A stretch of 64,000 nucleotides of DNA from Alteromonas macleodii ATCC 27126 (GTDB lineage: Bacteria; Pseudomonadota; Gammaproteobacteria; Enterobacterales; Alteromonadaceae), in assembly GCF_000172635.2 (NCBI RefSeq), contig NC_018632.1:682001-746000 (forward strand), read 5' to 3'. A program made the translations under genes and the position numbers. Shown one piece after another: positions 1-64,000 of the stretch. Under the pieces are notes generated by a model that saw nothing but the letters and a program-made list of their open reading frames with translations, had not been told where the DNA came from and ran no database searches. Position 1 is the first letter of the stretch. Each line of letters starts with the position of its first letter.

Positions 1-1
1 G

Positions 2-484
2 GCAAATACAGTTAATATCGTGGCTAACTCTATGGCGGTGCTTCAGCTTTACATAGCGCGTACCAAAAAGCGTGAAATGAGCATGGATACCATGACACTA
101 GCGGCACTGGTTCACAACATTGGTGTTCTGCCTATTTTGACCGAGGCTGAGCGTCACCCTGAAGTCTTTGCGAACCCTTCATTCCTTGAAGTGGCAATCG
201 ATAAATTAGCTGGCCGTATTGGTGCAAGCATTATGACAGAGTGGGGCTTCGGAGAAACATTCGTTAATGTTTCAAAAAATTGGAAAGACCTAAGCTACAT
301 GCCAGAAGAGTTAACCTACATTGATTTCGTTCGTGTTGGCGCTGCAGTTTCAGGTGCGGTAGACAGTCAAAAAGATGCGATCTTAAACTTAGCTATTCAG
401 CGCGGTGTGGTTGAAGATATGGGCGAGCTTCACTCTGATGAGTTTGAAGAGCTTGCAAGCGCAGCGAAGCAGATCTTCTTGTAA
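2..484 (+). CDS. HDOD-domain protein, C-terminal part (5' end outside window)
   Basis: The reading frame is open to the left edge of the window, so this is the last ~160 residues of a longer protein. The motif LAALVHNIGVLPIL and the helical sequence after it are typical of HDOD domains, which are HD-like domains usually lacking the full set of metal ligands and found in signalling and regulatory proteins. An internal GTG at 20 could be mistaken for a start, but the frame continues upstream of it. The gene ends at a TAA and is followed by a strong bidirectional terminator. The N-terminal architecture and partner are not visible, so the exact role cannot be given. Confidence 0.75.
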   Translation, partial: ANTVNIVANSMAVLQLYIARTKKREMSMDTMTLAALVHNIGVLPILTEAERHPEVFANPSFLEVAIDKLAGRIGASIMTEWGFGETFVNVSKNWKDLSYMPEELTYIDFVRVGAAVSGAVDSQKDAILNLAIQRGVVEDMGELHSDEFEELASAAKQIFL

Positions 485-508
485 GTGTTTTAAGCGACAA
501 AATACTGC

Positions 509-548
509 AAAGGCCGGTACTGAAGCATAACTTCAGTACCGGCCTTTT
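509..548. terminator. Bidirectional rho-independent terminator
   Basis: A perfect 17-bp stem (509-525 with 531-547) around a 5-nt loop is flanked by A-rich sequence on the left and T-rich sequence on the right. It lies between the convergent HDOD gene (+) and the benE-like gene (-) and can serve both. Confidence 0.85.
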
Positions 549-595
549 CGTTATGGAAAGCTGACAATGAAACAGCACAAAGCAAACAAATGCCG

Positions 596-1786
596 CTACG
601 CGCTAACAGGCTTCTTTTGAACGTAAAGCAGTAATAAACCTAACCCCAATCCCCACACCGCTGAAGTCATGGAATATAAACTAAATCCTGACGCCGTACA
701 CAGCATGGTAAGCAACGCAGGAGCCCTGTGGTGCTCTACTTCCATGGCGCGAACCACCGCTCCTTGCAGCGTAGCTAATAGGGCTAGTCCAGCAAGCAGA
801 TGAATAATGATACTGGGCATACTCACAAATAGCGCAACGACCACAGACGCTAATAACCCCATGAACAAATACACCACCCCCGCTGCTATAGCGGCTTTAT
901 AGCGCTGCGACTTTTCATCATCCGCTTGCTCGCCCATGCATAGCGCTGCCGTTATCGCCGCTAAGTTAAAGGTAAAACCACCGAAAGGTGCTAATAAGGC
1001 TTGAACAATGGCAATGCCTGACAAAATGGGTTTGTGGTCGGGCGTATAGCCATGGGCGTGATGAATAGCTATACCTGGCAAGTTTTGAGAAAGCGTGGTG
1101 ATAAGAAAAAGGGGAAATGCTAATCCAATGGCAGCACTCAGTGAGAAAGTGGGCGTTACCCAAATAGGCTCGGGCAGGGTGAATATTGATGGCAGCCCTG
1201 GTGAGTCGCTTGATAGAGCAACCACACCATCTGCACTACTCATAAACAAGCTAATGGTCACCGACATGATCAGCAACAACAGCATAAGATAGCGGGGAAA
1301 TAGTCGGCTTCCTACTAAATAAGCCGCGATAAATAACGCAACTAAGTACGGTGCGTCATTAACATCACTGAATATCGCAAGGCATATAGGTAAGAGAATG
1401 CCGGCCAAAAGCGCCGATGAGATTGCAGGGGGAATCCGACTTATTTGTTTGAGCAGGCTACGGCTTTGCGCAGTTACAAGAGAAAGCAAGGCACATAGTA
1501 TAAATGCACCAATGGCTTCACTTAAACGGTAGTCACCGATACTGGTTAACAAAAAAGCCGCGCCTGGGGTAGACCAAGCGGTAACAACGGGCACTTTGGA
1601 TAGCCACGAAAACAGAATGCAGGTAATGCCCATACCGAGCCCAAGCGCCAACAACCAACTCACTACCATGTCGTCGCTGGCGCCGGCTTTACGCGCTACA
1701 TCAATGATAATGACAACAGAACTACTGTAACCCACTATAACCGCGGTTAGCCCTGCGCTGATATGACTTAACTTCCACTTGCTCAT
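596..1786 (-). CDS. benE: BenE-family benzoate/H+ symporter-like transporter
   Basis: This 396-residue protein is very hydrophobic throughout, with about 11-12 predicted membrane segments. It matches the BenE family, inner-membrane carriers of the UraA/xanthine permease fold that import benzoate or related compounds with protons. Diagnostic stretches are the N-terminal SAGLTAVIVGYSSS and the TAWSTPGAAFL segment near residue 70. The start is supported by GAGGG six bases upstream. The gene is divergent from an XRE-cupin regulator (1973-2536), an arrangement common for BenE transporters. No benzoate catabolic genes are nearby, so the true substrate is uncertain. The family call is firm. Confidence 0.88.
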   Translation of the reverse strand: MSKWKLSHISAGLTAVIVGYSSSVVIIIDVARKAGASDDMVVSWLLALGLGMGITCILFSWLSKVPVVTAWSTPGAAFLLTSIGDYRLSEAIGAFILCALLSLVTAQSRSLLKQISRIPPAISSALLAGILLPICLAIFSDVNDAPYLVALFIAAYLVGSRLFPRYLMLLLLIMSVTISLFMSSADGVVALSSDSPGLPSIFTLPEPIWVTPTFSLSAAIGLAFPLFLITTLSQNLPGIAIHHAHGYTPDHKPILSGIAIVQALLAPFGGFTFNLAAITAALCMGEQADDEKSQRYKAAIAAGVVYLFMGLLASVVVALFVSMPSIIIHLLAGLALLATLQGAVVRAMEVEHHRAPALLTMLCTASGFSLYSMTSAVWGLGLGLLLLYVQKKPVSA

Positions 1787-1874
1787 GAAAACCCTCGTGA
1801 TGGAATTTCGATTTGGAATCGACCGAGCGATGAAACACGCTTTTAGTGTCTATCGAATGTGCTACTCTACCTTT

Positions 1875-1928
1875 TTGTGCGCTATAACGTACAATAGTTA
1901 ACTTAACATCTGTGCGTTATAGCGCACA
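1875..1928. promoter_or_regulatory. Paired palindromes, probable operator of the XRE regulator
   Basis: Two copies of a near-palindrome lie in the divergent intergenic region: 1875-1894 (TTGTGCGCTATAACGTACAA) and 1911-1928 (TGTGCGTTATAGCGCACA). Each is almost self-complementary and each matches the reverse complement of the other with one or two differences. Their centres are 35 bp apart. XRE-family proteins bind such dyads as dimers. Placement between the transporter and the regulator suggests control of both promoters. Binding is inferred. Confidence 0.6.
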
Positions 1929-1972
1929 ACTGGTTTATTAAACTCAGCGTCAAAATAAAAGGCCTTCATTAC

Positions 1973-2536
1973 ATGACAAAAGCAAATGCGCAGCCTTCTG
2001 CTATTTCAAGAAGTATTGCACACCACCTGCAGTCTGTTCGTAAAGCTCGGGGGCTTTCCCTTGATAAAACCGCGCAGTTGACGGGAGTGTCTAAAGCCAT
2101 GTTGGGGCAAATAGAACGAGGCGAGTCTAGCCCCACAATCGCTACCTTGTGGAAGATAGCAACCGGTCTTGCGTGTTCTTTTTCTTCTTTCTTGTCAGGT
2201 GATGAAACCGCACCTACGTCCCAACATGCCGACAACAAGTTCGCTAACGACCCAAACGTAACCATAAAAACGCTATTTCCGTTTAACTCAGCCACCCAGT
2301 TTGAAATGTTTGAACTATGCTTAACGGACTTTCATGAGCAGCACTCTTCGGCGCATCAAATAGGCGTCACCGAACATATTCACGTACTACAAGGAAAGTT
2401 AGGGGTTTTGCAAGATGGTCAATGGCAAACTTATCAAGCGCAAGAGCAGTGTATATTACGCGCAGACCAGCCCCACGGTTATCGAGATGAAGTAGGAGAA
2501 ACGCGCTTTATTGTGGTTATTCACTATCCAACTTAA
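1973..2536 (+). CDS. XRE-family transcriptional regulator with C-terminal cupin domain
   Basis: This 187-residue protein has an N-terminal helix-turn-helix of the XRE/Cro type at about residues 15-70 (RKARGLSLDKTAQLTGVSKA then the recognition helix and IERGESSPT). A cupin-fold ligand-sensing domain follows at about 115-187, with the EHIHVLQGKLGV pattern typical of cupins. This two-domain layout is that of small-molecule-responsive repressors such as the YdcN/PuuR type. It is divergent from the BenE-like transporter, and two palindromes lie between them, so it most likely controls that transporter and itself. The effector is unknown. Confidence 0.85.
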   Translation: MTKANAQPSAISRSIAHHLQSVRKARGLSLDKTAQLTGVSKAMLGQIERGESSPTIATLWKIATGLACSFSSFLSGDETAPTSQHADNKFANDPNVTIKTLFPFNSATQFEMFELCLTDFHEQHSSAHQIGVTEHIHVLQGKLGVLQDGQWQTYQAQEQCILRADQPHGYRDEVGETRFIVVIHYPT

Positions 2537-2560
2537 AGCGGTTGGGAAACTTTCTTGCAA

Positions 2561-2597
2561 AAGCTAGGAAAAAGGCTAGGAGAAAGGCTAGGAAAAC
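2561..2597. repeat. Short tandem repeat, three ~12-bp units
   Basis: The unit GGCTAGGAAAAA or a close variant occurs three times in a row just after the XRE-cupin gene. It encodes nothing recognisable. Confidence 0.5.
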
Positions 2598-2666
2598 AGC
2601 GAAGAAGTATTTGCGCTAAATGACGGTTGCCAGTTCAAACAAGCAAGTTAATTAACAGGACCTAAT

Positions 2667-2701
2667 AAAAAGCCTAACTACCCCAAGGTAATTAGGCTTT
2701 T
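2667..2701. terminator. Rho-independent terminator between XRE-cupin gene and rdgC
   Basis: A 15-bp stem (2668-2682 with 2687-2701, one mismatch) has an A-rich left flank and a T-rich right end. It lies between two convergent genes and can act on both. Confidence 0.75.
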
Positions 2702-2753
2702 CGATAGCGCTAGGCTATCTTTTTCATCGGCTTAATATTTATTTGCCATAAGT

Positions 2754-3665
2754 TTATAAACTATCGTCGTTAAGATTAAGCGCACCACGAAGGAAGTTAA
2801 GCAGTGTACAAATTTCGGCTGACATAAGCGCGAACTCTGCATCAAGGCGCGCTTCAACCTGATCTTTTGGCACATCGTCAGTTTCTTCTTTAATGCGATC
2901 GGTGAACTTAACACGTTTAATGGCGCCATCCTCACACATAATAGCCGTCAACGTCTCTGCATATTCGAATGCAACCTTTTGAACCAGCTTACCGGCATCC
3001 AAATGAATACTAATTTCTTCGCTGTCTAGCGGCTGGTTCTTACAACGAATAACGCTGCCAGTGTCATCGGTAGATTTAAGCTCAGCTTCTTCAAGTAGAC
3101 CTACACCTTCTGGTGTTGACTCAGTAACCCAGTGCGTAAGCTCGCTTTGAAGGCTTCTGCGCGTAAATGGCACTACTGGAAGTGAGCCTATGGCTTTTCT
3201 TACCATGGCCAAAAAGGCTTCGGCTTTGCCATCAGATGATGCGTCAACTACGACTAAGTTGTCAGCAAGCGAAATAAAGCCGTGAGTGTAGGTGTTTTTC
3301 GTAAATGCCTGGGGCAGCAAGCGGGTTTGAATTTCTTGTTTAAGATCTGCCTTGGCTTTTTTACCAACCGGCGAACCGGTTTCCATTTCAATTTTGGCCA
3401 CCATTTCGTCAAGCTCGGCATTTACCACTGCGCCGGGCAAGATCTTTTCTTGTTTCTTTAGGGTTATCCAAAAACGCTGTTGAACAACATGGAACATGGT
3501 GCCTTGCTTACCCGCCTGAGAAAACGGAGAGGCGAACCCCATGGTTGCTAAGTCCTGGCTACCGCACGGGCGAAAAGCGTGTTCGTTAAGGGCACGTTCT
3601 AAATCGCCCTCGTCTAGCGATAACGGCTGAGTAATTTGATAGGCTTTTACATTTTTAAACCACAT
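2754..3665 (-). CDS. rdgC: Recombination-associated protein RdgC
   Basis: RdgC is a nucleoid-associated, ring-shaped dimer that binds DNA without sequence specificity and modulates RecA activity and replication-fork recombination. The sequence matches the family over its full length: it begins MWFKNVKAYQI and contains FMVVQQRFW-like and PFTRRSLQSELTHW segments. The frame is open 21 codons further upstream, but I place the start at the ATG at 3665. This gives the family-typical N-terminus and 303 residues, the same as E. coli RdgC. It stands alone, convergent with the XRE-cupin gene. Confidence 0.92.
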   Translation of the reverse strand: MWFKNVKAYQITQPLSLDEGDLERALNEHAFRPCGSQDLATMGFASPFSQAGKQGTMFHVVQQRFWITLKKQEKILPGAVVNAELDEMVAKIEMETGSPVGKKAKADLKQEIQTRLLPQAFTKNTYTHGFISLADNLVVVDASSDGKAEAFLAMVRKAIGSLPVVPFTRRSLQSELTHWVTESTPEGVGLLEEAELKSTDDTGSVIRCKNQPLDSEEISIHLDAGKLVQKVAFEYAETLTAIMCEDGAIKRVKFTDRIKEETDDVPKDQVEARLDAEFALMSAEICTLLNFLRGALNLNDDSL

Positions 3666-3782
3666 AGTGTAAGCATTCTCTTGATAAAAATAGGGCGCAA
3701 GCCTACCAACGTAAGACTCGCGGTGCAATTGAATAAAAGGCCCTAGAAAGCGGGCACCTTAGATTGATAGTGGCAAGAAAGG

Positions 3783-5513
3783 TTAAGCACTCTTTTTCGG
3801 AAAACGAATGGTGTACTGTAAGCCGTTGCCAAGCGTACTGTCGGCCTCTATATGTCCATGCAGTGACTGTGTAACTAGGTTGTACATAATATGTGTGCCT
3901 AGACCGCTACCACCTTCTCCGCGTTTGGTAGTAAAGAAGGCATCAAACAACTTACTGAGCTCTTCTTCGCTTAAACCTTTTCCGTCATCTTGGTAGTGGA
4001 TCACAACATTATCACCATCTTCTTTTACATCTAGTGTTACAGAGCCGGCCGCTTTGCCTTCAAAGCCGTGCGTAATTGAGTTAACCACCATATTGGTAAC
4101 GATTTGAGCGATGGCGCCAGGTGCACAGGTCACAACTAAATTATCGGGGCAGGATACGTTAATTTGATGTTCAGTATGCTTAAAACTTGGCTTAAGTGAC
4201 TGAATAATTTCGTTAATATAGTCGCCCAACACAAATTCGCGCTCGGTTTCACTGGTCTGGTCAACGGCCACCTGTTTAAAGCTGGCGATAAGATCAGATG
4301 CGCGTTCTAGGTTACTTAAAAGTAATAGCGCAGTTTGTTCGGCTTCATCGATGAAGCTTGCCATGTTCTTACTGGTCAGGCTTTTATCTTCGAAGTCGGT
4401 CTTTAAATTGTTAAGTCGCTCTTGTAGAAAGCTGGCTGCGGTCACACTCACGCCCAATGGCGTGTTTACGTCATGCGCGATACCGGCCACAAGACCGCCA
4501 AGCGACGCCATGCGCTCCGACTCGACTAATTGCTCTTGCGCTTGATGAAGTGTATCCATCGAACTGGCTAGCTCTTGGTTACGTTTGCGCAGTTCGGCTT
4601 CTATATACTGACGATTTTCGTTTTCCTGGCGAAGCTCTCGCTGGTGGGCAATAAGCTCGTCTTTTTGCTGCTCTAAGTCGAGCATAATCTGAGACAACGA
4701 CGCTGTTTTCTTTGCCACTTCTTGTTCTAAAATCAGGTTTTGGTCGTCTAGCTTCTTGTTGGCAAGAGTGAGTTCATTCTGCGCGTCTTTCAGCTTATTG
4801 TTTGAAATAATAAGGTCGTCAATAACGTGGTTGTAAGATTCCTTAAGCTGTAATAGCTCGTTGTCATCATCGAGCTTTATGCTGAGTTTGCTCTCTTCTG
4901 GGTGCTGAGGATCGAAATTACCCATTTGCTCAGTAATGGTTTGCAGCGGTTCAGAAAGCATGGTGCGAAATGCGGTCATGAACAAGAAGACCAGAAAGGT
5001 GGTTTTTACTAACGCATTACCGATAAGAAAAAATACGCCTACTTCAATACGGCTAAAAATAGTATCAAAGCTAGAATATAAGGTAACGTCGCCAACCGTA
5101 GATTCGCGACCTGAGAATTTAAATACTAGTGGGAAGCTGTAGCTAAATACGCCGCCGGGATGATCTTCAATTATTTCACGGTCAACCGGAGCAGGAGAGC
5201 GCTGAGCACGGATGCCGTACTCGGCAATGTAGTTACCGTTTTCACCACGAACTTGAAGCCCTTCAACAATAGGCAATGACATAAGGCCTTCGGCGATGGC
5301 ACGCACTTGGTCGTGGTTAAGTTCCCACAAAGCGCGGGTCAGGCTAGAAGAAAAGGTGTTTTTTAGCGTTTGAAGCTCGCCTTCAACGTGATTTTTCGTG
5401 CTGAGGTATTCTGTAAAGATCTGTCCTACCGTCACTAGCAGCGTGAGAGAAAAGTACACTGACAACACTCTGGCTAAGAGTTTCCTTGATAACCCTGTCT
5501 TGACCGCAGCCAT
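3783..5513 (-). CDS. Membrane-bound sensor histidine kinase (no receiver domain)
   Basis: The first membrane helix is at about residues 12-32 (counting from the ATG at 5513). A periplasmic sensing domain of ~125 residues follows, then a second membrane segment around 158-182. A long coiled coil spans about 230-335, then the dimerisation/phosphoacceptor domain with H347 in the motif GIAHDVNTPLG. A C-terminal GHKL ATPase domain has DDGKGL and a GGSGLGTHI glycine-rich box. The frame also allows a GTG start at 5525; the ATG at 5513 has an AGGGG upstream. The gene is divergent from phoB-phoR but has no cognate regulator beside it. The signal it senses is unknown, and whether it feeds into PhoB cannot be told from sequence. 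Confidence 0.85.
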   Translation of the reverse strand: MAAVKTGLSRKLLARVLSVYFSLTLLVTVGQIFTEYLSTKNHVEGELQTLKNTFSSSLTRALWELNHDQVRAIAEGLMSLPIVEGLQVRGENGNYIAEYGIRAQRSPAPVDREIIEDHPGGVFSYSFPLVFKFSGRESTVGDVTLYSSFDTIFSRIEVGVFFLIGNALVKTTFLVFLFMTAFRTMLSEPLQTITEQMGNFDPQHPEESKLSIKLDDDNELLQLKESYNHVIDDLIISNNKLKDAQNELTLANKKLDDQNLILEQEVAKKTASLSQIMLDLEQQKDELIAHQRELRQENENRQYIEAELRKRNQELASSMDTLHQAQEQLVESERMASLGGLVAGIAHDVNTPLGVSVTAASFLQERLNNLKTDFEDKSLTSKNMASFIDEAEQTALLLLSNLERASDLIASFKQVAVDQTSETEREFVLGDYINEIIQSLKPSFKHTEHQINVSCPDNLVVTCAPGAIAQIVTNMVVNSITHGFEGKAAGSVTLDVKEDGDNVVIHYQDDGKGLSEEELSKLFDAFFTTKRGEGGSGLGTHIMYNLVTQSLHGHIEADSTLGNGLQYTIRFPKKSA

Positions 5514-5702
5514 CGATAAACACACCCCTGTTACATCAGACCTTTTAAATCACCGACAACGCTTGGTAGTAGCTCACCTTTGCAACAATAACAGTCGGTT
5601 TTATGTAATTTCAAGAATATGCGTAATCGTATGAATAAACAAGATTATGTATTTAAACTTTGGAACAAGCTTGTATTAAACTTGACACATAAATGTAATC
5701 GT

Positions 5703-5720
5703 TTTAATAAAACTGTCACA
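5703..5720 (+). promoter_or_regulatory. Pho-box-like site upstream of phoB
   Basis: The sequence TTTAATAAAACTGTCACA has the layout of a PhoB site: two 7-bp half-sites separated by 4 bp, with a strong second half (TGTCACA) and a degenerate first half. A possible -10 (TAATAA, 5729-5734) follows 8 bp later, as in PhoB-activated promoters where the Pho box replaces the -35. It implies autoregulation of phoBR. A TTGACA at 5682-5687 is an alternative -35. Confidence 0.6.
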
Positions 5721-5767
5721 GACCACATTAATAATAACGGCGTTTAAAAATGAGCAGGAATATTACG

Positions 5768-6457
5768 ATGTCTCGTACAGTGTTGGTGGTTGAGGACGAA
5801 GCGCCTATCCGTGAAATGCTTAAGTTTGTGCTTGAGCAATCTGGTTTTAACATTATTGAAGCCGAAGATTTCGACATCGCGCAAGAAAAAATTTGCGAAC
5901 CTTACCCAGATTTAATCTTATTAGATTGGATGTTGCCGGGAGGAAGCGGTGTACAGCTAGCTAAAAGTTTAAAGCAGCACGAGTTTACTCGTGACATTCC
6001 CGTCATCATGCTTACAGCCCGTGGCGAGGAAGAAGACAAAATTCGCGGCCTGGATGCAGGTGCTGATGACTACGTTACTAAACCATTCTCGCCGAAAGAG
6101 CTTGTGGCAAGAATAAAAGCAGTGATGCGAAGAGTAACGCCTACATCAAGCGAGGAGCCCATTGAATTTAATGGTCTTAAACTTGAACCGGTATCACATC
6201 GCGTAATGGCGAATGAAGAACCGTTAGACATGGGGCCGACTGAATTTAAATTGTTGCACTTCTTTATGACGCACCCAGAACGTGTCTATAGCCGAGAGCT
6301 ACTGCTAGATAATGTTTGGGGAACCAATGTTTATGTAGAAGACAGAACGGTAGATGTACATATTCGACGTCTACGCAAAGCTATCTCTCGCCACGGACAT
6401 GATGCTATGATCCAAACAGTACGCGGCGCGGGTTACCGTTTTTCTACTAAGCTGTAA
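5768..6457 (+). CDS. phoB: Phosphate regulon response regulator PhoB
   Basis: PhoB is the DNA-binding response regulator of phosphate starvation. Its receiver domain carries acidic residues EDE at the start and the phosphoacceptor D53 in [12 protein letters not shown], plus [20 protein letters not shown] and KPFSPKEL, which are nearly identical to E. coli PhoB. A winged-helix OmpR-type output domain occupies about 125-229. An in-frame ATG at 5750 exists, but I choose the ATG at 5768. It has GCAGGAA at a suitable distance and gives 229 residues, the E. coli length. A Pho-box-like site lies upstream, and phoR follows after 100 bp. Confidence 0.96.
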
Positions 6458-6557
6458 TAAATGTAGTGTTTAGGGAGTAACATAGTGTTATTCCCTTGAT
6501 GCCGCTGCGCCATCTGGGCATGCGCCCAATTCCACCTTTAACAACGCGAGCTATTTC

Positions 6558-7859
6558 ATGTATTACCCGTTCTCTTGGTTGAGAAGTACATTGCGCTTAG
6601 TGCTATTCCTTGTGGTTTTTGCGCTAGTCGGGTGGTATCTAGATGATATGTTATTCGCCGTTGCTATTGGCGCAACCCTGCTACTGCTATTTAACTACTG
6701 GCATCTTTACAAGCTAAATCGCTGGTTATGGCATAGTCGTAAAATGTCTCCACCTACCGTGCGTGGCGTGTGGGAACATATTTATGAAGGGATTTATTAC
6801 CTTCAGCGTCGTAACCGCAATAAGCGCAAAGAGCTTGGTGAATTGGTAAAGCGCTTTAGAGAGGGGTCTGAAGCCTTGCCTGATGCGGCGGTAGTGGTTG
6901 ATGCTAAGGCCTGCATTATTTGGTGTAACCGCCTTGCTCGCTTGGATTTAGGGCTTAAATGGCCGCAAGACTCTGGGCGTCGAATCGACAACTTGTTGCG
7001 CCATCCGGAGTTTATTCAGTACTTTCATGCAGGGAATTATAAATACCCCATTGAAGTACCGTCACCTACCAACCCCAACAAAACCTTTGAATACCGGATT
7101 ATGCCTTATGGCGATGAGCATTTGTTGCTGATTGCCCGTGACATAACGCGGGTGTCCCAGCTTGAAGAAATGCGTAAGGACTTTGTGGCAAATGTGTCTC
7201 ATGAATTGCGTACACCGCTAACGGTCATTAACGGATACCTTGAAATTCTTCCTATTGATGAAGACTCCGATCCATTCATGCAAAAAGCGATGAAAGAAAT
7301 GACATCGCAAACCCACCGTATGCAAAACTTGATAGAAGACTTGCTGGTGTTGTCGCGCATTGAAGCAAGTTCGGAACGCATCTACGAAAATGTTGTGAAT
7401 ATTCCTGTGGTCCTTGCGCAAGTGGAAAGAGAAGCGCAGGCGCTTAATAAAGAGAAAAACCACACAATAAACTTCCACATCGACAAAGAACTCTATGTTT
7501 TCGGTGTAGAGACCGAGCTTCGAAGTGCTTGCTCAAACCTAGTGTTTAATGCGGTGCACTACACACCTGCTGGTGGCGAAATTAATGTGTACTGGCGACG
7601 TAAACCAAATGGCGCGCAATTTTCTGTGGTAGATAACGGTGATGGTATTGAGCCAAATCATCTAAACCGTCTTACCGAGCGCTTTTATCGCGTGGATAAA
7701 GCGCGCTCTCGCAAAACCGGTGGCTCTGGCTTAGGTCTTTCCATTGTAAAACATGTACTAAGTCATCATAATTCTCGTTTAGATATAACCAGTACATTGG
7801 GTGAGGGCAGCAATTTCTCGTTTGTGCTGGATAACGAGTTGATTGCAGAGCAACTGTAA
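6558..7859 (+). CDS. phoR: Phosphate regulon sensor histidine kinase PhoR
   Basis: This 433-residue inner-membrane kinase is the partner of PhoB. Two closely spaced membrane helices (about 8-48) leave almost no periplasmic loop, as in all PhoR proteins, which read phosphate status through the PstSCAB-PhoU complex. A PAS domain spans about 100-195. The phosphoacceptor domain has H215 in ANVSHELRTPLTVINGY, followed by an ATPase domain with DNGDGIEP and GGSGLGLSIVKH. It lies downstream of phoB in the same orientation and overlaps the region where translation of the next gene may begin. phoU and pstCAB are not in the window. Confidence 0.95.
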   Translation: MYYPFSWLRSTLRLVLFLVVFALVGWYLDDMLFAVAIGATLLLLFNYWHLYKLNRWLWHSRKMSPPTVRGVWEHIYEGIYYLQRRNRNKRKELGELVKRFREGSEALPDAAVVVDAKACIIWCNRLARLDLGLKWPQDSGRRIDNLLRHPEFIQYFHAGNYKYPIEVPSPTNPNKTFEYRIMPYGDEHLLLIARDITRVSQLEEMRKDFVANVSHELRTPLTVINGYLEILPIDEDSDPFMQKAMKEMTSQTHRMQNLIEDLLVLSRIEASSERIYENVVNIPVVLAQVEREAQALNKEKNHTINFHIDKELYVFGVETELRSACSNLVFNAVHYTPAGGEINVYWRRKPNGAQFSVVDNGDGIEPNHLNRLTERFYRVDKARSRKTGGSGLGLSIVKHVLSHHNSRLDITSTLGEGSNFSFVLDNELIAEQL

Positions 7860-7875
7860 CCCTAAGAGGCGAGAA

Positions 7876-8904
7876 GTGTTGGTGAGCAAAAAGCATGACA
7901 AGATGAAAGAGCAACGCTATCGCCTTTCAACGTTACTTTTAGTAATAGGCTTATTGTTACCATTTGGAACCCTGGCTGATTCTCAAAATACTCAAAGCTC
8001 GTCATCTGCTTCTGGTAGCTATCAAGTACCTGCCTATGAACGCAAGCCTGGGGTGGCAGGAAAAATATCCTCTGTTGGCTCAGACACGCTGGCAAACTTA
8101 ATGACCTTTTGGTCACAGGAGTTCAAAACTCTTTATCCTCAGGTCGGCTTTCAAATACAGGCGTCTGGTTCATCTACCGCTCCGCCGGCACTTATTGAAG
8201 GTACTGCCACCATAGGCCCTATGAGCCGGGAATTAAAGCCCAGTGAAATACGGGATTTTACGCGAACCCATGGTTACCCGCCTACGGTATTAAAAGTGGC
8301 AATGGATGCCATCGCCATTTTTGTGGATAGACGCAATCCGCTGCCGGGTATGACCCTTGAGCAAGTTGACGCGGTGTTTTCTGAAACCCAGTTTTGTGGC
8401 AGCAATACCGCCATTACCAATTGGTCTCAGCTCGGCGTTGACGATATAGGCTATCGTTCTCCTATCAGGCTGTACGGTCGAAATTCAGTATCGGGTACTT
8501 ACGGCTTGTTTAAAGTGATGGCGCTGTGCGATGGTGACTTTAAGAATACGGTAAACGAACAACCTGGCTCTGCATCTGTAGTATTGTCCGTGGCCAGCGG
8601 TACAGGCGCGATTGGCTATGCCGCTTACGGTTATAAAACCGCAGGAGTTCGCGCTCTGCCTTTAGGTGAGTCGCTAGACAGCTTAATCCCTCTTTCTATT
8701 GATACGGTGCGCAACGAAACGTATCCGTTTGCCCGGTTTCTTTATTTAGTGATAAATAAAAAGCCCGGTGAGCCTTTACCTACTCTGGAAAGGGAGTTTT
8801 TGCGCTATATCTTGTCACAGGAAGGGCAGCAGCAGGTGTTAAGAGACGGATATTTCCCCATTCGTGAAGACGTACTGGTACGCCAACGTCGATTATTGGA
8901 ATAG
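7876..8904 (+). CDS. PstS-family phosphate-binding protein
   Basis: This is a periplasmic substrate-binding protein of the phosphate ABC-transporter type. After a signal peptide (hydrophobic stretch LSTLLLVIGLLLPFGTLA), it shows the PstS-like SVGSDTLANLM, the phosphate-binding loop ASGSSTAPPALIEG, MDAIAIFVDRRNP, RNSVSGTYGLF and SGTGAIGYA. The start is uncertain. GTG at 7876 or 7882 follows AAGAGG, and an ATG at 7903 is also in frame; all lead into the same signal peptide. It follows phoR by only 16 bases, so co-transcription with phoBR is likely. No permease or ATPase genes (pstCAB) are adjacent, so it either serves transporters elsewhere or acts in sensing. Confidence 0.85.
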   Translation: MLVSKKHDKMKEQRYRLSTLLLVIGLLLPFGTLADSQNTQSSSSASGSYQVPAYERKPGVAGKISSVGSDTLANLMTFWSQEFKTLYPQVGFQIQASGSSTAPPALIEGTATIGPMSRELKPSEIRDFTRTHGYPPTVLKVAMDAIAIFVDRRNPLPGMTLEQVDAVFSETQFCGSNTAITNWSQLGVDDIGYRSPIRLYGRNSVSGTYGLFKVMALCDGDFKNTVNEQPGSASVVLSVASGTGAIGYAAYGYKTAGVRALPLGESLDSLIPLSIDTVRNETYPFARFLYLVINKKPGEPLPTLEREFLRYILSQEGQQQVLRDGYFPIREDVLVRQRRLLE

Positions 8905-8957
8905 AAAAGCGAAAGTAGAAGCCGTATCACTCGCCGTTAAAAGCAAAGGATAAAACT

Positions 8958-9758
8958 GTGTCGTATATGCCGCCAGCGTGGAAACAATGGGTTGTCAAAT
9001 GCCTGCTATCAGGGACAGCTGTGCCAACTATCGTGACAACCCTAGCGGAAAACGGTTTTTCTCCCGACACTATTAAAAAAGTGCTCGGCGCCAATTTGCC
9101 CACTAATTATCAGTTTTCACCCTCTTCAAGTTTCTACGAGAAGCTAGCAAAAAGTGCTATCGCCCGCGTGGAGCAGGCTAAGCCGCTTGCCGAGCCCAGT
9201 GACATTCAGCTCTTCTCGTACGATGACTTCTTGAGCAGCCAAGAGTGTGACGACATTGTTGCTCTGACCAAAGATAAACTCGCGCCCTCTAAATTGGCAG
9301 GAGCCGCTAGCGCTGATGACATTAGAACCTCTTCAACATGTGAATTAGCCTTTCTTGGTAATAAGCTAGTCAAAGACGTTGATAATCGCATTGTTTCAAC
9401 CCTTAGTTTGGGCGTGGGAGAAGGAGAAGTTATTCAGGCCCAGCACTACAATGTTGGGGAATATTACAAACCTCACTACGACTTCTTTCCTCCAGGAAGC
9501 CCGCAGTACAAAGCGCATTGTCTATCGCGTGGTCAGCGAACGTGGACATGCATGATTTACTTGAATGATGAATGTGACGGCGGTCACACCCGCTTCACCA
9601 AGCTAGATATTGCAGTAAAACCGAAAAAGGGAATGGCACTCTTTTGGAATAATTTGCTGCCCTCTGGCGACCCCAACCTTAACAGTATTCATTTCGCAGA
9701 ACCTGTCACTCGTGGTCACAAAACTGTCATAACCAAATGGTTTAGAACGAAAAACTAA
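8958..9758 (+). CDS. Prolyl 4-hydroxylase-like 2-oxoglutarate/Fe(II) dioxygenase
   Basis: The C-terminal ~180 residues form a P4H-type double-stranded beta-helix. The iron ligands are visible as H173 and D175 (KPHYDFF) and H245 (SIHFAEPV), and K255 (HKTVITKW) should bind 2-oxoglutarate. The conserved LFSYDDFLSSQECD segment marks the domain start. The first ~70 residues are a helical region seen in some bacterial P4H proteins. There is no signal peptide, so it should act in the cytoplasm. The GTG at 8958 follows AAAGGA; an ATG at 8967 is also possible. It sits inside the phosphate block, 53 bp after the PstS-like gene. Its substrate is unknown. Confidence 0.88.
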   Translation: MSYMPPAWKQWVVKCLLSGTAVPTIVTTLAENGFSPDTIKKVLGANLPTNYQFSPSSSFYEKLAKSAIARVEQAKPLAEPSDIQLFSYDDFLSSQECDDIVALTKDKLAPSKLAGAASADDIRTSSTCELAFLGNKLVKDVDNRIVSTLSLGVGEGEVIQAQHYNVGEYYKPHYDFFPPGSPQYKAHCLSRGQRTWTCMIYLNDECDGGHTRFTKLDIAVKPKKGMALFWNNLLPSGDPNLNSIHFAEPVTRGHKTVITKWFRTKN

Positions 9759-9887
9759 ACACCTCAGGCCATGCTTTTAGTTTTATTTTTAATCAATCTT
9801 GTTTTATCTAATTGAAAAGTAATAGCTTTACGCTGGCTTTAGTTCAAAGCTGAAAAAGTTCAAATAAATTCGATAAGTTTTTTACTT

Positions 9888-9905
9888 TGTAACAAAAATG
9901 TCACC
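9888..9905 (+). promoter_or_regulatory. Pho-box-like site upstream of the triple-repeat lipoprotein gene
   Basis: TGTAACAAAAATGTCACC has two recognisable PhoB half-sites (TGTAACA and TGTCACC) with the canonical 4-bp spacer. A possible -10 element, TACTCT at 9915-9920, starts 9 bp after the box. The gene start is 45 bp further on with a clear GGAG ribosome site. This is the best match to a Pho box in the window. Confidence 0.72.
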
Positions 9906-9964
9906 GATCTCCTTTACTCTCTAGCAAACCTTAGAATCCGTATTACAAAAATCTGGAGAATTTA

Positions 9965-12900
9965 ATGGAAATTCGTAACATATTTAAGGTAAGTGCTATC
10001 ACGACTGCGCTTGTCCTTGCAGGCTGTGGCGGTGACATCAATATTAATGAAGGTGATGAAGTAGTAACAACTCCAACAACACCAACTACACCTACAACAC
10101 CAACAACACCGACTACCCCTGATGTAGATACGCCGTTCTCTCTAGGCTTTGCCACAGACGTATCAAGCGAATTCTCAGGAACGATTACAGATAAGCCTGT
10201 TTATCGTTTAGATACCGATTTAACTATCACTCAAGATATGACGTTAACGAACGATGCTCACTGGATCATCAAAGGTCGTACGGCGGTTGGTAACGACAAC
10301 GCTGATGCAGCGGTACTAACTATTCAAGAAGGTACAACAGTAATCGGCGAAGACGGCGATGACTTCTTAGTTGTTCGTCGTGGCTCTCAAATTGACGCAT
10401 CTGGTACGTCTTCAGCGCCTATCGTGATGACATCGGTACAGGACGTTACTGGTGAAGAAACTTCAATCGGTCAGTGGGGCGGTGTAGTTCTACTTGGTAA
10501 CGCACCGACTAACCTTTGTAATACGGGTGACGATGCAGATACGTCTGACGAAGAACTTGCAAACTGTGGTGTTTCTGCAGAAGGTGATGCAGGTCTTTAC
10601 GGCGGTAATAACCCAGAAGATAACTCAGGTACGCTAGAGTACGTTGTAGTTAAGCATGCGGGTAAAGCTCTGGCATCAGGCGACGAGCTAAACGGTATTT
10701 CATTCGCTGGTATCGGTTCAGGCACCACAGTTAACTATATTCAGGTTCACCAAAACCTCGATGACGGTATTGAATTCTTCGGTGGTACAGTTAACGTAAG
10801 TAATGTTGTACTTACTGATATCGGTGACGATTCACTAGATTGGTCATTTGGCTGGACTGGTAGCGCAACTAACGTTTATATCCAACAGTCAGCTGACGGT
10901 GGCGACAACGCAATCGAAGCGGATAACAACGAAGATAATCCGTCTTGGTTGCCGCTAACTAAGCCAACTATTTCAAACGTGACTATTGTTAGTGCAGACA
11001 ACACCAATGGTGTACGTCTACGTAACGGTACAGCGGGCGTGCTTTCAAACGTTCTAGTAACGGGTTCTGCACTTGCAAACAACTGCCTACGTGTAAACGG
11101 TGATGAAGCAATTGCTAACGCTGAGTCGGGCGAGCTTTCTATCACTGATTCAATTGTTGCGTGTGAAACACCTGCGAACAACTTTGGTTCTGACACCATT
11201 AACGGTGGCACTACTCAAGCATGGTTTGAAGGCCAAGATGGCAACAGCGTTTTAGCTGCGTCTGCATTAATGCTTGAAGACAACGGTTACTTCCCAACGG
11301 CCTCTTCTCCTGTAGCACTTGGCGGCGGTCAATATATTGGTGCATTCAATCCTAACGGCACAGACTGGACTGTAGGTTGGACGGTAGGCGTAAACGGCGG
11401 TTTCCCAACTGACGTTCAAAACGCATTTGCACAAGGTCTAGCAACAGACGTATCGGCTGACTTCGACCTAGACAAGCCGGTTTACGAAATTGCTGCAGAC
11501 ACCACATTCACATCTGACGTTACACTTACTAACGATGCTTACTGGCTAATTAAAGGCCGTACTGCAGTAGGTAACGATAACGAAGACAGCGCAACACTAT
11601 ACATCGAACAAGGTACGACTGTGTTTGGTGAGCAAGGTGATGACTTCTTGGTAGTACGTCGTGGCTCAATGATTGAAGCTAACGGTACAGCAAGCGCACC
11701 TATCACGTTTACCTCTGTACAAGACCTTATCGGTGACGAAACGGGTATCGGCCAATGGGGCGGTATCGTACTTCTAGGTAATGCACCAACTAACCTATGT
11801 AATACCGGTGACGATTCAGATACCTCTGACGCTGAACTTGCTTCATGTGGTGTGGCTGCTGAAGGTGACGCGGGTCTTTACGGCGGTAATAACCCTGCAG
11901 ATAGCACAGGTTCACTTCGCTACGTAGTAGTTAAGCACGCAGGCCGCGCTCTTGCAGCGGGTGACGAGCTAAACGGTATTTCATTTGCAGGTATCGGTTC
12001 AGGTACTAAAGTTGAGTACATTCAAGTTCATCAAAACCTTGATGACGGTATTGAATTCTTTGGCGGTACAGTTAGCGTACGTAACGTTGTACTTACTGAT
12101 ATCGGTGATGACTCGCTAGATTGGTCTTTCGGTTGGACAGGTAACGCGCAAAACGTTTATATCCAACAATCAGCTGCTGGTGGCGACAACGCTATTGAAG
12201 CGGATAATAACGAAGACAACCCAGCGTGGCTTCCACTCACTAAGCCTACTATTTCTAACGTGACTATCGTTGGCGCTGACACAACTAACGGCGTTCGTCT
12301 ACGCAACGGTACTGCGGGTAACATCCGCAATCTAGTTGTTACAGCTGGTGAAGGCTACTCTAACTGCCTACGAGTTAACGGCGACGAGTCGATTGCTAAC
12401 GCAGTATCTGGCGAGCTTTCTGTAGAACATTCAGTGGTTGCTTGTGAAGCAGGTAATAACTTTGGTTCAGACGCTATCGGTGGTGGTACTACTCAAACAT
12501 GGTTCGAAGGCCAAACAGGTAACAGCGTGCTTACCGCTGATGCACTAATGCTTTCTAACGATGGATTTACACCTCGCTCTGGCTCACCACTTCTTGGTGC
12601 GGGCGTTGATGTATCAGAAGAGAATGACTTCTTCGCAGCAACTGACTATATCGGTGCATTTGACGGTGACAACAACTGGATGGACGGTTGGACTGTTGCG
12701 GTAAACGATAGCATTCCTGCTGACGTTACAACGGCACTAGAGCAAGGCTTGGCGACCGACGTGTCTGCTAGCTTCCCAGATATTACTGACAAGCCTGTTT
12801 ATCAGCTTGCTACTGACACCGTGTTTACTGCTGATGTATCGCTAACTAACGATGCTCACTGGCTAATTAAAGGTCGTACAGCGGTAGGTAACGACAACGC

Positions 12901-14035
12901 TGACAGCGCTTCACTTTACATTCAGCGCGGTACTACAGTATTCGGTGAAGATGGTGATGATTTCTTAGTTGTTCGTCGTGGCTCTAAGATTGAAGCGTCT
13001 GGTACTGCAACACTGCCAATTACCTTCACATCTTCAGAAGATATGACTGGCGGCGAAACAGCCATCGGCCAATGGGGCGGCCTAGTTATTCTAGGTAACG
13101 CACCAACAAACCTATGTAACACAGGTGACGACGGTGATACGTCTGAAGCTGAACTGGCTAACTGTGGTGTAGCCGCAGAAGGTGATGCAGGCCTATACGG
13201 TGGTGCAGACAGTGAAGATAGCTCAGGTACGCTTCGCTACGTTATCGTGAAGCACGCAGGTAAAGCACTTGCGGCAGGTGATGAGCTAAACGGTATTTCA
13301 TTTGCGGGTGTAGGTAGCGGCACTGAAGTTGACTTCATCCAAGTTCACCAAAACCTAGATGATGGCGTTGAGTTCTTCGGCGGTACAGTAAACGTAAGTC
13401 ACTTAGTATTAACTGCTATCGGTGATGATTCTCTAGACTGGTCATTCGGTTGGACAGGTAAGGCGCAGTACGTAGTTATCAAGCAAGATGCAGCGGGCGG
13501 CGACAATGCGTTCGAAGCTGACAACAACGAAGATAACCCTGCGTGGACACCATTGACGACACCAACAGTATCTAACGTAACAATTTTAGGTGCAGACAAT
13601 ACAAACGGTGTACGTCTTCGCAACGGTACAGCGGGAACAATCAAAAACCTAGTGGTTACCGGTGGCGCAAACTACAGCAACTGCCTACGAGTGAATGGTG
13701 ATGAATCAATTGCTAACGCAGCAGCAGGTTCACTAACTGTGACACACTCAACAGTAGCATGTTCATCTGCGAGCGCATTTGGTTCAGACACAATTGGTAC
13801 AGACAGCACGCAAGCGTGGTTTGAAGGTCAAGACGGCAACAGCGTTCTTGCTGAAACTGCAGCACTTGGCTTTGATTCAACAGGTTTCGTACCTGCAAGC
13901 AATTCAGTTTTATTAGGTTCAGGCTTCGACGCTTCTACTTTGGACGCTTTCTTTGATAGCACAGACTTCCAAGGTGCATTCGACGGTGAGTCTGACTGGA
14001 CACTGGGTTGGGTAACTGTTGGTCTTCAAGACTAA
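9965..14035 (+). CDS. Large lipoprotein of three tandem beta-helix-like repeats
   Basis: This 1356-residue protein has a lipoprotein signal (LVLAGC, lipidated C21), a Thr-Pro linker (TTPTTPTTPTTP, about residues 34-52), and three homologous repeats starting near residues 61, 491 and 928, each about 430 residues. Every repeat has the same order of motifs: ATDVS, LIKGRTAVGNDN, DDFLVVRRGS, GQWGG(V/I/L)V(L/I)LGNAPTNLC, an acidic Cys-containing segment, HQNLDDG(I/V)EFFGGTV, DDSLDWSFGWTG, FEADNNEDNP-like, and GVRLRNGTAG. These resemble proteins found in Bacteroidota next to TonB-dependent receptors, probably right-handed parallel beta-helices. Paired cysteines suggest disulfides. It lies behind a Pho-box-like site and ahead of a receptor gene, so a surface or periplasmic role in uptake under phosphate starvation is likely. 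No enzymatic motif was recognised. Confidence 0.85.
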   Translation: MEIRNIFKVSAITTALVLAGCGGDININEGDEVVTTPTTPTTPTTPTTPTTPDVDTPFSLGFATDVSSEFSGTITDKPVYRLDTDLTITQDMTLTNDAHWIIKGRTAVGNDNADAAVLTIQEGTTVIGEDGDDFLVVRRGSQIDASGTSSAPIVMTSVQDVTGEETSIGQWGGVVLLGNAPTNLCNTGDDADTSDEELANCGVSAEGDAGLYGGNNPEDNSGTLEYVVVKHAGKALASGDELNGISFAGIGSGTTVNYIQVHQNLDDGIEFFGGTVNVSNVVLTDIGDDSLDWSFGWTGSATNVYIQQSADGGDNAIEADNNEDNPSWLPLTKPTISNVTIVSADNTNGVRLRNGTAGVLSNVLVTGSALANNCLRVNGDEAIANAESGELSITDSIVACETPANNFGSDTINGGTTQAWFEGQDGNSVLAASALMLEDNGYFPTASSPVALGGGQYIGAFNPNGTDWTVGWTVGVNGGFPTDVQNAFAQGLATDVSADFDLDKPVYEIAADTTFTSDVTLTNDAYWLIKGRTAVGNDNEDSATLYIEQGTTVFGEQGDDFLVVRRGSMIEANGTASAPITFTSVQDLIGDETGIGQWGGIVLLGNAPTNLCNTGDDSDTSDAELASCGVAAEGDAGLYGGNNPADSTGSLRYVVVKHAGRALAAGDELNGISFAGIGSGTKVEYIQVHQNLDDGIEFFGGTVSVRNVVLTDIGDDSLDWSFGWTGNAQNVYIQQSAAGGDNAIEADNNEDNPAWLPLTKPTISNVTIVGADTTNGVRLRNGTAGNIRNLVVTAGEGYSNCLRVNGDESIANAVSGELSVEHSVVACEAGNNFGSDAIGGGTTQTWFEGQTGNSVLTADALMLSNDGFTPRSGSPLLGAGVDVSEENDFFAATDYIGAFDGDNNWMDGWTVAVNDSIPADVTTALEQGLATDVSASFPDITDKPVYQLATDTVFTADVSLTNDAHWLIKGRTAVGNDNADSASLYIQRGTTVFGEDGDDFLVVRRGSKIEASGTATLPITFTSSEDMTGGETAIGQWGGLVILGNAPTNLCNTGDDGDTSEAELANCGVAAEGDAGLYGGADSEDSSGTLRYVIVKHAGKALAAGDELNGISFAGVGSGTEVDFIQVHQNLDDGVEFFGGTVNVSHLVLTAIGDDSLDWSFGWTGKAQYVVIKQDAAGGDNAFEADNNEDNPAWTPLTTPTVSNVTILGADNTNGVRLRNGTAGTIKNLVVTGGANYSNCLRVNGDESIANAAAGSLTVTHSTVACSSASAFGSDTIGTDSTQAWFEGQDGNSVLAETAALGFDSTGFVPASNSVLLGSGFDASTLDAFFDSTDFQGAFDGESDWTLGWVTVGLQD
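10064..10120 (+). repeat. Thr-Pro coding microrepeat (linker of lipoprotein)
   Basis: A run of ACA/ACT/CCA-type codons encodes (TTP)n directly after the lipidated N-terminus. It is likely a flexible tether and may vary in length between strains. Confidence 0.7.
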
Positions 14036-14056
14036 TAAGTGAATGCGAGACACAGT

Positions 14057-14086
14057 AAAGCTAAGGCGTTTTTACGCCTTAGCTTT
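14057..14086 (+). terminator. Intercistronic hairpin/terminator between lipoprotein and receptor genes
   Basis: A perfect 13-bp stem (14057-14069 with 14074-14086) with a TTTT loop is followed by a short T tract. No Pho box or clear promoter is seen between it and the receptor gene at 14132. It may therefore be a partial terminator that lowers receptor expression relative to the lipoprotein. Confidence 0.75.
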
Positions 14087-14131
14087 TGTGTAAGCGCAGC
14101 TACCTGATTACAGTTTCTTAGGAGTTACACA

Positions 14132-16828
14132 ATGAAAAACAATCAAACGTCAGCATTTAAAGTCGGTGGACTTTCGCTGGCTATCGCGTCCATTCTTGGC
14201 GCAAGCGCGTTACCGTTATCAGCAGTAGCACAGCAGTCAGAAGACGAACTAATTGAAGAAGTCGTTGCTACGGGCACGCGACTTAAAGGAACCGCAACGG
14301 CTGTTTTACAAGAGCGTCAAAATCAGGCGTTCGTTGCTGATATTCTTGGCGCAGAACAAATTTCTCGTACCGGTGACGGCGATGCCGCTGCTGCACTTCG
14401 ACGTGTAACAGGTCTTACGCTAGTTGACGGTAAATTTATTTACGTTCGTGGTTTAGGTGAGCGCTATTCAAGCACACAGCTAAATGGCATGACGGTACCA
14501 AGTCCGGATCCTACGCGCTCGGTTGTACCGCTTGATTTATTCCCATCAAGTATCATCGAAAGCCTGAACGTTCAGAAATCTTACTCACCCAATATGCCTG
14601 GGCACTTTGGTGGTGGTAACGTAAACATTCGTACTAAATCAATCCCATCTGAGTTTGTATTCAACGTAAGTGCAGGTGGCGGTTGGAATACGCAGAACAG
14701 CGATACTGGTGTTTTCTATTCTGGTGGCGGCGATGATTGGACAGGTCGTGATGACGGTACTCGTGCACTGCCTGACATTATCAGCTCGGGTCTTGCTGCA
14801 AATGGTTCTGCAGGCTTCGAGGGTGACCGTACAAGAACACTGGCTGAAACGCAGGATATCCTAAGTTCATTTAACTGGGACATCGGCCCAGACGAAAAGT
14901 CTGTAGACCCGAACTTCAGCTTGGGTACGACCATTGGTAACAATTACGTTTTCGACAACGACTCTGTACTTGGTTTCCTTGCAACGGTTTCTTACAGCAA
15001 TGAATGGACAGTTGCCGAAGAGATGTTAGGTAACGATATTGGTGGTGGTCAGGAAAATCCACGTTTCACTAAATATCGCGACATGGTGTCTACTGAGCAA
15101 AACGTGCGTTGGAGCGGTATGTTCAACGTAGGTTACGAGTACAACAGCAATCACAAAGTAGAACTTGTGAACATGATCCTTCACGACATGCGTGACCGTG
15201 TTCGCGATGGATACTACTTTGACGAAAGTGAATCTAACCCTGGCGTGGAAGAATTCCGCCGCATGGATATCATTTTCGAAGAGCGTGAAATGGTTTCTTC
15301 ACAGCTTAAAGGCACGCACAACTTCCTTAACTTGTTAGATGGTGTGTTTTTCGATTGGTACGTGGGAACTAGCCGTGCGTCTCGTGAAGCGCCAGATATC
15401 ATGGAAGTAACATTCCAGCAGTTCTACGATGAGTCGGGTGCATTAGAGCTTGAGCGTCTTGATGATACGCCAGGAACTAACCTTAACCGCCAATATCAGG
15501 TGCTTTATGATGAGTCTGATACCTATGGCTTCAACGTGTCTACCGCGTTCTTCGGCGATGGCTACGACGTTGAACTTAAAGCCGGTATGGATTACTACGA
15601 CAAAACCCGTGACGGTAACAATATTGACTTAGCGGTGCGTCACTTTGGTATTTCTTCTGACTTTAAAGAAGGTAGCCGTTTGAATGAAATTTTCTCACAA
15701 GAAAATATCTATAACGACGACTTCTACACCAGCTCAACGGGTCGTTCTGTGTTTCAGGACAATACAGGTGCAGGTGATAAGTACTCAGCGGCAACTAAAC
15801 TTACCGCAGGCTATTTCATGGTTGATGCATTTTTCAACCAGAAGTTCCGCGTAAGTGGCGGTGCTCGTTATGAAGACTTCCAGCAAGTATCGATTCCATT
15901 TATCGAGCACTCGGATAAGTTTGCTGACGACACTGATGCCATCATTGACAGCATCTACAATGAATCTGATGTACTACCGTCATTAGCTTTCACTTATATC
16001 CCAAGTGAAGAAATGCAGTATCGCTTTAACATCAGTCAAACGCTAATCCGTCCTGACTTACGCGATATCAGCTCAACCTTCTTTATCGACCCGCTAACAG
16101 AATTCCTTGTACGTGGTTCTCCTTCATTGGTTGAAACTGAATTGACGAATATCGACTTCCGCTGGGAGTGGTATATGTCACAAGGTAACAACTTGTCTGT
16201 TGCACTTTTCTATAAAGATATGGAAAACCCTATCGAGATGGTGCAATTTGACGGCGGTGAAGGTGTACCTCAACTATTAACGGCTAACGGACAGGAAGGT
16301 GAGCTGTACGGTATCGAGTTTGAATTCTTGCACGACCTTGGCTTTATTAGTGATAACTTCAGTAACTTCTTTGTATCAGGAAACATGACGCTTTCTGACT
16401 CAGAAGTAACTATTGGTAGTGGCGACCAAGAATCACTGTTCTCTCAGCAGGCTCGTGAAGCATACGGCGGTACTATCACGGCGACCATTACTAACGACAA
16501 ACGTCGCCTAGTGGGTCACTCAGAATGGGTTGCTAACCTTCAACTAGGTTGGGATTCTGATAACGGTGAGCATTCAGCGTCATTAGTCTATAACTCATTC
16601 GGTGAACGTATCATTGCGCCTGGCGTACGTGGTTTTGAAGATGGTATTGAAAAACCGTTCCATTCATTGGATGCCGTTTATACTTACTATCCAGACTTCA
16701 ACACTACGATTAAATTACGTGTGCAAAACATTTTCAACGACGAGAAAGAAATTGAGCAAGAAGGTCTTACGCTGCGTAAGCTAAGCGTGGGTACAGGTAT
16801 AAACGCTTCAATTACTTATAACTTCTAA
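14132..16828 (+). CDS. TonB-dependent outer-membrane receptor
   Basis: This 898-residue protein begins with a signal peptide cleaved after about residue 33 (AVA-QQS). A possible TonB-box region (ELIEEVVATGTR) follows, then a plug domain (about 50-170) with VRGLGERYSSTQLNGM and ending in GGNVNIRTK. A long 22-strand barrel region ends in a terminal Phe (SITYNF), the normal outer-membrane assembly signal. A good ribosome site (TAGGAG) precedes the ATG. It lies 96 bp behind the triple-repeat lipoprotein and ahead of a Pho-boxed TonB operon, so the natural reading is a receptor for a phosphorus-containing ligand. The ligand itself cannot be read from sequence. Confidence 0.93.
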   Translation: MKNNQTSAFKVGGLSLAIASILGASALPLSAVAQQSEDELIEEVVATGTRLKGTATAVLQERQNQAFVADILGAEQISRTGDGDAAAALRRVTGLTLVDGKFIYVRGLGERYSSTQLNGMTVPSPDPTRSVVPLDLFPSSIIESLNVQKSYSPNMPGHFGGGNVNIRTKSIPSEFVFNVSAGGGWNTQNSDTGVFYSGGGDDWTGRDDGTRALPDIISSGLAANGSAGFEGDRTRTLAETQDILSSFNWDIGPDEKSVDPNFSLGTTIGNNYVFDNDSVLGFLATVSYSNEWTVAEEMLGNDIGGGQENPRFTKYRDMVSTEQNVRWSGMFNVGYEYNSNHKVELVNMILHDMRDRVRDGYYFDESESNPGVEEFRRMDIIFEEREMVSSQLKGTHNFLNLLDGVFFDWYVGTSRASREAPDIMEVTFQQFYDESGALELERLDDTPGTNLNRQYQVLYDESDTYGFNVSTAFFGDGYDVELKAGMDYYDKTRDGNNIDLAVRHFGISSDFKEGSRLNEIFSQENIYNDDFYTSSTGRSVFQDNTGAGDKYSAATKLTAGYFMVDAFFNQKFRVSGGARYEDFQQVSIPFIEHSDKFADDTDAIIDSIYNESDVLPSLAFTYIPSEEMQYRFNISQTLIRPDLRDISSTFFIDPLTEFLVRGSPSLVETELTNIDFRWEWYMSQGNNLSVALFYKDMENPIEMVQFDGGEGVPQLLTANGQEGELYGIEFEFLHDLGFISDNFSNFFVSGNMTLSDSEVTIGSGDQESLFSQQAREAYGGTITATITNDKRRLVGHSEWVANLQLGWDSDNGEHSASLVYNSFGERIIAPGVRGFEDGIEKPFHSLDAVYTYYPDFNTTIKLRVQNIFNDEKEIEQEGLTLRKLSVGTGINASITYNF

Positions 16829-16879
16829 GAAAATACAGCCAGTGCTGCTTCTTCAAAAACAGAGCAGCAACAATCATCT

Positions 16880-16906
16880 AAAGCCCGGTTTTCTTGCCGG
16901 GCTTTT
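16880..16906 (+). terminator. Rho-independent terminator after the TonB-dependent receptor
   Basis: A 9-bp GC-rich stem (16880-16888 with 16897-16905) is followed by TTTTC. It separates the lipoprotein-receptor unit from the TonB operon, which has its own Pho-box-like promoter. Confidence 0.8.
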
Positions 16907-16942
16907 CTATTTGTGACAATAGTCATCGATTTATGACAGTTT

Positions 16943-16960
16943 CGTAATAAAACTGTCACA
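16943..16960 (+). promoter_or_regulatory. Pho-box-like site upstream of the TonB2-type operon
   Basis: CGTAATAAAACTGTCACA ends in the same TGTCACA half-site, with the same AAAC spacer, as the site before phoB. A TATCCT -10 candidate (16970-16975) starts 9 bp later, the same spacing as at the lipoprotein promoter. It implies that the whole TonB operon is induced by PhoB. Confidence 0.68.
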
Positions 16961-17035
16961 GAAAACTCCTATCCTACGCGCAGAAATTTATAGTCGGATA
17001 CAACCGATTTCTTTTAACTTTAAAGGTTTGAATGT

Positions 17036-17794
17036 ATGAAGCTTATCAATGCCTTGCTTGTGGCAGGTGCGCTAGCAGCGACACCCGTGCTTGCACAAGA
17101 CGATGAAGTCTTAAAACCCGTTGTCGATGAGGCAGCGAAAATAAACGAGTCAGCGGCGAAATCGCAAGAAAAGATTAACGGTATTACCGATCAAATCGAC
17201 AGCAAACTTCAACAGTTCAAAACATTGATGAAAGAAATCGAAGGCCTTGAGGTTTATAACACTCAGCTTCGTAAGCAAATCAATAACCAAGAACAAGAAA
17301 TGGCAGACCTAAATGCTGCTATCGATGAAGTGTCTGTTGTTGAGCGTCAAATCACACCACTAATGATGCGCATGATTGACGGCCTAGAGCAGTTTGTTGC
17401 GCTAGACGTACCATTCCTTCCAGAAGAGCGCGCGAATCGCGTTGCTGACCTTCGCGCTATGATGGACCGTGCCGACGTTGCTGCGTCTGAGAAATTCCGC
17501 CGCGTAATGGAAGCGTATCAAGTAGAGATGGACTACGGCCGCACTATGGAAGCGTACAGCGGTATTCATTCAATTAACGGTCAAGAGCGTGACGTTGAAT
17601 TCCTACGCCTTGGTCGCACAGCGCTAATTTATCAAACACGTGATGCAAGCATGCAGGGTGTTTGGAACAAGCAAACTCGTCAGTGGGAAGAGCTTGATAG
17701 CAGCTACCGTACACAAATTACAAAAGGTCTGCGCATGGCGAAGAAGCAACTTGCACCAGACTTGCTAATGCTGCCAGTGGCAATTACAGACTAA
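17036..17794 (+). CDS. DUF3450-family periplasmic coiled-coil protein
   Basis: The 252-residue product has a cleavable signal peptide (cut after A20, PVLA-QDD) followed by a long heptad-rich stretch (about 25-105, with INNQEQEMADLNAAIDE), then a mixed region with RQWEELDSSYRTQI near the C-terminus. This matches DUF3450, a family that typically opens TonB2-type operons ahead of ttpC in Vibrio and relatives. It is thought to be a periplasmic accessory of the energy complex, but its exact function is not established. It is the first gene behind the Pho-box-like site at 16943, and the next gene follows within a few bases. Confidence 0.85.
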   Translation: MKLINALLVAGALAATPVLAQDDEVLKPVVDEAAKINESAAKSQEKINGITDQIDSKLQQFKTLMKEIEGLEVYNTQLRKQINNQEQEMADLNAAIDEVSVVERQITPLMMRMIDGLEQFVALDVPFLPEERANRVADLRAMMDRADVAASEKFRRVMEAYQVEMDYGRTMEAYSGIHSINGQERDVEFLRLGRTALIYQTRDASMQGVWNKQTRQWEELDSSYRTQITKGLRMAKKQLAPDLLMLPVAITD

Positions 17795-17807
17795 GAGGTT
17801 GATGAGA

Positions 17808-19172
17808 ATGTTTAACACAGTAAAACGTATCGCTGTTGGTCTAGCAGCCCTTAGCATCAGCGTTGGTGCTTTCGCACAAAGCGACCGTGCCATGGACTTA
17901 GACGCACTTCTTAAGCAACTAGAAGAAGGTCAGTTCGCACAGTCTCAGCAAAACAAACAGCGCGAGCGTGATTTCCAAGCGCAACGTGCAGAGCAAGATC
18001 GCATTCTTCGCGAAACTCGTGAAAAGCGCGACCAAATGCTTGCACAATCAGAGCAGCTTGAAACTCAGTTCGAAGAAAACGAATTCAAACTGGCTGACTT
18101 AAACGGTGCACTAGACACACGTCTTGGTTCACTTAAAGAGCTATTCGGTGTGCTTCAGCAAATCGCTGGCGACACCAAAAACAAATTCTATAACTCAGTG
18201 GTTTCTGCACAAATCCCTGGCCGTGCTGACTTCCTTGATAAGATGGCACAAGACATGGGTTCAAGCTCAAAACTTGCATCAATTGAAGAAATTGAGCGCG
18301 TTTGGTTTGAAATGCAACGCGAAATGACTGAAGCCGGCAAAGTCACTACGTTCAAGACAGACGTTGTTGAAGCGGGCGGTGAAAAAGTGAATAAGTCTGT
18401 TGTTCGCGTAGGTCCTTTTGCACTTGTTGCTGATGGTAAATACCTAGAGTACAACGGTGTAACAGGTACAGTATCTGAACTTGTACGTCAGCCTGCTGAC
18501 CGTTACATGGATTCTGCTGCTGAACTACAAGCATCAAGCGGTGAATTAGTGCAGTTCGGTATCGACCCAACGGGTGGTTCAATCCTAGGTCTTCTTGTTC
18601 AAGCGCCTAACCTTCAAGAGCGTGTAGAGCAGGGCGGTGTTGTAGGTTACATCATTCTTATCGTTGGTGCATTCGGTCTTCTACTTGCCCTTGAGCGTCT
18701 TGTAACGCTGACGCTTATTCGCATGAAAGTGAACAAACAGCTTAAGAGCAAAGAAGTAAACACAAACAATCCGCTTGGCCGTGTACTTAAAGTACGTGAC
18801 GAGCACCCAGACGCCGACGTTGAAGCACTTGAACTTCACCTTACAGAAGCGATTTTGGGCGAAGTGCCTAAGTTAGGTCGTAACCTAACTATCATTAAGA
18901 TTATCTCTGTTGTAGCACCGCTTATGGGTCTACTAGGTACGGTAACCGGTATGATCAACACCTTCCAGGCTATCACCTTGTTTGGTACGGGTGACCCGAA
19001 ACTGATGGCAGGTGGTATTTCAACAGCACTTGTAACAACAGTACTAGGTCTAGTTGTAGCGATTCCAATGACACTGCTTTATGCAATGCTTAACACACGT
19101 TCTAAGAACATTGTGTACATCCTACAAGAACAGGCGTCTGGCGTAATTGCAGAGCGCGCTGAGCGAGGCTAA
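17808..19172 (+). CDS. ttpC: TtpC-like MotA/TolQ/ExbB proton-channel protein
   Basis: This long ExbB-like protein (454 residues from the ATG at 17808) has a signal peptide (cut after AFA23) and a periplasmic coiled-coil region (about 30-110). An ExbB/TolQ domain follows from about 270 with three membrane segments, including the conserved SVVAPLMGLLGTVTGMI and GGISTALVTTVLGL. TtpC in the Vibrio TonB2 system has this fusion-like layout and is needed together with ExbB2, ExbD2 and TonB2 for transport. The ATG at 17808 is preferred over 17802 or a TTG at 17799 because AGAGG is then nine bases away. exbB starts two bases after its stop. Confidence 0.88.
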   Translation: MFNTVKRIAVGLAALSISVGAFAQSDRAMDLDALLKQLEEGQFAQSQQNKQRERDFQAQRAEQDRILRETREKRDQMLAQSEQLETQFEENEFKLADLNGALDTRLGSLKELFGVLQQIAGDTKNKFYNSVVSAQIPGRADFLDKMAQDMGSSSKLASIEEIERVWFEMQREMTEAGKVTTFKTDVVEAGGEKVNKSVVRVGPFALVADGKYLEYNGVTGTVSELVRQPADRYMDSAAELQASSGELVQFGIDPTGGSILGLLVQAPNLQERVEQGGVVGYIILIVGAFGLLLALERLVTLTLIRMKVNKQLKSKEVNTNNPLGRVLKVRDEHPDADVEALELHLTEAILGEVPKLGRNLTIIKIISVVAPLMGLLGTVTGMINTFQAITLFGTGDPKLMAGGISTALVTTVLGLVVAIPMTLLYAMLNTRSKNIVYILQEQASGVIAERAERG

Positions 19173-19174
19173 TC

Positions 19175-19693
19175 ATGATCGAGTTTCTAGAAGCAATTCG
19201 CGATTTCACAGAAACAGGTGGCCAGGTTCTCCTGGTCATCGGTCTGCTGATATTCGTTATGTGGCTTTTGATCCTCGAGCGTGCGATGTATCTGATGGTT
19301 TGGCACAAGCAAGCCAAGAAAGAAGCGATAGCAATGTGGACAGCACGTGCCGATCGCTCTTCTTGGTTCGCAGAGCAGGTTCGTCAGAAAACAATTTCAC
19401 AGTTAACCATGCGCCTAAACGGCAGCATCCCAATTATCCAGTCACTGGTTGCGCTTTGTCCGCTGCTAGGCTTGATGGGAACGGTTACCGGTATGATTGA
19501 AGTGTTCGATGTAATGGCGATTGCGGGCTCAGGTAATGCTCGTTCAATGGCCTCAGGTGTATCGAAAGCCACTATCCCCACAATGGCGGGCATGGTTGGC
19601 GCACTTTCAGGCGTATTCGCCGCTACCTGGTTAACTCGTATGGTGAAATCAGAACGCACGCATCTTGAGGATGCATTGATTATTCAACGTTAA
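19175..19693 (+). CDS. exbB: ExbB-type TonB energy-transduction protein
   Basis: This short ExbB (172 residues) has a membrane helix near the N-terminus (VLLVIGLLIFVMWLLILERAM) and two more in the conserved C-terminal half, with CPLLGLMGTVTGMIEVFD and GVSKATIPTMAGMVGALSG. With ExbD it forms the inner-membrane proton channel that drives TonB. The small size and lack of a long N-terminal extension fit ExbB2 of TonB2 systems, where TtpC is a separate partner. It lies directly downstream of ttpC in one operon. Confidence 0.93.
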   Translation: MIEFLEAIRDFTETGGQVLLVIGLLIFVMWLLILERAMYLMVWHKQAKKEAIAMWTARADRSSWFAEQVRQKTISQLTMRLNGSIPIIQSLVALCPLLGLMGTVTGMIEVFDVMAIAGSGNARSMASGVSKATIPTMAGMVGALSGVFAATWLTRMVKSERTHLEDALIIQR

Positions 19694-19725
19694 TGCTAGC
19701 TAAGCGTTAAGGTAAGGTATTTATT

Positions 19726-20133
19726 ATGAAGCAGCACTTTCAAAACTTAGTCGATGAAGAAGAAGCAGCCATCGACATGACGCCCATGCTGGACGTTGTA
19801 TTTATCATGTTGATCTTCTTCATTGTGACTGCGTCATTTGTGAAAGAAGCAGGTATCGATGTTAACCGTCCAGAAGCAGCAACTGCTGTGAAAAAGGATC
19901 GCGCTAATATCCTTATCGCTATTTCAGATAAAGGCGAAATTTGGATTAACAAGCGCCGTATCGACGTTCGCGCAGTGCAAGCGAACATTGAGCGTCTTCG
20001 CGCAGAAAACCCACAGGGTTCTGTTGTAATTCAGGCTGACAAAAAAGCCACAACAGAAACACTGATTAAGGTTATGGACGCGTCGCGAGCCGCTGGCGTT
20101 TACGATGTTTCGATTGCAGCCCAAGAGCAATAA
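19726..20133 (+). CDS. exbD: ExbD-type biopolymer transport protein
   Basis: The 135-residue protein has a short cytoplasmic N-terminus and a single membrane helix carrying the essential aspartate in DMTPMLDVVFIMLIFF. A periplasmic ExbD/TolR domain follows. It pairs with ExbB to couple proton flow to TonB. It lies 32 bp after exbB and three bases before tonB. Confidence 0.94.
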   Translation: MKQHFQNLVDEEEAAIDMTPMLDVVFIMLIFFIVTASFVKEAGIDVNRPEAATAVKKDRANILIAISDKGEIWINKRRIDVRAVQANIERLRAENPQGSVVIQADKKATTETLIKVMDASRAAGVYDVSIAAQEQ

Positions 20134-20136
20134 ATC

Positions 20137-20745
20137 ATGCCACGATATTTAATCGCATTTGTTATTTCCCTTGCGATCACGTTAGGCCTGTTCTTCTTGA
20201 TGCAATCGCTTATCAAGATGGGTGGCAGCGCACTAACTGAGCCGCCTAAGGGAAGCGTGCTTGACTTCGTAAGGGTTAAGCAGGATGAACAGGTTGAGAA
20301 AAAAGATCGTAAGCCGAAGAAGCCACCTAAGCCTGAAGAGCCGCCACCGCAAATGGAGCAGCCTCAAATGGACTCACCTTCTCCAGATGCAGAAGGTACG
20401 TCGATGGACTTTGGTGCTGAAGTAGGAGACGACATCTCGCTAGAAGGCGGGTTGGCCCTCGAATCCGGTGACGGTGAATATCTTCCTATTGTTAAGGTTG
20501 CGCCAGTGTATCCACGACGTGCACTTCAACGGGGTATTGAAGGTTTCGTTATTGTTGAATTTACAGTAACTAAACAAGGCGCAGTACGCGACCCAATTGT
20601 TGTTGAAGCTAACCCTTCAGGTATTTTTGAACAAGCGGCGATTGATGCGGCAATGAAGTTCAAATATAAGCCTCGAGTGGTAAATGGCGAAGCAACGGAA
20701 GTGTCTGGTGTACAAAACCGTATTACGTTCCAAATTGACGGGTAA
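20137..20745 (+). CDS. tonB: TonB energy transducer (TonB2 type)
   Basis: A 202-residue TonB has one N-terminal membrane anchor (about 4-25), a short Lys/Pro/Glu-rich periplasmic spacer (about 50-75, KPKKPPKPEEPPPQ), and a C-terminal TonB domain (about 115-202) with VAPVYPRRALQRGIEGFVIV and FEQAAIDAAMKFKYKPR. It transmits force from ExbB/ExbD to outer-membrane receptors. The short spacer is typical of TonB2 proteins. Its place in a Pho-boxed operon next to a receptor suggests it is dedicated to phosphorus-related transport, although TonBs can serve several receptors. Confidence 0.93.
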   Translation: MPRYLIAFVISLAITLGLFFLMQSLIKMGGSALTEPPKGSVLDFVRVKQDEQVEKKDRKPKKPPKPEEPPPQMEQPQMDSPSPDAEGTSMDFGAEVGDDISLEGGLALESGDGEYLPIVKVAPVYPRRALQRGIEGFVIVEFTVTKQGAVRDPIVVEANPSGIFEQAAIDAAMKFKYKPRVVNGEATEVSGVQNRITFQIDG

Positions 20746-20751
20746 CAGAAC

Positions 20752-22101
20752 ATGATGAGAAAACAGACGAATACATTGCTTAGTGCACTGGCGTTTGCAT
20801 TTGCATCGGCCACAGTATCTGTACCTACTATGTTCATTGCTTCTAACGCTACAGCGCAAGAGGCTGAGCAGCAAGATGGACAAGAGATAAAAGCTAGCGA
20901 TAAGCAAACCCGTCGCGTGCCTACGCTTCGCGGTAAAGTCTACGAGCAGCTAGCCCGTGCACAAACGGCTGCTGATGAAGCGGGCAATGTAGAAGAAGCT
21001 ATTTCCATTTTGAAAGAAGTGGAAGATAAGTCTCATTCTATGAACGCCTACGAAAAAGCGATGATGTACAATTTTTTCGGCTTCATTTATTACAACAACG
21101 AAGACTATGCAAAAGCGTTGGAGTCGTTTGCCAAGGTAGTAGAGCAACAGCCTATTCCTGAAAAGTTCGAAATGACTACACTTTTCAGTTTGGCGCAGCT
21201 TAACCTTATGCAGGGTAATTACGACGATACCATCACTTACTTAGAGCGTTGGGAAAGTCTTAATGCGGGCCCTGTGCCGGTGAAAAACAAAGTCATCAAG
21301 GCCCAAGCGTACTATCAGAATAAGCAGTACGAGCAAGCCGCAACGTGGATTTCTGAAGCCGTTGCCGACCACGAAGCAGAAGGCATGATTCCCGATGAAG
21401 GGTGGTTAATTCTTCAGCGTGCTATTTTCTATGAACTCAAGCAGCCTCAAAAGGTTAAAGACGTTCTGGTTAAAATGGTGAAGCTATTTGACGAGCCTAA
21501 GTATTGGATCCAGCTAGCGGGTATGTACGGTGAGCTAGGCGAAGAGCGCAAGCAGTTGGCTATTATGGAAACCGCTTATCAGCGCGGGTTCGTTAATACA
21601 TCCGCTGATGTGTTTAATATGGCGCAGCTTTATTACTATCATCGCGTACCTTACAAAGGTGCTAAGTTGATGGAGCAGGCGATGAACGACGGCGTGCTAG
21701 AGAAAAACTTGCGCAACCTTAAGTTCTTAGGCCAAAGCTGGTCACTTGCTAAAGAGCAAGACAAAGCCATTCCCGTTATGATGCAAGCGGCTGAACTGTC
21801 TGAAGACGGTGAGTTAGATGCACAGTTAGCGCAAATTCTTCTTAATGAAGAGCGTTTCGACGATGCAATTGCTGCGGCAGACCGAGCGGTTGAAAAGGGC
21901 GATTTGAGAAACCCTGGTTTGGTTTACCTAATTAAAGGCATGGCACTTTACAACAAGAAGCAATATGCCCTTGCGCTTAATCAGCTAGCTGAAGCAGAAA
22001 AGCATCAGAAGAGTCGTGCCATGGCACAGCAATGGAAGCAGTTTGTACAGGGCGAAAAGCGTCAGGCAGACGCCATTGCAGCTGAGCTAGGTACAAGTTA
22101 A
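20752..22101 (+). CDS. Secreted tetratricopeptide-repeat protein of the TonB2 operon
   Basis: The 449-residue protein starts with a signal peptide (hydrophobic stretch up to about residue 36, ATAQEAEQQ) and then consists of helical TPR-like repeats through most of its length, for example NNEDYAKALESFAKVVEQQP and NEERFDDAIAAADRAVEKGD. Such periplasmic TPR proteins close TonB2-type operons in Vibrio and other marine gammaproteobacteria. They are presumed to be scaffolds for the energy complex, but their function is not well established. It follows tonB by six bases and ends at a strong terminator. Confidence 0.87.
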   Translation: MMRKQTNTLLSALAFAFASATVSVPTMFIASNATAQEAEQQDGQEIKASDKQTRRVPTLRGKVYEQLARAQTAADEAGNVEEAISILKEVEDKSHSMNAYEKAMMYNFFGFIYYNNEDYAKALESFAKVVEQQPIPEKFEMTTLFSLAQLNLMQGNYDDTITYLERWESLNAGPVPVKNKVIKAQAYYQNKQYEQAATWISEAVADHEAEGMIPDEGWLILQRAIFYELKQPQKVKDVLVKMVKLFDEPKYWIQLAGMYGELGEERKQLAIMETAYQRGFVNTSADVFNMAQLYYYHRVPYKGAKLMEQAMNDGVLEKNLRNLKFLGQSWSLAKEQDKAIPVMMQAAELSEDGELDAQLAQILLNEERFDDAIAAADRAVEKGDLRNPGLVYLIKGMALYNKKQYALALNQLAEAEKHQKSRAMAQQWKQFVQGEKRQADAIAAELGTS

Positions 22102-22129
22102 GTATCGTACTTTCGTTAATACATCATTT

Positions 22130-22158
22130 AAAAGGGTCGAATATATTCGACCCTTTTT
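22130..22158. terminator. Terminator at end of TonB operon
   Basis: An almost perfect dyad (AAAGGGTCGAAT paired with ATTCGACCCTTT around AT) is followed by a run of T. It sits at the convergence with the HD-GYP gene and may act on both sides. Confidence 0.85.
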
Positions 22159-23258
22159 TATGCGCTAGGGAAAAGTACTTGAGGCAATAAGTCAGACACC
22201 GAGGCCATCTTTCCTTCTGCCTCTAACTGGTTCCAATAGCGTTTGGTTTCTAAAACCTCTTCCTTTATCGAAAGAAAGCAGTCGACCAATACGGGATCAA
22301 AGTGCTGGCCTGAACCTCGTTTAAGATGATCAAAAGCATCATCGTCAGCCCACGCTTTTTTATAAGGCCTTTTCATTGTAAGGGCGTCGAAAACATCGGC
22401 GATAGCTACGATACGTGCACTTTCAGGTATCGCCTCTTCCCTTAATCCTCTTGGATAGCCTGTGCCATCCCACTTTTCGTGATGACATAAAGCAATCTCG
22501 GCTGCGAGGTTAAAGAGCGGGGTATCACATTGAGACAGTATTCTGTGCCCTATTTCAGCATGGGAGCGCATAACCTCCATTTCGCTCAAAGATAATCGCC
22601 GAGGTGCTTTTAATATTGCGTCTGCAATACCTATTTTGCCTGTGTCATGCATTGGAGCAGCTTGCGCGAGCAGGCACGCTTTTTCGAAAGGCCAACCGTG
22701 AGCCAGAGCAAGACATTGGCTGTAAGCTGCCATCCGCCAAATATGATGACCGGTGTCGGTATCATTGTAATGACCAGCGGCAGCTAGCATGCTGATTGCG
22801 CTTTGTTGGCTTTTACTTAGTTCCTTAGTACGCGCCGCTACAAGGTTTTCGGCCATCCGCATTTGATGGGCTAAACTAATGTGAGTTTTAACGCGAGCGA
22901 GGGTGATACTCGGTGATACGGGTTTGGTTATGTAGTCTACTGCACCAAGTTTGAAACCTTTTTCTTCGTCCTCTCCTTGAGTTAAGGCTGTAACGAAAAT
23001 AACAGGTATATGGCTAAGCGCCTCGTTAGCTTTGAGTTTTTTACATACCTCAAACCCGTCCATACCGGGCATCATTATATCTAACAATATAAGGTCGGGA
23101 GTAAACTGCTGGGTAATCTTAAGTGCTATTGTTCCCGAAGGCGCAACCTTTACATTATAGTAAGGGCCTAAAATGCCTAATAGAATATCGATATTTGCGG
23201 GCTCATCATCAACCACTAATATGCTAAACCTATGTGCTTCATTACGTTGATTATTCAT
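22158..23258 (-). CDS. Response regulator with HD-GYP domain (c-di-GMP phosphodiesterase type)
   Basis: The 366-residue protein has an N-terminal receiver domain with acidic residues DDE and phosphoacceptor Asp in DLILLDIMMPGMDG. A linker helix leads to an HD-GYP domain with MHDTGKIGI (HD plus K), HAEIGHRIL, HHEKWDGTGYP and the GYP motif. All metal-binding and GYP residues look intact, so it should hydrolyse cyclic di-GMP when phosphorylated. Its start overlaps the end of the upstream hybrid kinase gene by eight bases, so the two are translationally coupled, and the kinase is the likely phosphodonor. That kinase appears frameshifted in this sequence. Confidence 0.9.
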   Translation of the reverse strand: MNNQRNEAHRFSILVVDDEPANIDILLGILGPYYNVKVAPSGTIALKITQQFTPDLILLDIMMPGMDGFEVCKKLKANEALSHIPVIFVTALTQGEDEEKGFKLGAVDYITKPVSPSITLARVKTHISLAHQMRMAENLVAARTKELSKSQQSAISMLAAAGHYNDTDTGHHIWRMAAYSQCLALAHGWPFEKACLLAQAAPMHDTGKIGIADAILKAPRRLSLSEMEVMRSHAEIGHRILSQCDTPLFNLAAEIALCHHEKWDGTGYPRGLREEAIPESARIVAIADVFDALTMKRPYKKAWADDDAFDHLKRGSGQHFDPVLVDCFLSIKEEVLETKRYWNQLEAEGKMASVSDLLPQVLFPSA

Positions 23259-26129
23259 CGGTAATATCGCCTATCAGTTGCGTAATAACCGCTTGAGCAC
23301 TTTCGAAATCGTAAATGGTAGCAAGCTGTTTCAATCGGTTAATCTTATGTGCATAGACCGACTCGCTGTAATTGGCTGCCAATACGTTGATGTATTCAAC
23401 CGCTTTCGCGTCATAAGATTGAAGCGCCTGCTCAACGTTGCGTAGGGTCGATAGCATGGAGGATTTATCGAAGTTCGTACCGCTTTGATGGATATTGTCG
23501 GTGTCGTTTTTATCGATAGTGTGAGCAATTAGGCGTAGCGTTGCATCTAGCTGAAACGATAAGTTTGTTACGTGTCTTGCATTAACAGCTTCATTTCTCT
23601 CTTGTGCTTCTATAAGAGGAAGCAGGCTTTGCTCAAGCGTTGTGGCGCCAATAAGCTGAGCATCTTCAAGCAGAGAGGTTAACAATTTCGACGTGTTCGT
23701 CTGTGTATGAAAAATATCGAGCAAGTCAGACATAACACCACGCTGGCTGTAGGTTTTATAAAATGTTAGCAGCGACGAGATAAACTGGCTCATTTCGTCC
23801 GGAGGGTTTATTTCAATGTAGCCTGAATGTATGTGAATATCGATGGTATGAACGATTTCATCCGCGGTAGCGGGCTTAACCAAGTGCTGACACATACCGG
23901 CGGTAAGCGCGCTTTCAGAAGCCTCCTGAGACTCATCGGCACTAAGCGCAATAATTGGCGTATACCAGTCTTTTTCTGGGTAAGTTGTTCTGCAACTTCA
24001 TAGCCCGATACGCCGGGTAAGTAGCAATCCAAGAGTATAGCGTCAAATTTGCTCATTTCGCATAACGCAAGTGCCTGCTCACCCGATGAAGCAACAGCAA
24101 CATTAATACCTAGATCAGAAAGTATTTGCTGGCTAATCTCTACACTAATTGCGTCGTCATCTACCACAAGCACATGTTTGTTTAAAAGGCGCCTGGTTCG
24201 CCATTTTCGACTTTCAAGGCCTTCTAGTGTCCGCTTACTGAGTGATAGTTGAGCTGGAGATAGTGTTGAAATAAGTTCTGTGTCGGTAAACGGAAGCTCA
24301 ATGATATTTATATTTTGAACAAGGGCACTTCCCATTCGTTTTTGTACGTCTTGCTTGTTGAGGGGACTGATTAATGTTGTAAGGTTTAGCGACTGATATT
24401 CACCAAACTGCATGTGTTTAATGAAGCTATTCCAGCTTTGCTCATCATCTGGTAGAAATGCGATAGTTTGAGAGGCTTTACTCGGCAATAGCCCTTCAAC
24501 CTGGTCGATTATTTGGCAGTGAATGTTATGTCTGTTCAATGTTGCCGCAAGTATTTCGCATCCTTGGCTCACGCTTTCGTGTGTTTGAATGCACAGTACA
24601 TTGTCGGGAACCGATACGGGAAGTTGAGGGCCTGTACCAGGGCCTTCATCAGAACAGACAGGCAATGCAAAGGAAAAACAGCTTCCCTTGTCTACCTCGC
24701 TTTCCAAGGTTAAGTCACCACCCATCAGTTCAACCAGACGCTTACATATCGCAAGGCCAAGGCCGGTTCCCCCATACTCTCTGGAAATGGATGCATCAGC
24801 CTGAACAAAGGCTTTGAAAAGTTTTGATTTTACATGCTCACTGATACCCATACCGGTATCGGAAACACTGAATGCTAATTGATTTTCGCGCTTTTCAACC
24901 GTCAGTATTATGTGGCCGCTGGCGGTAAATTTTATAGCATTACTTAAAAGGTTGAGCAGTACTTGGTATATCTTTTCGCTGTCGCCACGGCATTGCAAAT
25001 TAGTATGGCACCGAATATCAAAAAGCAACTGAAGCTGTTTTTGTTGCGCCTTTACTTGAAAGACTTGAGCGAGTTTATCGATGGTTTTTGTTAAGGTGAA
25101 GGGCTCATCAACTATCTCTATTTTATCTGCTTCCACTTTAGAAAAATCGAGAATGCTATTCATCAGGTCTAACAATGCTGTAGAGCTACGCTGCACTTTT
25201 TCTAAATATTGCTGACGTTGCTCATTGTCGGTGGATTCTAGGGCAAGGTGAGTGAGGCCGATAATGGCGTTCATCGGTGTTCTTATTTCATGGCTCATTG
25301 TGGCAAGGAAGTCGCTTTTTGCCTTGTTAGCACTTTGGGCTTCGTCATACGCCTTTTGGAGTTTTTGTTCTATGGCTTTTTGACCGCTTATGTCGTTGAA
25401 TACGCCCACGTGTCCATCGGGCTTTCCTTCTTTATCAAGCAGAGGAACCGCAACAATAGATATGGGAAAAAGGCGGCCCCGTTTATCGGTGAAGAAGTCT
25501 TCATAAGACGTGTAAGACTGACCGCTTCGGATAGTGAGGTTAACTGGACATTGCTCTCTAGGAAGGAGGGTTCCATCCCCTTTTTGATAATGGACCGTGT
25601 CGTGGAAACGTCGGCCTTGTAATTCGTCAAGCGACCATCCTAATAATCGCGAGGCAGCGGGATTGAGAAACTGTGTTGTACCTTCACCGTTTACGGCATA
25701 CACACCCTCGCCGATGCTATCAGTGATACTTCGATAGAACGCGCGCCCTTCGGAAAGTCTCGTCTCTAATCGCTTTTGTTCTGATATATCGGTGGCAATA
25801 GCAATTAGGTGGTCTACCCGCGGCGGTGACTTAATGACGGGAACCAGAGTGGCAAATACGTACCAAGGTTCGCCCAACTTAGTCAGACTATGTACTTCGC
25901 CTTGCCAGGTTTGGCCTTGAGATAGCGAAACAAAAATATCTGATTTTTCCTGCTCGGACATATTGGTAATATCGAATGCGGAGATATTTTCCCCAATTAT
26001 CTCGTCAATTGAAAAACCAGATAGTTGGCTGCACTTGTCATTAGCGCTTAGAATTTTACCGTTTACGTCCATTGTCGCAACAATGCCGTGTTTATCCATG
26101 GCCTGCCGCTGTAAAAGCTGCGCGCTCAT
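23251..26129 (-). pseudogene. Hybrid sensor histidine kinase (PAS-PAS-HisKA-ATPase-REC), frameshifted
   Basis: Reading from 26129, the frame encodes two PAS domains (about 1-250), a HisKA domain (FLATMSHEIRTPMNAIIGL), a GHKL ATPase (DTGMGIS, GGTGLGLAICKRL) and a receiver domain with LLDCYLPGVSG. The receiver sequence then collapses into non-homologous residues. Its continuation (DWYTPIIALSADES, then the KP motif HLVKPATADEI) is in the -1 frame. The break is at an A5 run (plus-strand T at 23971-23975); six A would restore a 959-residue protein. The C-terminal part looks like an Hpt domain whose His is replaced. It may be a real lesion, a sequence error, or -1 frameshifting on AAA-AAG. The HD-GYP gene overlaps its end. 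Confidence 0.82.
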
Positions 26130-26373
26130 GTGAACTCTCCTACAACATTGTTGAATTGCAGGACAGAACGACGGCTAGTTTTGACAGACAATGTCATAAA
26201 TTGCATATGTGCAACAAAAGTGAATGGGGTATAGATAAGTTATAGTCTGTACCGCGCTTATTTCCAATGAAATCAGATTATCCTTTGGTAGCAATAACCT
26301 GATTTTCAATGGAAAACGCGTAAAACTAGGTATTAAGCGCCGCGCTGATTGTGCGGCGCAAGTGGGGGAGTCA

Positions 26374-27942
26374 TTAAGCCGAACGAAGCTCTCTACGTAG
26401 AATTTTTCCGACGGTAGATTTTGGTAGCTCGTCAAGTATCGTGATCGACTTAGGGATCTTGTAATTTGTGAGGTGCTGTTTACAAAAATCAATGACGTCT
26501 TGTGTCGATACATCGCTTGAAACAGTAATAAATGCACATACTCGTTCACCGGTCTTTTCATCGGGTTTACCCACAACAGCGGCTTCCATCACGCTAGGGT
26601 GAGTTGTAAGTACATCTTCAATCTCGTTTGGATAGACATTAAAGCCAGAGACAATAATCATATCTTTTAAACGATCTACAATTTTAATTGCCCCAGATTC
26701 GGTGCGAATGCCAATGTCCCCGGTTTTAAAGAAGCCATCTTGGGTCATGACTTTGGCAGTTTCGTCGTCTCGGTTCCAATAACCCAGCATAACCTGAGGT
26801 CCGCGAACTGCAATTTGCCCCGACTCACCATCGGCCACCGGCTTATCATGGCTATCCAGTAACGCAACTTCAGTGCCTTCTAGTTCATGCCCCACCGTGC
26901 CAATCTCTTCTTTACCTGGAATGTTAAAAGATACAACTGGCGCAGTTTCTGATAGCCCATAGCCCTCGGTGATGGTGTTCCCGGTTACGTCTCGCCAAAT
27001 AGATACTGCGGCTTGAGTAAGTGCGGTGCCGCCAGACATTGTGAGGTGTAATTTAGAAAAGTCTAACTTTGCAAATTCAGGGTGTCTCCCAAGACCAACA
27101 AACAAGGTGTTGATCCCCATGAATGCTGAAATTTTATGGGGCTTGAGTGTTTGAATGAAACCGTCGATATCCCGTGGATTGGGTATAAGAATTATCTGAG
27201 TACCTTTGGCAAAGAGCGCCATCATTCCAACCGTAAATGCATAAATATGATAAAGCGGTAATGGGCATACCAATACTTCTTCACCATCTTTGAAGCCCTC
27301 ACCAATACGGTCGAGCATTTGGATGCAGTTAGCTAAAACGTTTTTATTACTTAAGGCTGCGCCCTTCGATACCCCAGTAGTACCACCGGTGTATTGCAAC
27401 ATGGCAAGTTCATCTAGAGCAATAGAAGGACGTTCAAATGCAGGCAGTGTATTGCCTAGCTCCACTGCTTGTGTGAATGAAACCGTACCATCGAGATTTG
27501 GTGCAGTGTTAGGGTCTAAAAGCTCTGTTGCCGATGTGGTGATAACGGTTTCGATACTAGTATCATCTTTTATGCTAGTAAATTTGGGGAGCAAATCACC
27601 CAGAATAACCAGAGCTTTCGCGCCACTATCAGTGAACTGGTGCTTCATCTCGCGTTCGGTATAAAGCGGGTTTGTATTTACTACAACAAGGCCTGCGCGT
27701 AAGGCAGCATAAACAACAATAGGGTTTTGAATTAAATTAGGAAGTTGTATGGCGACTTTGGTACCAGGAGACAATTTAGCTTCGTGAACAAAGTAGCGGG
27801 CTAACGCTGATGACTTACGGTCTATCTCGGCAAATGTAAGTGTTTGTCCAAGCGCCGTATACGCTGGCCTGTCGGCAAATTTTTGCAAAACGCTTTCAAT
27901 ATAATCGGCTAAGCAGGTCACGTTATCAGGATAAGTTATCAT
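26374..27942 (-). CDS. fadD: Long-chain acyl-CoA synthetase (FadD-like, AMP-forming)
   Basis: This 522-residue adenylate-forming enzyme has the P-loop LQYTGGTTGVSKGAALS, the A5-type motif GYGLSETAPVV, TGDIG, the hinge region VDRLKDMIIVSGFNVYPNEIE, and the catalytic lysine in PKSTVGKILRREL. It should activate fatty acids to acyl-CoA at the inner face of the membrane for beta-oxidation or lipid synthesis. A ribosome site (AGGAAC) precedes the ATG. It is slightly shorter than E. coli FadD, so a related acyl-CoA ligase is possible. It stands as a single gene, 244 bp downstream of the hybrid kinase promoter region. Confidence 0.85.
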   Translation of the reverse strand: MITYPDNVTCLADYIESVLQKFADRPAYTALGQTLTFAEIDRKSSALARYFVHEAKLSPGTKVAIQLPNLIQNPIVVYAALRAGLVVVNTNPLYTEREMKHQFTDSGAKALVILGDLLPKFTSIKDDTSIETVITTSATELLDPNTAPNLDGTVSFTQAVELGNTLPAFERPSIALDELAMLQYTGGTTGVSKGAALSNKNVLANCIQMLDRIGEGFKDGEEVLVCPLPLYHIYAFTVGMMALFAKGTQIILIPNPRDIDGFIQTLKPHKISAFMGINTLFVGLGRHPEFAKLDFSKLHLTMSGGTALTQAAVSIWRDVTGNTITEGYGLSETAPVVSFNIPGKEEIGTVGHELEGTEVALLDSHDKPVADGESGQIAVRGPQVMLGYWNRDDETAKVMTQDGFFKTGDIGIRTESGAIKIVDRLKDMIIVSGFNVYPNEIEDVLTTHPSVMEAAVVGKPDEKTGERVCAFITVSSDVSTQDVIDFCKQHLTNYKIPKSITILDELPKSTVGKILRRELRSA

Positions 27943-28054
27943 GTTGCTTGTTCCTAGTAGGGCAAAGTAAGTAGGGTGTTTATGCCTTACAGTAGCAAAC
28001 TTAACTTTTCATTTACATCAGGGTTGGGTTATTTAGTATTATAATTTTTAGTTA

Positions 28055-28528
28055 TCAATTGTTTGTAGAACTATTACTTAAGTAACTATATAGCCCACCA
28101 GCACAGATGCCTGCCATGCATTGTGCGGTAAGTCCTAAGGTAGTGCGAGCGCCTGCAATTAGGGTCACATTCAATATGGGCTGCATGGCAATGAGCATTA
28201 ATAAGAACGACAGGCCTCCCGCTATTGTGAAAAGAATAAATCGGGTACGGTTGGAAGAGCCACTAGCATTTTGATTAAGACGTTTAACGATGAAATGTGT
28301 CGCCAAGAACGCCAACAATAAGGTAACAGCAATAATCACGCCGTAAGTAGGCAAAAGGCCTAGTGCATCTTGCCATATCATGAAAAACCAATCGCTTGGA
28401 TTCATATCGACATCAATTCGAATGAGTCCGATTAAAACGGCACACGAGTGAAACGTACTTGCTAGTAGAAAGCCGACGGCCCATGATGGTAAAAAATGGA
28501 AAATAGTGCGTCGTATTAGGTTGTTCAT
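28055..28528 (-). CDS. Four-helix membrane protein of unknown function
   Basis: From the ATG at 28528 the protein has 157 residues with about four hydrophobic membrane segments (near 10-30, 50-75, 98-118, 122-145) and a polar C-terminal tail. A longer frame exists upstream to 28603, but that extension is polar and unlike a membrane protein N-terminus. I do not recognise the family. It lies between the acyl-CoA ligase and a divergent sugar dehydrogenase and shows no sign of operon linkage. Confidence 0.6.
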   Translation of the reverse strand: MNNLIRRTIFHFLPSWAVGFLLASTFHSCAVLIGLIRIDVDMNPSDWFFMIWQDALGLLPTYGVIIAVTLLLAFLATHFIVKRLNQNASGSSNRTRFILFTIAGGLSFLLMLIAMQPILNVTLIAGARTTLGLTAQCMAGICAGGLYSYLSNSSTNN

Positions 28529-28645
28529 TTTTGTAGTCCAAGATTTGTCGCACAGTGCATTAGAACAAAACTCAACAGGCCTCAAATGGTTTGAGCGTGG
28601 CAATAGGGTATACCATAGTATGTTAAGTAAAAGAGGACAATCACA

Positions 28646-29872
28646 ATGAAGTCATGGCGTACGATGATCAGTTTACTGGCTTTTTCTTTATTGGGAGCTG
28701 CTTTGGCTCCTGCTTTTGCCGTAACTACTGCCTCTGAACTCACTCAAAAGCACGCATCTAATAATGAGCAACGTGAAGCAGGTAGCTCAAATCTAACGGC
28801 CTATGAAAATTTCGACCAGCATGTCATGACAGAAGATATCGCTACCTCACTGGCGTTTCCCAAGGCCTTAACGACGGTTATCGATAAGGCTCAGGCAAGC
28901 ACCCATATATTGATAGTAACGCGAGATGGTGAGCTGGTAATTATTGACAATAAGGGGGAAAGTGCGCGGTTTTCTTTAATGCTCGATGACTTGTACACCA
29001 AAGGGCAAGGAGGCGTACTCGATCTTCTTATACCCTCGCAATTCCCTGAAGACAGAACCGTGTTGCTGAGTTATTCCAAGGGGAACGATAGTGCAAACCG
29101 TCTTGCCATAGTAAAAGGACAGCTTTCCCTTACTTCTGGCATTACTAACATTCAGCCAGTGTTAGCACTGGCACAAGCCAAAGACACGCCTGTGCACTAC
29201 GGTGGGAAACTGCTTCAACTAGAGGGCAGTGCTTTACACACAAAACAGGGCTTTTTGGTTACGACAGGAGATGGCTTTGATTATCGCGAGCAAGCGCAAG
29301 TTATCAGTTCACAACTAGGAAAAGTGCTAGGGTTCACAATAGACGGCAAGCCGTTGGCCAACCCTCCTTTTCCTGATAACCCCTTTATTTTTAGTATTGG
29401 ACACCGCAATCCCCAAGGACTTGTAGAGGGGAGTGATGGCAACCTATTTTTGCATGAGCACGGCCCAGATGGCGGTGATGAAGTAAACCTTTTACAACAA
29501 GGCGCAAATTATGGTTGGCCAGTTGTTACACTAGGCAAAGACTATTCCGGCGCTAGAATTTCGCCTTTTTCGACCTATCCGGGTATGACTGGCCCCATTG
29601 TAGACTGGACACCTTCTATAGCGCCATCCTCCATGATCTACTATTCCCATGGGCGTTTCCCGATGCTAGCTAATACGTTACTTGTTACCAGCTTGAAAGC
29701 CAAAGCTTTGTATGCAGTTAGAGCCGTATCGAACGAATATATCTCTACAAAAATTTTTGAGGGACCTGGGGAACGGCTGCGGGATATTGCGCTTGATCAT
29801 CAAGGTAACCTGCTTCTTTTGACCGATGGTGAAAATGGAAGAGTGATCGAGGTATCGCCAAGAGGAAATTAG
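28646..29872 (+). CDS. Secreted PQQ-type glucose/sorbosone dehydrogenase-family protein
   Basis: The 408-residue protein has a signal peptide (cut around residue 25, APAFA-V) and a six-bladed beta-propeller of the soluble glucose dehydrogenase/Yli family. It shows the family signatures FSIGHRNPQGLV, LFLHEHGPDGGDEVNLL and GANYGWPVVTLG. Members are periplasmic, bind PQQ with calcium and oxidise aldoses, although many have unknown substrates. GAGGA lies upstream of the ATG. The start region is divergent from the small membrane-protein gene. It has no neighbours for PQQ synthesis here. Confidence 0.85.
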   Translation: MKSWRTMISLLAFSLLGAALAPAFAVTTASELTQKHASNNEQREAGSSNLTAYENFDQHVMTEDIATSLAFPKALTTVIDKAQASTHILIVTRDGELVIIDNKGESARFSLMLDDLYTKGQGGVLDLLIPSQFPEDRTVLLSYSKGNDSANRLAIVKGQLSLTSGITNIQPVLALAQAKDTPVHYGGKLLQLEGSALHTKQGFLVTTGDGFDYREQAQVISSQLGKVLGFTIDGKPLANPPFPDNPFIFSIGHRNPQGLVEGSDGNLFLHEHGPDGGDEVNLLQQGANYGWPVVTLGKDYSGARISPFSTYPGMTGPIVDWTPSIAPSSMIYYSHGRFPMLANTLLVTSLKAKALYAVRAVSNEYISTKIFEGPGERLRDIALDHQGNLLLLTDGENGRVIEVSPRGN

Positions 29873-30271
29873 GCACAGAAAACATTAATAAATGAAATTT
29901 TGTTTCAAAATTGATGGTAATTTGTACTGGTAGCACCATAAATAAAATGAATGTCTGTCATAAGTACAACACTATTATTTATCTTTATTGGTCAAACCAT
30001 TCAAGCTAAATATCGTCATTGATTTCAAATGGCTTGCTTCTAACTACATGAAATTATTGGCTTAATTTTGCTTTTAATTAAAATTCGTTTTTCTAGTAAA
30101 AATGTAAGTGCTTTAACACAACGACAGTTTAGGCGGGTGAATACCTAACTGTTTACTTTCAGTCATTACGTAACCGCTAAAAATCGGTTAAAATATCCCT
30201 CATTTTTATATGCGTATAGCTAAGACCGACTTAACACTACGCCCAAGTAAAACTAAGACCGAGAGAACTAT
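29873..30271 (+). other. Intergenic region upstream of the AcnB-like gene
   Basis: This 399-bp AT-rich stretch has no convincing gene. It contains an imperfect hairpin (ACAGTTTAGG at about 30123-30132 with CCTAACTGT at about 30143-30151) and a 10-bp direct repeat CTAAGACCGA at 30220-30229 and 30253-30262, just before the start codon. A possible -10-like TAAAAT lies near 30190. No -35 of quality was seen. The leader is long enough for regulation of the aconitase gene. Confidence 0.35.
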
Positions 30272-33082
30272 ATGAGTTTGTATTCAGAATATCTGGCAGA
30301 GATCGAAACCCGTAAAACGGAACTAGGTCTTAACCCTAAGCCAATCGACAGTGCAGATCTGCTGTCTGAAATTATTGCTCAAATTAAAGATACAACAAAC
30401 GAGCATCGCGAAGACTCTCTAAAATTCTTTATCTATAACACGCTTCCAGGTACTACACCTGCGGCGGGTGTTAAAGCACAATTCCTAAAAGAAATTGTAC
30501 TTGGCGAAGAAAAAGTAGAAGAAATTACCCCTGAGTTTGCGCTTGAACTACTTTCACACATGAAAGGTGGTCCGTCTGTAGAAGTACTACTAGACCTAGC
30601 ACTTTCTGATGACGAAGCGGTTGCTAAGCCTGCGGCAGAAGTATTGAAGACTCAAGTTTATCTATACGAAGCTGACACTGAGCGTCTTGAAAATGCATTC
30701 AAAGCTGGCAATGCTATTGCTAAAGACGTACTAGAAAGCTACGCAAAAGCTGAATTCTTTACCAAGCTTCCTGATGTTCCAGAGAAAATTGAAGTTGTGA
30801 CTTACATCGCCGCTGAAGGTGATATCTCAACTGACCTTCTTTCTCCAGGTAACCAAGCGCACTCACGTGCCGACCGTGAACTTCACGGCCAGTGCATGAT
30901 CTCTCCTGAAGCGCAGCAAGAAATTGTTGAACTTGGTAAGAAGCACCCGAATGCTAAAGTGATGCTTATCGCTGAAAAAGGCACAATGGGTGTAGGTTCA
31001 TCTCGTATGTCTGGTGTTAACAACGTTGCACTATGGGCAGGTGAGCCAACAAGCCCTTACATTCCATTTGTAAACAAAGCGCCAATTGTTGCTGGTACTA
31101 ACGGTATTGCGCCAATCTTCCTTACTACCGTTGACGTAACCGGTGGTATTGGTCTTGACCTTAAGAACTGGGTTAAGAAAACTGATGAAAACGGTGAAAT
31201 CGTTCGCGATGCAAACGGTGACCCAGTACTTGAAGAAGCTTACTCAGTAGCAACTGGTACTGTACTAACTATCGATACTAAGGCGAAGAAGCTTTACAAC
31301 GGTTCAGAAGAACTTGCTGACGTATCTGCATCATTTACTCCTCAAAAAATGGAGTTCATGAAAGCCGGTGGTTCTTACGCAGTTGTATTCGGTAAGCAGC
31401 TACAGTCTTTCGCAGCACGTACTCTAGGTACAAAAGCGCCAGCCGTATATGCAGCGTCGAAAGAAGTGTCTCACGAAGGCCAAGGCCTAACAGCGGTTGA
31501 AAAAATCTTTAACCGTAATGCAGTTGGCGTAAATTCAGATGCTCCGCTTCATGCTGGTTCTGACGTACGCGTTAAAGTAAACATTGTAGGTTCGCAGGAT
31601 ACGACTGGCCCAATGACGTGCCAAGAGCTTGAGTCAATGGCCGCTTCAACGATTTCTCCTGTTGTAGATGGTGCTTACCAGTCTGGTTGTCACACGGCAT
31701 CAGTATGGGACAAAAAAGCACAAGCTAACATCCCTAAGCTTATGTCGTTCATGAACAACTTTGGTGTAATCACTGCACGTGATCCTAAAGGCGTTTACCA
31801 TGCAATGACTGACGTTATTCACAAAGTGCTTAACGACATTACAGTAGACGATCGTGCCATTATCATCGGTGGTGACTCGCACACGCGTATGTCTAAAGGT
31901 GTAGCGTTCGGTGCCGACTCAGGTACGGTAGCACTAGCACTTGCAACGGGTGAAGCGGCAATGCCAATCCCTGAGTCTGTGAAAGTTACTTTTAAAGGTA
32001 GCATGAAAGAGCACATGGACTTCCGTGACGTGGTTCACGCGACTCAAGCGCAAATGCTTAAGCAATTCTCTGGCGAGAACGTGTTCCAAGGTCGTGTAAT
32101 TGAAGTTCAAATCGGTACTCTATTGGCTGACCAAGCATTCACATTCACTGACTGGTCTGCAGAAATGAAGGCGAAAGCATCAATCTGTATCTCAAATGAC
32201 GAGACAATGATTGCGTCGCTTGAACTTGCTAAGAGCCGTATCCAAATCATGATCGACAAGGGCATGGACAACGAAGCGAACATGCTTCAAGGCCTAATTG
32301 ATCTAGCTGATAAGCGTATTGCTGAAATCAAGTCTGGTGAAGAGCCAGCGCTTGCGCCAGATGACAACGCGAAATACTACGCAGAAGTGGTTATCGATCT
32401 AGATCAAATCGACGAGCCAATGATTGCTGACCCAGACGTAAACAACGAAGACGTATCTAAGCGTTATACCCACGACGTTATCCGTCCAGTTTCTTACTAC
32501 GATGGTAAGCCAGTAGACCTAGGTTTCGTTGGCTCTTGTATGGTGCACAAAGGCGACATGCAAATCATCGCACAAATGCTGCGTAACCTAGAAAAGCTTA
32601 ACGGTTCTGTCGAATTCAAAGCGCCACTAGTTGTAGCTCCACCAACATATAACATCGTTGACGAGCTTAAAGCGGAAGGCGATTGGGACGTTCTAGCTAA
32701 ATATGCAGGCTTCCAGTTCGATGATGCTAAACCTAAAGAAGCGGCGCGTACTAAGTACGACAACATTCTTTACCTAGAGCGTCCTGGATGTAACCTATGT
32801 ATGGGTAACCAAGAAAAGGCTGAGCCAGGCGATACAGTTATCGCGACATCTACACGTCTTTTCCAAGGTCGTGTTGTAGCTGACTCTGCTGAGAAGAAAG
32901 GTGAATCACTACTAGGCTCTACGCCGCTAGTAGTACTTTCAACGGTTCTTGGTCGTTTCCCAACGACAGAAGAGTACAAGCAAGCAGTTGCAGGCATTGA
33001 CCTAACTAAGTTTGCTCCACCTTCTGAAGACTTGGCAGTTAAGCCTAAGTTCGAAGCAGATGTAGCTGTTAAGCGCGTATAA
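30272..33082 (+). CDS. AcnB-family aconitate hydratase / 2-methylisocitrate dehydratase, long form
   Basis: This 936-residue protein has the AcnB domain order: HEAT-like N-terminal domain, then the swivel domain (GVGSSRMSGVNNVALWAG), then the catalytic domains. The Fe-S cysteines are in SGCHTASVW and PGCNLCMGNQ. It matches the bifunctional aconitase 2 subtype that opens with LYSEYLAEIETRK and LPGTTPAAGVKAQFLKEI, a form I know best from Bacteroidota. It is clearly different from the canonical gammaproteobacterial AcnB encoded at 38225-40837. It should interconvert citrate and isocitrate and possibly dehydrate 2-methylisocitrate. Codon use looks like that of a highly expressed gene. It is followed by a strong terminator. 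Confidence 0.9.
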   Translation: MSLYSEYLAEIETRKTELGLNPKPIDSADLLSEIIAQIKDTTNEHREDSLKFFIYNTLPGTTPAAGVKAQFLKEIVLGEEKVEEITPEFALELLSHMKGGPSVEVLLDLALSDDEAVAKPAAEVLKTQVYLYEADTERLENAFKAGNAIAKDVLESYAKAEFFTKLPDVPEKIEVVTYIAAEGDISTDLLSPGNQAHSRADRELHGQCMISPEAQQEIVELGKKHPNAKVMLIAEKGTMGVGSSRMSGVNNVALWAGEPTSPYIPFVNKAPIVAGTNGIAPIFLTTVDVTGGIGLDLKNWVKKTDENGEIVRDANGDPVLEEAYSVATGTVLTIDTKAKKLYNGSEELADVSASFTPQKMEFMKAGGSYAVVFGKQLQSFAARTLGTKAPAVYAASKEVSHEGQGLTAVEKIFNRNAVGVNSDAPLHAGSDVRVKVNIVGSQDTTGPMTCQELESMAASTISPVVDGAYQSGCHTASVWDKKAQANIPKLMSFMNNFGVITARDPKGVYHAMTDVIHKVLNDITVDDRAIIIGGDSHTRMSKGVAFGADSGTVALALATGEAAMPIPESVKVTFKGSMKEHMDFRDVVHATQAQMLKQFSGENVFQGRVIEVQIGTLLADQAFTFTDWSAEMKAKASICISNDETMIASLELAKSRIQIMIDKGMDNEANMLQGLIDLADKRIAEIKSGEEPALAPDDNAKYYAEVVIDLDQIDEPMIADPDVNNEDVSKRYTHDVIRPVSYYDGKPVDLGFVGSCMVHKGDMQIIAQMLRNLEKLNGSVEFKAPLVVAPPTYNIVDELKAEGDWDVLAKYAGFQFDDAKPKEAARTKYDNILYLERPGCNLCMGNQEKAEPGDTVIATSTRLFQGRVVADSAEKKGESLLGSTPLVVLSTVLGRFPTTEEYKQAVAGIDLTKFAPPSEDLAVKPKFEADVAVKRV

Positions 33083-33108
33083 GTACTTAACGCTTTCAAA
33101 CGCATTTA

Positions 33109-33137
33109 AAAGCCCCAACCTCGGTTGGGGCTTTTTT
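33109..33137 (+). terminator. Rho-independent terminator after the long AcnB gene
   Basis: A perfect 12-bp stem (33109-33120 with 33123-33134) is followed by TTT. Confidence 0.88.
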
Positions 33138-33145
33138 GTACCCGA

Positions 33146-33278
33146 AATAATGGGGTCAGAGTACATTAATAGGGTAATGATCCCAGCGATAGCCAACTTG
33201 AATAATGGGGTCAGAGTACATTAGTACGTTAATAGAGCTAGCGGTAAACAGCTAGAAAAGTACTCTGACCCCATTATT
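33146..33278. repeat. REP-like element: two direct copies and one inverted copy of a 19-bp motif
   Basis: AATAATGGGGTCAGAGTAC occurs at 33146-33164 and 33201-33219, and its exact reverse complement at 33260-33278. The second and third copies can form a long hairpin whose interior has a smaller stem (CTAGC 33238-33242 with GCTAG 33251-33255). From memory, this GGGGTCAGAGTAC motif is common near REP-associated tyrosine transposase (Y1/RAYT) genes. No transposase is present here, so this looks like a non-autonomous copy or remnant. Confidence 0.75.
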
Positions 33279-33346
33279 TTTATGCAGAGTTGTTGTTTGG
33301 TACTTATACTGAGTTATTAGTCATTTAATAATGCTTAGAAACTCTA

Positions 33347-35059
33347 ATGCCAAAGCAGTACCCTACAAAGCCTGAATCATTTGGCGAAGTCACATCGGCC
33401 TTGCAAAAAGCTGGCTTCAAAATTCTGCTGGTTTTTTCTTTACTCATCTTAGCGGTAATCGTCATAGCCCAACCCCAAAATGTGTATGTGGCAGTATTTT
33501 TCGGCCTGTCTTGGTGTGCAATTTCGGTAGCGGGAATTATCTTTTCTAACTATAAAGACCCTTTGGCGAAATTGTGGGCAATACTCACCATTCCCGTCGC
33601 GCCTTACCTTGTAATAAGCAATGGGCTCATGCCCGCAACCTTAGTTCCAATTGCTACTATTTTTCCCATTTTACTGCTTTCTAATGGTTGGCGAATAAGT
33701 GCAATGGTAGTACTCGCATGCTGTACTTTTCTTGTGCCGTTTTACGAAGGGGATTATGACAAGGGCCTTTGGCTAAGGCTTTGTGTGACCAACCTTGTTG
33801 TGTCCCTTCTTATCTATGCTCTAGCGAGCCAATTAGAGAAAGCCCTTGTTGAGAGTAAAAACAAAACTCTTGAGCTAAACAGGGCGCTTGCAAGCGAAAA
33901 GCAAGCGTCGGCTGCACAATCACGATTCCTCGCCACTATGTCACACGAGATTCGCACGCCATTAAACGGTATTTTGGGATTGACCGATGTAGTGCTTTCT
34001 CATGATATTTCGGAAAGTGCACGGCCTAACCTCGAGAAGATTCAGCGTTCAGGACTCTCGCTAAACCGCATTTTGAACGACATATTAGATCTCTCCAAAT
34101 TGAATGCGGGAAAACTTGCGCTGGAGATCATTCCCTTTGACCTAAAAAGTACTGCCAAAGATTGCGTGGCGTTTTATGCACAATTGGCGCAGAACAAAGG
34201 TATCTCACTGAGAATAGAAGTAGATAAAACACTAAATACTTGTGTTGTAGGGGACGCAACGCGCCTTTCTCAAGTGTTAAACAACCTAGTGAGCAACGCG
34301 ATAAAGTTTACGCATCAGGGCAGTGTCACTTTAGGGCTATCGAAAGGTGAAGCGTCAAAGACCCATCAATTTGTCAGATTTTCAGTAAAGGATACGGGGG
34401 ACGGGATTGATGCTTCTGAACAAGAGCGCGTATTCGATGCATTTACACAAGCCAACAGCAGCATTAATCGAATGCACGGGGGAACGGGACTTGGTTTACA
34501 GATAGTAAAAAGCTTGGTTGAAGCTATGGGCGGCACGGTTTATCTAAAAAGCGCGGTAGGTCAGGGGAGTGAATTTTATTTCGAGCTACCGTTTGAAATT
34601 GCAGATAGTGTAATTGGCGCTAAAGAACAGGAAAGCACACCGTCGTTCCCAAACCTTACTGTTTTGGTTGCAGAAGATAACGACATTAACCAGGTCGTAG
34701 CAAAATCATTGTTAGAAGACACAGGATTGAAAGTTGCGCTTACTAATAACGGTAACGAAGCAGTAGAGATTGCACTAAAGCAGCATTTCGACCTTATATT
34801 GATGGACTTACACATGCCTGAAATGAACGGCTCTGAAGCCGCTTTAGCGTTGCGAAAAGCTAACATCACTATTCCTATTATCGCGTTCACTGCTGCGGTG
34901 GTTGCCGAAGAAATAGATAAAGCGTTAGCATCCGGGATGAATGGATATCTCACAAAACCAGTCAATAAAACGGAACTACACGCTGTGCTAACTAAATACT
35001 TGGGCGGAGAAATGTCTACAGAAAGTTCCTGTATTGCTAAAGGGGAATATACAGAGTAA
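33347..35059 (+). CDS. Hybrid sensor histidine kinase with membrane sensor and receiver domain
   Basis: The 570-residue protein has about five or six membrane segments in residues 25-165 with little periplasmic loop. A short coiled coil leads to a HisKA domain (FLATMSHEIRTPLNGILGL), a GHKL ATPase (DTGDGIDASE, GGTGLGLQIVKSL) and a C-terminal receiver domain (VLVAEDNDINQVVA, LILMDLHMPEMNGSE, YLTKPVNKTE). All catalytic motifs look intact. No partner regulator is adjacent, and its signal is unknown. It lies right after the REP-like element, and the ribosome site before its ATG is weak. Confidence 0.86.
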   Translation: MPKQYPTKPESFGEVTSALQKAGFKILLVFSLLILAVIVIAQPQNVYVAVFFGLSWCAISVAGIIFSNYKDPLAKLWAILTIPVAPYLVISNGLMPATLVPIATIFPILLLSNGWRISAMVVLACCTFLVPFYEGDYDKGLWLRLCVTNLVVSLLIYALASQLEKALVESKNKTLELNRALASEKQASAAQSRFLATMSHEIRTPLNGILGLTDVVLSHDISESARPNLEKIQRSGLSLNRILNDILDLSKLNAGKLALEIIPFDLKSTAKDCVAFYAQLAQNKGISLRIEVDKTLNTCVVGDATRLSQVLNNLVSNAIKFTHQGSVTLGLSKGEASKTHQFVRFSVKDTGDGIDASEQERVFDAFTQANSSINRMHGGTGLGLQIVKSLVEAMGGTVYLKSAVGQGSEFYFELPFEIADSVIGAKEQESTPSFPNLTVLVAEDNDINQVVAKSLLEDTGLKVALTNNGNEAVEIALKQHFDLILMDLHMPEMNGSEAALALRKANITIPIIAFTAAVVAEEIDKALASGMNGYLTKPVNKTELHAVLTKYLGGEMSTESSCIAKGEYTE

Positions 35060-35190
35060 TGTGGCTATGAAATTGTCATTAATCCGAATAAACCCCTGTT
35101 ATACAATAGATAATAATAAAAGTTCGCTTGGCCCAATCAAGTAAATAGTATTACTGCGAAAAGCAAAGCGTCTTATAAAAGGATTTAAGT

Positions 35191-36372
35191 TTGAAGTCAC
35201 AAATACATATTATAATTGCCCTGCTATTTCTTGCTTTCACGAGCCTTTCGGCTAACAGCGAAACAGGCAGCGACAGCCAGCGTTACGAATTGAAAGTAGA
35301 GAAACTCCAGTCTAAAGTGCTAAACGAGCAACGAGAAGTGGTTGTTCAGCTTCCAAAAGGCTACGCCGAAAACCCCGACAAGAAATACCCCGTTATTTAT
35401 CGTCTAGATGGTTCGGGAAATCTTACTATGATGAATGCAGTGCTAGAATCGCTGCAATCTCAGAATGCTGCTCCGGAAGTCATCATAGTCGCCATTGAAA
35501 ATACCGACCGACTTCGCGATTTATATCCCACGGCAAATGAAGATCCAAACGGGCCTGTAGGCTATGGCGGTGGCGGTGCAAACTTTCTTTCCTTTATAAC
35601 CACTGAGCTTATGCCGATGGTAGAGAAGAAATATCGCGTGCATGACTTTCGAGTGATAGAGGGTGCATCAGCCGGAGGCGTATTCGCGTTGTACGCACTT
35701 ACCCAGAAGCCTGAGCTTTTTAACGCCGCGCTGACTTACAGTGCTGCGGTGTGGTGGAACTATGGCGCATCTGCAAAAAGTACGGTTGCATTCTTAAAAT
35801 CTGCCAATCAATTAGACCACTTCATTTACACGTCTATCGGCAATGAAGGCGCGCCCATGCGCCCGTATTATAACGATATGATTTCTGGAATGCGGGCAAA
35901 TCAACCTGCCGGATTAAGATGGGAGAACGAAGCCTACGAGGGAGTTACCCACAATTTGGTCTCAGCTGCGTCAACTTTCAGCGCTTACCATCATTTGTTC
36001 TTATCAGCTTATTTAAGGCCACAGCAGTTCAGTGGAGATATCAAAAGTATTAAAGACTATTACGCCCGTGTTTCAAAGCAGAGAGGCGAGAAACTCGACG
36101 CGCCGGAATGGGTTATTCGCGAGTTAGGTTATCACTATGTGGGTGAACAAAACTACGACAAAGCCATCGCCTTGTTTAAATACGATATTGCTGAGTATCC
36201 TCAAACGCCTGACGCATATAATGGCTTAGCTTATGGTTATGAGCAGATGGGCGAGTACAAAAAAGCGCTGGAAAGCGTGAACCAAGCTTTAGCACTTTCC
36301 TCGTCTGAGCACGATGGCCATCAGGTTTATGTTAATAGACAAAAACGCTTGCAGTCTTTATTGAAGGATTAA
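35191..36372 (+). CDS. Secreted alpha/beta-hydrolase esterase with C-terminal TPR
   Basis: This 393-residue protein begins at TTG (35191), with AAAAGGA seven bases upstream and a signal peptide (IHIIIALLFLAFTSLSANS). The body is an Esterase D/ferri-siderophore esterase-like hydrolase with the nucleophile elbow GASAGG and a late His (THNLVSA). The last ~90 residues form TPR-like helices (NYDKAIALFKYDIAEYPQTP, GYEQMGEYKKALESVNQAL). Enterochelin-esterase-like proteins with this TPR tail are known, but their substrates are mostly unknown. A small lipoprotein gene follows by six bases and is probably co-transcribed. Confidence 0.8.
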   Translation: MKSQIHIIIALLFLAFTSLSANSETGSDSQRYELKVEKLQSKVLNEQREVVVQLPKGYAENPDKKYPVIYRLDGSGNLTMMNAVLESLQSQNAAPEVIIVAIENTDRLRDLYPTANEDPNGPVGYGGGGANFLSFITTELMPMVEKKYRVHDFRVIEGASAGGVFALYALTQKPELFNAALTYSAAVWWNYGASAKSTVAFLKSANQLDHFIYTSIGNEGAPMRPYYNDMISGMRANQPAGLRWENEAYEGVTHNLVSAASTFSAYHHLFLSAYLRPQQFSGDIKSIKDYYARVSKQRGEKLDAPEWVIRELGYHYVGEQNYDKAIALFKYDIAEYPQTPDAYNGLAYGYEQMGEYKKALESVNQALALSSSEHDGHQVYVNRQKRLQSLLKD

Positions 36373-36378
36373 GTTATC

Positions 36379-36663
36379 TTGAACCATAAAAGCACAGTTA
36401 AACACGTAAACTGGATCGCCACTGCGGTTTGTATGGTCGGAATGGCCTTGGGAACGAGCGGGTGCAGTACCGTCACGACAGGCCAAACCGATCGCTGTAT
36501 TGAGCAAGCTAACAACGCAGATGTTCATGGGGTGTACACCGCCGACGAGCAGCTAAATGCTTGCTTGGAAACTTACAAACTGCGACGTGATAAAGAAAGA
36601 ACGGCAGGTGAAGCGTTTGCTGAAGACGTGCTGATCTCAGTTATTGATATTATTACCGACTAG
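36379..36663 (+). CDS. Small lipoprotein of unknown function
   Basis: The 94-residue product starts at TTG (36379), has a hydrophobic leader and a lipobox-like GTSGC with C29 as the lipidation site, then a short acidic/polar domain with two more cysteines. AAGGA lies about ten bases upstream. It is close behind the esterase gene and ends at a strong terminator, so the two likely form a short operon. I do not recognise the family. Confidence 0.6.
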   Translation: MNHKSTVKHVNWIATAVCMVGMALGTSGCSTVTTGQTDRCIEQANNADVHGVYTADEQLNACLETYKLRRDKERTAGEAFAEDVLISVIDIITD

Positions 36664-36711
36664 AGCCGCTTCGATTAAGCGAAAAAACCTTCCTACGTAC
36701 AGTTATAAAAG

Positions 36712-36750
36712 CAAAGAAGGCAGAGTAATTTACTCTGCCTTCTTTGTTTT
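36712..36750 (+). terminator. Rho-independent terminator after the small lipoprotein gene
   Basis: A long dyad (CAAAGAAGGCAGAGTAA with its complement ending at 36746) is followed by GTTTTTG. Confidence 0.8.
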
Positions 36751-36808
36751 TGCTTCTCTATTAAAAGCATTAAAGCAAGCAAAGGTTAACACGTTATAGG
36801 AAGAGCCG

Positions 36809-37762
36809 ATGCGAAATTTTTTGACTGCTGTATATGTACTTTCAATCACCGCCATAGCTAACGTTAATGCTAATCACATGCTCGATACTGTCGAAGGGCT
36901 GCAGCTTGCTAAGCAATACGATCAAAGTCGCACTGATATCAACGTAGCTGACTATTGGGTTAGTGAGAAGCTAGACGGTATTCGCGCAAGATGGAACGGT
37001 ACTGAATTACTTACCCGCAATGGGAACAAGATATTCGCGCCAACATGGTTCACCGCTAACTGGCCAGAAACCACTATTGACGGCGAACTTTGGATAGGAA
37101 GAGGGGAGTTTGAACGTACAGCTTCTATTGTGCTTTCAACGATGACAAACATCGAGCTGCATTCTGTCGCTAACGCTTCATCTAGCACAGTGTCTTCAGC
37201 AGACACTATAGCCGCAGCAAATTCTCTATCTGCAAAACGCTGGGCCAAAGTTAGATTTATGGCCTTTGACATGCCTATGATGGGTGAGCCCTTTGGTCGG
37301 CGACTCAACAGGCTTAACAGCCTAAGTAAATCTACACCTAATCCAACGTTTGCAGTTATCCCTCAATTTAAGCTTACGTCTATTGCTTCACTTGATGAAA
37401 AGCTGGAGCAAGTAACCCAGGAAGGCGGAGAAGGGTTAATGCTTCATCATGAACAAGCGCTGTACACATCCGGGCGAAGTGACATGTTGCTCAAAGTAAA
37501 ACGCTTTGAAGATGCAGAAGGGAAAGTGCTGGCATTGCTTCCGGGAAAAGGACGATTTAAGGGAATGATGGGCTCGCTTCTTGTAGAAACGCGAGAAGGC
37601 ATTCAATTTAAATTAGGAACGGGCTTTTCAGAAAATGAGCGCCAATCTCCGCCCGCTATCGGTAGCTGGGTAACCTTTAAGTACTACGGCTTAACTAAAA
37701 ATGGAAAGCCAAAGTTTGCAAGCTATCTTCGCACCAGACCTCAGACAGACTTGCCCAATTAA
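36809..37762 (+). CDS. Secreted minimal ATP-dependent DNA ligase (LigE-like)
   Basis: The 317-residue protein has a signal peptide (hydrophobic 4-21, cut near NVNA) followed by a minimal ATP-dependent ligase. Visible parts are the adenylation lysine K54 in EKLDGIRA, the TRNG motif, IDGELWIGRG, MAFDMPM, EGLMLHH, DMLLKVKRF, and a C-terminal OB domain. It lacks DNA-binding or zinc-finger additions. Ligases of this LigE type in Haemophilus, Neisseria and Vibrio are exported to the periplasm, where they may act in DNA uptake or extracellular-DNA metabolism. AGGAAGAG precedes the ATG. It stands alone, followed by a repeat-containing intergenic region. Confidence 0.85.
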   Translation: MRNFLTAVYVLSITAIANVNANHMLDTVEGLQLAKQYDQSRTDINVADYWVSEKLDGIRARWNGTELLTRNGNKIFAPTWFTANWPETTIDGELWIGRGEFERTASIVLSTMTNIELHSVANASSSTVSSADTIAAANSLSAKRWAKVRFMAFDMPMMGEPFGRRLNRLNSLSKSTPNPTFAVIPQFKLTSIASLDEKLEQVTQEGGEGLMLHHEQALYTSGRSDMLLKVKRFEDAEGKVLALLPGKGRFKGMMGSLLVETREGIQFKLGTGFSENERQSPPAIGSWVTFKYYGLTKNGKPKFASYLRTRPQTDLPN

Positions 37763-38224
37763 CAATTATTTACTGCCAGTATAGTCACAATGAACTGCCT
37801 CTCACTTACTGTTGTTATACCAATCCGCATGGATAAGTGCCCACTCAGAAGGCGCTGGCAAGCTTCATAGCCATTTTAACTCTCGCTGAGTAGGTAATTA
37901 TCTATGCGGACTGGTATTAATCGTTTACGGTTTGCTTCAATTGAAGAATCATCGTGTACAGCTAACCCCTTGTCTTTAAGTCATAAAGCCCTATAACTTT
38001 ACTACGTGTTAATTGCTAAAGTTACTTTGCTTATTTCTTTTTAATCGCTTTTGCCGTTTAAAAGTAATGGTATGAATAGCGATTATAAGTGAATTAAAAG
38101 GGCGCTAAATTTAAAAAATGAGCCCGTGAAGTTATACTGTTGATGATTTATTAAACACACCTTGCGTCAAGTGCGTACAAGACCGTTTACTCCCATTGCG
38201 CAAGCTAACTTAGAGGAAGAGACT
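37763..38224. other. Intergenic region with a MITE-like element before acnB
   Basis: The 462-bp gap between the ligase gene and acnB contains the inverted-repeat element described separately (37815-37920). The rest is AT-rich without a convincing gene. The acnB promoter is presumably in 37930-38200, but I could not single out a -35/-10 pair. AGAGGAAG just before 38225 is the acnB ribosome site. Confidence 0.4.
37815..37920. repeat. MITE-like ~106-bp inverted-repeat element
   Basis: The ends are imperfect inverted repeats of about 22 bp: TTATACCAATCCGCATGGATAA (split here: TTATACCAATCC then GCATGGATAA) and its near complement at 37898-37920, with two mismatches in the core. A second inner dyad (ACTCAG with CTGAGT) continues the foldback. 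No coding capacity. The ACC(A/T)(G/A)TCCGCAT core recurs in intergenic regions of Alteromonadales as I recall. Confidence 0.65.
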
Positions 38225-40837
38225 GTGTTACAAGACTATCGCAATCACGTTGAAGAACGTGCCGCTCAAAATATTCCACCTAAACCGCTTAACGCTGAAC
38301 AGGTAGCTGGCCTGGTTGATTTATTAAAGAACCCGCCAGCAGGCGAAGGGGAGTTTCTTTTAGAATTGCTGTCAGAACGTGTACCGCCTGGGGTTGATGA
38401 GGCAGCTTACGTTAAAGCTGGGTTTTTAAGTGCAATCGCAAAAGGTGAAGACAGTTGTGAGCTTATCTCTAAAGAGAAAGCCGTTGAACTGCTAGGAAAT
38501 ATGCACGGTGGCTACAACATTGCCACTTTAGTGGAGCTACTTGATGATAAAGCGCTTGCGCCGTTGGCAGCGAAAGAGCTGAAACATACTCTTTTAATGT
38601 TTGACGCTTATCACGATGTGGAAGAAAAGCACAAAGCGGGTAACGAGCATGCCACTGACATCATTAAATCTTGGGCTGAAGGTGAGTGGTTTACGTCGCG
38701 TAAGTTAATGGACGATAAAATCACTTACACCGTGTTTAAAGTAACAGGTGAAACTAACACTGATGATTTGTCGCCAGCCCCTGACGCATGGTCTCGCCCA
38801 GATATTCCTCTGCACGCCCTGGCAGCTTACAAGATGCCCCGCGAAGGTTTAGAGCCAGAAGAGCCAGGTGTTAAAGGCCCAATGGCGCAAATAGAAGAAG
38901 TCAAAAGTAAGGGGTATCCCGTAGCGTTTGTCGGTGATGTAGTTGGAACCGGCTCGTCACGCAAGTCGGCAACTAACTCTGTATTGTGGTTCTTTGGTGA
39001 AGACTTACCGGGTGTGCCTAATAAGCGTGGCGGCGGTGTGTGCATTGGTTCAAAAGTTGCGCCTATCTTCTTTAACACAATGGAAGACGCCGGTGCGTTG
39101 GTGTTTGAAGCCGATGTGGAAAAAATGAACATGGGTGATGTGATAGACATCTATCCGTTTGAAGGCAAAATCACCAACCATGAAACCGGTGAACTTCTTG
39201 CAGAATACAGCTATAAGTCGAAGGTGATTCTGGATGAAGTGCGCGCAGGTGGACGTATCAACCTGATTATTGGCCGTGGCCTTACCGAGAAGGCGCGTGA
39301 GACACTAGGTTTAGGCCCAACGGATTTATTCCGTACGCCTGAACAGCCAAAAGACAGCGGCGCGGGTTTCTCGCTAGCGCAGAAAATGGTGGGTAAGGCG
39401 TGCGGTGTCGACGGTATTCGCCCAGGAACCTACTGCGAACCTAAAATGACAACCGTGGGCTCGCAAGATACCACAGGGCCAATGACCCGCGATGAGCTTA
39501 AAGACCTAGCCTGTCTTGGCTTTACTGCCGATTTAACCATGCAGTCATTCTGTCACACCGCCGCTTACCCAAAGCCGGTGGATATAGAAACGCAGCACAC
39601 GCTACCTGATTTTATAATGAACCGCGGTGGCGTATCGCTGCGTCCTGGCGATGGCATTATTCACAGCTGGTTAAACCGCATGCTGTTGCCTGACACAGTA
39701 GGCACGGGTGGTGACTCGCATACTCGTTTCCCATTGGGTATTTCATTCCCTGCGGGTTCTGGCCTAGTCGCGTTCGCTGCGGCAACCGGCGTTATGCCGC
39801 TAGATATGCCCGAGTCGGTATTGGTGCGATTTAAGGGTGAAATGCAGCCGGGCATTACGCTACGCGACTTGGTACACGCCATTCCGCTGTACGCCATCAA
39901 ACAAGGGCTGTTAACGGTAGAGAAAAAAGGCAAGATCAACGCCTTCTCTGGCCGTATTTTAGAAATCGAAGGGCTAGAGAACTTAACCGTAGAACAGGCG
40001 TTCGAGCTTTCTGACGCGTCGGCGGAGCGTTCAGCAGCCGGTTGTACTATCAATCTATCTGAAGCGTCGATTGCTGAATACCTGCGTTCAAACATTACCA
40101 TGCTTCGCTGGATGATTAACGAAGGTTATGGCGACCCTCGTACGCTAGAGCGTCGAGCGCAAAAAATGGAAGAATGGTTAGCTAACCCAGAGTTGATGCG
40201 CGCCGATGCAGACGCTGAATACGCTGAGGTTATCGAAATCGATCTTAACGAAATTAAAGAGCCAATTGTGTGCTGCCCTAACGATCCTGACGATGCGAAA
40301 ACCTTATCTGACGTTGCAGGTGATAAGGTAGACGAGGTCTTCATTGGTTCATGTATGACAAACATTGGTCACTTCCGTGCAGCCGGTAAGCTACTTGAGC
40401 AGTACAACAAAACACTGCCAACCCGTTTATGGATGTCGCCACCGACTAAGATGGACAAAGCCCAGTTAATGGAAGAGGGCTATTACAATATTTATGGTCG
40501 CGTAGGCGTACGTACAGAAATGCCCGGCTGTTCACTATGTATGGGTAACCAAGCAAGGGTGGATGCGGGAACAACCGTACTTTCAACGTCTACTCGTAAC
40601 TTCCCTAACCGCTTGGGCGATGGGGCGAACGTATATTTGACCTCAGCAGAGCTTGCCGCGGTGGGTGCCATTGTTGGGCGCATTCCAACTGCTGAAGAGT
40701 ACATGGAATACGCTAGCAAAATTAATGCAATGTCGGGTGAAGTATTCCGCTACTTAAACTTCGACAAAATGCCTAGCTTTAAAAAGGCTGAGGAAGAAGC
40801 AAAAGCGCGCATTATTCCAACATTGAATGTTGCTTAA
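38225..40837 (+). CDS. acnB: Aconitate hydratase B
   Basis: This is the canonical gammaproteobacterial AcnB: LQDYRNHVEERAAQ at the start, LKNPPAGEGEFLLELL, RVPPGVDEAAYVKAGFL, ETNTDDLSPAPDAWSRPDIP, the Fe-S cysteines in SFCHTAAYP and PGCSLCMGNQ. It converts citrate to isocitrate in the TCA cycle through a [4Fe-4S] cluster and in E. coli also binds mRNAs when it loses iron. The frame runs further upstream, but the GTG at 38225 has AGAGGAAG seven bases before it and gives 870 residues with the family N-terminus. A second, longer AcnB-type protein is encoded 5 kb upstream. Confidence 0.95.
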   Translation: MLQDYRNHVEERAAQNIPPKPLNAEQVAGLVDLLKNPPAGEGEFLLELLSERVPPGVDEAAYVKAGFLSAIAKGEDSCELISKEKAVELLGNMHGGYNIATLVELLDDKALAPLAAKELKHTLLMFDAYHDVEEKHKAGNEHATDIIKSWAEGEWFTSRKLMDDKITYTVFKVTGETNTDDLSPAPDAWSRPDIPLHALAAYKMPREGLEPEEPGVKGPMAQIEEVKSKGYPVAFVGDVVGTGSSRKSATNSVLWFFGEDLPGVPNKRGGGVCIGSKVAPIFFNTMEDAGALVFEADVEKMNMGDVIDIYPFEGKITNHETGELLAEYSYKSKVILDEVRAGGRINLIIGRGLTEKARETLGLGPTDLFRTPEQPKDSGAGFSLAQKMVGKACGVDGIRPGTYCEPKMTTVGSQDTTGPMTRDELKDLACLGFTADLTMQSFCHTAAYPKPVDIETQHTLPDFIMNRGGVSLRPGDGIIHSWLNRMLLPDTVGTGGDSHTRFPLGISFPAGSGLVAFAAATGVMPLDMPESVLVRFKGEMQPGITLRDLVHAIPLYAIKQGLLTVEKKGKINAFSGRILEIEGLENLTVEQAFELSDASAERSAAGCTINLSEASIAEYLRSNITMLRWMINEGYGDPRTLERRAQKMEEWLANPELMRADADAEYAEVIEIDLNEIKEPIVCCPNDPDDAKTLSDVAGDKVDEVFIGSCMTNIGHFRAAGKLLEQYNKTLPTRLWMSPPTKMDKAQLMEEGYYNIYGRVGVRTEMPGCSLCMGNQARVDAGTTVLSTSTRNFPNRLGDGANVYLTSAELAAVGAIVGRIPTAEEYMEYASKINAMSGEVFRYLNFDKMPSFKKAEEEAKARIIPTLNVA

Positions 40838-40854
40838 AATAGTGTATAAACTAC

Positions 40855-40888
40855 AAAGCCGGTGACCGTTAAGGTGACCGGCTTTTTT
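40855..40888 (+). terminator. Rho-independent terminator after acnB
   Basis: The stem AAAGCCGGT / ACCGGCTTT (40855-40863 with 40877-40885) is followed by TTTT. It lies in front of the DUF192 gene. Confidence 0.82.
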
Positions 40889-40909
40889 TATGGCGAAAAG
40901 GAATGTCTA

Positions 40910-41359
40910 ATGGGAAAATCTTTCTTTATTGTTGCTGCACTTGTATTAACCTTAGGGTGTGCAAAAGCGCAGGTTGACCCTGTATCGTCGCTGAATTCAG
41001 TGGACTTTGAATCCATTACACTTGAGATTGGCGGCAAGCACTATGAAGTTGAGTATGCCAAAACCTTTGAACAACGCGCACAGGGCCTTATGTTTCGCAA
41101 AGCCTTGTGTGAAGACTGTGGTATGTTTTTTAAGTTTTCTAGCCCAAAGTTTGCGGGCATGTGGATGAAAAATACCTTTGTTCCTCTAGACGTAGCATTT
41201 ATCGACAGAAAAGGCGTAATAACGGATATAAAACCTCTCACTCCACATAGTTTGGAGTCGGTCGGATCATCGAAAGAGGTACTTTACGCGTTGGAAATGA
41301 ACCAAGGGTGGTTTGCCGAGAATAATATAAAAGTAGGCGACCAAATAACGATTGATTAA
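40910..41359 (+). CDS. Exported DUF192-family protein
   Basis: From the ATG at 40910 (AAGGA eight bases upstream) the protein has 149 residues, a hydrophobic leader ending in LTLGC (possible lipidation, though Thr at -3 is unusual) and a DUF192 domain. The family signatures QRAQGLMFRKAL, GMFFKF, MWMKNTFVPLDVAFID and ALEMNQGWF are present. DUF192 proteins are small beta-rich periplasmic or lipid-anchored proteins without an agreed function. A GTG at 40862 would extend the frame but overlaps the acnB terminator, so I reject it. Confidence 0.82.
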   Translation: MGKSFFIVAALVLTLGCAKAQVDPVSSLNSVDFESITLEIGGKHYEVEYAKTFEQRAQGLMFRKALCEDCGMFFKFSSPKFAGMWMKNTFVPLDVAFIDRKGVITDIKPLTPHSLESVGSSKEVLYALEMNQGWFAENNIKVGDQITID

Positions 41360-41400
41360 CCGCGCAAAAGGCGCGGTTGCTGCTAGCGAAATGCTAGTTT
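41358..41400 (+). terminator. Two adjacent hairpins between the DUF192 gene and lysC
   Basis: The first stem is AACCGCGC/GCGCGGTT (41358-41365 with 41371-41378). The second is CTAGC/GCTAG (41383-41387 with 41393-41397) followed by TTTTATT. The second looks like a weak terminator 20 bp before the lysC start. Confidence 0.55.
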
Positions 41401-41419
41401 TATTCTGGAGTTAAATATA

Positions 41420-42769
41420 GTGACAAATGCCTTATCGATAGCTAAGTTCGGTGGAACTAGCGTTGCGAATTACGAAGTAATGCAAAACTGCGCCCGAATT
41501 GTTGCCGGTAATGACAAAACGCGCATTGTGGTAGTGAGCGCTGCGGCAGGTGTAACCAATCACCTAGTAAGCTTAGCGCACACACCTATGACGCAACAGC
41601 AAATTGAAGAGACCTGTCAGGCCATTATTAATATTGAGCTTGCCATTCTTAACAAGTTGAAAGATAAAGACGCGGTTGAGCCAAAACTCAACGACTTGTT
41701 AGATGAAATGCGAAGCTTAGCGTTTCATGAAGAAATCCTTCACCGTGATGATTTAAAAGATCAGCTGCTTTCAATGGGTGAGCGGATGTCATCGCTGATG
41801 TTCTCTTCAGTGCTTGCAGAGCAGGGCGTAAAAACCATGAACTTTGACGTACGTAAGGTGTTACGTACGGACAGTGAGTTTGGAGAAGGTGCGCCGCAAA
41901 TCGAAGAAATCGAAAAGCTGTCTAAACAATTGCTGGCACCTGAAATTAAAGACGCGATAGTGGTTACTCAAGGCTTTGTTGGAGCCGATGAGGAAGGCCG
42001 TACTACAACGCTAGGTCGTGGTGGTTCAGATTTTACGGCGGCGCTACTTGCTGAAGCGCTTGATGCCGAATCGTGTGAGATTTGGACTGATGTAACAGGG
42101 GTGTACACAACTGATCCGCGCATTACGCCAGCCGCTCATCCGTTACCTGAACTCAGCTTTGAAGAAGCGGCGGAAATGGCCACTTTTGGTGCCAAGGTAC
42201 TACATCCTGCCACTATGGAGCCTGCGCTTCGCAAGGACATAAAGGTGTTTGTAGGCTCTAGTAAGGAGCCAGAAAAGGGCGGTACATGGATTGTGCGTGA
42301 TTGTGAGCACGAACCACCGTATCGCGCTATTACTCGCCGTAAAGAGCAGGTAATGGTGACAGTGAAAACACCGAAGATGATGTATGCGCAAGGCTTCCTA
42401 CAGCAGGTATTTGCCATCATCGCTAAGCACAAGCTAAGTGTTGATTTGGTTACCACGTCAGAAATCTCGGTATCTTTTACCCTTGATAACCCTGCAAACT
42501 CTGTGGCTCAGCGACTAAACAAAGAAACCATTGCCGAACTTGAAACTATCTGTGATGTGAAAGTAGAAAAAGGTTACGACCTTGTCACGGTTGTAGGTAA
42601 CAACATGCAAACCGCTGTTGGTGTTTCTAGCAAGATTTTAGCTGCGGTTTCAGATTTCAACCTGCGTATGATTTGCTTTGGCGCCAACCCGCACAACCTA
42701 TCGTTCTTGGTTAACGAGACCGACAGTGACGACGTGGTTCGCAAGCTTCACACGGCGTTATTTGAATAA
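41420..42769 (+). CDS. lysC: Aspartate kinase (lysine-sensitive type, LysC)
   Basis: Aspartokinase phosphorylates L-aspartate, the first step toward lysine, threonine and methionine. The 449-residue monofunctional protein has the kinase core with AKFGGTSVANYE, VVSAAAGVTNHL, TLGRGGSDFTAALLAEAL and DPRITPAAHPLPELSFEEAAEMA. C-terminal ACT domains follow (MVTVKTPKMMYAQGFL, VVGNNMQTAVGVSSKI). Length and motif details resemble E. coli aspartokinase III, which is inhibited by lysine. The start is GTG with TGGAG nine bases upstream. No long leader is present, so a lysine riboswitch is excluded. Confidence 0.93.
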   Translation: MTNALSIAKFGGTSVANYEVMQNCARIVAGNDKTRIVVVSAAAGVTNHLVSLAHTPMTQQQIEETCQAIINIELAILNKLKDKDAVEPKLNDLLDEMRSLAFHEEILHRDDLKDQLLSMGERMSSLMFSSVLAEQGVKTMNFDVRKVLRTDSEFGEGAPQIEEIEKLSKQLLAPEIKDAIVVTQGFVGADEEGRTTTLGRGGSDFTAALLAEALDAESCEIWTDVTGVYTTDPRITPAAHPLPELSFEEAAEMATFGAKVLHPATMEPALRKDIKVFVGSSKEPEKGGTWIVRDCEHEPPYRAITRRKEQVMVTVKTPKMMYAQGFLQQVFAIIAKHKLSVDLVTTSEISVSFTLDNPANSVAQRLNKETIAELETICDVKVEKGYDLVTVVGNNMQTAVGVSSKILAAVSDFNLRMICFGANPHNLSFLVNETDSDDVVRKLHTALFE

Positions 42770-42793
42770 GCACCTACTGTGCTGAATGACCCC

Positions 42794-42827
42794 AAAAAAC
42801 GGTCGCCTTAAAGGCGGCCGTTTTTAT
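42794..42827. terminator. Bidirectional terminator between lysC and the SOUL gene
   Basis: A 14-15 bp stem (AAAAACGGTCGCCTT with AAGGCGGCCGTTTTT, one G-T type mismatch) lies between two convergent genes with A-rich and T-rich flanks. Confidence 0.85.
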
Positions 42828-42833
42828 TTCACA

Positions 42834-43472
42834 TCAGTTTGTAGATGATTTCAAAATGTCGACCGGTACAATGATTTCGTGACGTTTATTCCACGGTAGG
42901 GTGAAAGGCGAGTCGTAGCCCATATAGCTAGGTTCACCATCAAGCTCAATATTATTGTCCCTAAGGGCTTTAAGCAGTTTATTCGTATACTGCTTCTTAT
43001 CGCTGTCCTTGTTGAAACCTGAATAACGAATAGCGGCTACCGTTCTCGCTGGTACAGTAACCAGCGATACATCTTTGTGCGTAGGCACAGGAGCGCTTTT
43101 AATGTCATATTTGCTGGGCAAGAAAAACATCATTGTTTCTGAAGATGAGACTTCGACAGGAGAGGTCATTGCAATTTCTTGAGAGCGCTTTCCAACTTCT
43201 ACGGGGGACGTCATTGACACATTGCTACTGGATGTATTCTCACCAGAGATATAATTAAAGAGTAGTTGAAATGCTCCGTTATCTTCATTCCCACTAGACA
43301 TTACGCCTAACGCTTCATTGTAATGCCTCACTTCAATATCTTCATCAAGGGTCTCGATAATGGAATAGGGAAGGGTTTCTGTATCTTTGTAATATAATGG
43401 CTCAGCCTGGATCATTGTTGACACCAATAAAGTAGTAATGAAAAGAGGCAAGCGAAAACGGGAAAATATCAT
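42834..43472 (-). CDS. Exported SOUL-family heme-binding-like protein
   Basis: The 212-residue protein has a signal peptide (cut near MIQA-E) and a SOUL domain with YSIIETLDEDIEVRHY, the repeated MTSPVEV element, MMFFLPSKYD and YMGYDSPFTLPWNKRHEI. SOUL proteins bind heme in some organisms, but heme ligation is not conserved throughout the family, and in bacteria the role is unclear. Location should be periplasmic. It lies downstream of the chemoreceptor gene, separated from it by a terminator, and converges on lysC. Confidence 0.82.
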   Translation of the reverse strand: MIFSRFRLPLFITTLLVSTMIQAEPLYYKDTETLPYSIIETLDEDIEVRHYNEALGVMSSGNEDNGAFQLLFNYISGENTSSSNVSMTSPVEVGKRSQEIAMTSPVEVSSSETMMFFLPSKYDIKSAPVPTHKDVSLVTVPARTVAAIRYSGFNKDSDKKQYTNKLLKALRDNNIELDGEPSYMGYDSPFTLPWNKRHEIIVPVDILKSSTN

Positions 43473-43595
43473 TCTTTTTTAGTGGTTTGTTACGAATAGT
43501 CCTTATACGAATTAAAGCCGATTAATGCTCAGTTAAACTGTTCTTAAGTAACTATCTATGCATTCCTAAAGTGTGCCAGATTAATTGTTAGACAC

Positions 43596-43622
43596 AAAAA
43601 AGGGGCTAAAAGCCCCTTTTTA
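43596..43622 (-). terminator. Terminator after the chemoreceptor gene
   Basis: The perfect stem AAAAAGGGGCT / AGCCCCTTTTT with an AAA loop lies just beyond the stop at 43643. It is symmetric and would work on either strand. Confidence 0.85.
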
Positions 43623-43642
43623 AAACAGGTTCGTAAAAAGCG

Positions 43643-45667
43643 TTACACTTTAAACTGTCTGATAGACTGTTGTAACTCTTCAGCAAGTCGAGCCACTTCA
43701 TGGCTAGACTCAGACGTTTGCTGTGCTCCAGCTGTCGTCTCTTCAGCGATACCCACAATAGTTTCAAGCTTTTCGCTGATCTCTTGTGATACCGTATTCT
43801 GTTCACGGGCAGACTGCTCAATTTGAGAGCTCACGTCATGGGCTTTGTGAACGGCGTCAGAGATGATATCCAATGCCTGTGTAGCCTTTTCAGTTTGTGC
43901 CACACACGCCGCAGTTTGCTCTTTACCTTGATTCATCACCGATACCGCTTTTTCAGCACCCGCTTGAAGCACTTCAATCATTGCGTTGATTTCTTGTGTC
44001 GATTCTTGAGTTCGGCTGGCGAGGGTTCTTACTTCATCAGCAACAACCGCAAAGCCTCGACCTTGTTCACCAGCACGCGCTGCCTCAATAGCAGCATTCA
44101 AGGCGAGCAGGTTGGTTTGATCTGCAACACCACGGATAACGTCTAAGATGCCACCAATGCTTGCGCTGTCTTGATGAAGCTTATTGATAACGTCTGCCGC
44201 TTCTTGAACGTCACGAGATAAGATCTCAATGGTGTTCTTATTCTCTAGTGAGATTTGGCGCACGTTCTCAGCCTCAGCATCCGCATGGCGAATTTGACTT
44301 AGTGTATCTTCAGCGTTTTGCACAACCAGTTGCGACGTAGAGTGCATTTCTGTGGTTGCTGTTGCTACTTGGCCAATTTGTGATTTCTGATCCTGAATTG
44401 AATGCGTCGTTTGCGCCGTCACTGCAGACGTTTGTTCTGAGGCGGCTGCCAGCTGTTCAGCACGAACGTTAATGGCTGTAATGAGCTCCTTCAGGTTTCC
44501 AATTAGCGTATTGCAGTTTCGGGCTAAAAGACCAAATTCGTCTTGCGCCGAATCGTCTAGACGGTGAGTAAGGTCACCCGATGAAGCCACCGTCAGAAGT
44601 TCATTTACACGATAAAGCGGACGTGTGATTGCGCGTACGGTCACGTAGCCAATAAATGCTGCTACTGCAATCGAGATAATAACAACCACAATAACGAACG
44701 TGTTGCCCGTCGCAATGGCGCCGTTAACCTGACTTTCTACATGTGACGCTTTCTTGTCTGCAAGATTGAGCAGGTTTTCTAGAGCGACAACCGCTTGCGC
44801 GATATTTGAGTCTGAAGCGTTAAGCGCTTTTTCAGCATCATTTCTGCGCTCTAGACGATCAACATGAAGCTGAACCACGCCATCGTTAGCTTTAATCGCA
44901 TTGATTGCGTTGTTAACCAAGTCGTTAATATCATCAAGAGTACCAGAATCATCGCGGCCGCCCGCAGTTTGCATCATGTCGCTTAATTGCGTGACCACTT
45001 TCTCGACAACCAAATCAACTTCGTTGCCTAGCGTCTGTGAACGAACCAGTGTCTCTGTTTTAATGTACTCGTATGAAACCGTTAGCAAAGAAAGCAGCGA
45101 CGTCTCAAGTTGGCTGCCGATTTCTGCCGCACGTCGTAGGTTAGGGTCGCGCTGAACAGCATCTAAGTCTGAGAAGTCTAGAAGGTAGGTAGATGCATCG
45201 TCTGCGTTGTCTTCAGCGTCACCCAGTCTGTCTTGAATTGTGTTGCGTATATCAAGGTACATTTGGTGATTTTTGTACATCGCTTCAACATTGGTGATAT
45301 ATGCTTCATATGACTCACGTACAGTATTTAGCGTGCTCTTTAGTTCAGGCTCGTTATTAACGGCCTGCGCCAGTTTCTTATATTCACTCTCAAAGGTGTC
45401 TTTGGCAGAGTTAAAAGACGCTCGTTTGTCTTTTAAGCCATTTAGATCTTCTTCGATGTAGCTCTCGAAGGTAAGTCGGCCCATATTGAGAAAGCTGGCT
45501 TTAAGTGCATTGCTGCCTGCTACTGTGGGTAATGCAACGTCATTTACTTCTTCCGTTGCTGAGCCTATTGAGTTGAGGTTATAAAGTGAAACAACACTAA
45601 TGACGATCAGAAGTGCGCTAATCGCTACAAATCCCCCGATTACGCGTGTGGCTACCGTTATTTTCAT
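43643..45667 (-). CDS. Methyl-accepting chemotaxis protein
   Basis: The start at the ATG at 45667 has AGGAG seven bases upstream and gives 674 residues. A first membrane helix at about 8-30 precedes a ~270-residue helical periplasmic sensor. A second membrane helix ([24 protein letters not shown]) leads to HAMP ([16 protein letters not shown]) and a long coiled-coil signalling domain. The hairpin tip is [18 protein letters not shown] and [15 protein letters not shown]. The protein should modulate CheA activity from the inner membrane. The ligand is unknown. Longer upstream translations lack a ribosome site. Confidence 0.93.
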
Positions 45668-45866
45668 CGGAACTCCTGGATGAGTGTTTTTTATTTTTAT
45701 CCCTAACGATATTACCCGTCTCAGCAAACAAAATATAGCGATTAAAGAAGCTAGTTTGCTTAATTACTGAGTAGATAATGAGACATTATCGTTACTATCG
45801 TAAGTAAGTGTATCGGCTACAATAACTTAATGTTTATTTTATTTAGCACTTAAGTGTAGAAAGTTT

Positions 45867-45883
45867 AACTGGTAATACCAGTT
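45867..45883. repeat. Perfect 17-bp palindrome
   Basis: AACTGGTAATACCAGTT is self-complementary around its central base. It lies 67 bp beyond the apaH stop, in the gap before the divergent-facing chemoreceptor promoter. It may be a protein-binding site for the chemoreceptor promoter or a weak terminator for the apaH operon. Confidence 0.45.
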
Positions 45884-45949
45884 GATGCGTAAAATTATAC
45901 ACGTAAATATGTGCGAATTGGATAATTGCGGAGCCAGTATACTCTGGTT

Positions 45950-46777
45950 TTAGGCAGAAACACTCACGAGCGAAGCGGAGTTCAGGTTTAGCAAAGTCAT
46001 GCTTTGCCCCCAAACATAGCCTGTATCTAAGCCGATAAATTGATGACTGTTCGTTTGGCCCGACAGAGCTGCCCAATGCCCAAATATCACTCGTTGATCG
46101 TCAGCGAGCTTTTTATTCTCTACTTCAAACCATGGTTTTAACGTGCTACTAGTGCTGTGGGATACTGCGCTGGGATGAGATTTGTTATCAAAATCGAGTG
46201 TGCCATCTGTATGAACAAAACGCATGCGCGTACACGCATTCACAATAAAACGCAGTCGCTCATCACCCTTAAGTTTATCTGACCAGTTGTTGGGTTTATT
46301 ACCATACATTTCTGAAAGAAAAGCAGCGTAATTGTCGGATTTTAGGATGTTACTAACTTCGTCACTAAGTGAAACGCACTCATCGATAGACCATTTAGGA
46401 TAGAGTCCAGCATGCACCATTACTGATTGCTCATCTAACTTCATTGCCAACGGGAACTGACGCAACCAGTCAATAAGTTCGGCCAAGTCTGAAGCATTAA
46501 GTAGAGGCTCTAATTTGTCGGATTTTTTTGCTTTGCGGATGCCGTTTACAACGGTAAGTAAGTGAAGGTCGTGGTTTCCTAAAACACTGCTAAACTGGCT
46601 GCCTAGAGACTTTAAAAAGCGCAATGTGCTCAAAGAATCTTCTCCTCGAGCAACTAAATCACCTACTGCGAGTAGCGTATCGTTTTCTTCGTCGAATTTT
46701 ACTTTATCTAACGCGCGACGAAGACCATCGTAACAGCCTTGTATATCACCAATGACGTACGTGTTACCTTGCGACAT
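45950..46777 (-). CDS. apaH: Symmetrical diadenosine tetraphosphatase ApaH
   Basis: The 275-residue metallophosphatase has the motifs GDIQGCYDGL, GDLVARGEDS and GNHDLHLL near its start and matches ApaH throughout. It hydrolyses Ap4A to two ADP and removes Ap4-caps from RNA. It is the last gene of the lptD-surA-pdxA-rsmA-apaG-apaH cluster, 7 bp after apaG, with the same order as in E. coli. Confidence 0.93.
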   Translation of the reverse strand: MSQGNTYVIGDIQGCYDGLRRALDKVKFDEENDTLLAVGDLVARGEDSLSTLRFLKSLGSQFSSVLGNHDLHLLTVVNGIRKAKKSDKLEPLLNASDLAELIDWLRQFPLAMKLDEQSVMVHAGLYPKWSIDECVSLSDEVSNILKSDNYAAFLSEMYGNKPNNWSDKLKGDERLRFIVNACTRMRFVHTDGTLDFDNKSHPSAVSHSTSSTLKPWFEVENKKLADDQRVIFGHWAALSGQTNSHQFIGLDTGYVWGQSMTLLNLNSASLVSVSA

Positions 46778-46784
46778 AGAAACC

Positions 46785-47159
46785 TTAATGAAGAATACTT
46801 GGAATGGCTAATCGGAAAACGTCGATAGGAACGCGAAAACGCTCGCCGCTCTCTAATTCCATTACATAGTAGCCTTCCATATTCCCAACCGGTGTGTCAA
46901 TGACAGCGCCACTGGTATAGTCAAAATGCTCGCCCGCTTTCATGATAGGTTGCTTGCCTACAACCCCATCACCTTCAACTTCTGATGTCTTGCCATTTGC
47001 ATCGGTAATTTTCCAGTAGCGACTGAGTAATTGCACCGTATGGTCGCTATTGTTCTCAATCGTAATGTGGTACGCGAAGGCAAATTGCTTTGAATCTGAC
47101 GGAAGGTGGTCGGGAAGGTGACGGGTTTTCACCCGCACCTTAATATCAAGTACATCCAT
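46785..47159 (-). CDS. apaG: ApaG (CorD) protein
   Basis: This 124-residue protein matches the ApaG family, a small fibronectin-type beta-sandwich of unclear biochemical role. Typical features are FAYHITIENNSDHTVQLLSRYW, EVEGDGVVGKQP and GNMEGYYVM. It lies between rsmA and apaH with 7-bp gaps on both sides, the conserved gammaproteobacterial arrangement. Confidence 0.94.
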   Translation of the reverse strand: MDVLDIKVRVKTRHLPDHLPSDSKQFAFAYHITIENNSDHTVQLLSRYWKITDANGKTSEVEGDGVVGKQPIMKAGEHFDYTSGAVIDTPVGNMEGYYVMELESGERFRVPIDVFRLAIPSILH

Positions 47160-47166
47160 AGAGAAC

Positions 47167-47994
47167 TTACTGCTCTTGTTGGTGCTCTTTTGCCGACACA
47201 GCGTTTGCTATTGTGGCAAAATCGTTAAGTGATAATACTTCTGCGCGAGAGGTAGGATCGATACCTAGCTCGCGGATCTCCTCTTCACTTAAACTGTCTT
47301 TCAGCGAGTTGCGAATGGTTTTTCGGCGCTGGTTGAACGCTTGTGCACAGACGCGCTCAAGCGTATTTACAGACTCAACGTCTACTGGCGGAGCCTGATG
47401 CGGCACTAGCTTCACTACTGCAGAATCAACCTTCGGGGGTGGCTTAAAGGCCCCCGGCGGAACATTGAGTACCGGAATGACGTGGCAGTAATACTGCGCC
47501 ATAACGGAAAGCCTGCCGTAATTCTTAGAACCTGGTCCTGCTGCCAAGCGGTTTACCACTTCTTTTTGAAGCATAAAATGCATATCTTCTATGCAGTGAG
47601 CATGATCAAAAAGGTGAAACATTAGTGGTGTCGAAATGTTGTAGGGCAAGTTACCAAATACGCGAAGCTTTTTGTCTTTGACTGGCATTTCTTTAGAAAG
47701 GGCGCCAAAGTCCATGGTCATTGCATCTTGTTCAATAACCGTTAGCTTATTGCCGTTAAATGGATGGTGTCTCAATCGCTTAGCAAGATCTCTGTCTAGC
47801 TCAATGACTGTGAGTGCATCTACTTCTTCACAAACAGGATCTGTTAATGCGCCTAAACCGGGTCCAATTTCTACCAGGTTTTGTTCATTTTTTGGCGCGA
47901 TGGCCGCAACAATCTTGCCTATCACGTAATCATCGTGAAGGAAGTTTTGTCCGAATCGCTTTCTGGCCGTATGGCCTAAGTGTGTTTTACTCAT
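47167..47994 (-). CDS. rsmA: 16S rRNA dimethyladenosine transferase RsmA (KsgA)
   Basis: RsmA dimethylates A1518 and A1519 of 16S rRNA (E. coli numbering) late in 30S assembly. The 275-residue protein has [11 protein letters not shown], the SAM-binding [10 protein letters not shown] and the catalytic [10 protein letters not shown]. Its ATG overlaps the pdxA stop in an ATGA arrangement, showing translational coupling. Loss of this enzyme gives kasugamycin resistance in E. coli. Confidence 0.95.
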
Positions 47995-48977
47995 TGTTGA
48001 TGATGTGCAAGCTCGATGGCTTTTTCCAATGCTTTTCTGAAACTACCGGCGTCGGCTTCACCTGTTCCTGCTAAGTCTAATGCAGTACCGTGATCTACCG
48101 ATGTACGAACGAAAGGTAACCCTAGCGTGATATTCACTGAAGCCCCAAAACCCTTATATTTTAGCACGGGTAAGCCTTGATCGTGATACATAGCCAGCAC
48201 TACGTCAGCATTTTCCAGATATTTGGGTTGAAATATGGTGTCTGCAGGTAGAGGGCCTGTGATCTTTAAGCCTTCTTCTCTTAGTTCGTTAAGCGCCGGA
48301 ATGATGGTATGAATTTCTTCAGTGCCAATGTGACCATCTTCACCCGCGTGAGGGTTCAAGCCACACACATAAATGTGAGGTTCTTTAACGCCAAACTTCA
48401 ATTTAAGGTCGGTGTTGATGATATGAATGACCTTATGAAGACGCTCTCGGGTGATAGCTTTCGCTACATACTCAAGGGGAATATGCGTGGTGGCAAGCGC
48501 TACATTAAGACCTTCAGTTGCCAGAAGCATAACCACATCAATGGTATTGGACTGATACGCAAAAAACTCAGTATGACCGCTGAATGATACCCCTGCTTTG
48601 TTGATAATGCCTTTGTGTACGGGGCCGGTAACGACGGCGTCGAAGTCGCCATCCATATTTGCCTGACACGCCTGGCGCAGAGTTTCTACTACGTATAAAC
48701 CGTTTTCGCTATCAAGCTCGCCTGGCGTAACGTCAACGGATTTATCTATTTGCTTTATAAACAACGAACCCGCATCTTGAATTTGCGGGTTAGTGGCATC
48801 GTAATCGATTAGCGTTAATGGCAGCCCCAAGGCGCTTGCTCGTGCTTTGAGCATTTCGCCATCGGCAAACACGACAAGCTGAGCTTGCCATGTTTCCTGG
48901 GCCAGTTTTATGATCAAATCTGGCCCGATACCCGCCGGTTCTCCCGGCGTTATTGCTATTTTAATTGGTGTACTCAT
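47991..48977 (-). CDS. pdxA: 4-hydroxythreonine-4-phosphate dehydrogenase PdxA
   Basis: PdxA oxidises 4-phosphohydroxy-L-threonine in the DXP-dependent vitamin B6 pathway. The sequence has [13 protein letters not shown] at the start, a metal/substrate His in GPVHKG and [25 protein letters not shown], and [13 protein letters not shown]. The ATG at 48977 gives 328 residues, close to E. coli PdxA (329). A TTG at 49004 would add nine residues and overlap surA. pdxJ, which acts next in the pathway, is also in this window (59116-59853). Confidence 0.94.
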
Positions 48978-48990
48978 GAATAACTTATTG

Positions 48991-50274
48991 TTACGAGTCG
49001 ACAACTTCTACGTAAGCGGCATCACGCATCTCACGTAACCAGTTCTCGGTTTCCTCTGAAAATTTACGGTTGAAGATAAGCTGGTAAGCTTTATCTTCTT
49101 TGCGCTTATCGGTAGCGTCATCAATACGACGTTCAATAAGCTGAATTAAATGCCAGCCGTGCACGGTACGAACAGGTTCACTAAATTCTCCAGGCTCAAG
49201 CTGTGCAAGTGCGTCTTTAAACTCAGGCACGTAATTATTTGGATCCGACCAGCCAAGCTCGCCACCGCGAAGGGCTGAACCAGGATCTTCTGAATGCTCT
49301 TTAGCTAGCTCTGCAAAATCAGCTTCACCATTTTTCACCTCTTCCTTGAAGCGGTTTAGCATGGCTTTAGCTTTGTCTTCGCTAAGAATGATTGACGGTT
49401 TAACAAGAATGTGGCGAGAGTTTACTTCTTCCACCGTGACTTTCTCGATACCGCGCGTATCTAATACTTTTAGGATATGAAAGCCTGCACCGCTTCGAAT
49501 AGGTCCAACAAGAGCATCTTTGTCTTTGTTTTGAATAGCTTCAGCAAAAAGCGTCGGCATGGCGTTAATGTTAAGCCAGCCCATGTCACCGCCTTCGAGC
49601 GCTTCGTTACCTGATGATGACGCAATGGCGATTTTAGCAAAATCAGAGCCTGACTCTAATAGTGAAATGACTTTGTCTGCACGCTCACGTGCTGATTGAA
49701 TATCTTCATCTGTAGGCTCTGGCGGGAAACCAATAAGAATGTGACCTAAGCGATATTCAGCTTGAGTAGCGCCTTGCTGTTCCATCAGGTCAATCAAGGT
49801 TTCAATTTCTTGAGGTGTAATATAAACACGGCGACGTACGTTAGCACGGCGAACTTCACCCATGATAACTTCTTCGCGAATGTCTTCGCGGTAATCATCG
49901 TATGCAATACCTTCTGCCGCTAATTGGGCACGAAGTTCTTCAATCGTTGCATTTTGATTCGCTGCAATGTTGCTAATGGTTTGCTCTAGCTGTGGATCGC
50001 TAATGCGAATACCCATACGCTCTGCCATTTGAAGCTGAAGGCTCTTAGTGATTAAACGCTCAATTGCCTGTGTACGAAGCGCACGATCTGACGGTAGCTG
50101 TTGATTATTAGCTTCTGCGTTGCGTTTAACGTCTTGTACAAGGGCATCAATTTCGCTTTCAAGCACAACACCTTGGTCAACAATTACGGCCACGCGGTCA
50201 AGCATGACCTCTTGCGCAACACTGTTAAACGAGAGTAGGGCACCTAACATCAATGCACGGATAATGAACTTCAT
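48991..50274 (-). CDS. surA: Periplasmic chaperone/peptidyl-prolyl isomerase SurA
   Basis: SurA escorts outer-membrane proteins, including LptD, through the periplasm. From the ATG at 50274 the protein has 427 residues (E. coli 428) with a signal peptide ([15 protein letters not shown]), a helical N-terminal chaperone domain ([19 protein letters not shown]) and two parvulin domains ([12 protein letters not shown]..., [11 protein letters not shown]...). An in-frame upstream codon at 50304 lacks a ribosome site. It follows lptD by 58 bp and precedes pdxA by 13 bp. Confidence 0.95.
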
Positions 50275-50332
50275 ACACACTCTTTTATTATTGGTTGATT
50301 GCATTTAAGCGCTGTAAGCGCTCAACTGCGGG

Positions 50333-52585
50333 TTAATTTAAACTATAAGGCTGACGATAGCCAAACATACCGTCTTGAAGCATGCTTCTTTGGGTACCAG
50401 ATGACCCGATGCCTTTGAAAATAAATTGTAGCGATATTCCAGAATCAAAATCGTCTGTTGTCTGTTCGCCGCTAGCATTGTAACGGTTGTTCAGACTGCG
50501 CTGCGCAACTAATCGCACCGCCCAACAGCATGATTCATACTGGATACCTGCATAGGTTTCTACACTTCTATTGCGTTCAAGATCTCGGTAAGTACGGCCA
50601 ACCCACTGCCAATTTTCAGAAATAGGCCAGCTTGCCGAAATACCAATTTGATCTATGGTTTCACCACTGAGATCGCGAACATAGCGATGACTTAATTGAA
50701 TAAAGCGCGAATCATCTTTGCGGTATTCAATACCCACGCTGCTTAAGTCAACTTTGTCTGTGTCAGTGGTCACTTGCACATCAGAATGGAAGAACCAGTT
50801 TTTATTAAAGCGCCAATCCACTTCAGCGGCGAGCGCTGAACGATCTTGATTCTTGGTTGCCGCAATGACTTTGTTATCTTCAAGGTAGAATATCTGACCC
50901 ACACTAAGAACAAATTGTTCCCGATTGTTTTTATCCAACATGCGTGTGGTCGCGCCAAGGGTGATTTGGTTGTTATCGCTTATCCTATCAAGGCCAGTAA
51001 ATTCCTGACCTCTAAACAATCCTTCAACGTCGGTTAACAGCGGCGTTGAGTCATAGAATCCAATCGCAGTTTGGTCTTCATACGATGTATAAAGATATTG
51101 AATCTTTGGCTCTAAAGTCATCGACATATCGTCGCTGAACCACGATTTATCCCTTTCAAAATATAATGCGCCATAAAGGCGAGCTTGTCCTAATGTGCGT
51201 TCAACATCTTCTTTTAAGTCAGTTCCTTCAACATTGTCTTGTTGATAAACCGTTTGAAAAAGCGTGGTTTCTGCGACAAGTTCACCCCATGCTGCGCGAA
51301 GCGGCACCGCTAAAGTAGGTGCAACGTGAAAACGAGTCGCCGTTGGAGCGGTATCGAGAGTATTGTCAAAGTGTGCGACTTCTGAGTCTAGGTTGAACTC
51401 TAGATATTCACCTAACGCTTTGTTGTAGTTGATTTTGATCTCAGGTACGGCGCGATAGCTATCTGCAGTATTACCCAGTACTTCAAAATCTTTTATCTGC
51501 ATATTTACGGATAGATTTTGCGAGTAGTAACTTAATCCAATGCTACGATATAGGTGGGTGTCAGCGCGACTATAATAATCTGAACCAAGATCAACTAAAT
51601 AGTTGTCGTCACTTAATCCGTTGAAATCAACGTTTAGTAGCCAGTTGTCAGCTATAAGCCCTTGATGCTCCAAGCGATAAAAATATCGGTCAGGGTTCCC
51701 ACTAATATCTGAGTCGCTCGGCAAGTACTCCACGTATGCTTTGCCTTGGCTACGCTCCGTTAGATAGCGGAACTCAGTATTCAGCTGAAGACCGCGAAGG
51801 GTCATCAATCGCGGTGAGATAGTCATGTCATAGTTGGGGGCAATATTCCAGTAAAAGGGCTGCGTATAGTCGACGCCCGTTCTGCTTGAACTGGTTAACT
51901 CTGGAAACAATAAGCCCGTTTGGCGCTCGTTGCTAACAGGGAACGCAAAATACGGTAAATAAAACACTGGAACATCGGCAATGTAGAAGCGTGTGTGTTT
52001 GGCTTGGCCCCATACGGTCCCTTTTTCCAAACTAATTTCACTGGCGCGTATTAGCCAGTCTTCATCGCCTTCAGGACACGTAGTGAAGCTAACTTCTTTG
52101 AGCACAATTCCCGTGTCTGTATCTAATACAATATCTTTTGCGGCTCCCTGACCCACAAAACCCGTCAGCTGATAGCGGGTATTTTGCATTTCTAAGCGCT
52201 CTTCTTCAGAGCGAAGGGTCACAGCATCGCTTTCTACTTTTAACTGCGAGTCTTGATACGTTACGTCGCCTTTCGCAATAAGGTCTCTGCCACTTCCGTT
52301 AATTTGTGCTTGAGATGCACTAATTACCGCAGTATCTGACGTGATATCAACATTACCAGAAAACAGCGCTACGGTATCTTGGATAATTTCAGTACGGTTA
52401 GCTTCAACCTTAACGTGGCCTTTGGGCATTAATGCCTGGCTACTGAAAGTAACAGGTTCGACTGAGCAGAATGCAAGAGGGACTGCATCTGACGTTGGTT
52501 TAGAATTTGAAGCTGTCGTTTCCTGTGCAAACGCGACTGTAGGCAAAAGAGTCGCGGAAACAAGCATGGCGCAGGTGTTTTTCAT
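50333..52585 (-). CDS. lptD: LPS-assembly outer-membrane protein LptD
   Basis: LptD is the 26-stranded barrel that inserts lipopolysaccharide into the outer leaflet with LptE. The 750-residue protein has a signal peptide (cut near AFA-QET), an OstA-like beta-jellyroll (about 50-200, VKVEANRTEIIQDTVALFSG), the conserved DIVLDTDTG and PVFYLPYFAFPVS segments, and a barrel. The cysteines at AFCSVE, TTCPEG and ESCCWAV are the candidates for the inter-domain disulfides that DsbC (also in this window) is known to help form in E. coli. It begins the six-gene cluster. Confidence 0.95.
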   Translation of the reverse strand: MKNTCAMLVSATLLPTVAFAQETTASNSKPTSDAVPLAFCSVEPVTFSSQALMPKGHVKVEANRTEIIQDTVALFSGNVDITSDTAVISASQAQINGSGRDLIAKGDVTYQDSQLKVESDAVTLRSEEERLEMQNTRYQLTGFVGQGAAKDIVLDTDTGIVLKEVSFTTCPEGDEDWLIRASEISLEKGTVWGQAKHTRFYIADVPVFYLPYFAFPVSNERQTGLLFPELTSSSRTGVDYTQPFYWNIAPNYDMTISPRLMTLRGLQLNTEFRYLTERSQGKAYVEYLPSDSDISGNPDRYFYRLEHQGLIADNWLLNVDFNGLSDDNYLVDLGSDYYSRADTHLYRSIGLSYYSQNLSVNMQIKDFEVLGNTADSYRAVPEIKINYNKALGEYLEFNLDSEVAHFDNTLDTAPTATRFHVAPTLAVPLRAAWGELVAETTLFQTVYQQDNVEGTDLKEDVERTLGQARLYGALYFERDKSWFSDDMSMTLEPKIQYLYTSYEDQTAIGFYDSTPLLTDVEGLFRGQEFTGLDRISDNNQITLGATTRMLDKNNREQFVLSVGQIFYLEDNKVIAATKNQDRSALAAEVDWRFNKNWFFHSDVQVTTDTDKVDLSSVGIEYRKDDSRFIQLSHRYVRDLSGETIDQIGISASWPISENWQWVGRTYRDLERNRSVETYAGIQYESCCWAVRLVAQRSLNNRYNASGEQTTDDFDSGISLQFIFKGIGSSGTQRSMLQDGMFGYRQPYSLN

Positions 52586-52992
52586 GCGTTAATGGGCGGC
52601 CTGTTTTGTTGTATGTTGCTTTTAAACCCAAGTAAGACGACGTCCGTCTCGGTTAGTTCGACATAACGTTTAAAAAAACAGTGATAATGCACATTACTTC
52701 TTGGCAAAGAGTTAATGTAGCTTTCACTCGCTATTACTATTTATATAAGCGCTCAATTCTAAGCACTTCTGTCGTAATTACCAACCATTCAGACAAAAAA
52801 ATGCACTTTTATATGCACAACACATCAAAGACGGAGGCAATTAGTGGCAGTAAGCTTGATTTCAAGCTGCACAAGCCCTAGTTAATTAACTTATGTATTT
52901 GATATGATGATTGGTATAACGCGCTCTGCACGGCGTGATTTCACTACAGTAACATCAACTTTCTAAACAGTGCACCAACGGAGTATGACGCG
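52586..52992. other. Divergent promoter region between lptD and djlA
   Basis: This 407-bp gap separates the two divergent units, as in E. coli. A possible -10 for djlA is TATGAT at 52903-52908, and CGGAG just before 52993 is the djlA ribosome site. A 66-codon open frame at 52681-52881 has no recognisable family and no ribosome site. I could not identify a sigma-E promoter for lptD with confidence. Confidence 0.4.
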
Positions 52993-53853
52993 ATGTCAAT
53001 TTGGGGAAAAATCCTCGGCGCCTTGTTCGGCTTTATGTTTCTTAAAATACCTGGGGCGATCTTAGGGCTGTTAGTCGGGCACTTTTTTGATAAAGCCTAT
53101 CGCCAAGACTTCAATCAGCTAGGTGGCTTTGGGCGCTTTTTTACCGATCAGGACAATCTGAAGCAGCAAGCTATTTTCTTTCATAGTTTGTTTAGTGCGT
53201 TAGGCCATCTTGCTAAGTCTGACGGCAAAGTAACGGACAGAGAAATTCAAATCGCCACAGCATTAATGGACGAGATGCGTTTAACTGGAGATGCCCGTCG
53301 TGAAGCTCAGGATGCATTTAGAGAAGGCAAAGCACGAGACTTTCCTTTAGTCGATACGTTGAAAGGTTTTTACGACGCCAGCCACGGTAGACGGGATATT
53401 CTTCAAGTATTCTTAGAGATCCTTATTCAAGCCGCTTTCGCCGACGGTCAGCTTTCACAGGAAGAATACAACGTACTTGAAAAAGTAGCGAAGCCACTAG
53501 GCTTTAGGCGTCGTGATTTAGATTATCTAATTTCAATGTATGAAGCTGAAATACGCTTTAGGCAGCGGTCTAACTCTGGCTCAGGACAACGCACTCATTC
53601 AGGTCAACGTCAGCACAGCCAATCAGCCTATTCAGAACAGCAAAGTTTAGATGATGCCTATCATATATTGGGTGTGGCGGCATCTGACGATGAAAAGACA
53701 ATAAAGCGTGCCTACAGGAAGCGCATGTCTGAGCATCACCCCGATAAGCTGGTGTCTAAAGGGCTACCTGAACAGGCAATGGAAATTGCGAAAAAGAAAG
53801 CGCAAGATATTCAATCAGCCTACGAGCTGATTAAGCAAAAGCGTGGCTTTTAG
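52993..53853 (+). CDS. djlA: Co-chaperone DjlA
   Basis: DjlA is a type III membrane DnaJ homologue. The 286-residue protein has an N-terminal membrane segment with glycines (LGALFGFMFLKIPGAILGLLVG), a TerB-like central domain (ALGHLAKSDGKVTDREI, AAFADGQLSQEEYNVL), a polar Ser/Gln/His linker, and a C-terminal J-domain with the essential HPD in EHHPDKL. It stimulates DnaK at the membrane. Its TAG is immediately followed by the ATG of xerD. Confidence 0.94.
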   Translation: MSIWGKILGALFGFMFLKIPGAILGLLVGHFFDKAYRQDFNQLGGFGRFFTDQDNLKQQAIFFHSLFSALGHLAKSDGKVTDREIQIATALMDEMRLTGDARREAQDAFREGKARDFPLVDTLKGFYDASHGRRDILQVFLEILIQAAFADGQLSQEEYNVLEKVAKPLGFRRRDLDYLISMYEAEIRFRQRSNSGSGQRTHSGQRQHSQSAYSEQQSLDDAYHILGVAASDDEKTIKRAYRKRMSEHHPDKLVSKGLPEQAMEIAKKKAQDIQSAYELIKQKRGF

Positions 53854-54779
53854 ATGGCAAAAACTCAACGTGAGTTAACTTATGTGCCGGCAGCGAGTCA
53901 GGCGCATATCGATGGTTTTATCGAGATGCTTTGGCTTGAGAAAGGACTGTCCGATCATACTCAGCAGAGCTATCGCACCGACCTTACTAAGCTTGCTATC
54001 TTTAGCAACAATCAAGGCGTAAAAGATATCGCTGTGCTGACCACTGAGCAGCTTCAGGACTATTTAGCCTATCGTCACGACAAGGGGCTGTCCACACGCA
54101 GCACCCAACGTGCGCTTAGCGCTATCCGGGCGTTTTTCGTATTCCTAATTAGTAAGCAGGTTCGCGTTGATAGCCCAGTTTCCGCGCTGTCTAATCCGAA
54201 AACACCCAAAGCTTTGCCTTCTTCACTCAGTGAGCAACAAGTTGAAGATTTGCTAAATGCCCCCCTTACCGACGACCCTATTGAATGTCGGGACAAGAGC
54301 ATGCTTGAAGTGCTTTACGCAACCGGCCTTCGTGTAAGTGAACTTATTGGGTTAACAATGGATCAAATAAGCCTTCAGCAAGGCGTAGTTAGGGTTGTGG
54401 GTAAAGGGAAAAAGAGCGCTTAGTGCCCCTTGGTGAAGATGCAATAGAATGGCTGCTGACCTATATTAAAACAGCAAGACCGATACTCGCCAGTAAGGCT
54501 TCTGATGTGGTATTTCTAAGCAAGCGTGGACAGAAAATGACGCGCCAAACATTTTGGCATCGCATTAAATACTATGCGGTGAAAGCGGGAATTGAGCAGC
54601 ACCTTTCTCCCCACACGTTGCGTCATGCCTTTGCGACACACCTTTTGAATCACGGTGCTGATTTACGTGTTGTACAAATGCTGTTGGGGCACAGCGATTT
54701 GTCAACGACTCAAATATACACCCATGTAGCGACAGAGCGACTTCAAACTTTAATCCACAGTCATCACCCACGTGGCTAA
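53854..54779 (+). pseudogene. xerD: Tyrosine recombinase XerD, frameshifted
   Basis: XerD with XerC resolves chromosome dimers at dif. The first frame (189 codons) holds the core-binding domain and the first catalytic arginine R160 (ATGLRVSELIGL). It then reads GKGKKSA and stops at 54421. The -1 frame continues ERLVPLGEDAIEWLL and holds the HTLRHAF, LGHSDLSTTQIYTHV boxes with the catalytic His, Arg and Tyr. Six instead of five A at 54409-54413 would restore a 308-residue protein matching E. coli XerD end to end. A GTG at 54423 could start the second fragment. A lesion or sequence error is most likely; -1 slippage on AAA-AAG is possible. Confidence 0.9.
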
Positions 54780-55128
54780 ATATACAAATAAAGAATGCTA
54801 TAAATTGGGGGCTGTGTACGACGAGGCTCAGTGACGACGTATATAAAATAAAAAGGTCTATGATAGGATACGAGCCATGCAAAACGTTTAGAAAATACAT
54901 TTTCCGTTAGTGCTTTAACGCGGCTGAATTTAAATGTTGACGTTAAATGTACTGAGGTTAAAAGAAAATTAGCGTTTAACGTGCAATTTTTTGCTAAGTT
55001 TTACGGTCTGAACGTTATGAATGTAAAAATTTTTAGCAATTGCTTTAAATGGAAGGTACCGATTCAAGCAGTTGCATGTTAAGCCAATAAGTACAAGAGA
55101 ACTTAAATGGCAAAATGGAGAGTATTTA
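54780..55128 (+). other. Intergenic region before dsbC
   Basis: This 349-bp AT-rich gap has no gene I can support. A frame from 55072 extends dsbC upstream but gives a polar leader in front of the signal peptide. I saw no clear promoter or terminator for xerD here. Confidence 0.4.
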
Positions 55129-55851
55129 GTGAAAGCAGTAAAGAAAGTATTGTTAGCCAGTGTAGTTGCGGCAGGTTCTCTATTAGGGCTTAGTGCGCAA
55201 GCGGCTGATGAAGCGGCTATCCGTGATAAATTAACCTCAATGCTAGGGTTAGATGTAGAAACTATTGCTGACTCTCCAGTATCAGGGCTGGTTCAGGTAT
55301 CAACAAACCGCGGTTTATTTTACGTAAGTGAAAACGGGCAGTATCTGCTTCAGGCTCGTGTTTTTAACATTGATGAAGAGATGCGTAACGAAACAGAGCT
55401 GGCACTTTCTGGGCTGCGCAAAGAAGGCGTAAAAGAGATGGAATCATCGTCTATTACGTTTAAGGCCAAAAACGAAAAGCATGAAATAAGCGTATTTACT
55501 GATATTACGTGTGGCTATTGCCGTAAATTTCACAACGAGATTGATGAACTCAACGATGCGGGCATCACCGTACACTACCTTGCGTTTCCACGTTCTGGGT
55601 TAAACAGTGAAAACTACAACGATATGGTGTCGGTGTGGTGTGCGAAAGACCCGCAAAAAGCGTTAACTAAAGCTAAAGCGGGTAACGACGTAGCTAGCGC
55701 AAGCTGTAAAAATAAAGTGGCAGAGCAGTACATGTTGGGTCAAAAATTAGGCGTGAATGGCACGCCAAATATCGTACTGCCAGACGGTTCATTGATTCCT
55801 GGTTATCAGCCAGCTGCGTTGCTTGCTAAAGCATTGGAGGAAGCTGAATAG
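55129..55851 (+). CDS. dsbC: Periplasmic disulfide isomerase DsbC
   Basis: From the GTG at 55129 (TGGAGA eight bases upstream) the product has 240 residues: a signal peptide (VLLASVVAAGSLLGLSAQA), an N-terminal dimerisation domain and a thioredoxin domain with the active site CGYC (about residues 128-131) and the cis-Pro in NGTPNIV. A second cysteine pair (VWCAK, ASCKN) is also typical. It shuffles wrong disulfides in the periplasm. The order xerD-dsbC-recJ matches E. coli. Confidence 0.94.
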   Translation: MKAVKKVLLASVVAAGSLLGLSAQAADEAAIRDKLTSMLGLDVETIADSPVSGLVQVSTNRGLFYVSENGQYLLQARVFNIDEEMRNETELALSGLRKEGVKEMESSSITFKAKNEKHEISVFTDITCGYCRKFHNEIDELNDAGITVHYLAFPRSGLNSENYNDMVSVWCAKDPQKALTKAKAGNDVASASCKNKVAEQYMLGQKLGVNGTPNIVLPDGSLIPGYQPAALLAKALEEAE

Positions 55852-55880
55852 CCATTCAGTCCTTAACCTTAAATATGATA

Positions 55881-55907
55881 AAAACGCACGCTTTGTGCGT
55901 TTTTTTG
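55881..55907 (+). terminator. Rho-independent terminator after dsbC
   Basis: The stem AAAACGCAC / GTGCGTTTT is followed by a T tract. recJ begins 190 bp later. Confidence 0.85.
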
Positions 55908-56094
55908 TTTTCTGCGGTATGATTCGTCCTCATATTTTCTAGCGTTTTTTCGTACAGTTTTGCTTTGCAGTTCACTCGGGCGTTTACTTGGAATCTGCAC
56001 TAATTATCAAGTGTCCCGACTCCAGTCTTTTTATTTAAAGCCTATTTGAACTGGCATCGACAACTGCATTTACAGTATTGGTTAGTGGTATTTC

Positions 56095-57816
56095 ATGATT
56101 TTGCCTATTGTTCGCCGTGAGGTTACCGGCGCCTCGCTTAGTTCCGACTTACATCCTGTTATCGATAGAATTTATCGCGGTCGTAATATTGCGAATTTAG
56201 ATGACTTGGAGAATGGTCTAAAAGGGCTAACACACTTCAATGTCTTGAAGGGGATGCCGCAGGCCGCGCAAATTCTCGCTGATGCTGTTGTGCAAAATAA
56301 ACGTATTATTATTGTGGGCGATTTTGATGCCGACGGAGCAACCAGTACATCGGTATGTATATTGGCGCTTCGAGCCATGGGCTATCACAACGTTGATTTT
56401 CTTGTACCTAACCGCTTTGACTTTGGTTACGGACTTAGCGTGCCTATTGTGGATGAAGCTGCCAAACAGGGGGCAGAGGTTATTGTCACAGTGGACAATG
56501 GCATTTCCTGTATTGACGGTGTGACCCATGCAAAGTCGTTGGGAATGCAGGTTGTTGTTACCGATCACCATTTGCCAGGCGATGTTCTACCTCCTGCTGA
56601 TGCGATAGTAAATCCTAACCAACCTGGCTGTGAATTCCCTTCTAAAAATTTGGCTGGGGTTGGCGTTGCCTTTTACATCATGCTAGCACTTAAAGCCGAG
56701 TTACAGCAGCAAGGGCATTTTGAAAGAGCGGGAGTAGCGCCACCAAACCTAGCGTCGCTACTTGATATTGTTGCGGTTGGCACCGTGGCCGATGTAGTAG
56801 TGCTTGATAAAAACAACCGAATTTTAGTTCATCAAGGCCTTCAGCGCATTCGGGCGGGTAAGTGTCGACCTGGCATTAAAGCATTGGTCGAAGTAGCGAA
56901 TCGCGATTGCGCTCACTTAACCTCAACTGACTTAGGCTTTGTGGTTGGGCCAAGGCTTAATGCCGCGGGTCGATTAGACGACATGTCGCAAGGCATTGCG
57001 TGCTTGTTGGAAGATGAAACCATTCAAGCGCGAATGATCGCTGCGGAACTCGATGCGCTTAATAAAGAACGCCGTGAAATTGAGACCGGCATGAAAGCGC
57101 AAGCAGAAACCGTGCTAGAGCAAATGGCGCTGGATGAAGGCGATATGCCAAGCGCACTGGTGGTTTATCGCGAAGACTTTCACCAAGGGGTTATTGGTAT
57201 TGTGGCAGGGCGTTTGAAAGAAAAGTACCTTAAGCCCGTTATTGCTTTTGCCCATCAAGACGACGAGATCATTAAAGGTTCGGCACGCTCAATTCCCGGC
57301 GTGCACATTCGCGATGTACTTGATGAAGTTAATACGCGCTACCCTGGCGTTATCGAAAAATTTGGCGGGCATGCCATGGCCGCTGGATTAAGCTTGCCCG
57401 TAGCTAAGCTTCAAGACTTCGAGCAGGCTTTTGTTGATATTGCGCGAGCGCACATGGCAAAGCTTGATGGAAATCATGCTTTACTTTCCGACGGTGACTT
57501 GTCATCGAAAGAGCTGTGTTTACCCTTTGCGCATTTACTGCGTCAAGCAGGTCCGTTTGGACAGGGCTTTGAATCACCGCTATTCGATGGTGAATTTGCA
57601 CTACTTGACCAGCGCTTAGTTGGCCAAAAGCACTTAAAAATGGTGTTAAAAAGTGACGGTGCTAACGAGGTCGATGCTATTGCGTTTAACGTTGATTTAA
57701 AATCATGGCCGAATGCCATGGTCAAACGCGTGCATATTGCCTATCGGCTCGATATCAACGTATTTCGCGGTCAGGAAACCGTGCAACTTATTGTAGAGCA
57801 AATAGAAGCGCGTTAG
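56095..57816 (+). CDS. recJ: Single-stranded-DNA-specific exonuclease RecJ
   Basis: RecJ is a 5'-3' exonuclease of the DHH family working in RecF-pathway recombination and mismatch repair. The 573-residue protein shows IVGDFDADGATST, VTVDNGIS, VTDHHLPG, NAAGRLDDM and the DHHA1 part with FGGHAMAAGLSL. E. coli RecJ is 577 residues, so it is full length. Unlike in E. coli, prfB does not follow; a small unknown gene and recO come next. Confidence 0.95.
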   Translation: MILPIVRREVTGASLSSDLHPVIDRIYRGRNIANLDDLENGLKGLTHFNVLKGMPQAAQILADAVVQNKRIIIVGDFDADGATSTSVCILALRAMGYHNVDFLVPNRFDFGYGLSVPIVDEAAKQGAEVIVTVDNGISCIDGVTHAKSLGMQVVVTDHHLPGDVLPPADAIVNPNQPGCEFPSKNLAGVGVAFYIMLALKAELQQQGHFERAGVAPPNLASLLDIVAVGTVADVVVLDKNNRILVHQGLQRIRAGKCRPGIKALVEVANRDCAHLTSTDLGFVVGPRLNAAGRLDDMSQGIACLLEDETIQARMIAAELDALNKERREIETGMKAQAETVLEQMALDEGDMPSALVVYREDFHQGVIGIVAGRLKEKYLKPVIAFAHQDDEIIKGSARSIPGVHIRDVLDEVNTRYPGVIEKFGGHAMAAGLSLPVAKLQDFEQAFVDIARAHMAKLDGNHALLSDGDLSSKELCLPFAHLLRQAGPFGQGFESPLFDGEFALLDQRLVGQKHLKMVLKSDGANEVDAIAFNVDLKSWPNAMVKRVHIAYRLDINVFRGQETVQLIVEQIEAR

Positions 57817-57899
57817 CAGGAGCGAGTTCACACGCAGACGGATGGCCAGTAAGCCTAACGAGCAATAAGCCTAAAGTTGTGTAAAAAAAGGGGGCAAAG

Positions 57900-58181
57900 G
57901 TGAAAAGCGAAAGACAAAAGCTGGTGGATAAGCATAGTCAGCTGAATCAAACCGACAATGCAAAAGTGATTTCCCACGTTCAGCGAGAAGAGAAAGAAAG
58001 AGACTGGATTCGCCACACCATTATGCTAGAAGGTATTGATGTCCCTTTTATCTATCGGCGTAAACAGCAATACCAAAGCTTAAAAGGCGCGCGAGTGAAC
58101 GTAACCTACTATCGCCACGTTGAAGAGGTGGCTGGCATTGAGTTTGAAACCATGAAAGTGGTACGAATTAAGCGCAGCTGA
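57900..58181 (+). CDS. Small conserved-looking protein of unknown function between recJ and recO
   Basis: The 93-residue basic/acidic protein starts at GTG (57900) with AAAGGGGGC upstream. It has no signal peptide or membrane segment. The sequence is rich in charged residues in the first half (ERDWIRHTIMLEGIDVPFIY) and ends in a short beta-rich part. I do not recognise the family. Its in-line position 83 bp after recJ and 55 bp before recO suggests co-expression with repair genes. Confidence 0.65.
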   Translation: MKSERQKLVDKHSQLNQTDNAKVISHVQREEKERDWIRHTIMLEGIDVPFIYRRKQQYQSLKGARVNVTYYRHVEEVAGIEFETMKVVRIKRS

Positions 58182-58236
58182 TATTAACGTTGCCAGCGGT
58201 AACACTTTGGCCACAATCAAAACACAGTGAACAACA

Positions 58237-58950
58237 ATGAATAATGAATGGTTAAATGCCTATGTACTGCATAGACGCCCTTACAGGGAGACCAGCTATA
58301 TTGTTGACTTTTTTACCCTAGAAGAAGGGCGTGTTAGTGCCGTGGCGAAAGGGGTAAAAAACAGCAAATCAGATAAGAAAAGCCTGCTTCAACCTTTTCA
58401 GCATCTTCGCTTACAGTTAAGCGGAAAGTCGGAGTTAAAAAATTTACGTCACGTTGAAAGTGTTTCACCCTCCATCAATCTTGTGGGAACGGCGTTATTT
58501 TGCGCCATGTACGTTAACGAACTAACTAATCGTGTTATGCCGGCGGGGCTTGCCAGCGATGGCGTTCACAACGCTTATGAAAATGCGCTGCTGTCCCTTC
58601 GCGATGAGTGCGACATAGAAGTGACCTTGCGACAGTTCGAATTTGCACTGCTTGACGAAATGGGGCTACTGCCCGACTTTACTACTGACGTAGAATACGA
58701 AATGCCCATAGAAGAAACAGGCAGCTATAACTTTCAGATAGATGCGGGCTTTGTGCCTATTCCCGAAGATATGGCTGGTCCCCGCGGTATGCGAGGATTT
58801 CCCGGACAAGCGCTGCTTAGTTTGTCACAGGGGGAGTTTACGCCGCTAAGTAAAAAAGTGGCTAAGGTGCTTTGCCGTGACTTGCTGAAACCGCTAATTG
58901 GTGAAAAGCCACTTAAAAGCCGCGAGCTTTTTATGCCCAAGCCGCGGTAA
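58237..58950 (+). CDS. recO: DNA repair protein RecO
   Basis: RecO works with RecR and RecF to load RecA on SSB-coated gaps. The 237-residue protein has the N-terminal OB fold (AYVLHRRPYRETSYIVDFFT, GRVSAVAKGVKNSKSDKKSLLQPF) and a helical C-terminal domain ending in LIGEKPLKSRELF. It has no zinc-finger cysteine cluster, as in other gammaproteobacterial RecO. It precedes pdxJ and acpS as in E. coli. Confidence 0.94.
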   Translation: MNNEWLNAYVLHRRPYRETSYIVDFFTLEEGRVSAVAKGVKNSKSDKKSLLQPFQHLRLQLSGKSELKNLRHVESVSPSINLVGTALFCAMYVNELTNRVMPAGLASDGVHNAYENALLSLRDECDIEVTLRQFEFALLDEMGLLPDFTTDVEYEMPIEETGSYNFQIDAGFVPIPEDMAGPRGMRGFPGQALLSLSQGEFTPLSKKVAKVLCRDLLKPLIGEKPLKSRELFMPKPR

Positions 58951-59010
58951 TAGCATTAAATTATTTTCTCTTAACTCAAACGCTTAATAAGCACGTTCTA
59001 CAAAAAAATT

Positions 59011-59052
59011 TGCTACAATTGCGACTTTCCTTAAAAGGGTATTTTTACCCTT
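59011..59052 (+). promoter_or_regulatory. Possible extended -10 promoter and 5' hairpin before pdxJ
   Basis: TGCTACAAT at 59011-59019 fits an extended -10 (TGn plus TACAAT). A stem-loop AAGGGTA/TACCCTT follows at about 59035-59052, close to the expected transcript start. It would drive pdxJ-acpS independently of recO. Confidence 0.4.
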
Positions 59053-59115
59053 AAAGCAACGTATTAAACAGGAAGAGCAGACCTCTTCTATCGCTCTTAC
59101 AGGCTAGGTGGTGAA

Positions 59116-59853
59116 ATGAGCACGATTTTATTAGGCGTTAACATCGACCATATTGCAACGCTACGCAATGCGCGTGGTACGCATTACCCAGATCCAGTGC
59201 ACGCAGCGGATATTGCCGAGCGTGCAGGTGCAGACGGCATTACGGTTCATTTGCGTGAAGACCGCCGCCATATTAAAGACCGCGATGTACGCATTTTAGC
59301 GCAGACCATAAATACCCGCCTAAATCTGGAAATGGCGGTAACCGAAGAAATGCTAGCAATTGCAGAAGAGGTAAAGCCTGTTTTTTGCTGCCTAGTACCA
59401 GAAAAGCGCGAAGAGCTGACTACCGAAGGTGGTCTTGATGTGGCTGGGAATTTTGAGAACATCAAAGCGGCGTGTGAGCGACTCGCTAATGCGAACATTT
59501 TGGTGTCGTTATTTATTGATGCAGACAAAGCGCAAATTGACGCGGCAGCAGCATGTAACGCTCCTTACATCGAAATTCATACAGGCCAATATGCAGAAGC
59601 CACCAGCGAAGAAGAGCAGCATAAAGAGCTAGCGCGTTTAGTTGAAGGTATCGAGTACGCCGATAGCTTAGGGCTTAAAGTGAATGCCGGTCATGGCTTG
59701 CACTATCACAATGTTAAGCCTATTGCGGCTATCCCTCAGTTAATCGAACTTAATATTGGCCACGCTATTATTGCTCGCGCCGCGTTTGATGGCCTTCATA
59801 CGGCTGTAGCTGATATGCGTAAACTTATGCTTGAAGCGCGAGCGGGCATTTAA
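59116..59853 (+). CDS. pdxJ: Pyridoxine 5'-phosphate synthase PdxJ
   Basis: PdxJ joins deoxyxylulose 5-phosphate with the PdxA product to make pyridoxine 5'-phosphate. The 245-residue TIM-barrel starts with [16 protein letters not shown] and has [46 protein letters not shown] and [12 protein letters not shown]. These are all family signatures. It is linked to acpS by 27 bp. Confidence 0.96.
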
Positions 59854-59880
59854 CCTTAAATTCAAAAGGGTGCAGATAAC

Positions 59881-60261
59881 GTGGCGATTGCAGGGCTAGG
59901 TACTGACATTGTAGAGATAGCGCGACTTGGTAAGGGCGACGGTGCTAATGAGCGTTTGGCCAAGCGAGTACTTACGCCTGCCGAGTGGCAGCAGTTCAGC
60001 GAACACGGTACGCCAGTTCGCTTCTTAGCCAAACGTTTTGCCGCCAAGGAAGCGGCAGTGAAGGCCCTTGGTACAGGGATTGGAAACGGGATCAGCTGGC
60101 AGCATATAGAAGTGCGCAATAACGATTTAGGTGCGCCAGAGCTTCATTTTTCTGGCGAGTTTGCCGCAATGTGCAAAAACCGAGGTATCACGCGAAGCGT
60201 GGTCAGTATTTCAGATGAGCAGCATTATGCTGTCGCCACCGTTATACTAGAGTCTGAATAG
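59881..60261 (+). CDS. acpS: Holo-[acyl-carrier-protein] synthase AcpS
   Basis: AcpS transfers 4'-phosphopantetheine from CoA to acyl carrier protein. The 126-residue protein starts at GTG with AGLGTDIVEIARL (metal Asp) and contains RFLAKRFAAKEAAVKALGTG, the second metal Glu region. The order recO-pdxJ-acpS is conserved in gammaproteobacteria. Confidence 0.95.
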   Translation: MAIAGLGTDIVEIARLGKGDGANERLAKRVLTPAEWQQFSEHGTPVRFLAKRFAAKEAAVKALGTGIGNGISWQHIEVRNNDLGAPELHFSGEFAAMCKNRGITRSVVSISDEQHYAVATVILESE

Positions 60262-60362
60262 AGCAACTGCCCCTAACCCACTTAGGCAACTTCTATTTGG
60301 TGAGCGCGCGCAAGAAGCTCTACTAACATCAAACCACGTAAAGCAAGTAACCGGAGTCACAC

Positions 60363-61823
60363 TTGGCAAACCTTTTTAAACAATCTCGCAGCAAGCAAAA
60401 AGGCAAAACGTCGCTTACTGAGCGTGGCGCTTCAAAAAAAGGGAATGCCAGAGCCAACGCGCAGGTCGCAGGACTTCGATTTGGGAAAAGCAAAAATGCA
60501 GCGGATACCAGTGAAAGTCAAAACCCTAACACGGTCACCATTGAAGATTTAGACTGGATGGGCAATGGCGTAGTGCGCGGCAATCCGATGGTATTTGTTG
60601 AAGGTGCCCTTGTAGGAGAAACCTGCGACATAGAGGTGGTATCTAGCAAAAAGAAAGTCATTAACGCCAGGGCGACAAACATTCATTCGCCAAGTGATGC
60701 AAGACAAGCGCCTTTTTGCCCTGTGTTTGATGCATGTGGTGGGTGTCAGCTACAGCACATAAAGCCTGACGCAGCCCTTGAGCAACGTGACCGTGCTCTT
60801 AAAGTGATGATGGAACGCCAGCTTTCAATGAAGCCACACGTTTGGCAAGCACCTTTAGCAGGTCCTCGCCCTCAATATCGCAGAAAAGCAAGGCTGGCTA
60901 TAGATGCCCGCAACCCCAATCAAATTAAGTTGGGCTTTCGTGAAGCAAATAGCAGTAACGTTATCAATGCAGAAACCTGCCCAATACTGGTCGACCCGCT
61001 ATCTAAACTTATTGGCCCTTTACGAGATGCGCTTACAGGGTTTGAGTCAGCGCGTCATATTGGACATATCAGCCTTATTGCAGGCGACAACACCTCGCAT
61101 CTTGTTATTAAACACACCAAAGCCCTTGAAGCTGAGCTTATTGATGCAGTGAGCGAATTGGTGAACACGAGTTCATCAGTTGGTGTCTGCGGTATTGAAT
61201 TAAAGCTTGAAAATAAGCAGGCGCAAATTCGCAGTGTGGGCCGTGGTACTGATATGGTGATGAACACGGTAAATAGCTGCTCGATTTCACCTAGTGCTAA
61301 CGACTTTATTCAAATTAATAAAGTGGTTAACGAAAAAATGGTTAATCAGGCAATAGGTTGGCTAAACCCAGAGCCCAACGAGCGTGTTGCCGATTGGTTT
61401 AGCGGGCTGGGCAATTTTACTTTACCTATTGCTAAGTTAGGTGCAAAGGTCCAGGCGGTAGAAGGTGTGGCAGAGATGGTGCGCCGCGCCAAAGACAATG
61501 CACAGCAACAGGGCATTGAAAATGTAGAGTGGCTGCATTTAGATTTGGCTGATAAGACCAACGTCGAGGCTTCATTACAGCTGGGCTTTGATAAGGTACT
61601 ACTCGACCCCTCAAGAGAAGGGGCGTTGACCGTTTGTCATGCGCTTGTAAAAGCACTACCAAAAACGATAGTGTATGTTTCTTGCAACCCAAGTACGTTT
61701 TCTAGAGACGCGAAGGTGTTGATAGACGGAGGTTATGAAATGGAAAAAGCGGGCGTAGCAGAAATGTTCCCCTTCACCCATCACATGGAAATGATGGCCT
61801 TGTTTACGCGAAAGCAGCAGTAA
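60363..61823 (+). CDS. rlmD: 23S rRNA (uracil-1939-C5)-methyltransferase RlmD
   Basis: The 486-residue protein starts at TTG (60363) with CGGAG six bases upstream. It has an N-terminal basic extension, a TRAM domain (about 55-110), four cysteines for a [4Fe-4S] cluster beginning in FCPVFDACGGC, a SAM-binding fold (DWFSGLGNFTLPIA) and the catalytic Cys in VSCNPSTF. It methylates U1939 of 23S rRNA. The extension makes it longer than E. coli RlmD (433). relA follows by 12 bp, as in E. coli. Confidence 0.93.
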   Translation: MANLFKQSRSKQKGKTSLTERGASKKGNARANAQVAGLRFGKSKNAADTSESQNPNTVTIEDLDWMGNGVVRGNPMVFVEGALVGETCDIEVVSSKKKVINARATNIHSPSDARQAPFCPVFDACGGCQLQHIKPDAALEQRDRALKVMMERQLSMKPHVWQAPLAGPRPQYRRKARLAIDARNPNQIKLGFREANSSNVINAETCPILVDPLSKLIGPLRDALTGFESARHIGHISLIAGDNTSHLVIKHTKALEAELIDAVSELVNTSSSVGVCGIELKLENKQAQIRSVGRGTDMVMNTVNSCSISPSANDFIQINKVVNEKMVNQAIGWLNPEPNERVADWFSGLGNFTLPIAKLGAKVQAVEGVAEMVRRAKDNAQQQGIENVEWLHLDLADKTNVEASLQLGFDKVLLDPSREGALTVCHALVKALPKTIVYVSCNPSTFSRDAKVLIDGGYEMEKAGVAEMFPFTHHMEMMALFTRKQQ

Positions 61824-61835
61824 CGAGTAAAGGAT

Positions 61836-64000
61836 ATGGTATCGACAAGAAAGGTCCACCAAGCCGACCGACCACCCTTTGAAGCGTGGTTAGATAGCCT
61901 TGAGTTAAGTGCAGAAACAAAAGAAAAACTAAGTGCAGTGTCATCTATTCCCGAGCGACTGTTGGTTGGTCAGGAAATGGTTGAGATTTTGTGTCAGCTC
62001 AATATGGATGACGCAACGCTTCAGGCAGCCTTGGTTTTTCCATATTGCGAACAGCACGCCTTAAGTGAAGACGATATTTATGAAGAATTCGGCGGGGAAA
62101 TACGCGATTTGATCGTTGGCGTGCGCCGAATGGATGCCATCAAGTCGCTACATGCGCGTAAAGTAAAAGGCTCTGGCTTTGCAGAAAAGTCGGACGAACA
62201 GCACATAGACAGTATTCGTCGTATGCTGCTTGCGATGGTAGAAGACGTGCGTGCCGTTGTGATCAAAATGGCAGAACGCATTTGTGCATTGCAACAGGTT
62301 AAAAAAGCCGACGAAGAAACCCGCGTTATGGTGGCCCGCGAATGCGCTAGCATCTATGCGCCATTGGCAAACCGTTTGGGCATTGGCCAGTTAAAGTGGG
62401 AGCTTGAAGACCTTGCGTTTCGCTATCTACACCCCATCACCTACAAGCAAATAGCTCATCAGCTTGACGGCAAGCGCCGAGAGCGTGCCGAGTACATAGA
62501 AACCATAGTAGGCGACTTGCAAGGCTTGCTTGATAGCGAAGAAATTCGCGCAGAGGTTTACGGCCGTCCTAAGCACATATTCAGCATTTGGAAAAAAATG
62601 CAGAAAAAGCGCCTTACGTTTGAGCAGCTTTTTGATATTCGTGCGGTGCGTATTATTGCCGAGCGACTTCAAGACTGTTACGCGGCGCTTGGTACGGTTC
62701 ACGCCAGCTATAAGCACCTACCGAACGAATTCGACGACTACATTGCAACCCCAAAACCTAACGGTTACCAGTCTATTCACACGGTTATCGTGGGGCCTGA
62801 AGGGAAGTCGGTAGAGATTCAAATTCGCACGCAGAAAATGCATCAGGATGCAGAATTGGGTGTGGCTGCTCACTGGAAATATAAAGAGGGCAGTACGGGC
62901 AAGCAGTCAGGCTATGACGAGCGTATAAACTGGCTTCGTCGCATATTAGCGTGGCAAGAGGAAGTGGCCGAATCTGGCGATTTAGTTGAAGAACTTCGCA
63001 GCCAGGTGTTTGACGATAGGGTGTATGTGTTCACACCCAAAGGCGATGTTATTGACCTTCCCCAAGGCGCTACACCGCTTGATTTTGCTTACTACATTCA
63101 CAGTAACGTGGGACATCGTTGTATTGGCGCAAAAGTGAATGGGCGAATAGTGCCTTTCACTTATTTACTGCAAAGTGGCGATCAGATAGAAGTGCTCACC
63201 GGAAAAGAGCCAAACCCAAGCCGCGACTGGATGCACCCAGGACTTGGCTATGTGCATTCATCACGGGCGCGTGCCACTATCCATTCCTTCTTTAAAAAGC
63301 AGGACAGAGATAAAAACCTTGCTGCCGGTAAAGAGCTGCTAGAACGCGAACTTCAGCGTGCCCACTTACCTGCCAAAGTACCCAATGAGGCATTTGAGAA
63401 GTTTAACTTACAAACCCTCGATGACTTGTACACTGCGGTAGGTGCCGGTGATGTGCGCGTTATGCAGGTGATTAATTTTATTCATCATTTGCAGGAGCCC
63501 CCAGCCCCAGAACCCGAAATTAGCCCTAAGGTTAAAACGCGCAAAACTGCTGCCGGATCAGGCAAAAAAGATGCAGTGGTAGTGCAGGGCGTGGGTCACT
63601 TAATGAGCCAGCTGGCGAACTGCTGTAAGCCGGTACCAGGCGAAGCAATTTTAGGCTATATCACACAAGGCCGTGGTGTAAGCGTTCATAAAGAAAGCTG
63701 CGACCAGCTGCAACACTTGTTGTCACAACACCCTGAGCGTCAAATAGAAGTGAATTGGTCACAAGAGCTTAAAGTGGGCTTTGAGACAGGCATAGATATA
63801 TTCTGTCACGATAGAACTGGCCTGTTGCGAGATATTACTACGGTATTGGCGAATGAAAACGTGCCGCTTTTAGGCGTGAACAGCCTAAGTGATAAAAATA
63901 GACAGACGGCGCTTATCACCATTTCGATAGAGGTGCACGATCTCGACACCGTATCAAAAGTGTTAACCCGATTGCGACAGCTTAAAGGCGTGACTGATGC
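61836..64000 (+). CDS. relA: GTP pyrophosphokinase RelA, partial at 3' end
   Basis: RelA makes (p)ppGpp on stalled ribosomes. The frame is open from the ATG at 61836 (AAAGGA upstream) to the window edge, 721 codons, so probably only ~20 residues are missing compared with E. coli (744). The hydrolase-like domain is inactive: the HD position reads FPYCEQ. The synthetase has GRPKHIFSIWKKM, LFDIRAVRII, KPNGYQSIHTV, VEIQIRTQKMHQDAELG and AAHWKYKEG. TGS (VYVFTPKGDVIDLP), the zinc-finger-like region with NCCKPVPGE, and ACT follow. Lack of the HD motif rules out SpoT. Confidence 0.95.
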   Translation, partial: MVSTRKVHQADRPPFEAWLDSLELSAETKEKLSAVSSIPERLLVGQEMVEILCQLNMDDATLQAALVFPYCEQHALSEDDIYEEFGGEIRDLIVGVRRMDAIKSLHARKVKGSGFAEKSDEQHIDSIRRMLLAMVEDVRAVVIKMAERICALQQVKKADEETRVMVARECASIYAPLANRLGIGQLKWELEDLAFRYLHPITYKQIAHQLDGKRRERAEYIETIVGDLQGLLDSEEIRAEVYGRPKHIFSIWKKMQKKRLTFEQLFDIRAVRIIAERLQDCYAALGTVHASYKHLPNEFDDYIATPKPNGYQSIHTVIVGPEGKSVEIQIRTQKMHQDAELGVAAHWKYKEGSTGKQSGYDERINWLRRILAWQEEVAESGDLVEELRSQVFDDRVYVFTPKGDVIDLPQGATPLDFAYYIHSNVGHRCIGAKVNGRIVPFTYLLQSGDQIEVLTGKEPNPSRDWMHPGLGYVHSSRARATIHSFFKKQDRDKNLAAGKELLERELQRAHLPAKVPNEAFEKFNLQTLDDLYTAVGAGDVRVMQVINFIHHLQEPPAPEPEISPKVKTRKTAAGSGKKDAVVVQGVGHLMSQLANCCKPVPGEAILGYITQGRGVSVHKESCDQLQHLLSQHPERQIEVNWSQELKVGFETGIDIFCHDRTGLLRDITTVLANENVPLLGVNSLSDKNRQTALITISIEVHDLDTVSKVLTRLRQLKGVTD

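What the first reader, a model, noticed from the sequence alone, without database searches (positions are those of the whole stretch)
9888..22101. PhoB-linked triple-repeat lipoprotein, TonB-dependent receptor and dedicated TonB2 complex
Seen: Pho-box-like sites precede both the lipoprotein-receptor pair (9965-16828) and the DUF3450-TtpC-ExbB-ExbD-TonB-TPR operon (17036-22101), directly downstream of phoB-phoR and a PstS-like gene. Known: TonB-dependent receptors import ligands too large or rare for porins, and TonB2/TtpC systems in Vibrio are mostly linked to iron. Inference: this is a phosphate-starvation-induced outer-membrane uptake system for a phosphorus compound, with its own energy source and a giant surface or periplasmic lipoprotein as the binding or processing partner. 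The substrate is unknown, and I know of no described system with this exact set.
Basis: partly seen in the sequence, partly recalled or inferred. Interest (0 to 1): 0.88.

Follow-up and report, generated by a model that had tools for sequence, protein, structure and literature searches.

The report
Phosphate-starvation outer-membrane uptake cluster
A marine Alteromonas carries, beside its phosphate-sensing genes, a surface lipoprotein, an outer-membrane transporter and an extra inner-membrane motor, apparently switched on when phosphate runs out; the first two are a known kind, the phosphate-controlled motor is the new part.

Summary
The lipoprotein (LIP) and receptor (TBDR) are a deeply conserved pair: TBDR within 1.5 kb on the same strand in 114 of 130 loci. 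A Pho box precedes LIP in 63 of 125 loci and DUF3450 in 22 of 29 (reversed controls 1/125, 0/29). The pair is not undescribed: Caulobacter ElpS/CC_0171 (PMC2996285) and the phoBR-linked FII lipoprotein/TBDT of Flavobacterium johnsoniae (PMC8115612) are the same kind. A LIP repeat is predicted as a right-handed beta-helix (pLDDT 95.7). The newer part is the motor: its DUF3450 and TtpC proteins form clades apart from the Alteromonas paralogue and sampled Vibrionaceae/Aeromonas copies; it carries Pho boxes, also when not adjacent to LIP (5 of 5); at 52% identity or more it occurs only in LIP-bearing genomes (25 of 46 versus 0 of 249). Substrate, direction of transport and energy coupling remain inferred. 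New variant of a known kind.

The parts
5682..5719 (+). two Pho boxes in a row upstream of phoB (5682-5699 and 5702-5719)
   Evidence: 14.9 and 18.1 bits, ranks 5 and 4 in the window
5750..6457 (+). phoB
   Evidence: TIGR02154 over cut-off
6558..7859 (+). phoR
   Evidence: annotated phoR in the matching A. macleodii pBGP9 cluster
7843..8904 (+). PstS-like phosphate-binding protein (ORF as listed; the true start is probably later)
   Evidence: TIGR02136 over cut-off; only TIGR02136 match in the genome
8958..9758 (+). 2OG-Fe(II) oxygenase, variable companion
   Evidence: PF13640; present in only some relatives
9713..9730 (+). Pho-box-like site inside the 3' end of the oxygenase gene; best score of the window, function uncertain
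   Evidence: 21.6 bits
9887..9904 (+). Pho box of the lipoprotein gene
   Evidence: 20.7 bits
9965..14035 (+). LIP: ElpS/FII-type lipoprotein, three beta-helix repeats
10133..11401 (+). LIP repeat 1
11402..12709 (+). LIP repeat 2 (the unit modelled, pLDDT 95.7)
12710..14032 (+). LIP repeat 3
14057..14086 (+). 13-bp hairpin between LIP and TBDR, possible attenuator or 3'-end stabiliser
   Evidence: z = -5.16 for the 96-nt gap; hairpins by my own criterion in 30 of 89 gaps versus 24 of 445 random stretches; not listed by the standard terminator scan
14132..16828 (+). TonB-dependent receptor
   Evidence: PF00593 and PF07715; model, BtuB-like fold
16880..16905 (+). intrinsic-terminator-like hairpin after TBDR (10 pairs, 6 G-C)
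   Evidence: where the number of such sites in the region was not above shuffles
16942..16959 (+). Pho box of the TonB operon
   Evidence: 19.2 bits
17036..17794 (+). DUF3450 protein (TtpB type)
   Evidence: PF11932
17799..19172 (+). TtpC-type MotA/ExbB protein
   Evidence: PF01618; tree
19175..19693 (+). ExbB
   Evidence: PF01618
19726..20133 (+). ExbD
   Evidence: PF02472
20137..20745 (+). TonB
   Evidence: PF03544; one of 6 TonB_C matches in the genome
20752..22101 (+). TPR protein (TtpD type)
   Evidence: TPR families

Best explanation
A PhoB-controlled outer-membrane phosphorus-acquisition module. When phosphate falls, PhoB activates two promoters: one for the surface lipoprotein LIP (an ElpS/FII-type protein with three beta-helix domains on a Thr-Pro tether) and, by read-through past a hairpin, the receptor TBDR; and one for a six-gene TonB2-type motor. 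LIP binds, or helps to process, a large phosphorus-containing ligand at the cell surface; TBDR imports it; the operon's own TonB-ExbB-ExbD-TtpC complex supplies the energy; periplasmic phosphatases free the phosphate, which PstS and PstCAB take in. Shown by sequence: gene set, Pho boxes, conservation, predicted fold, separate motor clade. Inferred: PhoB binding here, surface location, ligand class, direction of transport, and that this motor drives this receptor.
For: Pho boxes of 12 bits or more: LIP 63/125, DUF3450 22/29, phoB 23/26, TBDR 1/121; reversed controls 1/125, 0/29, 0/26, 0/121. LIP keeps the box in 39 of 99 loci without phoB in the held DNA. Five motor operons that clearly lie apart from LIP (17-24 kb away in G031, G172, G183; another contig in G121, G272) all keep it (places). 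A phoB-like gene is in the held locus in 27 of 130 loci, in co-directional, divergent and downstream arrangements. In Myxococcota, Bdellovibrionota and other distant loci the exb/tonB genes lie between LIP and TBDR; in Pseudobacteriovorax a PhoX alkaline phosphatase is divergent from LIP, and in a deltaproteobacterial locus a PF01663 phosphodiesterase follows TBDR. Motor clade and co-occurrence. Published: ElpS is induced by phosphate starvation and, as data not shown, not by iron depletion (PMC2996285); FII and its TBDT sit in the phoBR operon and are induced by Pi depletion, with N and Fe limitation as contrasts (PMC8115612).
Against: 62 of 125 LIP upstream regions have no site of 12 bits or more, among them all 7 named Shewanella loci (best 8.3 bits; of 9 unnamed loci of that genus 2 reach 12), so PhoB control is not universal or uses a form the matrix misses. 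21 of 46 LIP-positive genomes lack the motor clade, so it is not required for the pair. Caulobacter CC_0171 was reported as constitutive, its deletion did not stop ElpS production, ElpS work pointed to phosphatase activation, and no change in intracellular phosphate was detected, perhaps for lack of sensitivity (PMC2996285). A hairpin stands between LIP and TBDR here, so their co-expression is not certain. No call tests transport or substrate.
Confidence: 0.68

Rival explanations
1. LIP is not part of an importer: as proposed for ElpS it activates, anchors or releases extracellular phosphatases, and TBDR is loosely coupled. The motor serves several Pho-regulated receptors.
For: ElpS overexpression raised extracellular alkaline phosphatase activity while ElpS itself had none, and CC_0171 was constitutive (PMC2996285). 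In Sphingomonas and unnamed relatives LIP-TBDR is followed by type II secretion genes. Hairpins separate LIP from TBDR in 30 of 89 gaps. The genome has 64 TBDR barrel matches for 6 TonB_C matches, so motors are shared.
Against: LIP and TBDR stay adjacent in 114 of 130 loci across phyla, and in 10 of the other 16 the exb/tonB genes lie between them or TBDR is divergent, which suggests joint work with an energised receptor.
Confidence: 0.2
2. The receptor takes up something other than a phosphorus compound that is scarce or useful under phosphate starvation, for example iron bound to phosphate, or a glycan.
Against: No Fur box above control upstream of LIP or DUF3450; neighbours in two distant loci include PhoX and a phosphodiesterase; relatives are induced by Pi depletion and not by Fe (PMC8115612).
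Confidence: 0.1
3. The DUF3450-TonB operon is an ordinary iron TonB2 system that happens to lie here.
For: Same six-gene order as Vibrio TonB2/TonB3 (PMC6957404). Fur boxes are also not clear at 4 of the 5 sampled non-LIP copies, so lack of one is weak evidence.
Against: Own clade apart from the Alteromonas paralogue and the Vibrionaceae/Aeromonas copies; Pho boxes in 22 of 29 LIP-linked copies and 0 of 10 other copies; found at 52% identity or more only in LIP-positive genomes.
Confidence: 0.03

Closest known systems
ElpS (CC_0170) and TBDR CC_0171 of Caulobacter crescentus (PMC2996285)
   Different: ElpS is about 50 kDa and T2SS-linked; here three repeats, phoBR and a TonB2-type motor adjacent. 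The ElpS sequence itself was not compared here.
Low-Pi lipoproteins FI/FII and their TBDTs in Flavobacterium johnsoniae, including the phoBR operon (PMC8115612)
   Same: Lipoprotein-TBDT pair beside phoBR; induced by Pi depletion; modelled there as polygalacturonase-like, in agreement with the beta-helix here; said there to be homologous to the Caulobacter protein.
   Different: Bacteroidota; the passages read (12 of 27 places) mention no dedicated TonB operon. FII was not compared here; other Bacteroidota homologues with adjacent TBDR were.
TonB2/TonB3 systems of Vibrio vulnificus (TtpB-TtpC-ExbB-ExbD-TonB-TtpD; PMC6957404)
   Same: Same six gene types in the same order; TonB3 has an outer-membrane receptor gene at its start and does not appear iron-regulated.
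   Different: TonB2 has a Fur box and serves iron uptake; the window operon has a Pho box and groups apart from the Vibrio copies sampled. V. vulnificus TonB3 itself was not in the trees.
PusCD / SusCD complexes (PMC8115612)
   Same: TonB-dependent transporter plus surface lipoprotein, Pi-induced.
   Different: LIP is predicted as a beta-helix; no SusD family matched.

Membership tests
ElpS/FII-type low-phosphate lipoprotein with partner TBDR | homologous lipoprotein next to a TBDR | tested here: met
   114 of 130 loci with TBDR within 1.5 kb on the same strand; profile matches in Sphingomonas with gsp genes and in Hymenobacter and Aureibacter
ElpS/FII-type low-phosphate lipoprotein with partner TBDR | direct sequence match to ElpS (CC_0170) or Fjoh_0546 | not tested
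   those named sequences were not retrieved; the link rests on synteny and on the papers' own statements
ElpS/FII-type low-phosphate lipoprotein with partner TBDR | induction by phosphate starvation | not testable with these tools
   only Pho boxes can be seen
Pho regulon (PhoB-controlled) | Pho box: two 7-bp repeats 11 bp apart, at a typical distance from the gene | tested here: met
   20.7 and 19.2 bits at 9887 and 16942; many LIP sites start 75-91 bp before ATG (first matrix)
Pho regulon (PhoB-controlled) | PhoB binding and dependence | not testable with these tools
   needs ChIP or mutants
TonB2-type system | DUF3450-TtpC-ExbB-ExbD-TonB-TPR operon | tested here: met
   gaps of 2-32 bp; gene types as in PMC6957404
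Iron (Fur-controlled) TonB2 system | Fur box upstream | tested here: not met
   best 11 of 19 at DUF3450 and at LIP, within the control range; Vibrio sp. THAF190c 15 of 19, but the other four non-LIP copies only 10-11
Iron (Fur-controlled) TonB2 system | groups with Vibrio TonB2-type proteins | tested here: not met
   31 LIP-linked TtpC rows form a starred clade (97/97) excluding 5 others (rows mostly from LIP loci); 25 DUF3450 rows split from 10 others at 100/99
TonB-dependent receptor | plug and barrel families | tested here: met
SusCD/PusCD | SusD-family lipoprotein | tested here: not met
   no SusD Pfam match in LIP; beta-helix model
Pectate lyase / polygalacturonase enzymes | family-level sequence match | tested here: not met
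   no such Pfam match for LIP at E 0.001; no PDB sequence match at E 0.1
Pectate lyase / polygalacturonase enzymes | right-handed beta-helix fold | tested here: met

The most novel reading that the evidence does not exclude
A dedicated phosphorus TonB machine: a lineage of TonB2-type motors under PhoB instead of Fur that drives, with an ElpS-type beta-helix lipoprotein and its receptor, active import of a phosphorylated polymer or oligomer, a proteobacterial counterpart of polysaccharide utilisation loci for phosphorus, with related clusters in Myxococcota, Bdellovibrionota and other phyla.
Probability: 0.4. Interest if true: 0.78.

Novelty: new variant of a known kind. Interest (0 to 1): 0.57.

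Why it matters
Phosphate limits growth in parts of the ocean, where much of the dissolved phosphorus is organic (recalled, from no call). Proteobacteria are usually thought to clip phosphate off outside the inner membrane and let it diffuse through porins. A Pho-regulated receptor with its own motor would mean that Alteromonas and relatives actively pull in large phosphorus compounds. It also gives a testable role for the widely found ElpS-type proteins and suggests that TonB2-type motors are not only iron machines.

Tried and rejected
Plain consensus searches for Pho boxes were uninformative and were replaced by a trained matrix. The first matrix was trained partly on wrongly oriented pstS loci, because loci of minus-strand matches are not flipped; one search showed this and I retrained with correct strands, leaving out six pstS loci in or near LIP loci. 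Counts quoted are unless stated; under the first matrix they were 60/125, 21/29, 22/26 and 1/121. The Pho columns and the random-stretch control used the first matrix. still guessed strands and misplaced two rows; searches use the strands. One operon (G194) could not be read and is left out; G234 and G244 are not counted as 'apart', because G234's LIP contig ends close by and G244's LIP lies just downstream of the operon.

Iron control was tested with the 19-bp Fur consensus and not supported. The idea that the pair is special to Alteromonas was rejected. Searches for solved relatives of LIP and of TBDR by sequence gave none. The TBDR model says only that it is an ordinary TonB-dependent transporter and did not help with the substrate. 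A control comparison of the TBDR profile with L266 proteins returned nothing and is not used. Of the recurrent neighbour clusters, only a few were put through Pfam (10 proteins): none was a phosphatase. Transcripts in papers: A. macleodii Te101 passages showed nothing on phosphate.

The 52% identity line was drawn after seeing a gap between 52% and 47%; three LIP-positive genomes sit at 46-47% and several LIP-negative ones at 43-45%. Eight near-identical loci (L153, L155, L156, L167, L175, L188, L198, L199) were dropped before the 130-locus count; near-duplicates were dropped by shared k-mers for the promoter counts.
Full report
What is there. The window lies in an Alteromonas genome close to A. 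macleodii (LIP repeat 99.3% and TtpC 99.8% identical to A. macleodii pBGP9; LIP repeat 98% to A. abrolhosensis). Downstream of phoB, phoR, a PstS-like gene and a 2OG oxygenase lie a 1356-aa lipoprotein (LIP), an 898-aa TonB-dependent receptor (TBDR) and a six-gene operon DUF3450-TtpC-ExbB-ExbD-TonB-TPR. Gaps inside the operon are 2-32 bp; gaps before LIP, TBDR and DUF3450 are 206, 96 and 207 bp.

Regulatory sites. The matrix was trained on 17 pstS-upstream sites of other Alteromonadaceae-family genomes; 7 of the 24 upstream regions used gave no site above 12 bits. Its consensus is TTGTCATAAAACTGTCAT, close to the Escherichia coli Pho box as I recall it. In the window its five best sites are 9713, 9887, 16942, 5702 and 5682. 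In the same genome it finds a 20.3-bit site just upstream of ppk and an 18.0-bit site before a gene whose start looks by eye like a Pit-type transporter (NCBIfam gave no match at the limit used). Across related loci a site of 12 bits or more precedes LIP in 63 of 125, DUF3450 in 22 of 29 and phoB in 23 of 26, but TBDR in only 1 of 121; reversed-sequence controls give 1/125, 0/29, 0/26 and 0/121. With phoB in the held locus LIP has a site in 24 of 26, without it in 39 of 99. Seven named Shewanella loci have none.

Conservation of the pair. LIP homologues occur in 46 of 295 genomes of the order and 51 of 398 of the phylum, with one, two or three repeats. Of 130 loci (8 near-duplicates dropped) 114 have TBDR within 1.5 kb on the same strand; in 10 more the exb/tonB genes lie between or TBDR is divergent; 6 show none, 3 of these cut or nearly cut by a contig end. 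A phoB-like gene lies in the held DNA in 27 of 130 and a TtpC-type gene in 41 of 130. The loci come from homology searches of limited scope, so these are shares of what was fetched, not of nature. Of seven distant response regulators checked, two pass the PhoB cut-off, one misses it by 0.1 bit, two have PhoB as best match below the cut-off, and two (L168, L169; not among the 27) are closer to other OmpR-family members. LIP-TBDR followed by type II secretion genes, the arrangement described for Caulobacter elpS, is seen in Sphingomonas parapaucimobilis and an unnamed relative, and a recurrent gene set of that kind recurs in about 11 loci by clustering (not each checked by Pfam). Bacteroidota plasmids carry the pair too.

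The motor. In a TtpC tree 31 LIP-linked gammaproteobacterial rows form a starred clade (97/97) that excludes the Alteromonas paralogue and Vibrio, Salinivibrio and Aeromonas copies; nearly all rows were taken from LIP loci, so exclusiveness is not fully tested. In a DUF3450 tree 25 rows (23 genomes with at least 52% identity, the window and Pseudoalteromonas THAF3) split from 10 others at 100/99; three of the 10 come from LIP-positive genomes whose copies are only 46-47% identical. DUF3450 of at least 52% identity is found in 25 of 46 LIP-positive and 0 of 249 LIP-negative genomes; these genomes are related, so the Fisher value overstates independence, but three f7 genomes outside the family have both genes as well. 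Of the 23 operons readable besides the window's, 17 have a site of 12 bits or more; the five that clearly lie apart from LIP all do; of the 10 other copies none does (best 5.3 bits). Fur-box matches upstream of LIP and DUF3450 are no better than in random stretches; among the five non-LIP copies only Vibrio sp. THAF190c shows a good one.

Fold. One LIP repeat modelled at pLDDT 95.7 is a right-handed beta-helix. Over 69 aligned repeats D214, D215, E218, D236, D237, D240 and E266 of the unit are invariant; their spacing would suit an acidic ladder on successive coils. That this is a metal or catalytic site is my inference.

A hairpin between LIP and TBDR. The 96-nt gap folds with z = -5.16. By my own criterion, hairpins ending in T-rich arms occur in 30 of 89 gaps against 24 of 445 random stretches; 59 gaps have none, and the standard scan does not list the window's one. 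With no Pho box before TBDR this suggests read-through with attenuation, giving more LIP than TBDR; a separate TBDR promoter is not excluded, and CC_0171 was reported as constitutive (PMC2996285).

Prior art. PMC2996285 (parts 1 and 2 of 6 and passages) reports ElpS. PMC8115612 (passages) reports the phoBR-operon TBDT and lipoprotein FII in Flavobacterium johnsoniae and their relation to the Caulobacter protein. PMC6957404 (passages) gives the TonB2 gene set and its Fur control. PMC11208175 (passages) places TonB-dependent receptors and the T2SS in the Caulobacter PhoB regulon. The listings of searches showed no paper that I recognised as describing a PhoB-controlled TtpC/DUF3450 TonB system; most subscription papers are not in that library.

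Verdict. What is added is the PhoB-linked motor clade, the spread across phyla, the beta-helix model and the intergenic hairpin. No call shows transport or substrate.

Noticed in passing
window 7843-8904 and L305 (G000:C1:836000-850000): The pstC-pstA-pstB-phoU cluster elsewhere in the genome shows no pstS among the ORFs I checked, and the window's PstS-like gene is the only TIGR02136 match in the genome (TIGR00975 was not searched), so it may be the working PstS of PstCAB.
   Followed up: partly
window 9713-9730: The best Pho-box score of the window lies inside the end of the 2OG-oxygenase gene, 252 bp before LIP; it could be a second PhoB site or a coding coincidence.
   Followed up: partly
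L262 (A. macleodii pBGP9): The whole phoBR-LIP-TBDR-TonB cluster is recorded on a 238-kb plasmid of A. macleodii BGP9, beside rdgC and near a Tn3-family transposase.
   Followed up: no
L152, L156, L159, L162, L177, L187, L188 (Shewanella): The LIP-TBDR pair is kept but no site of 12 bits precedes LIP (best 8.3), so these species may have lost or changed PhoB control.
   Followed up: partly
L303 (Hymenobacter plasmid) and L302 (Aureibacter plasmid): Bacteroidota LIP-TBDR pairs lie near a DNA/RNA non-specific endonuclease and a porin, and near a PI-specific phospholipase C domain protein, possible phosphorus scavengers.
   Followed up: no
G000:C1, L266: The genome has 64 TonB-dependent-receptor barrel matches and 6 TonB_C matches, and a second DUF3450-TtpC operon with neither a Pho box nor a clear Fur box.
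   Followed up: partly
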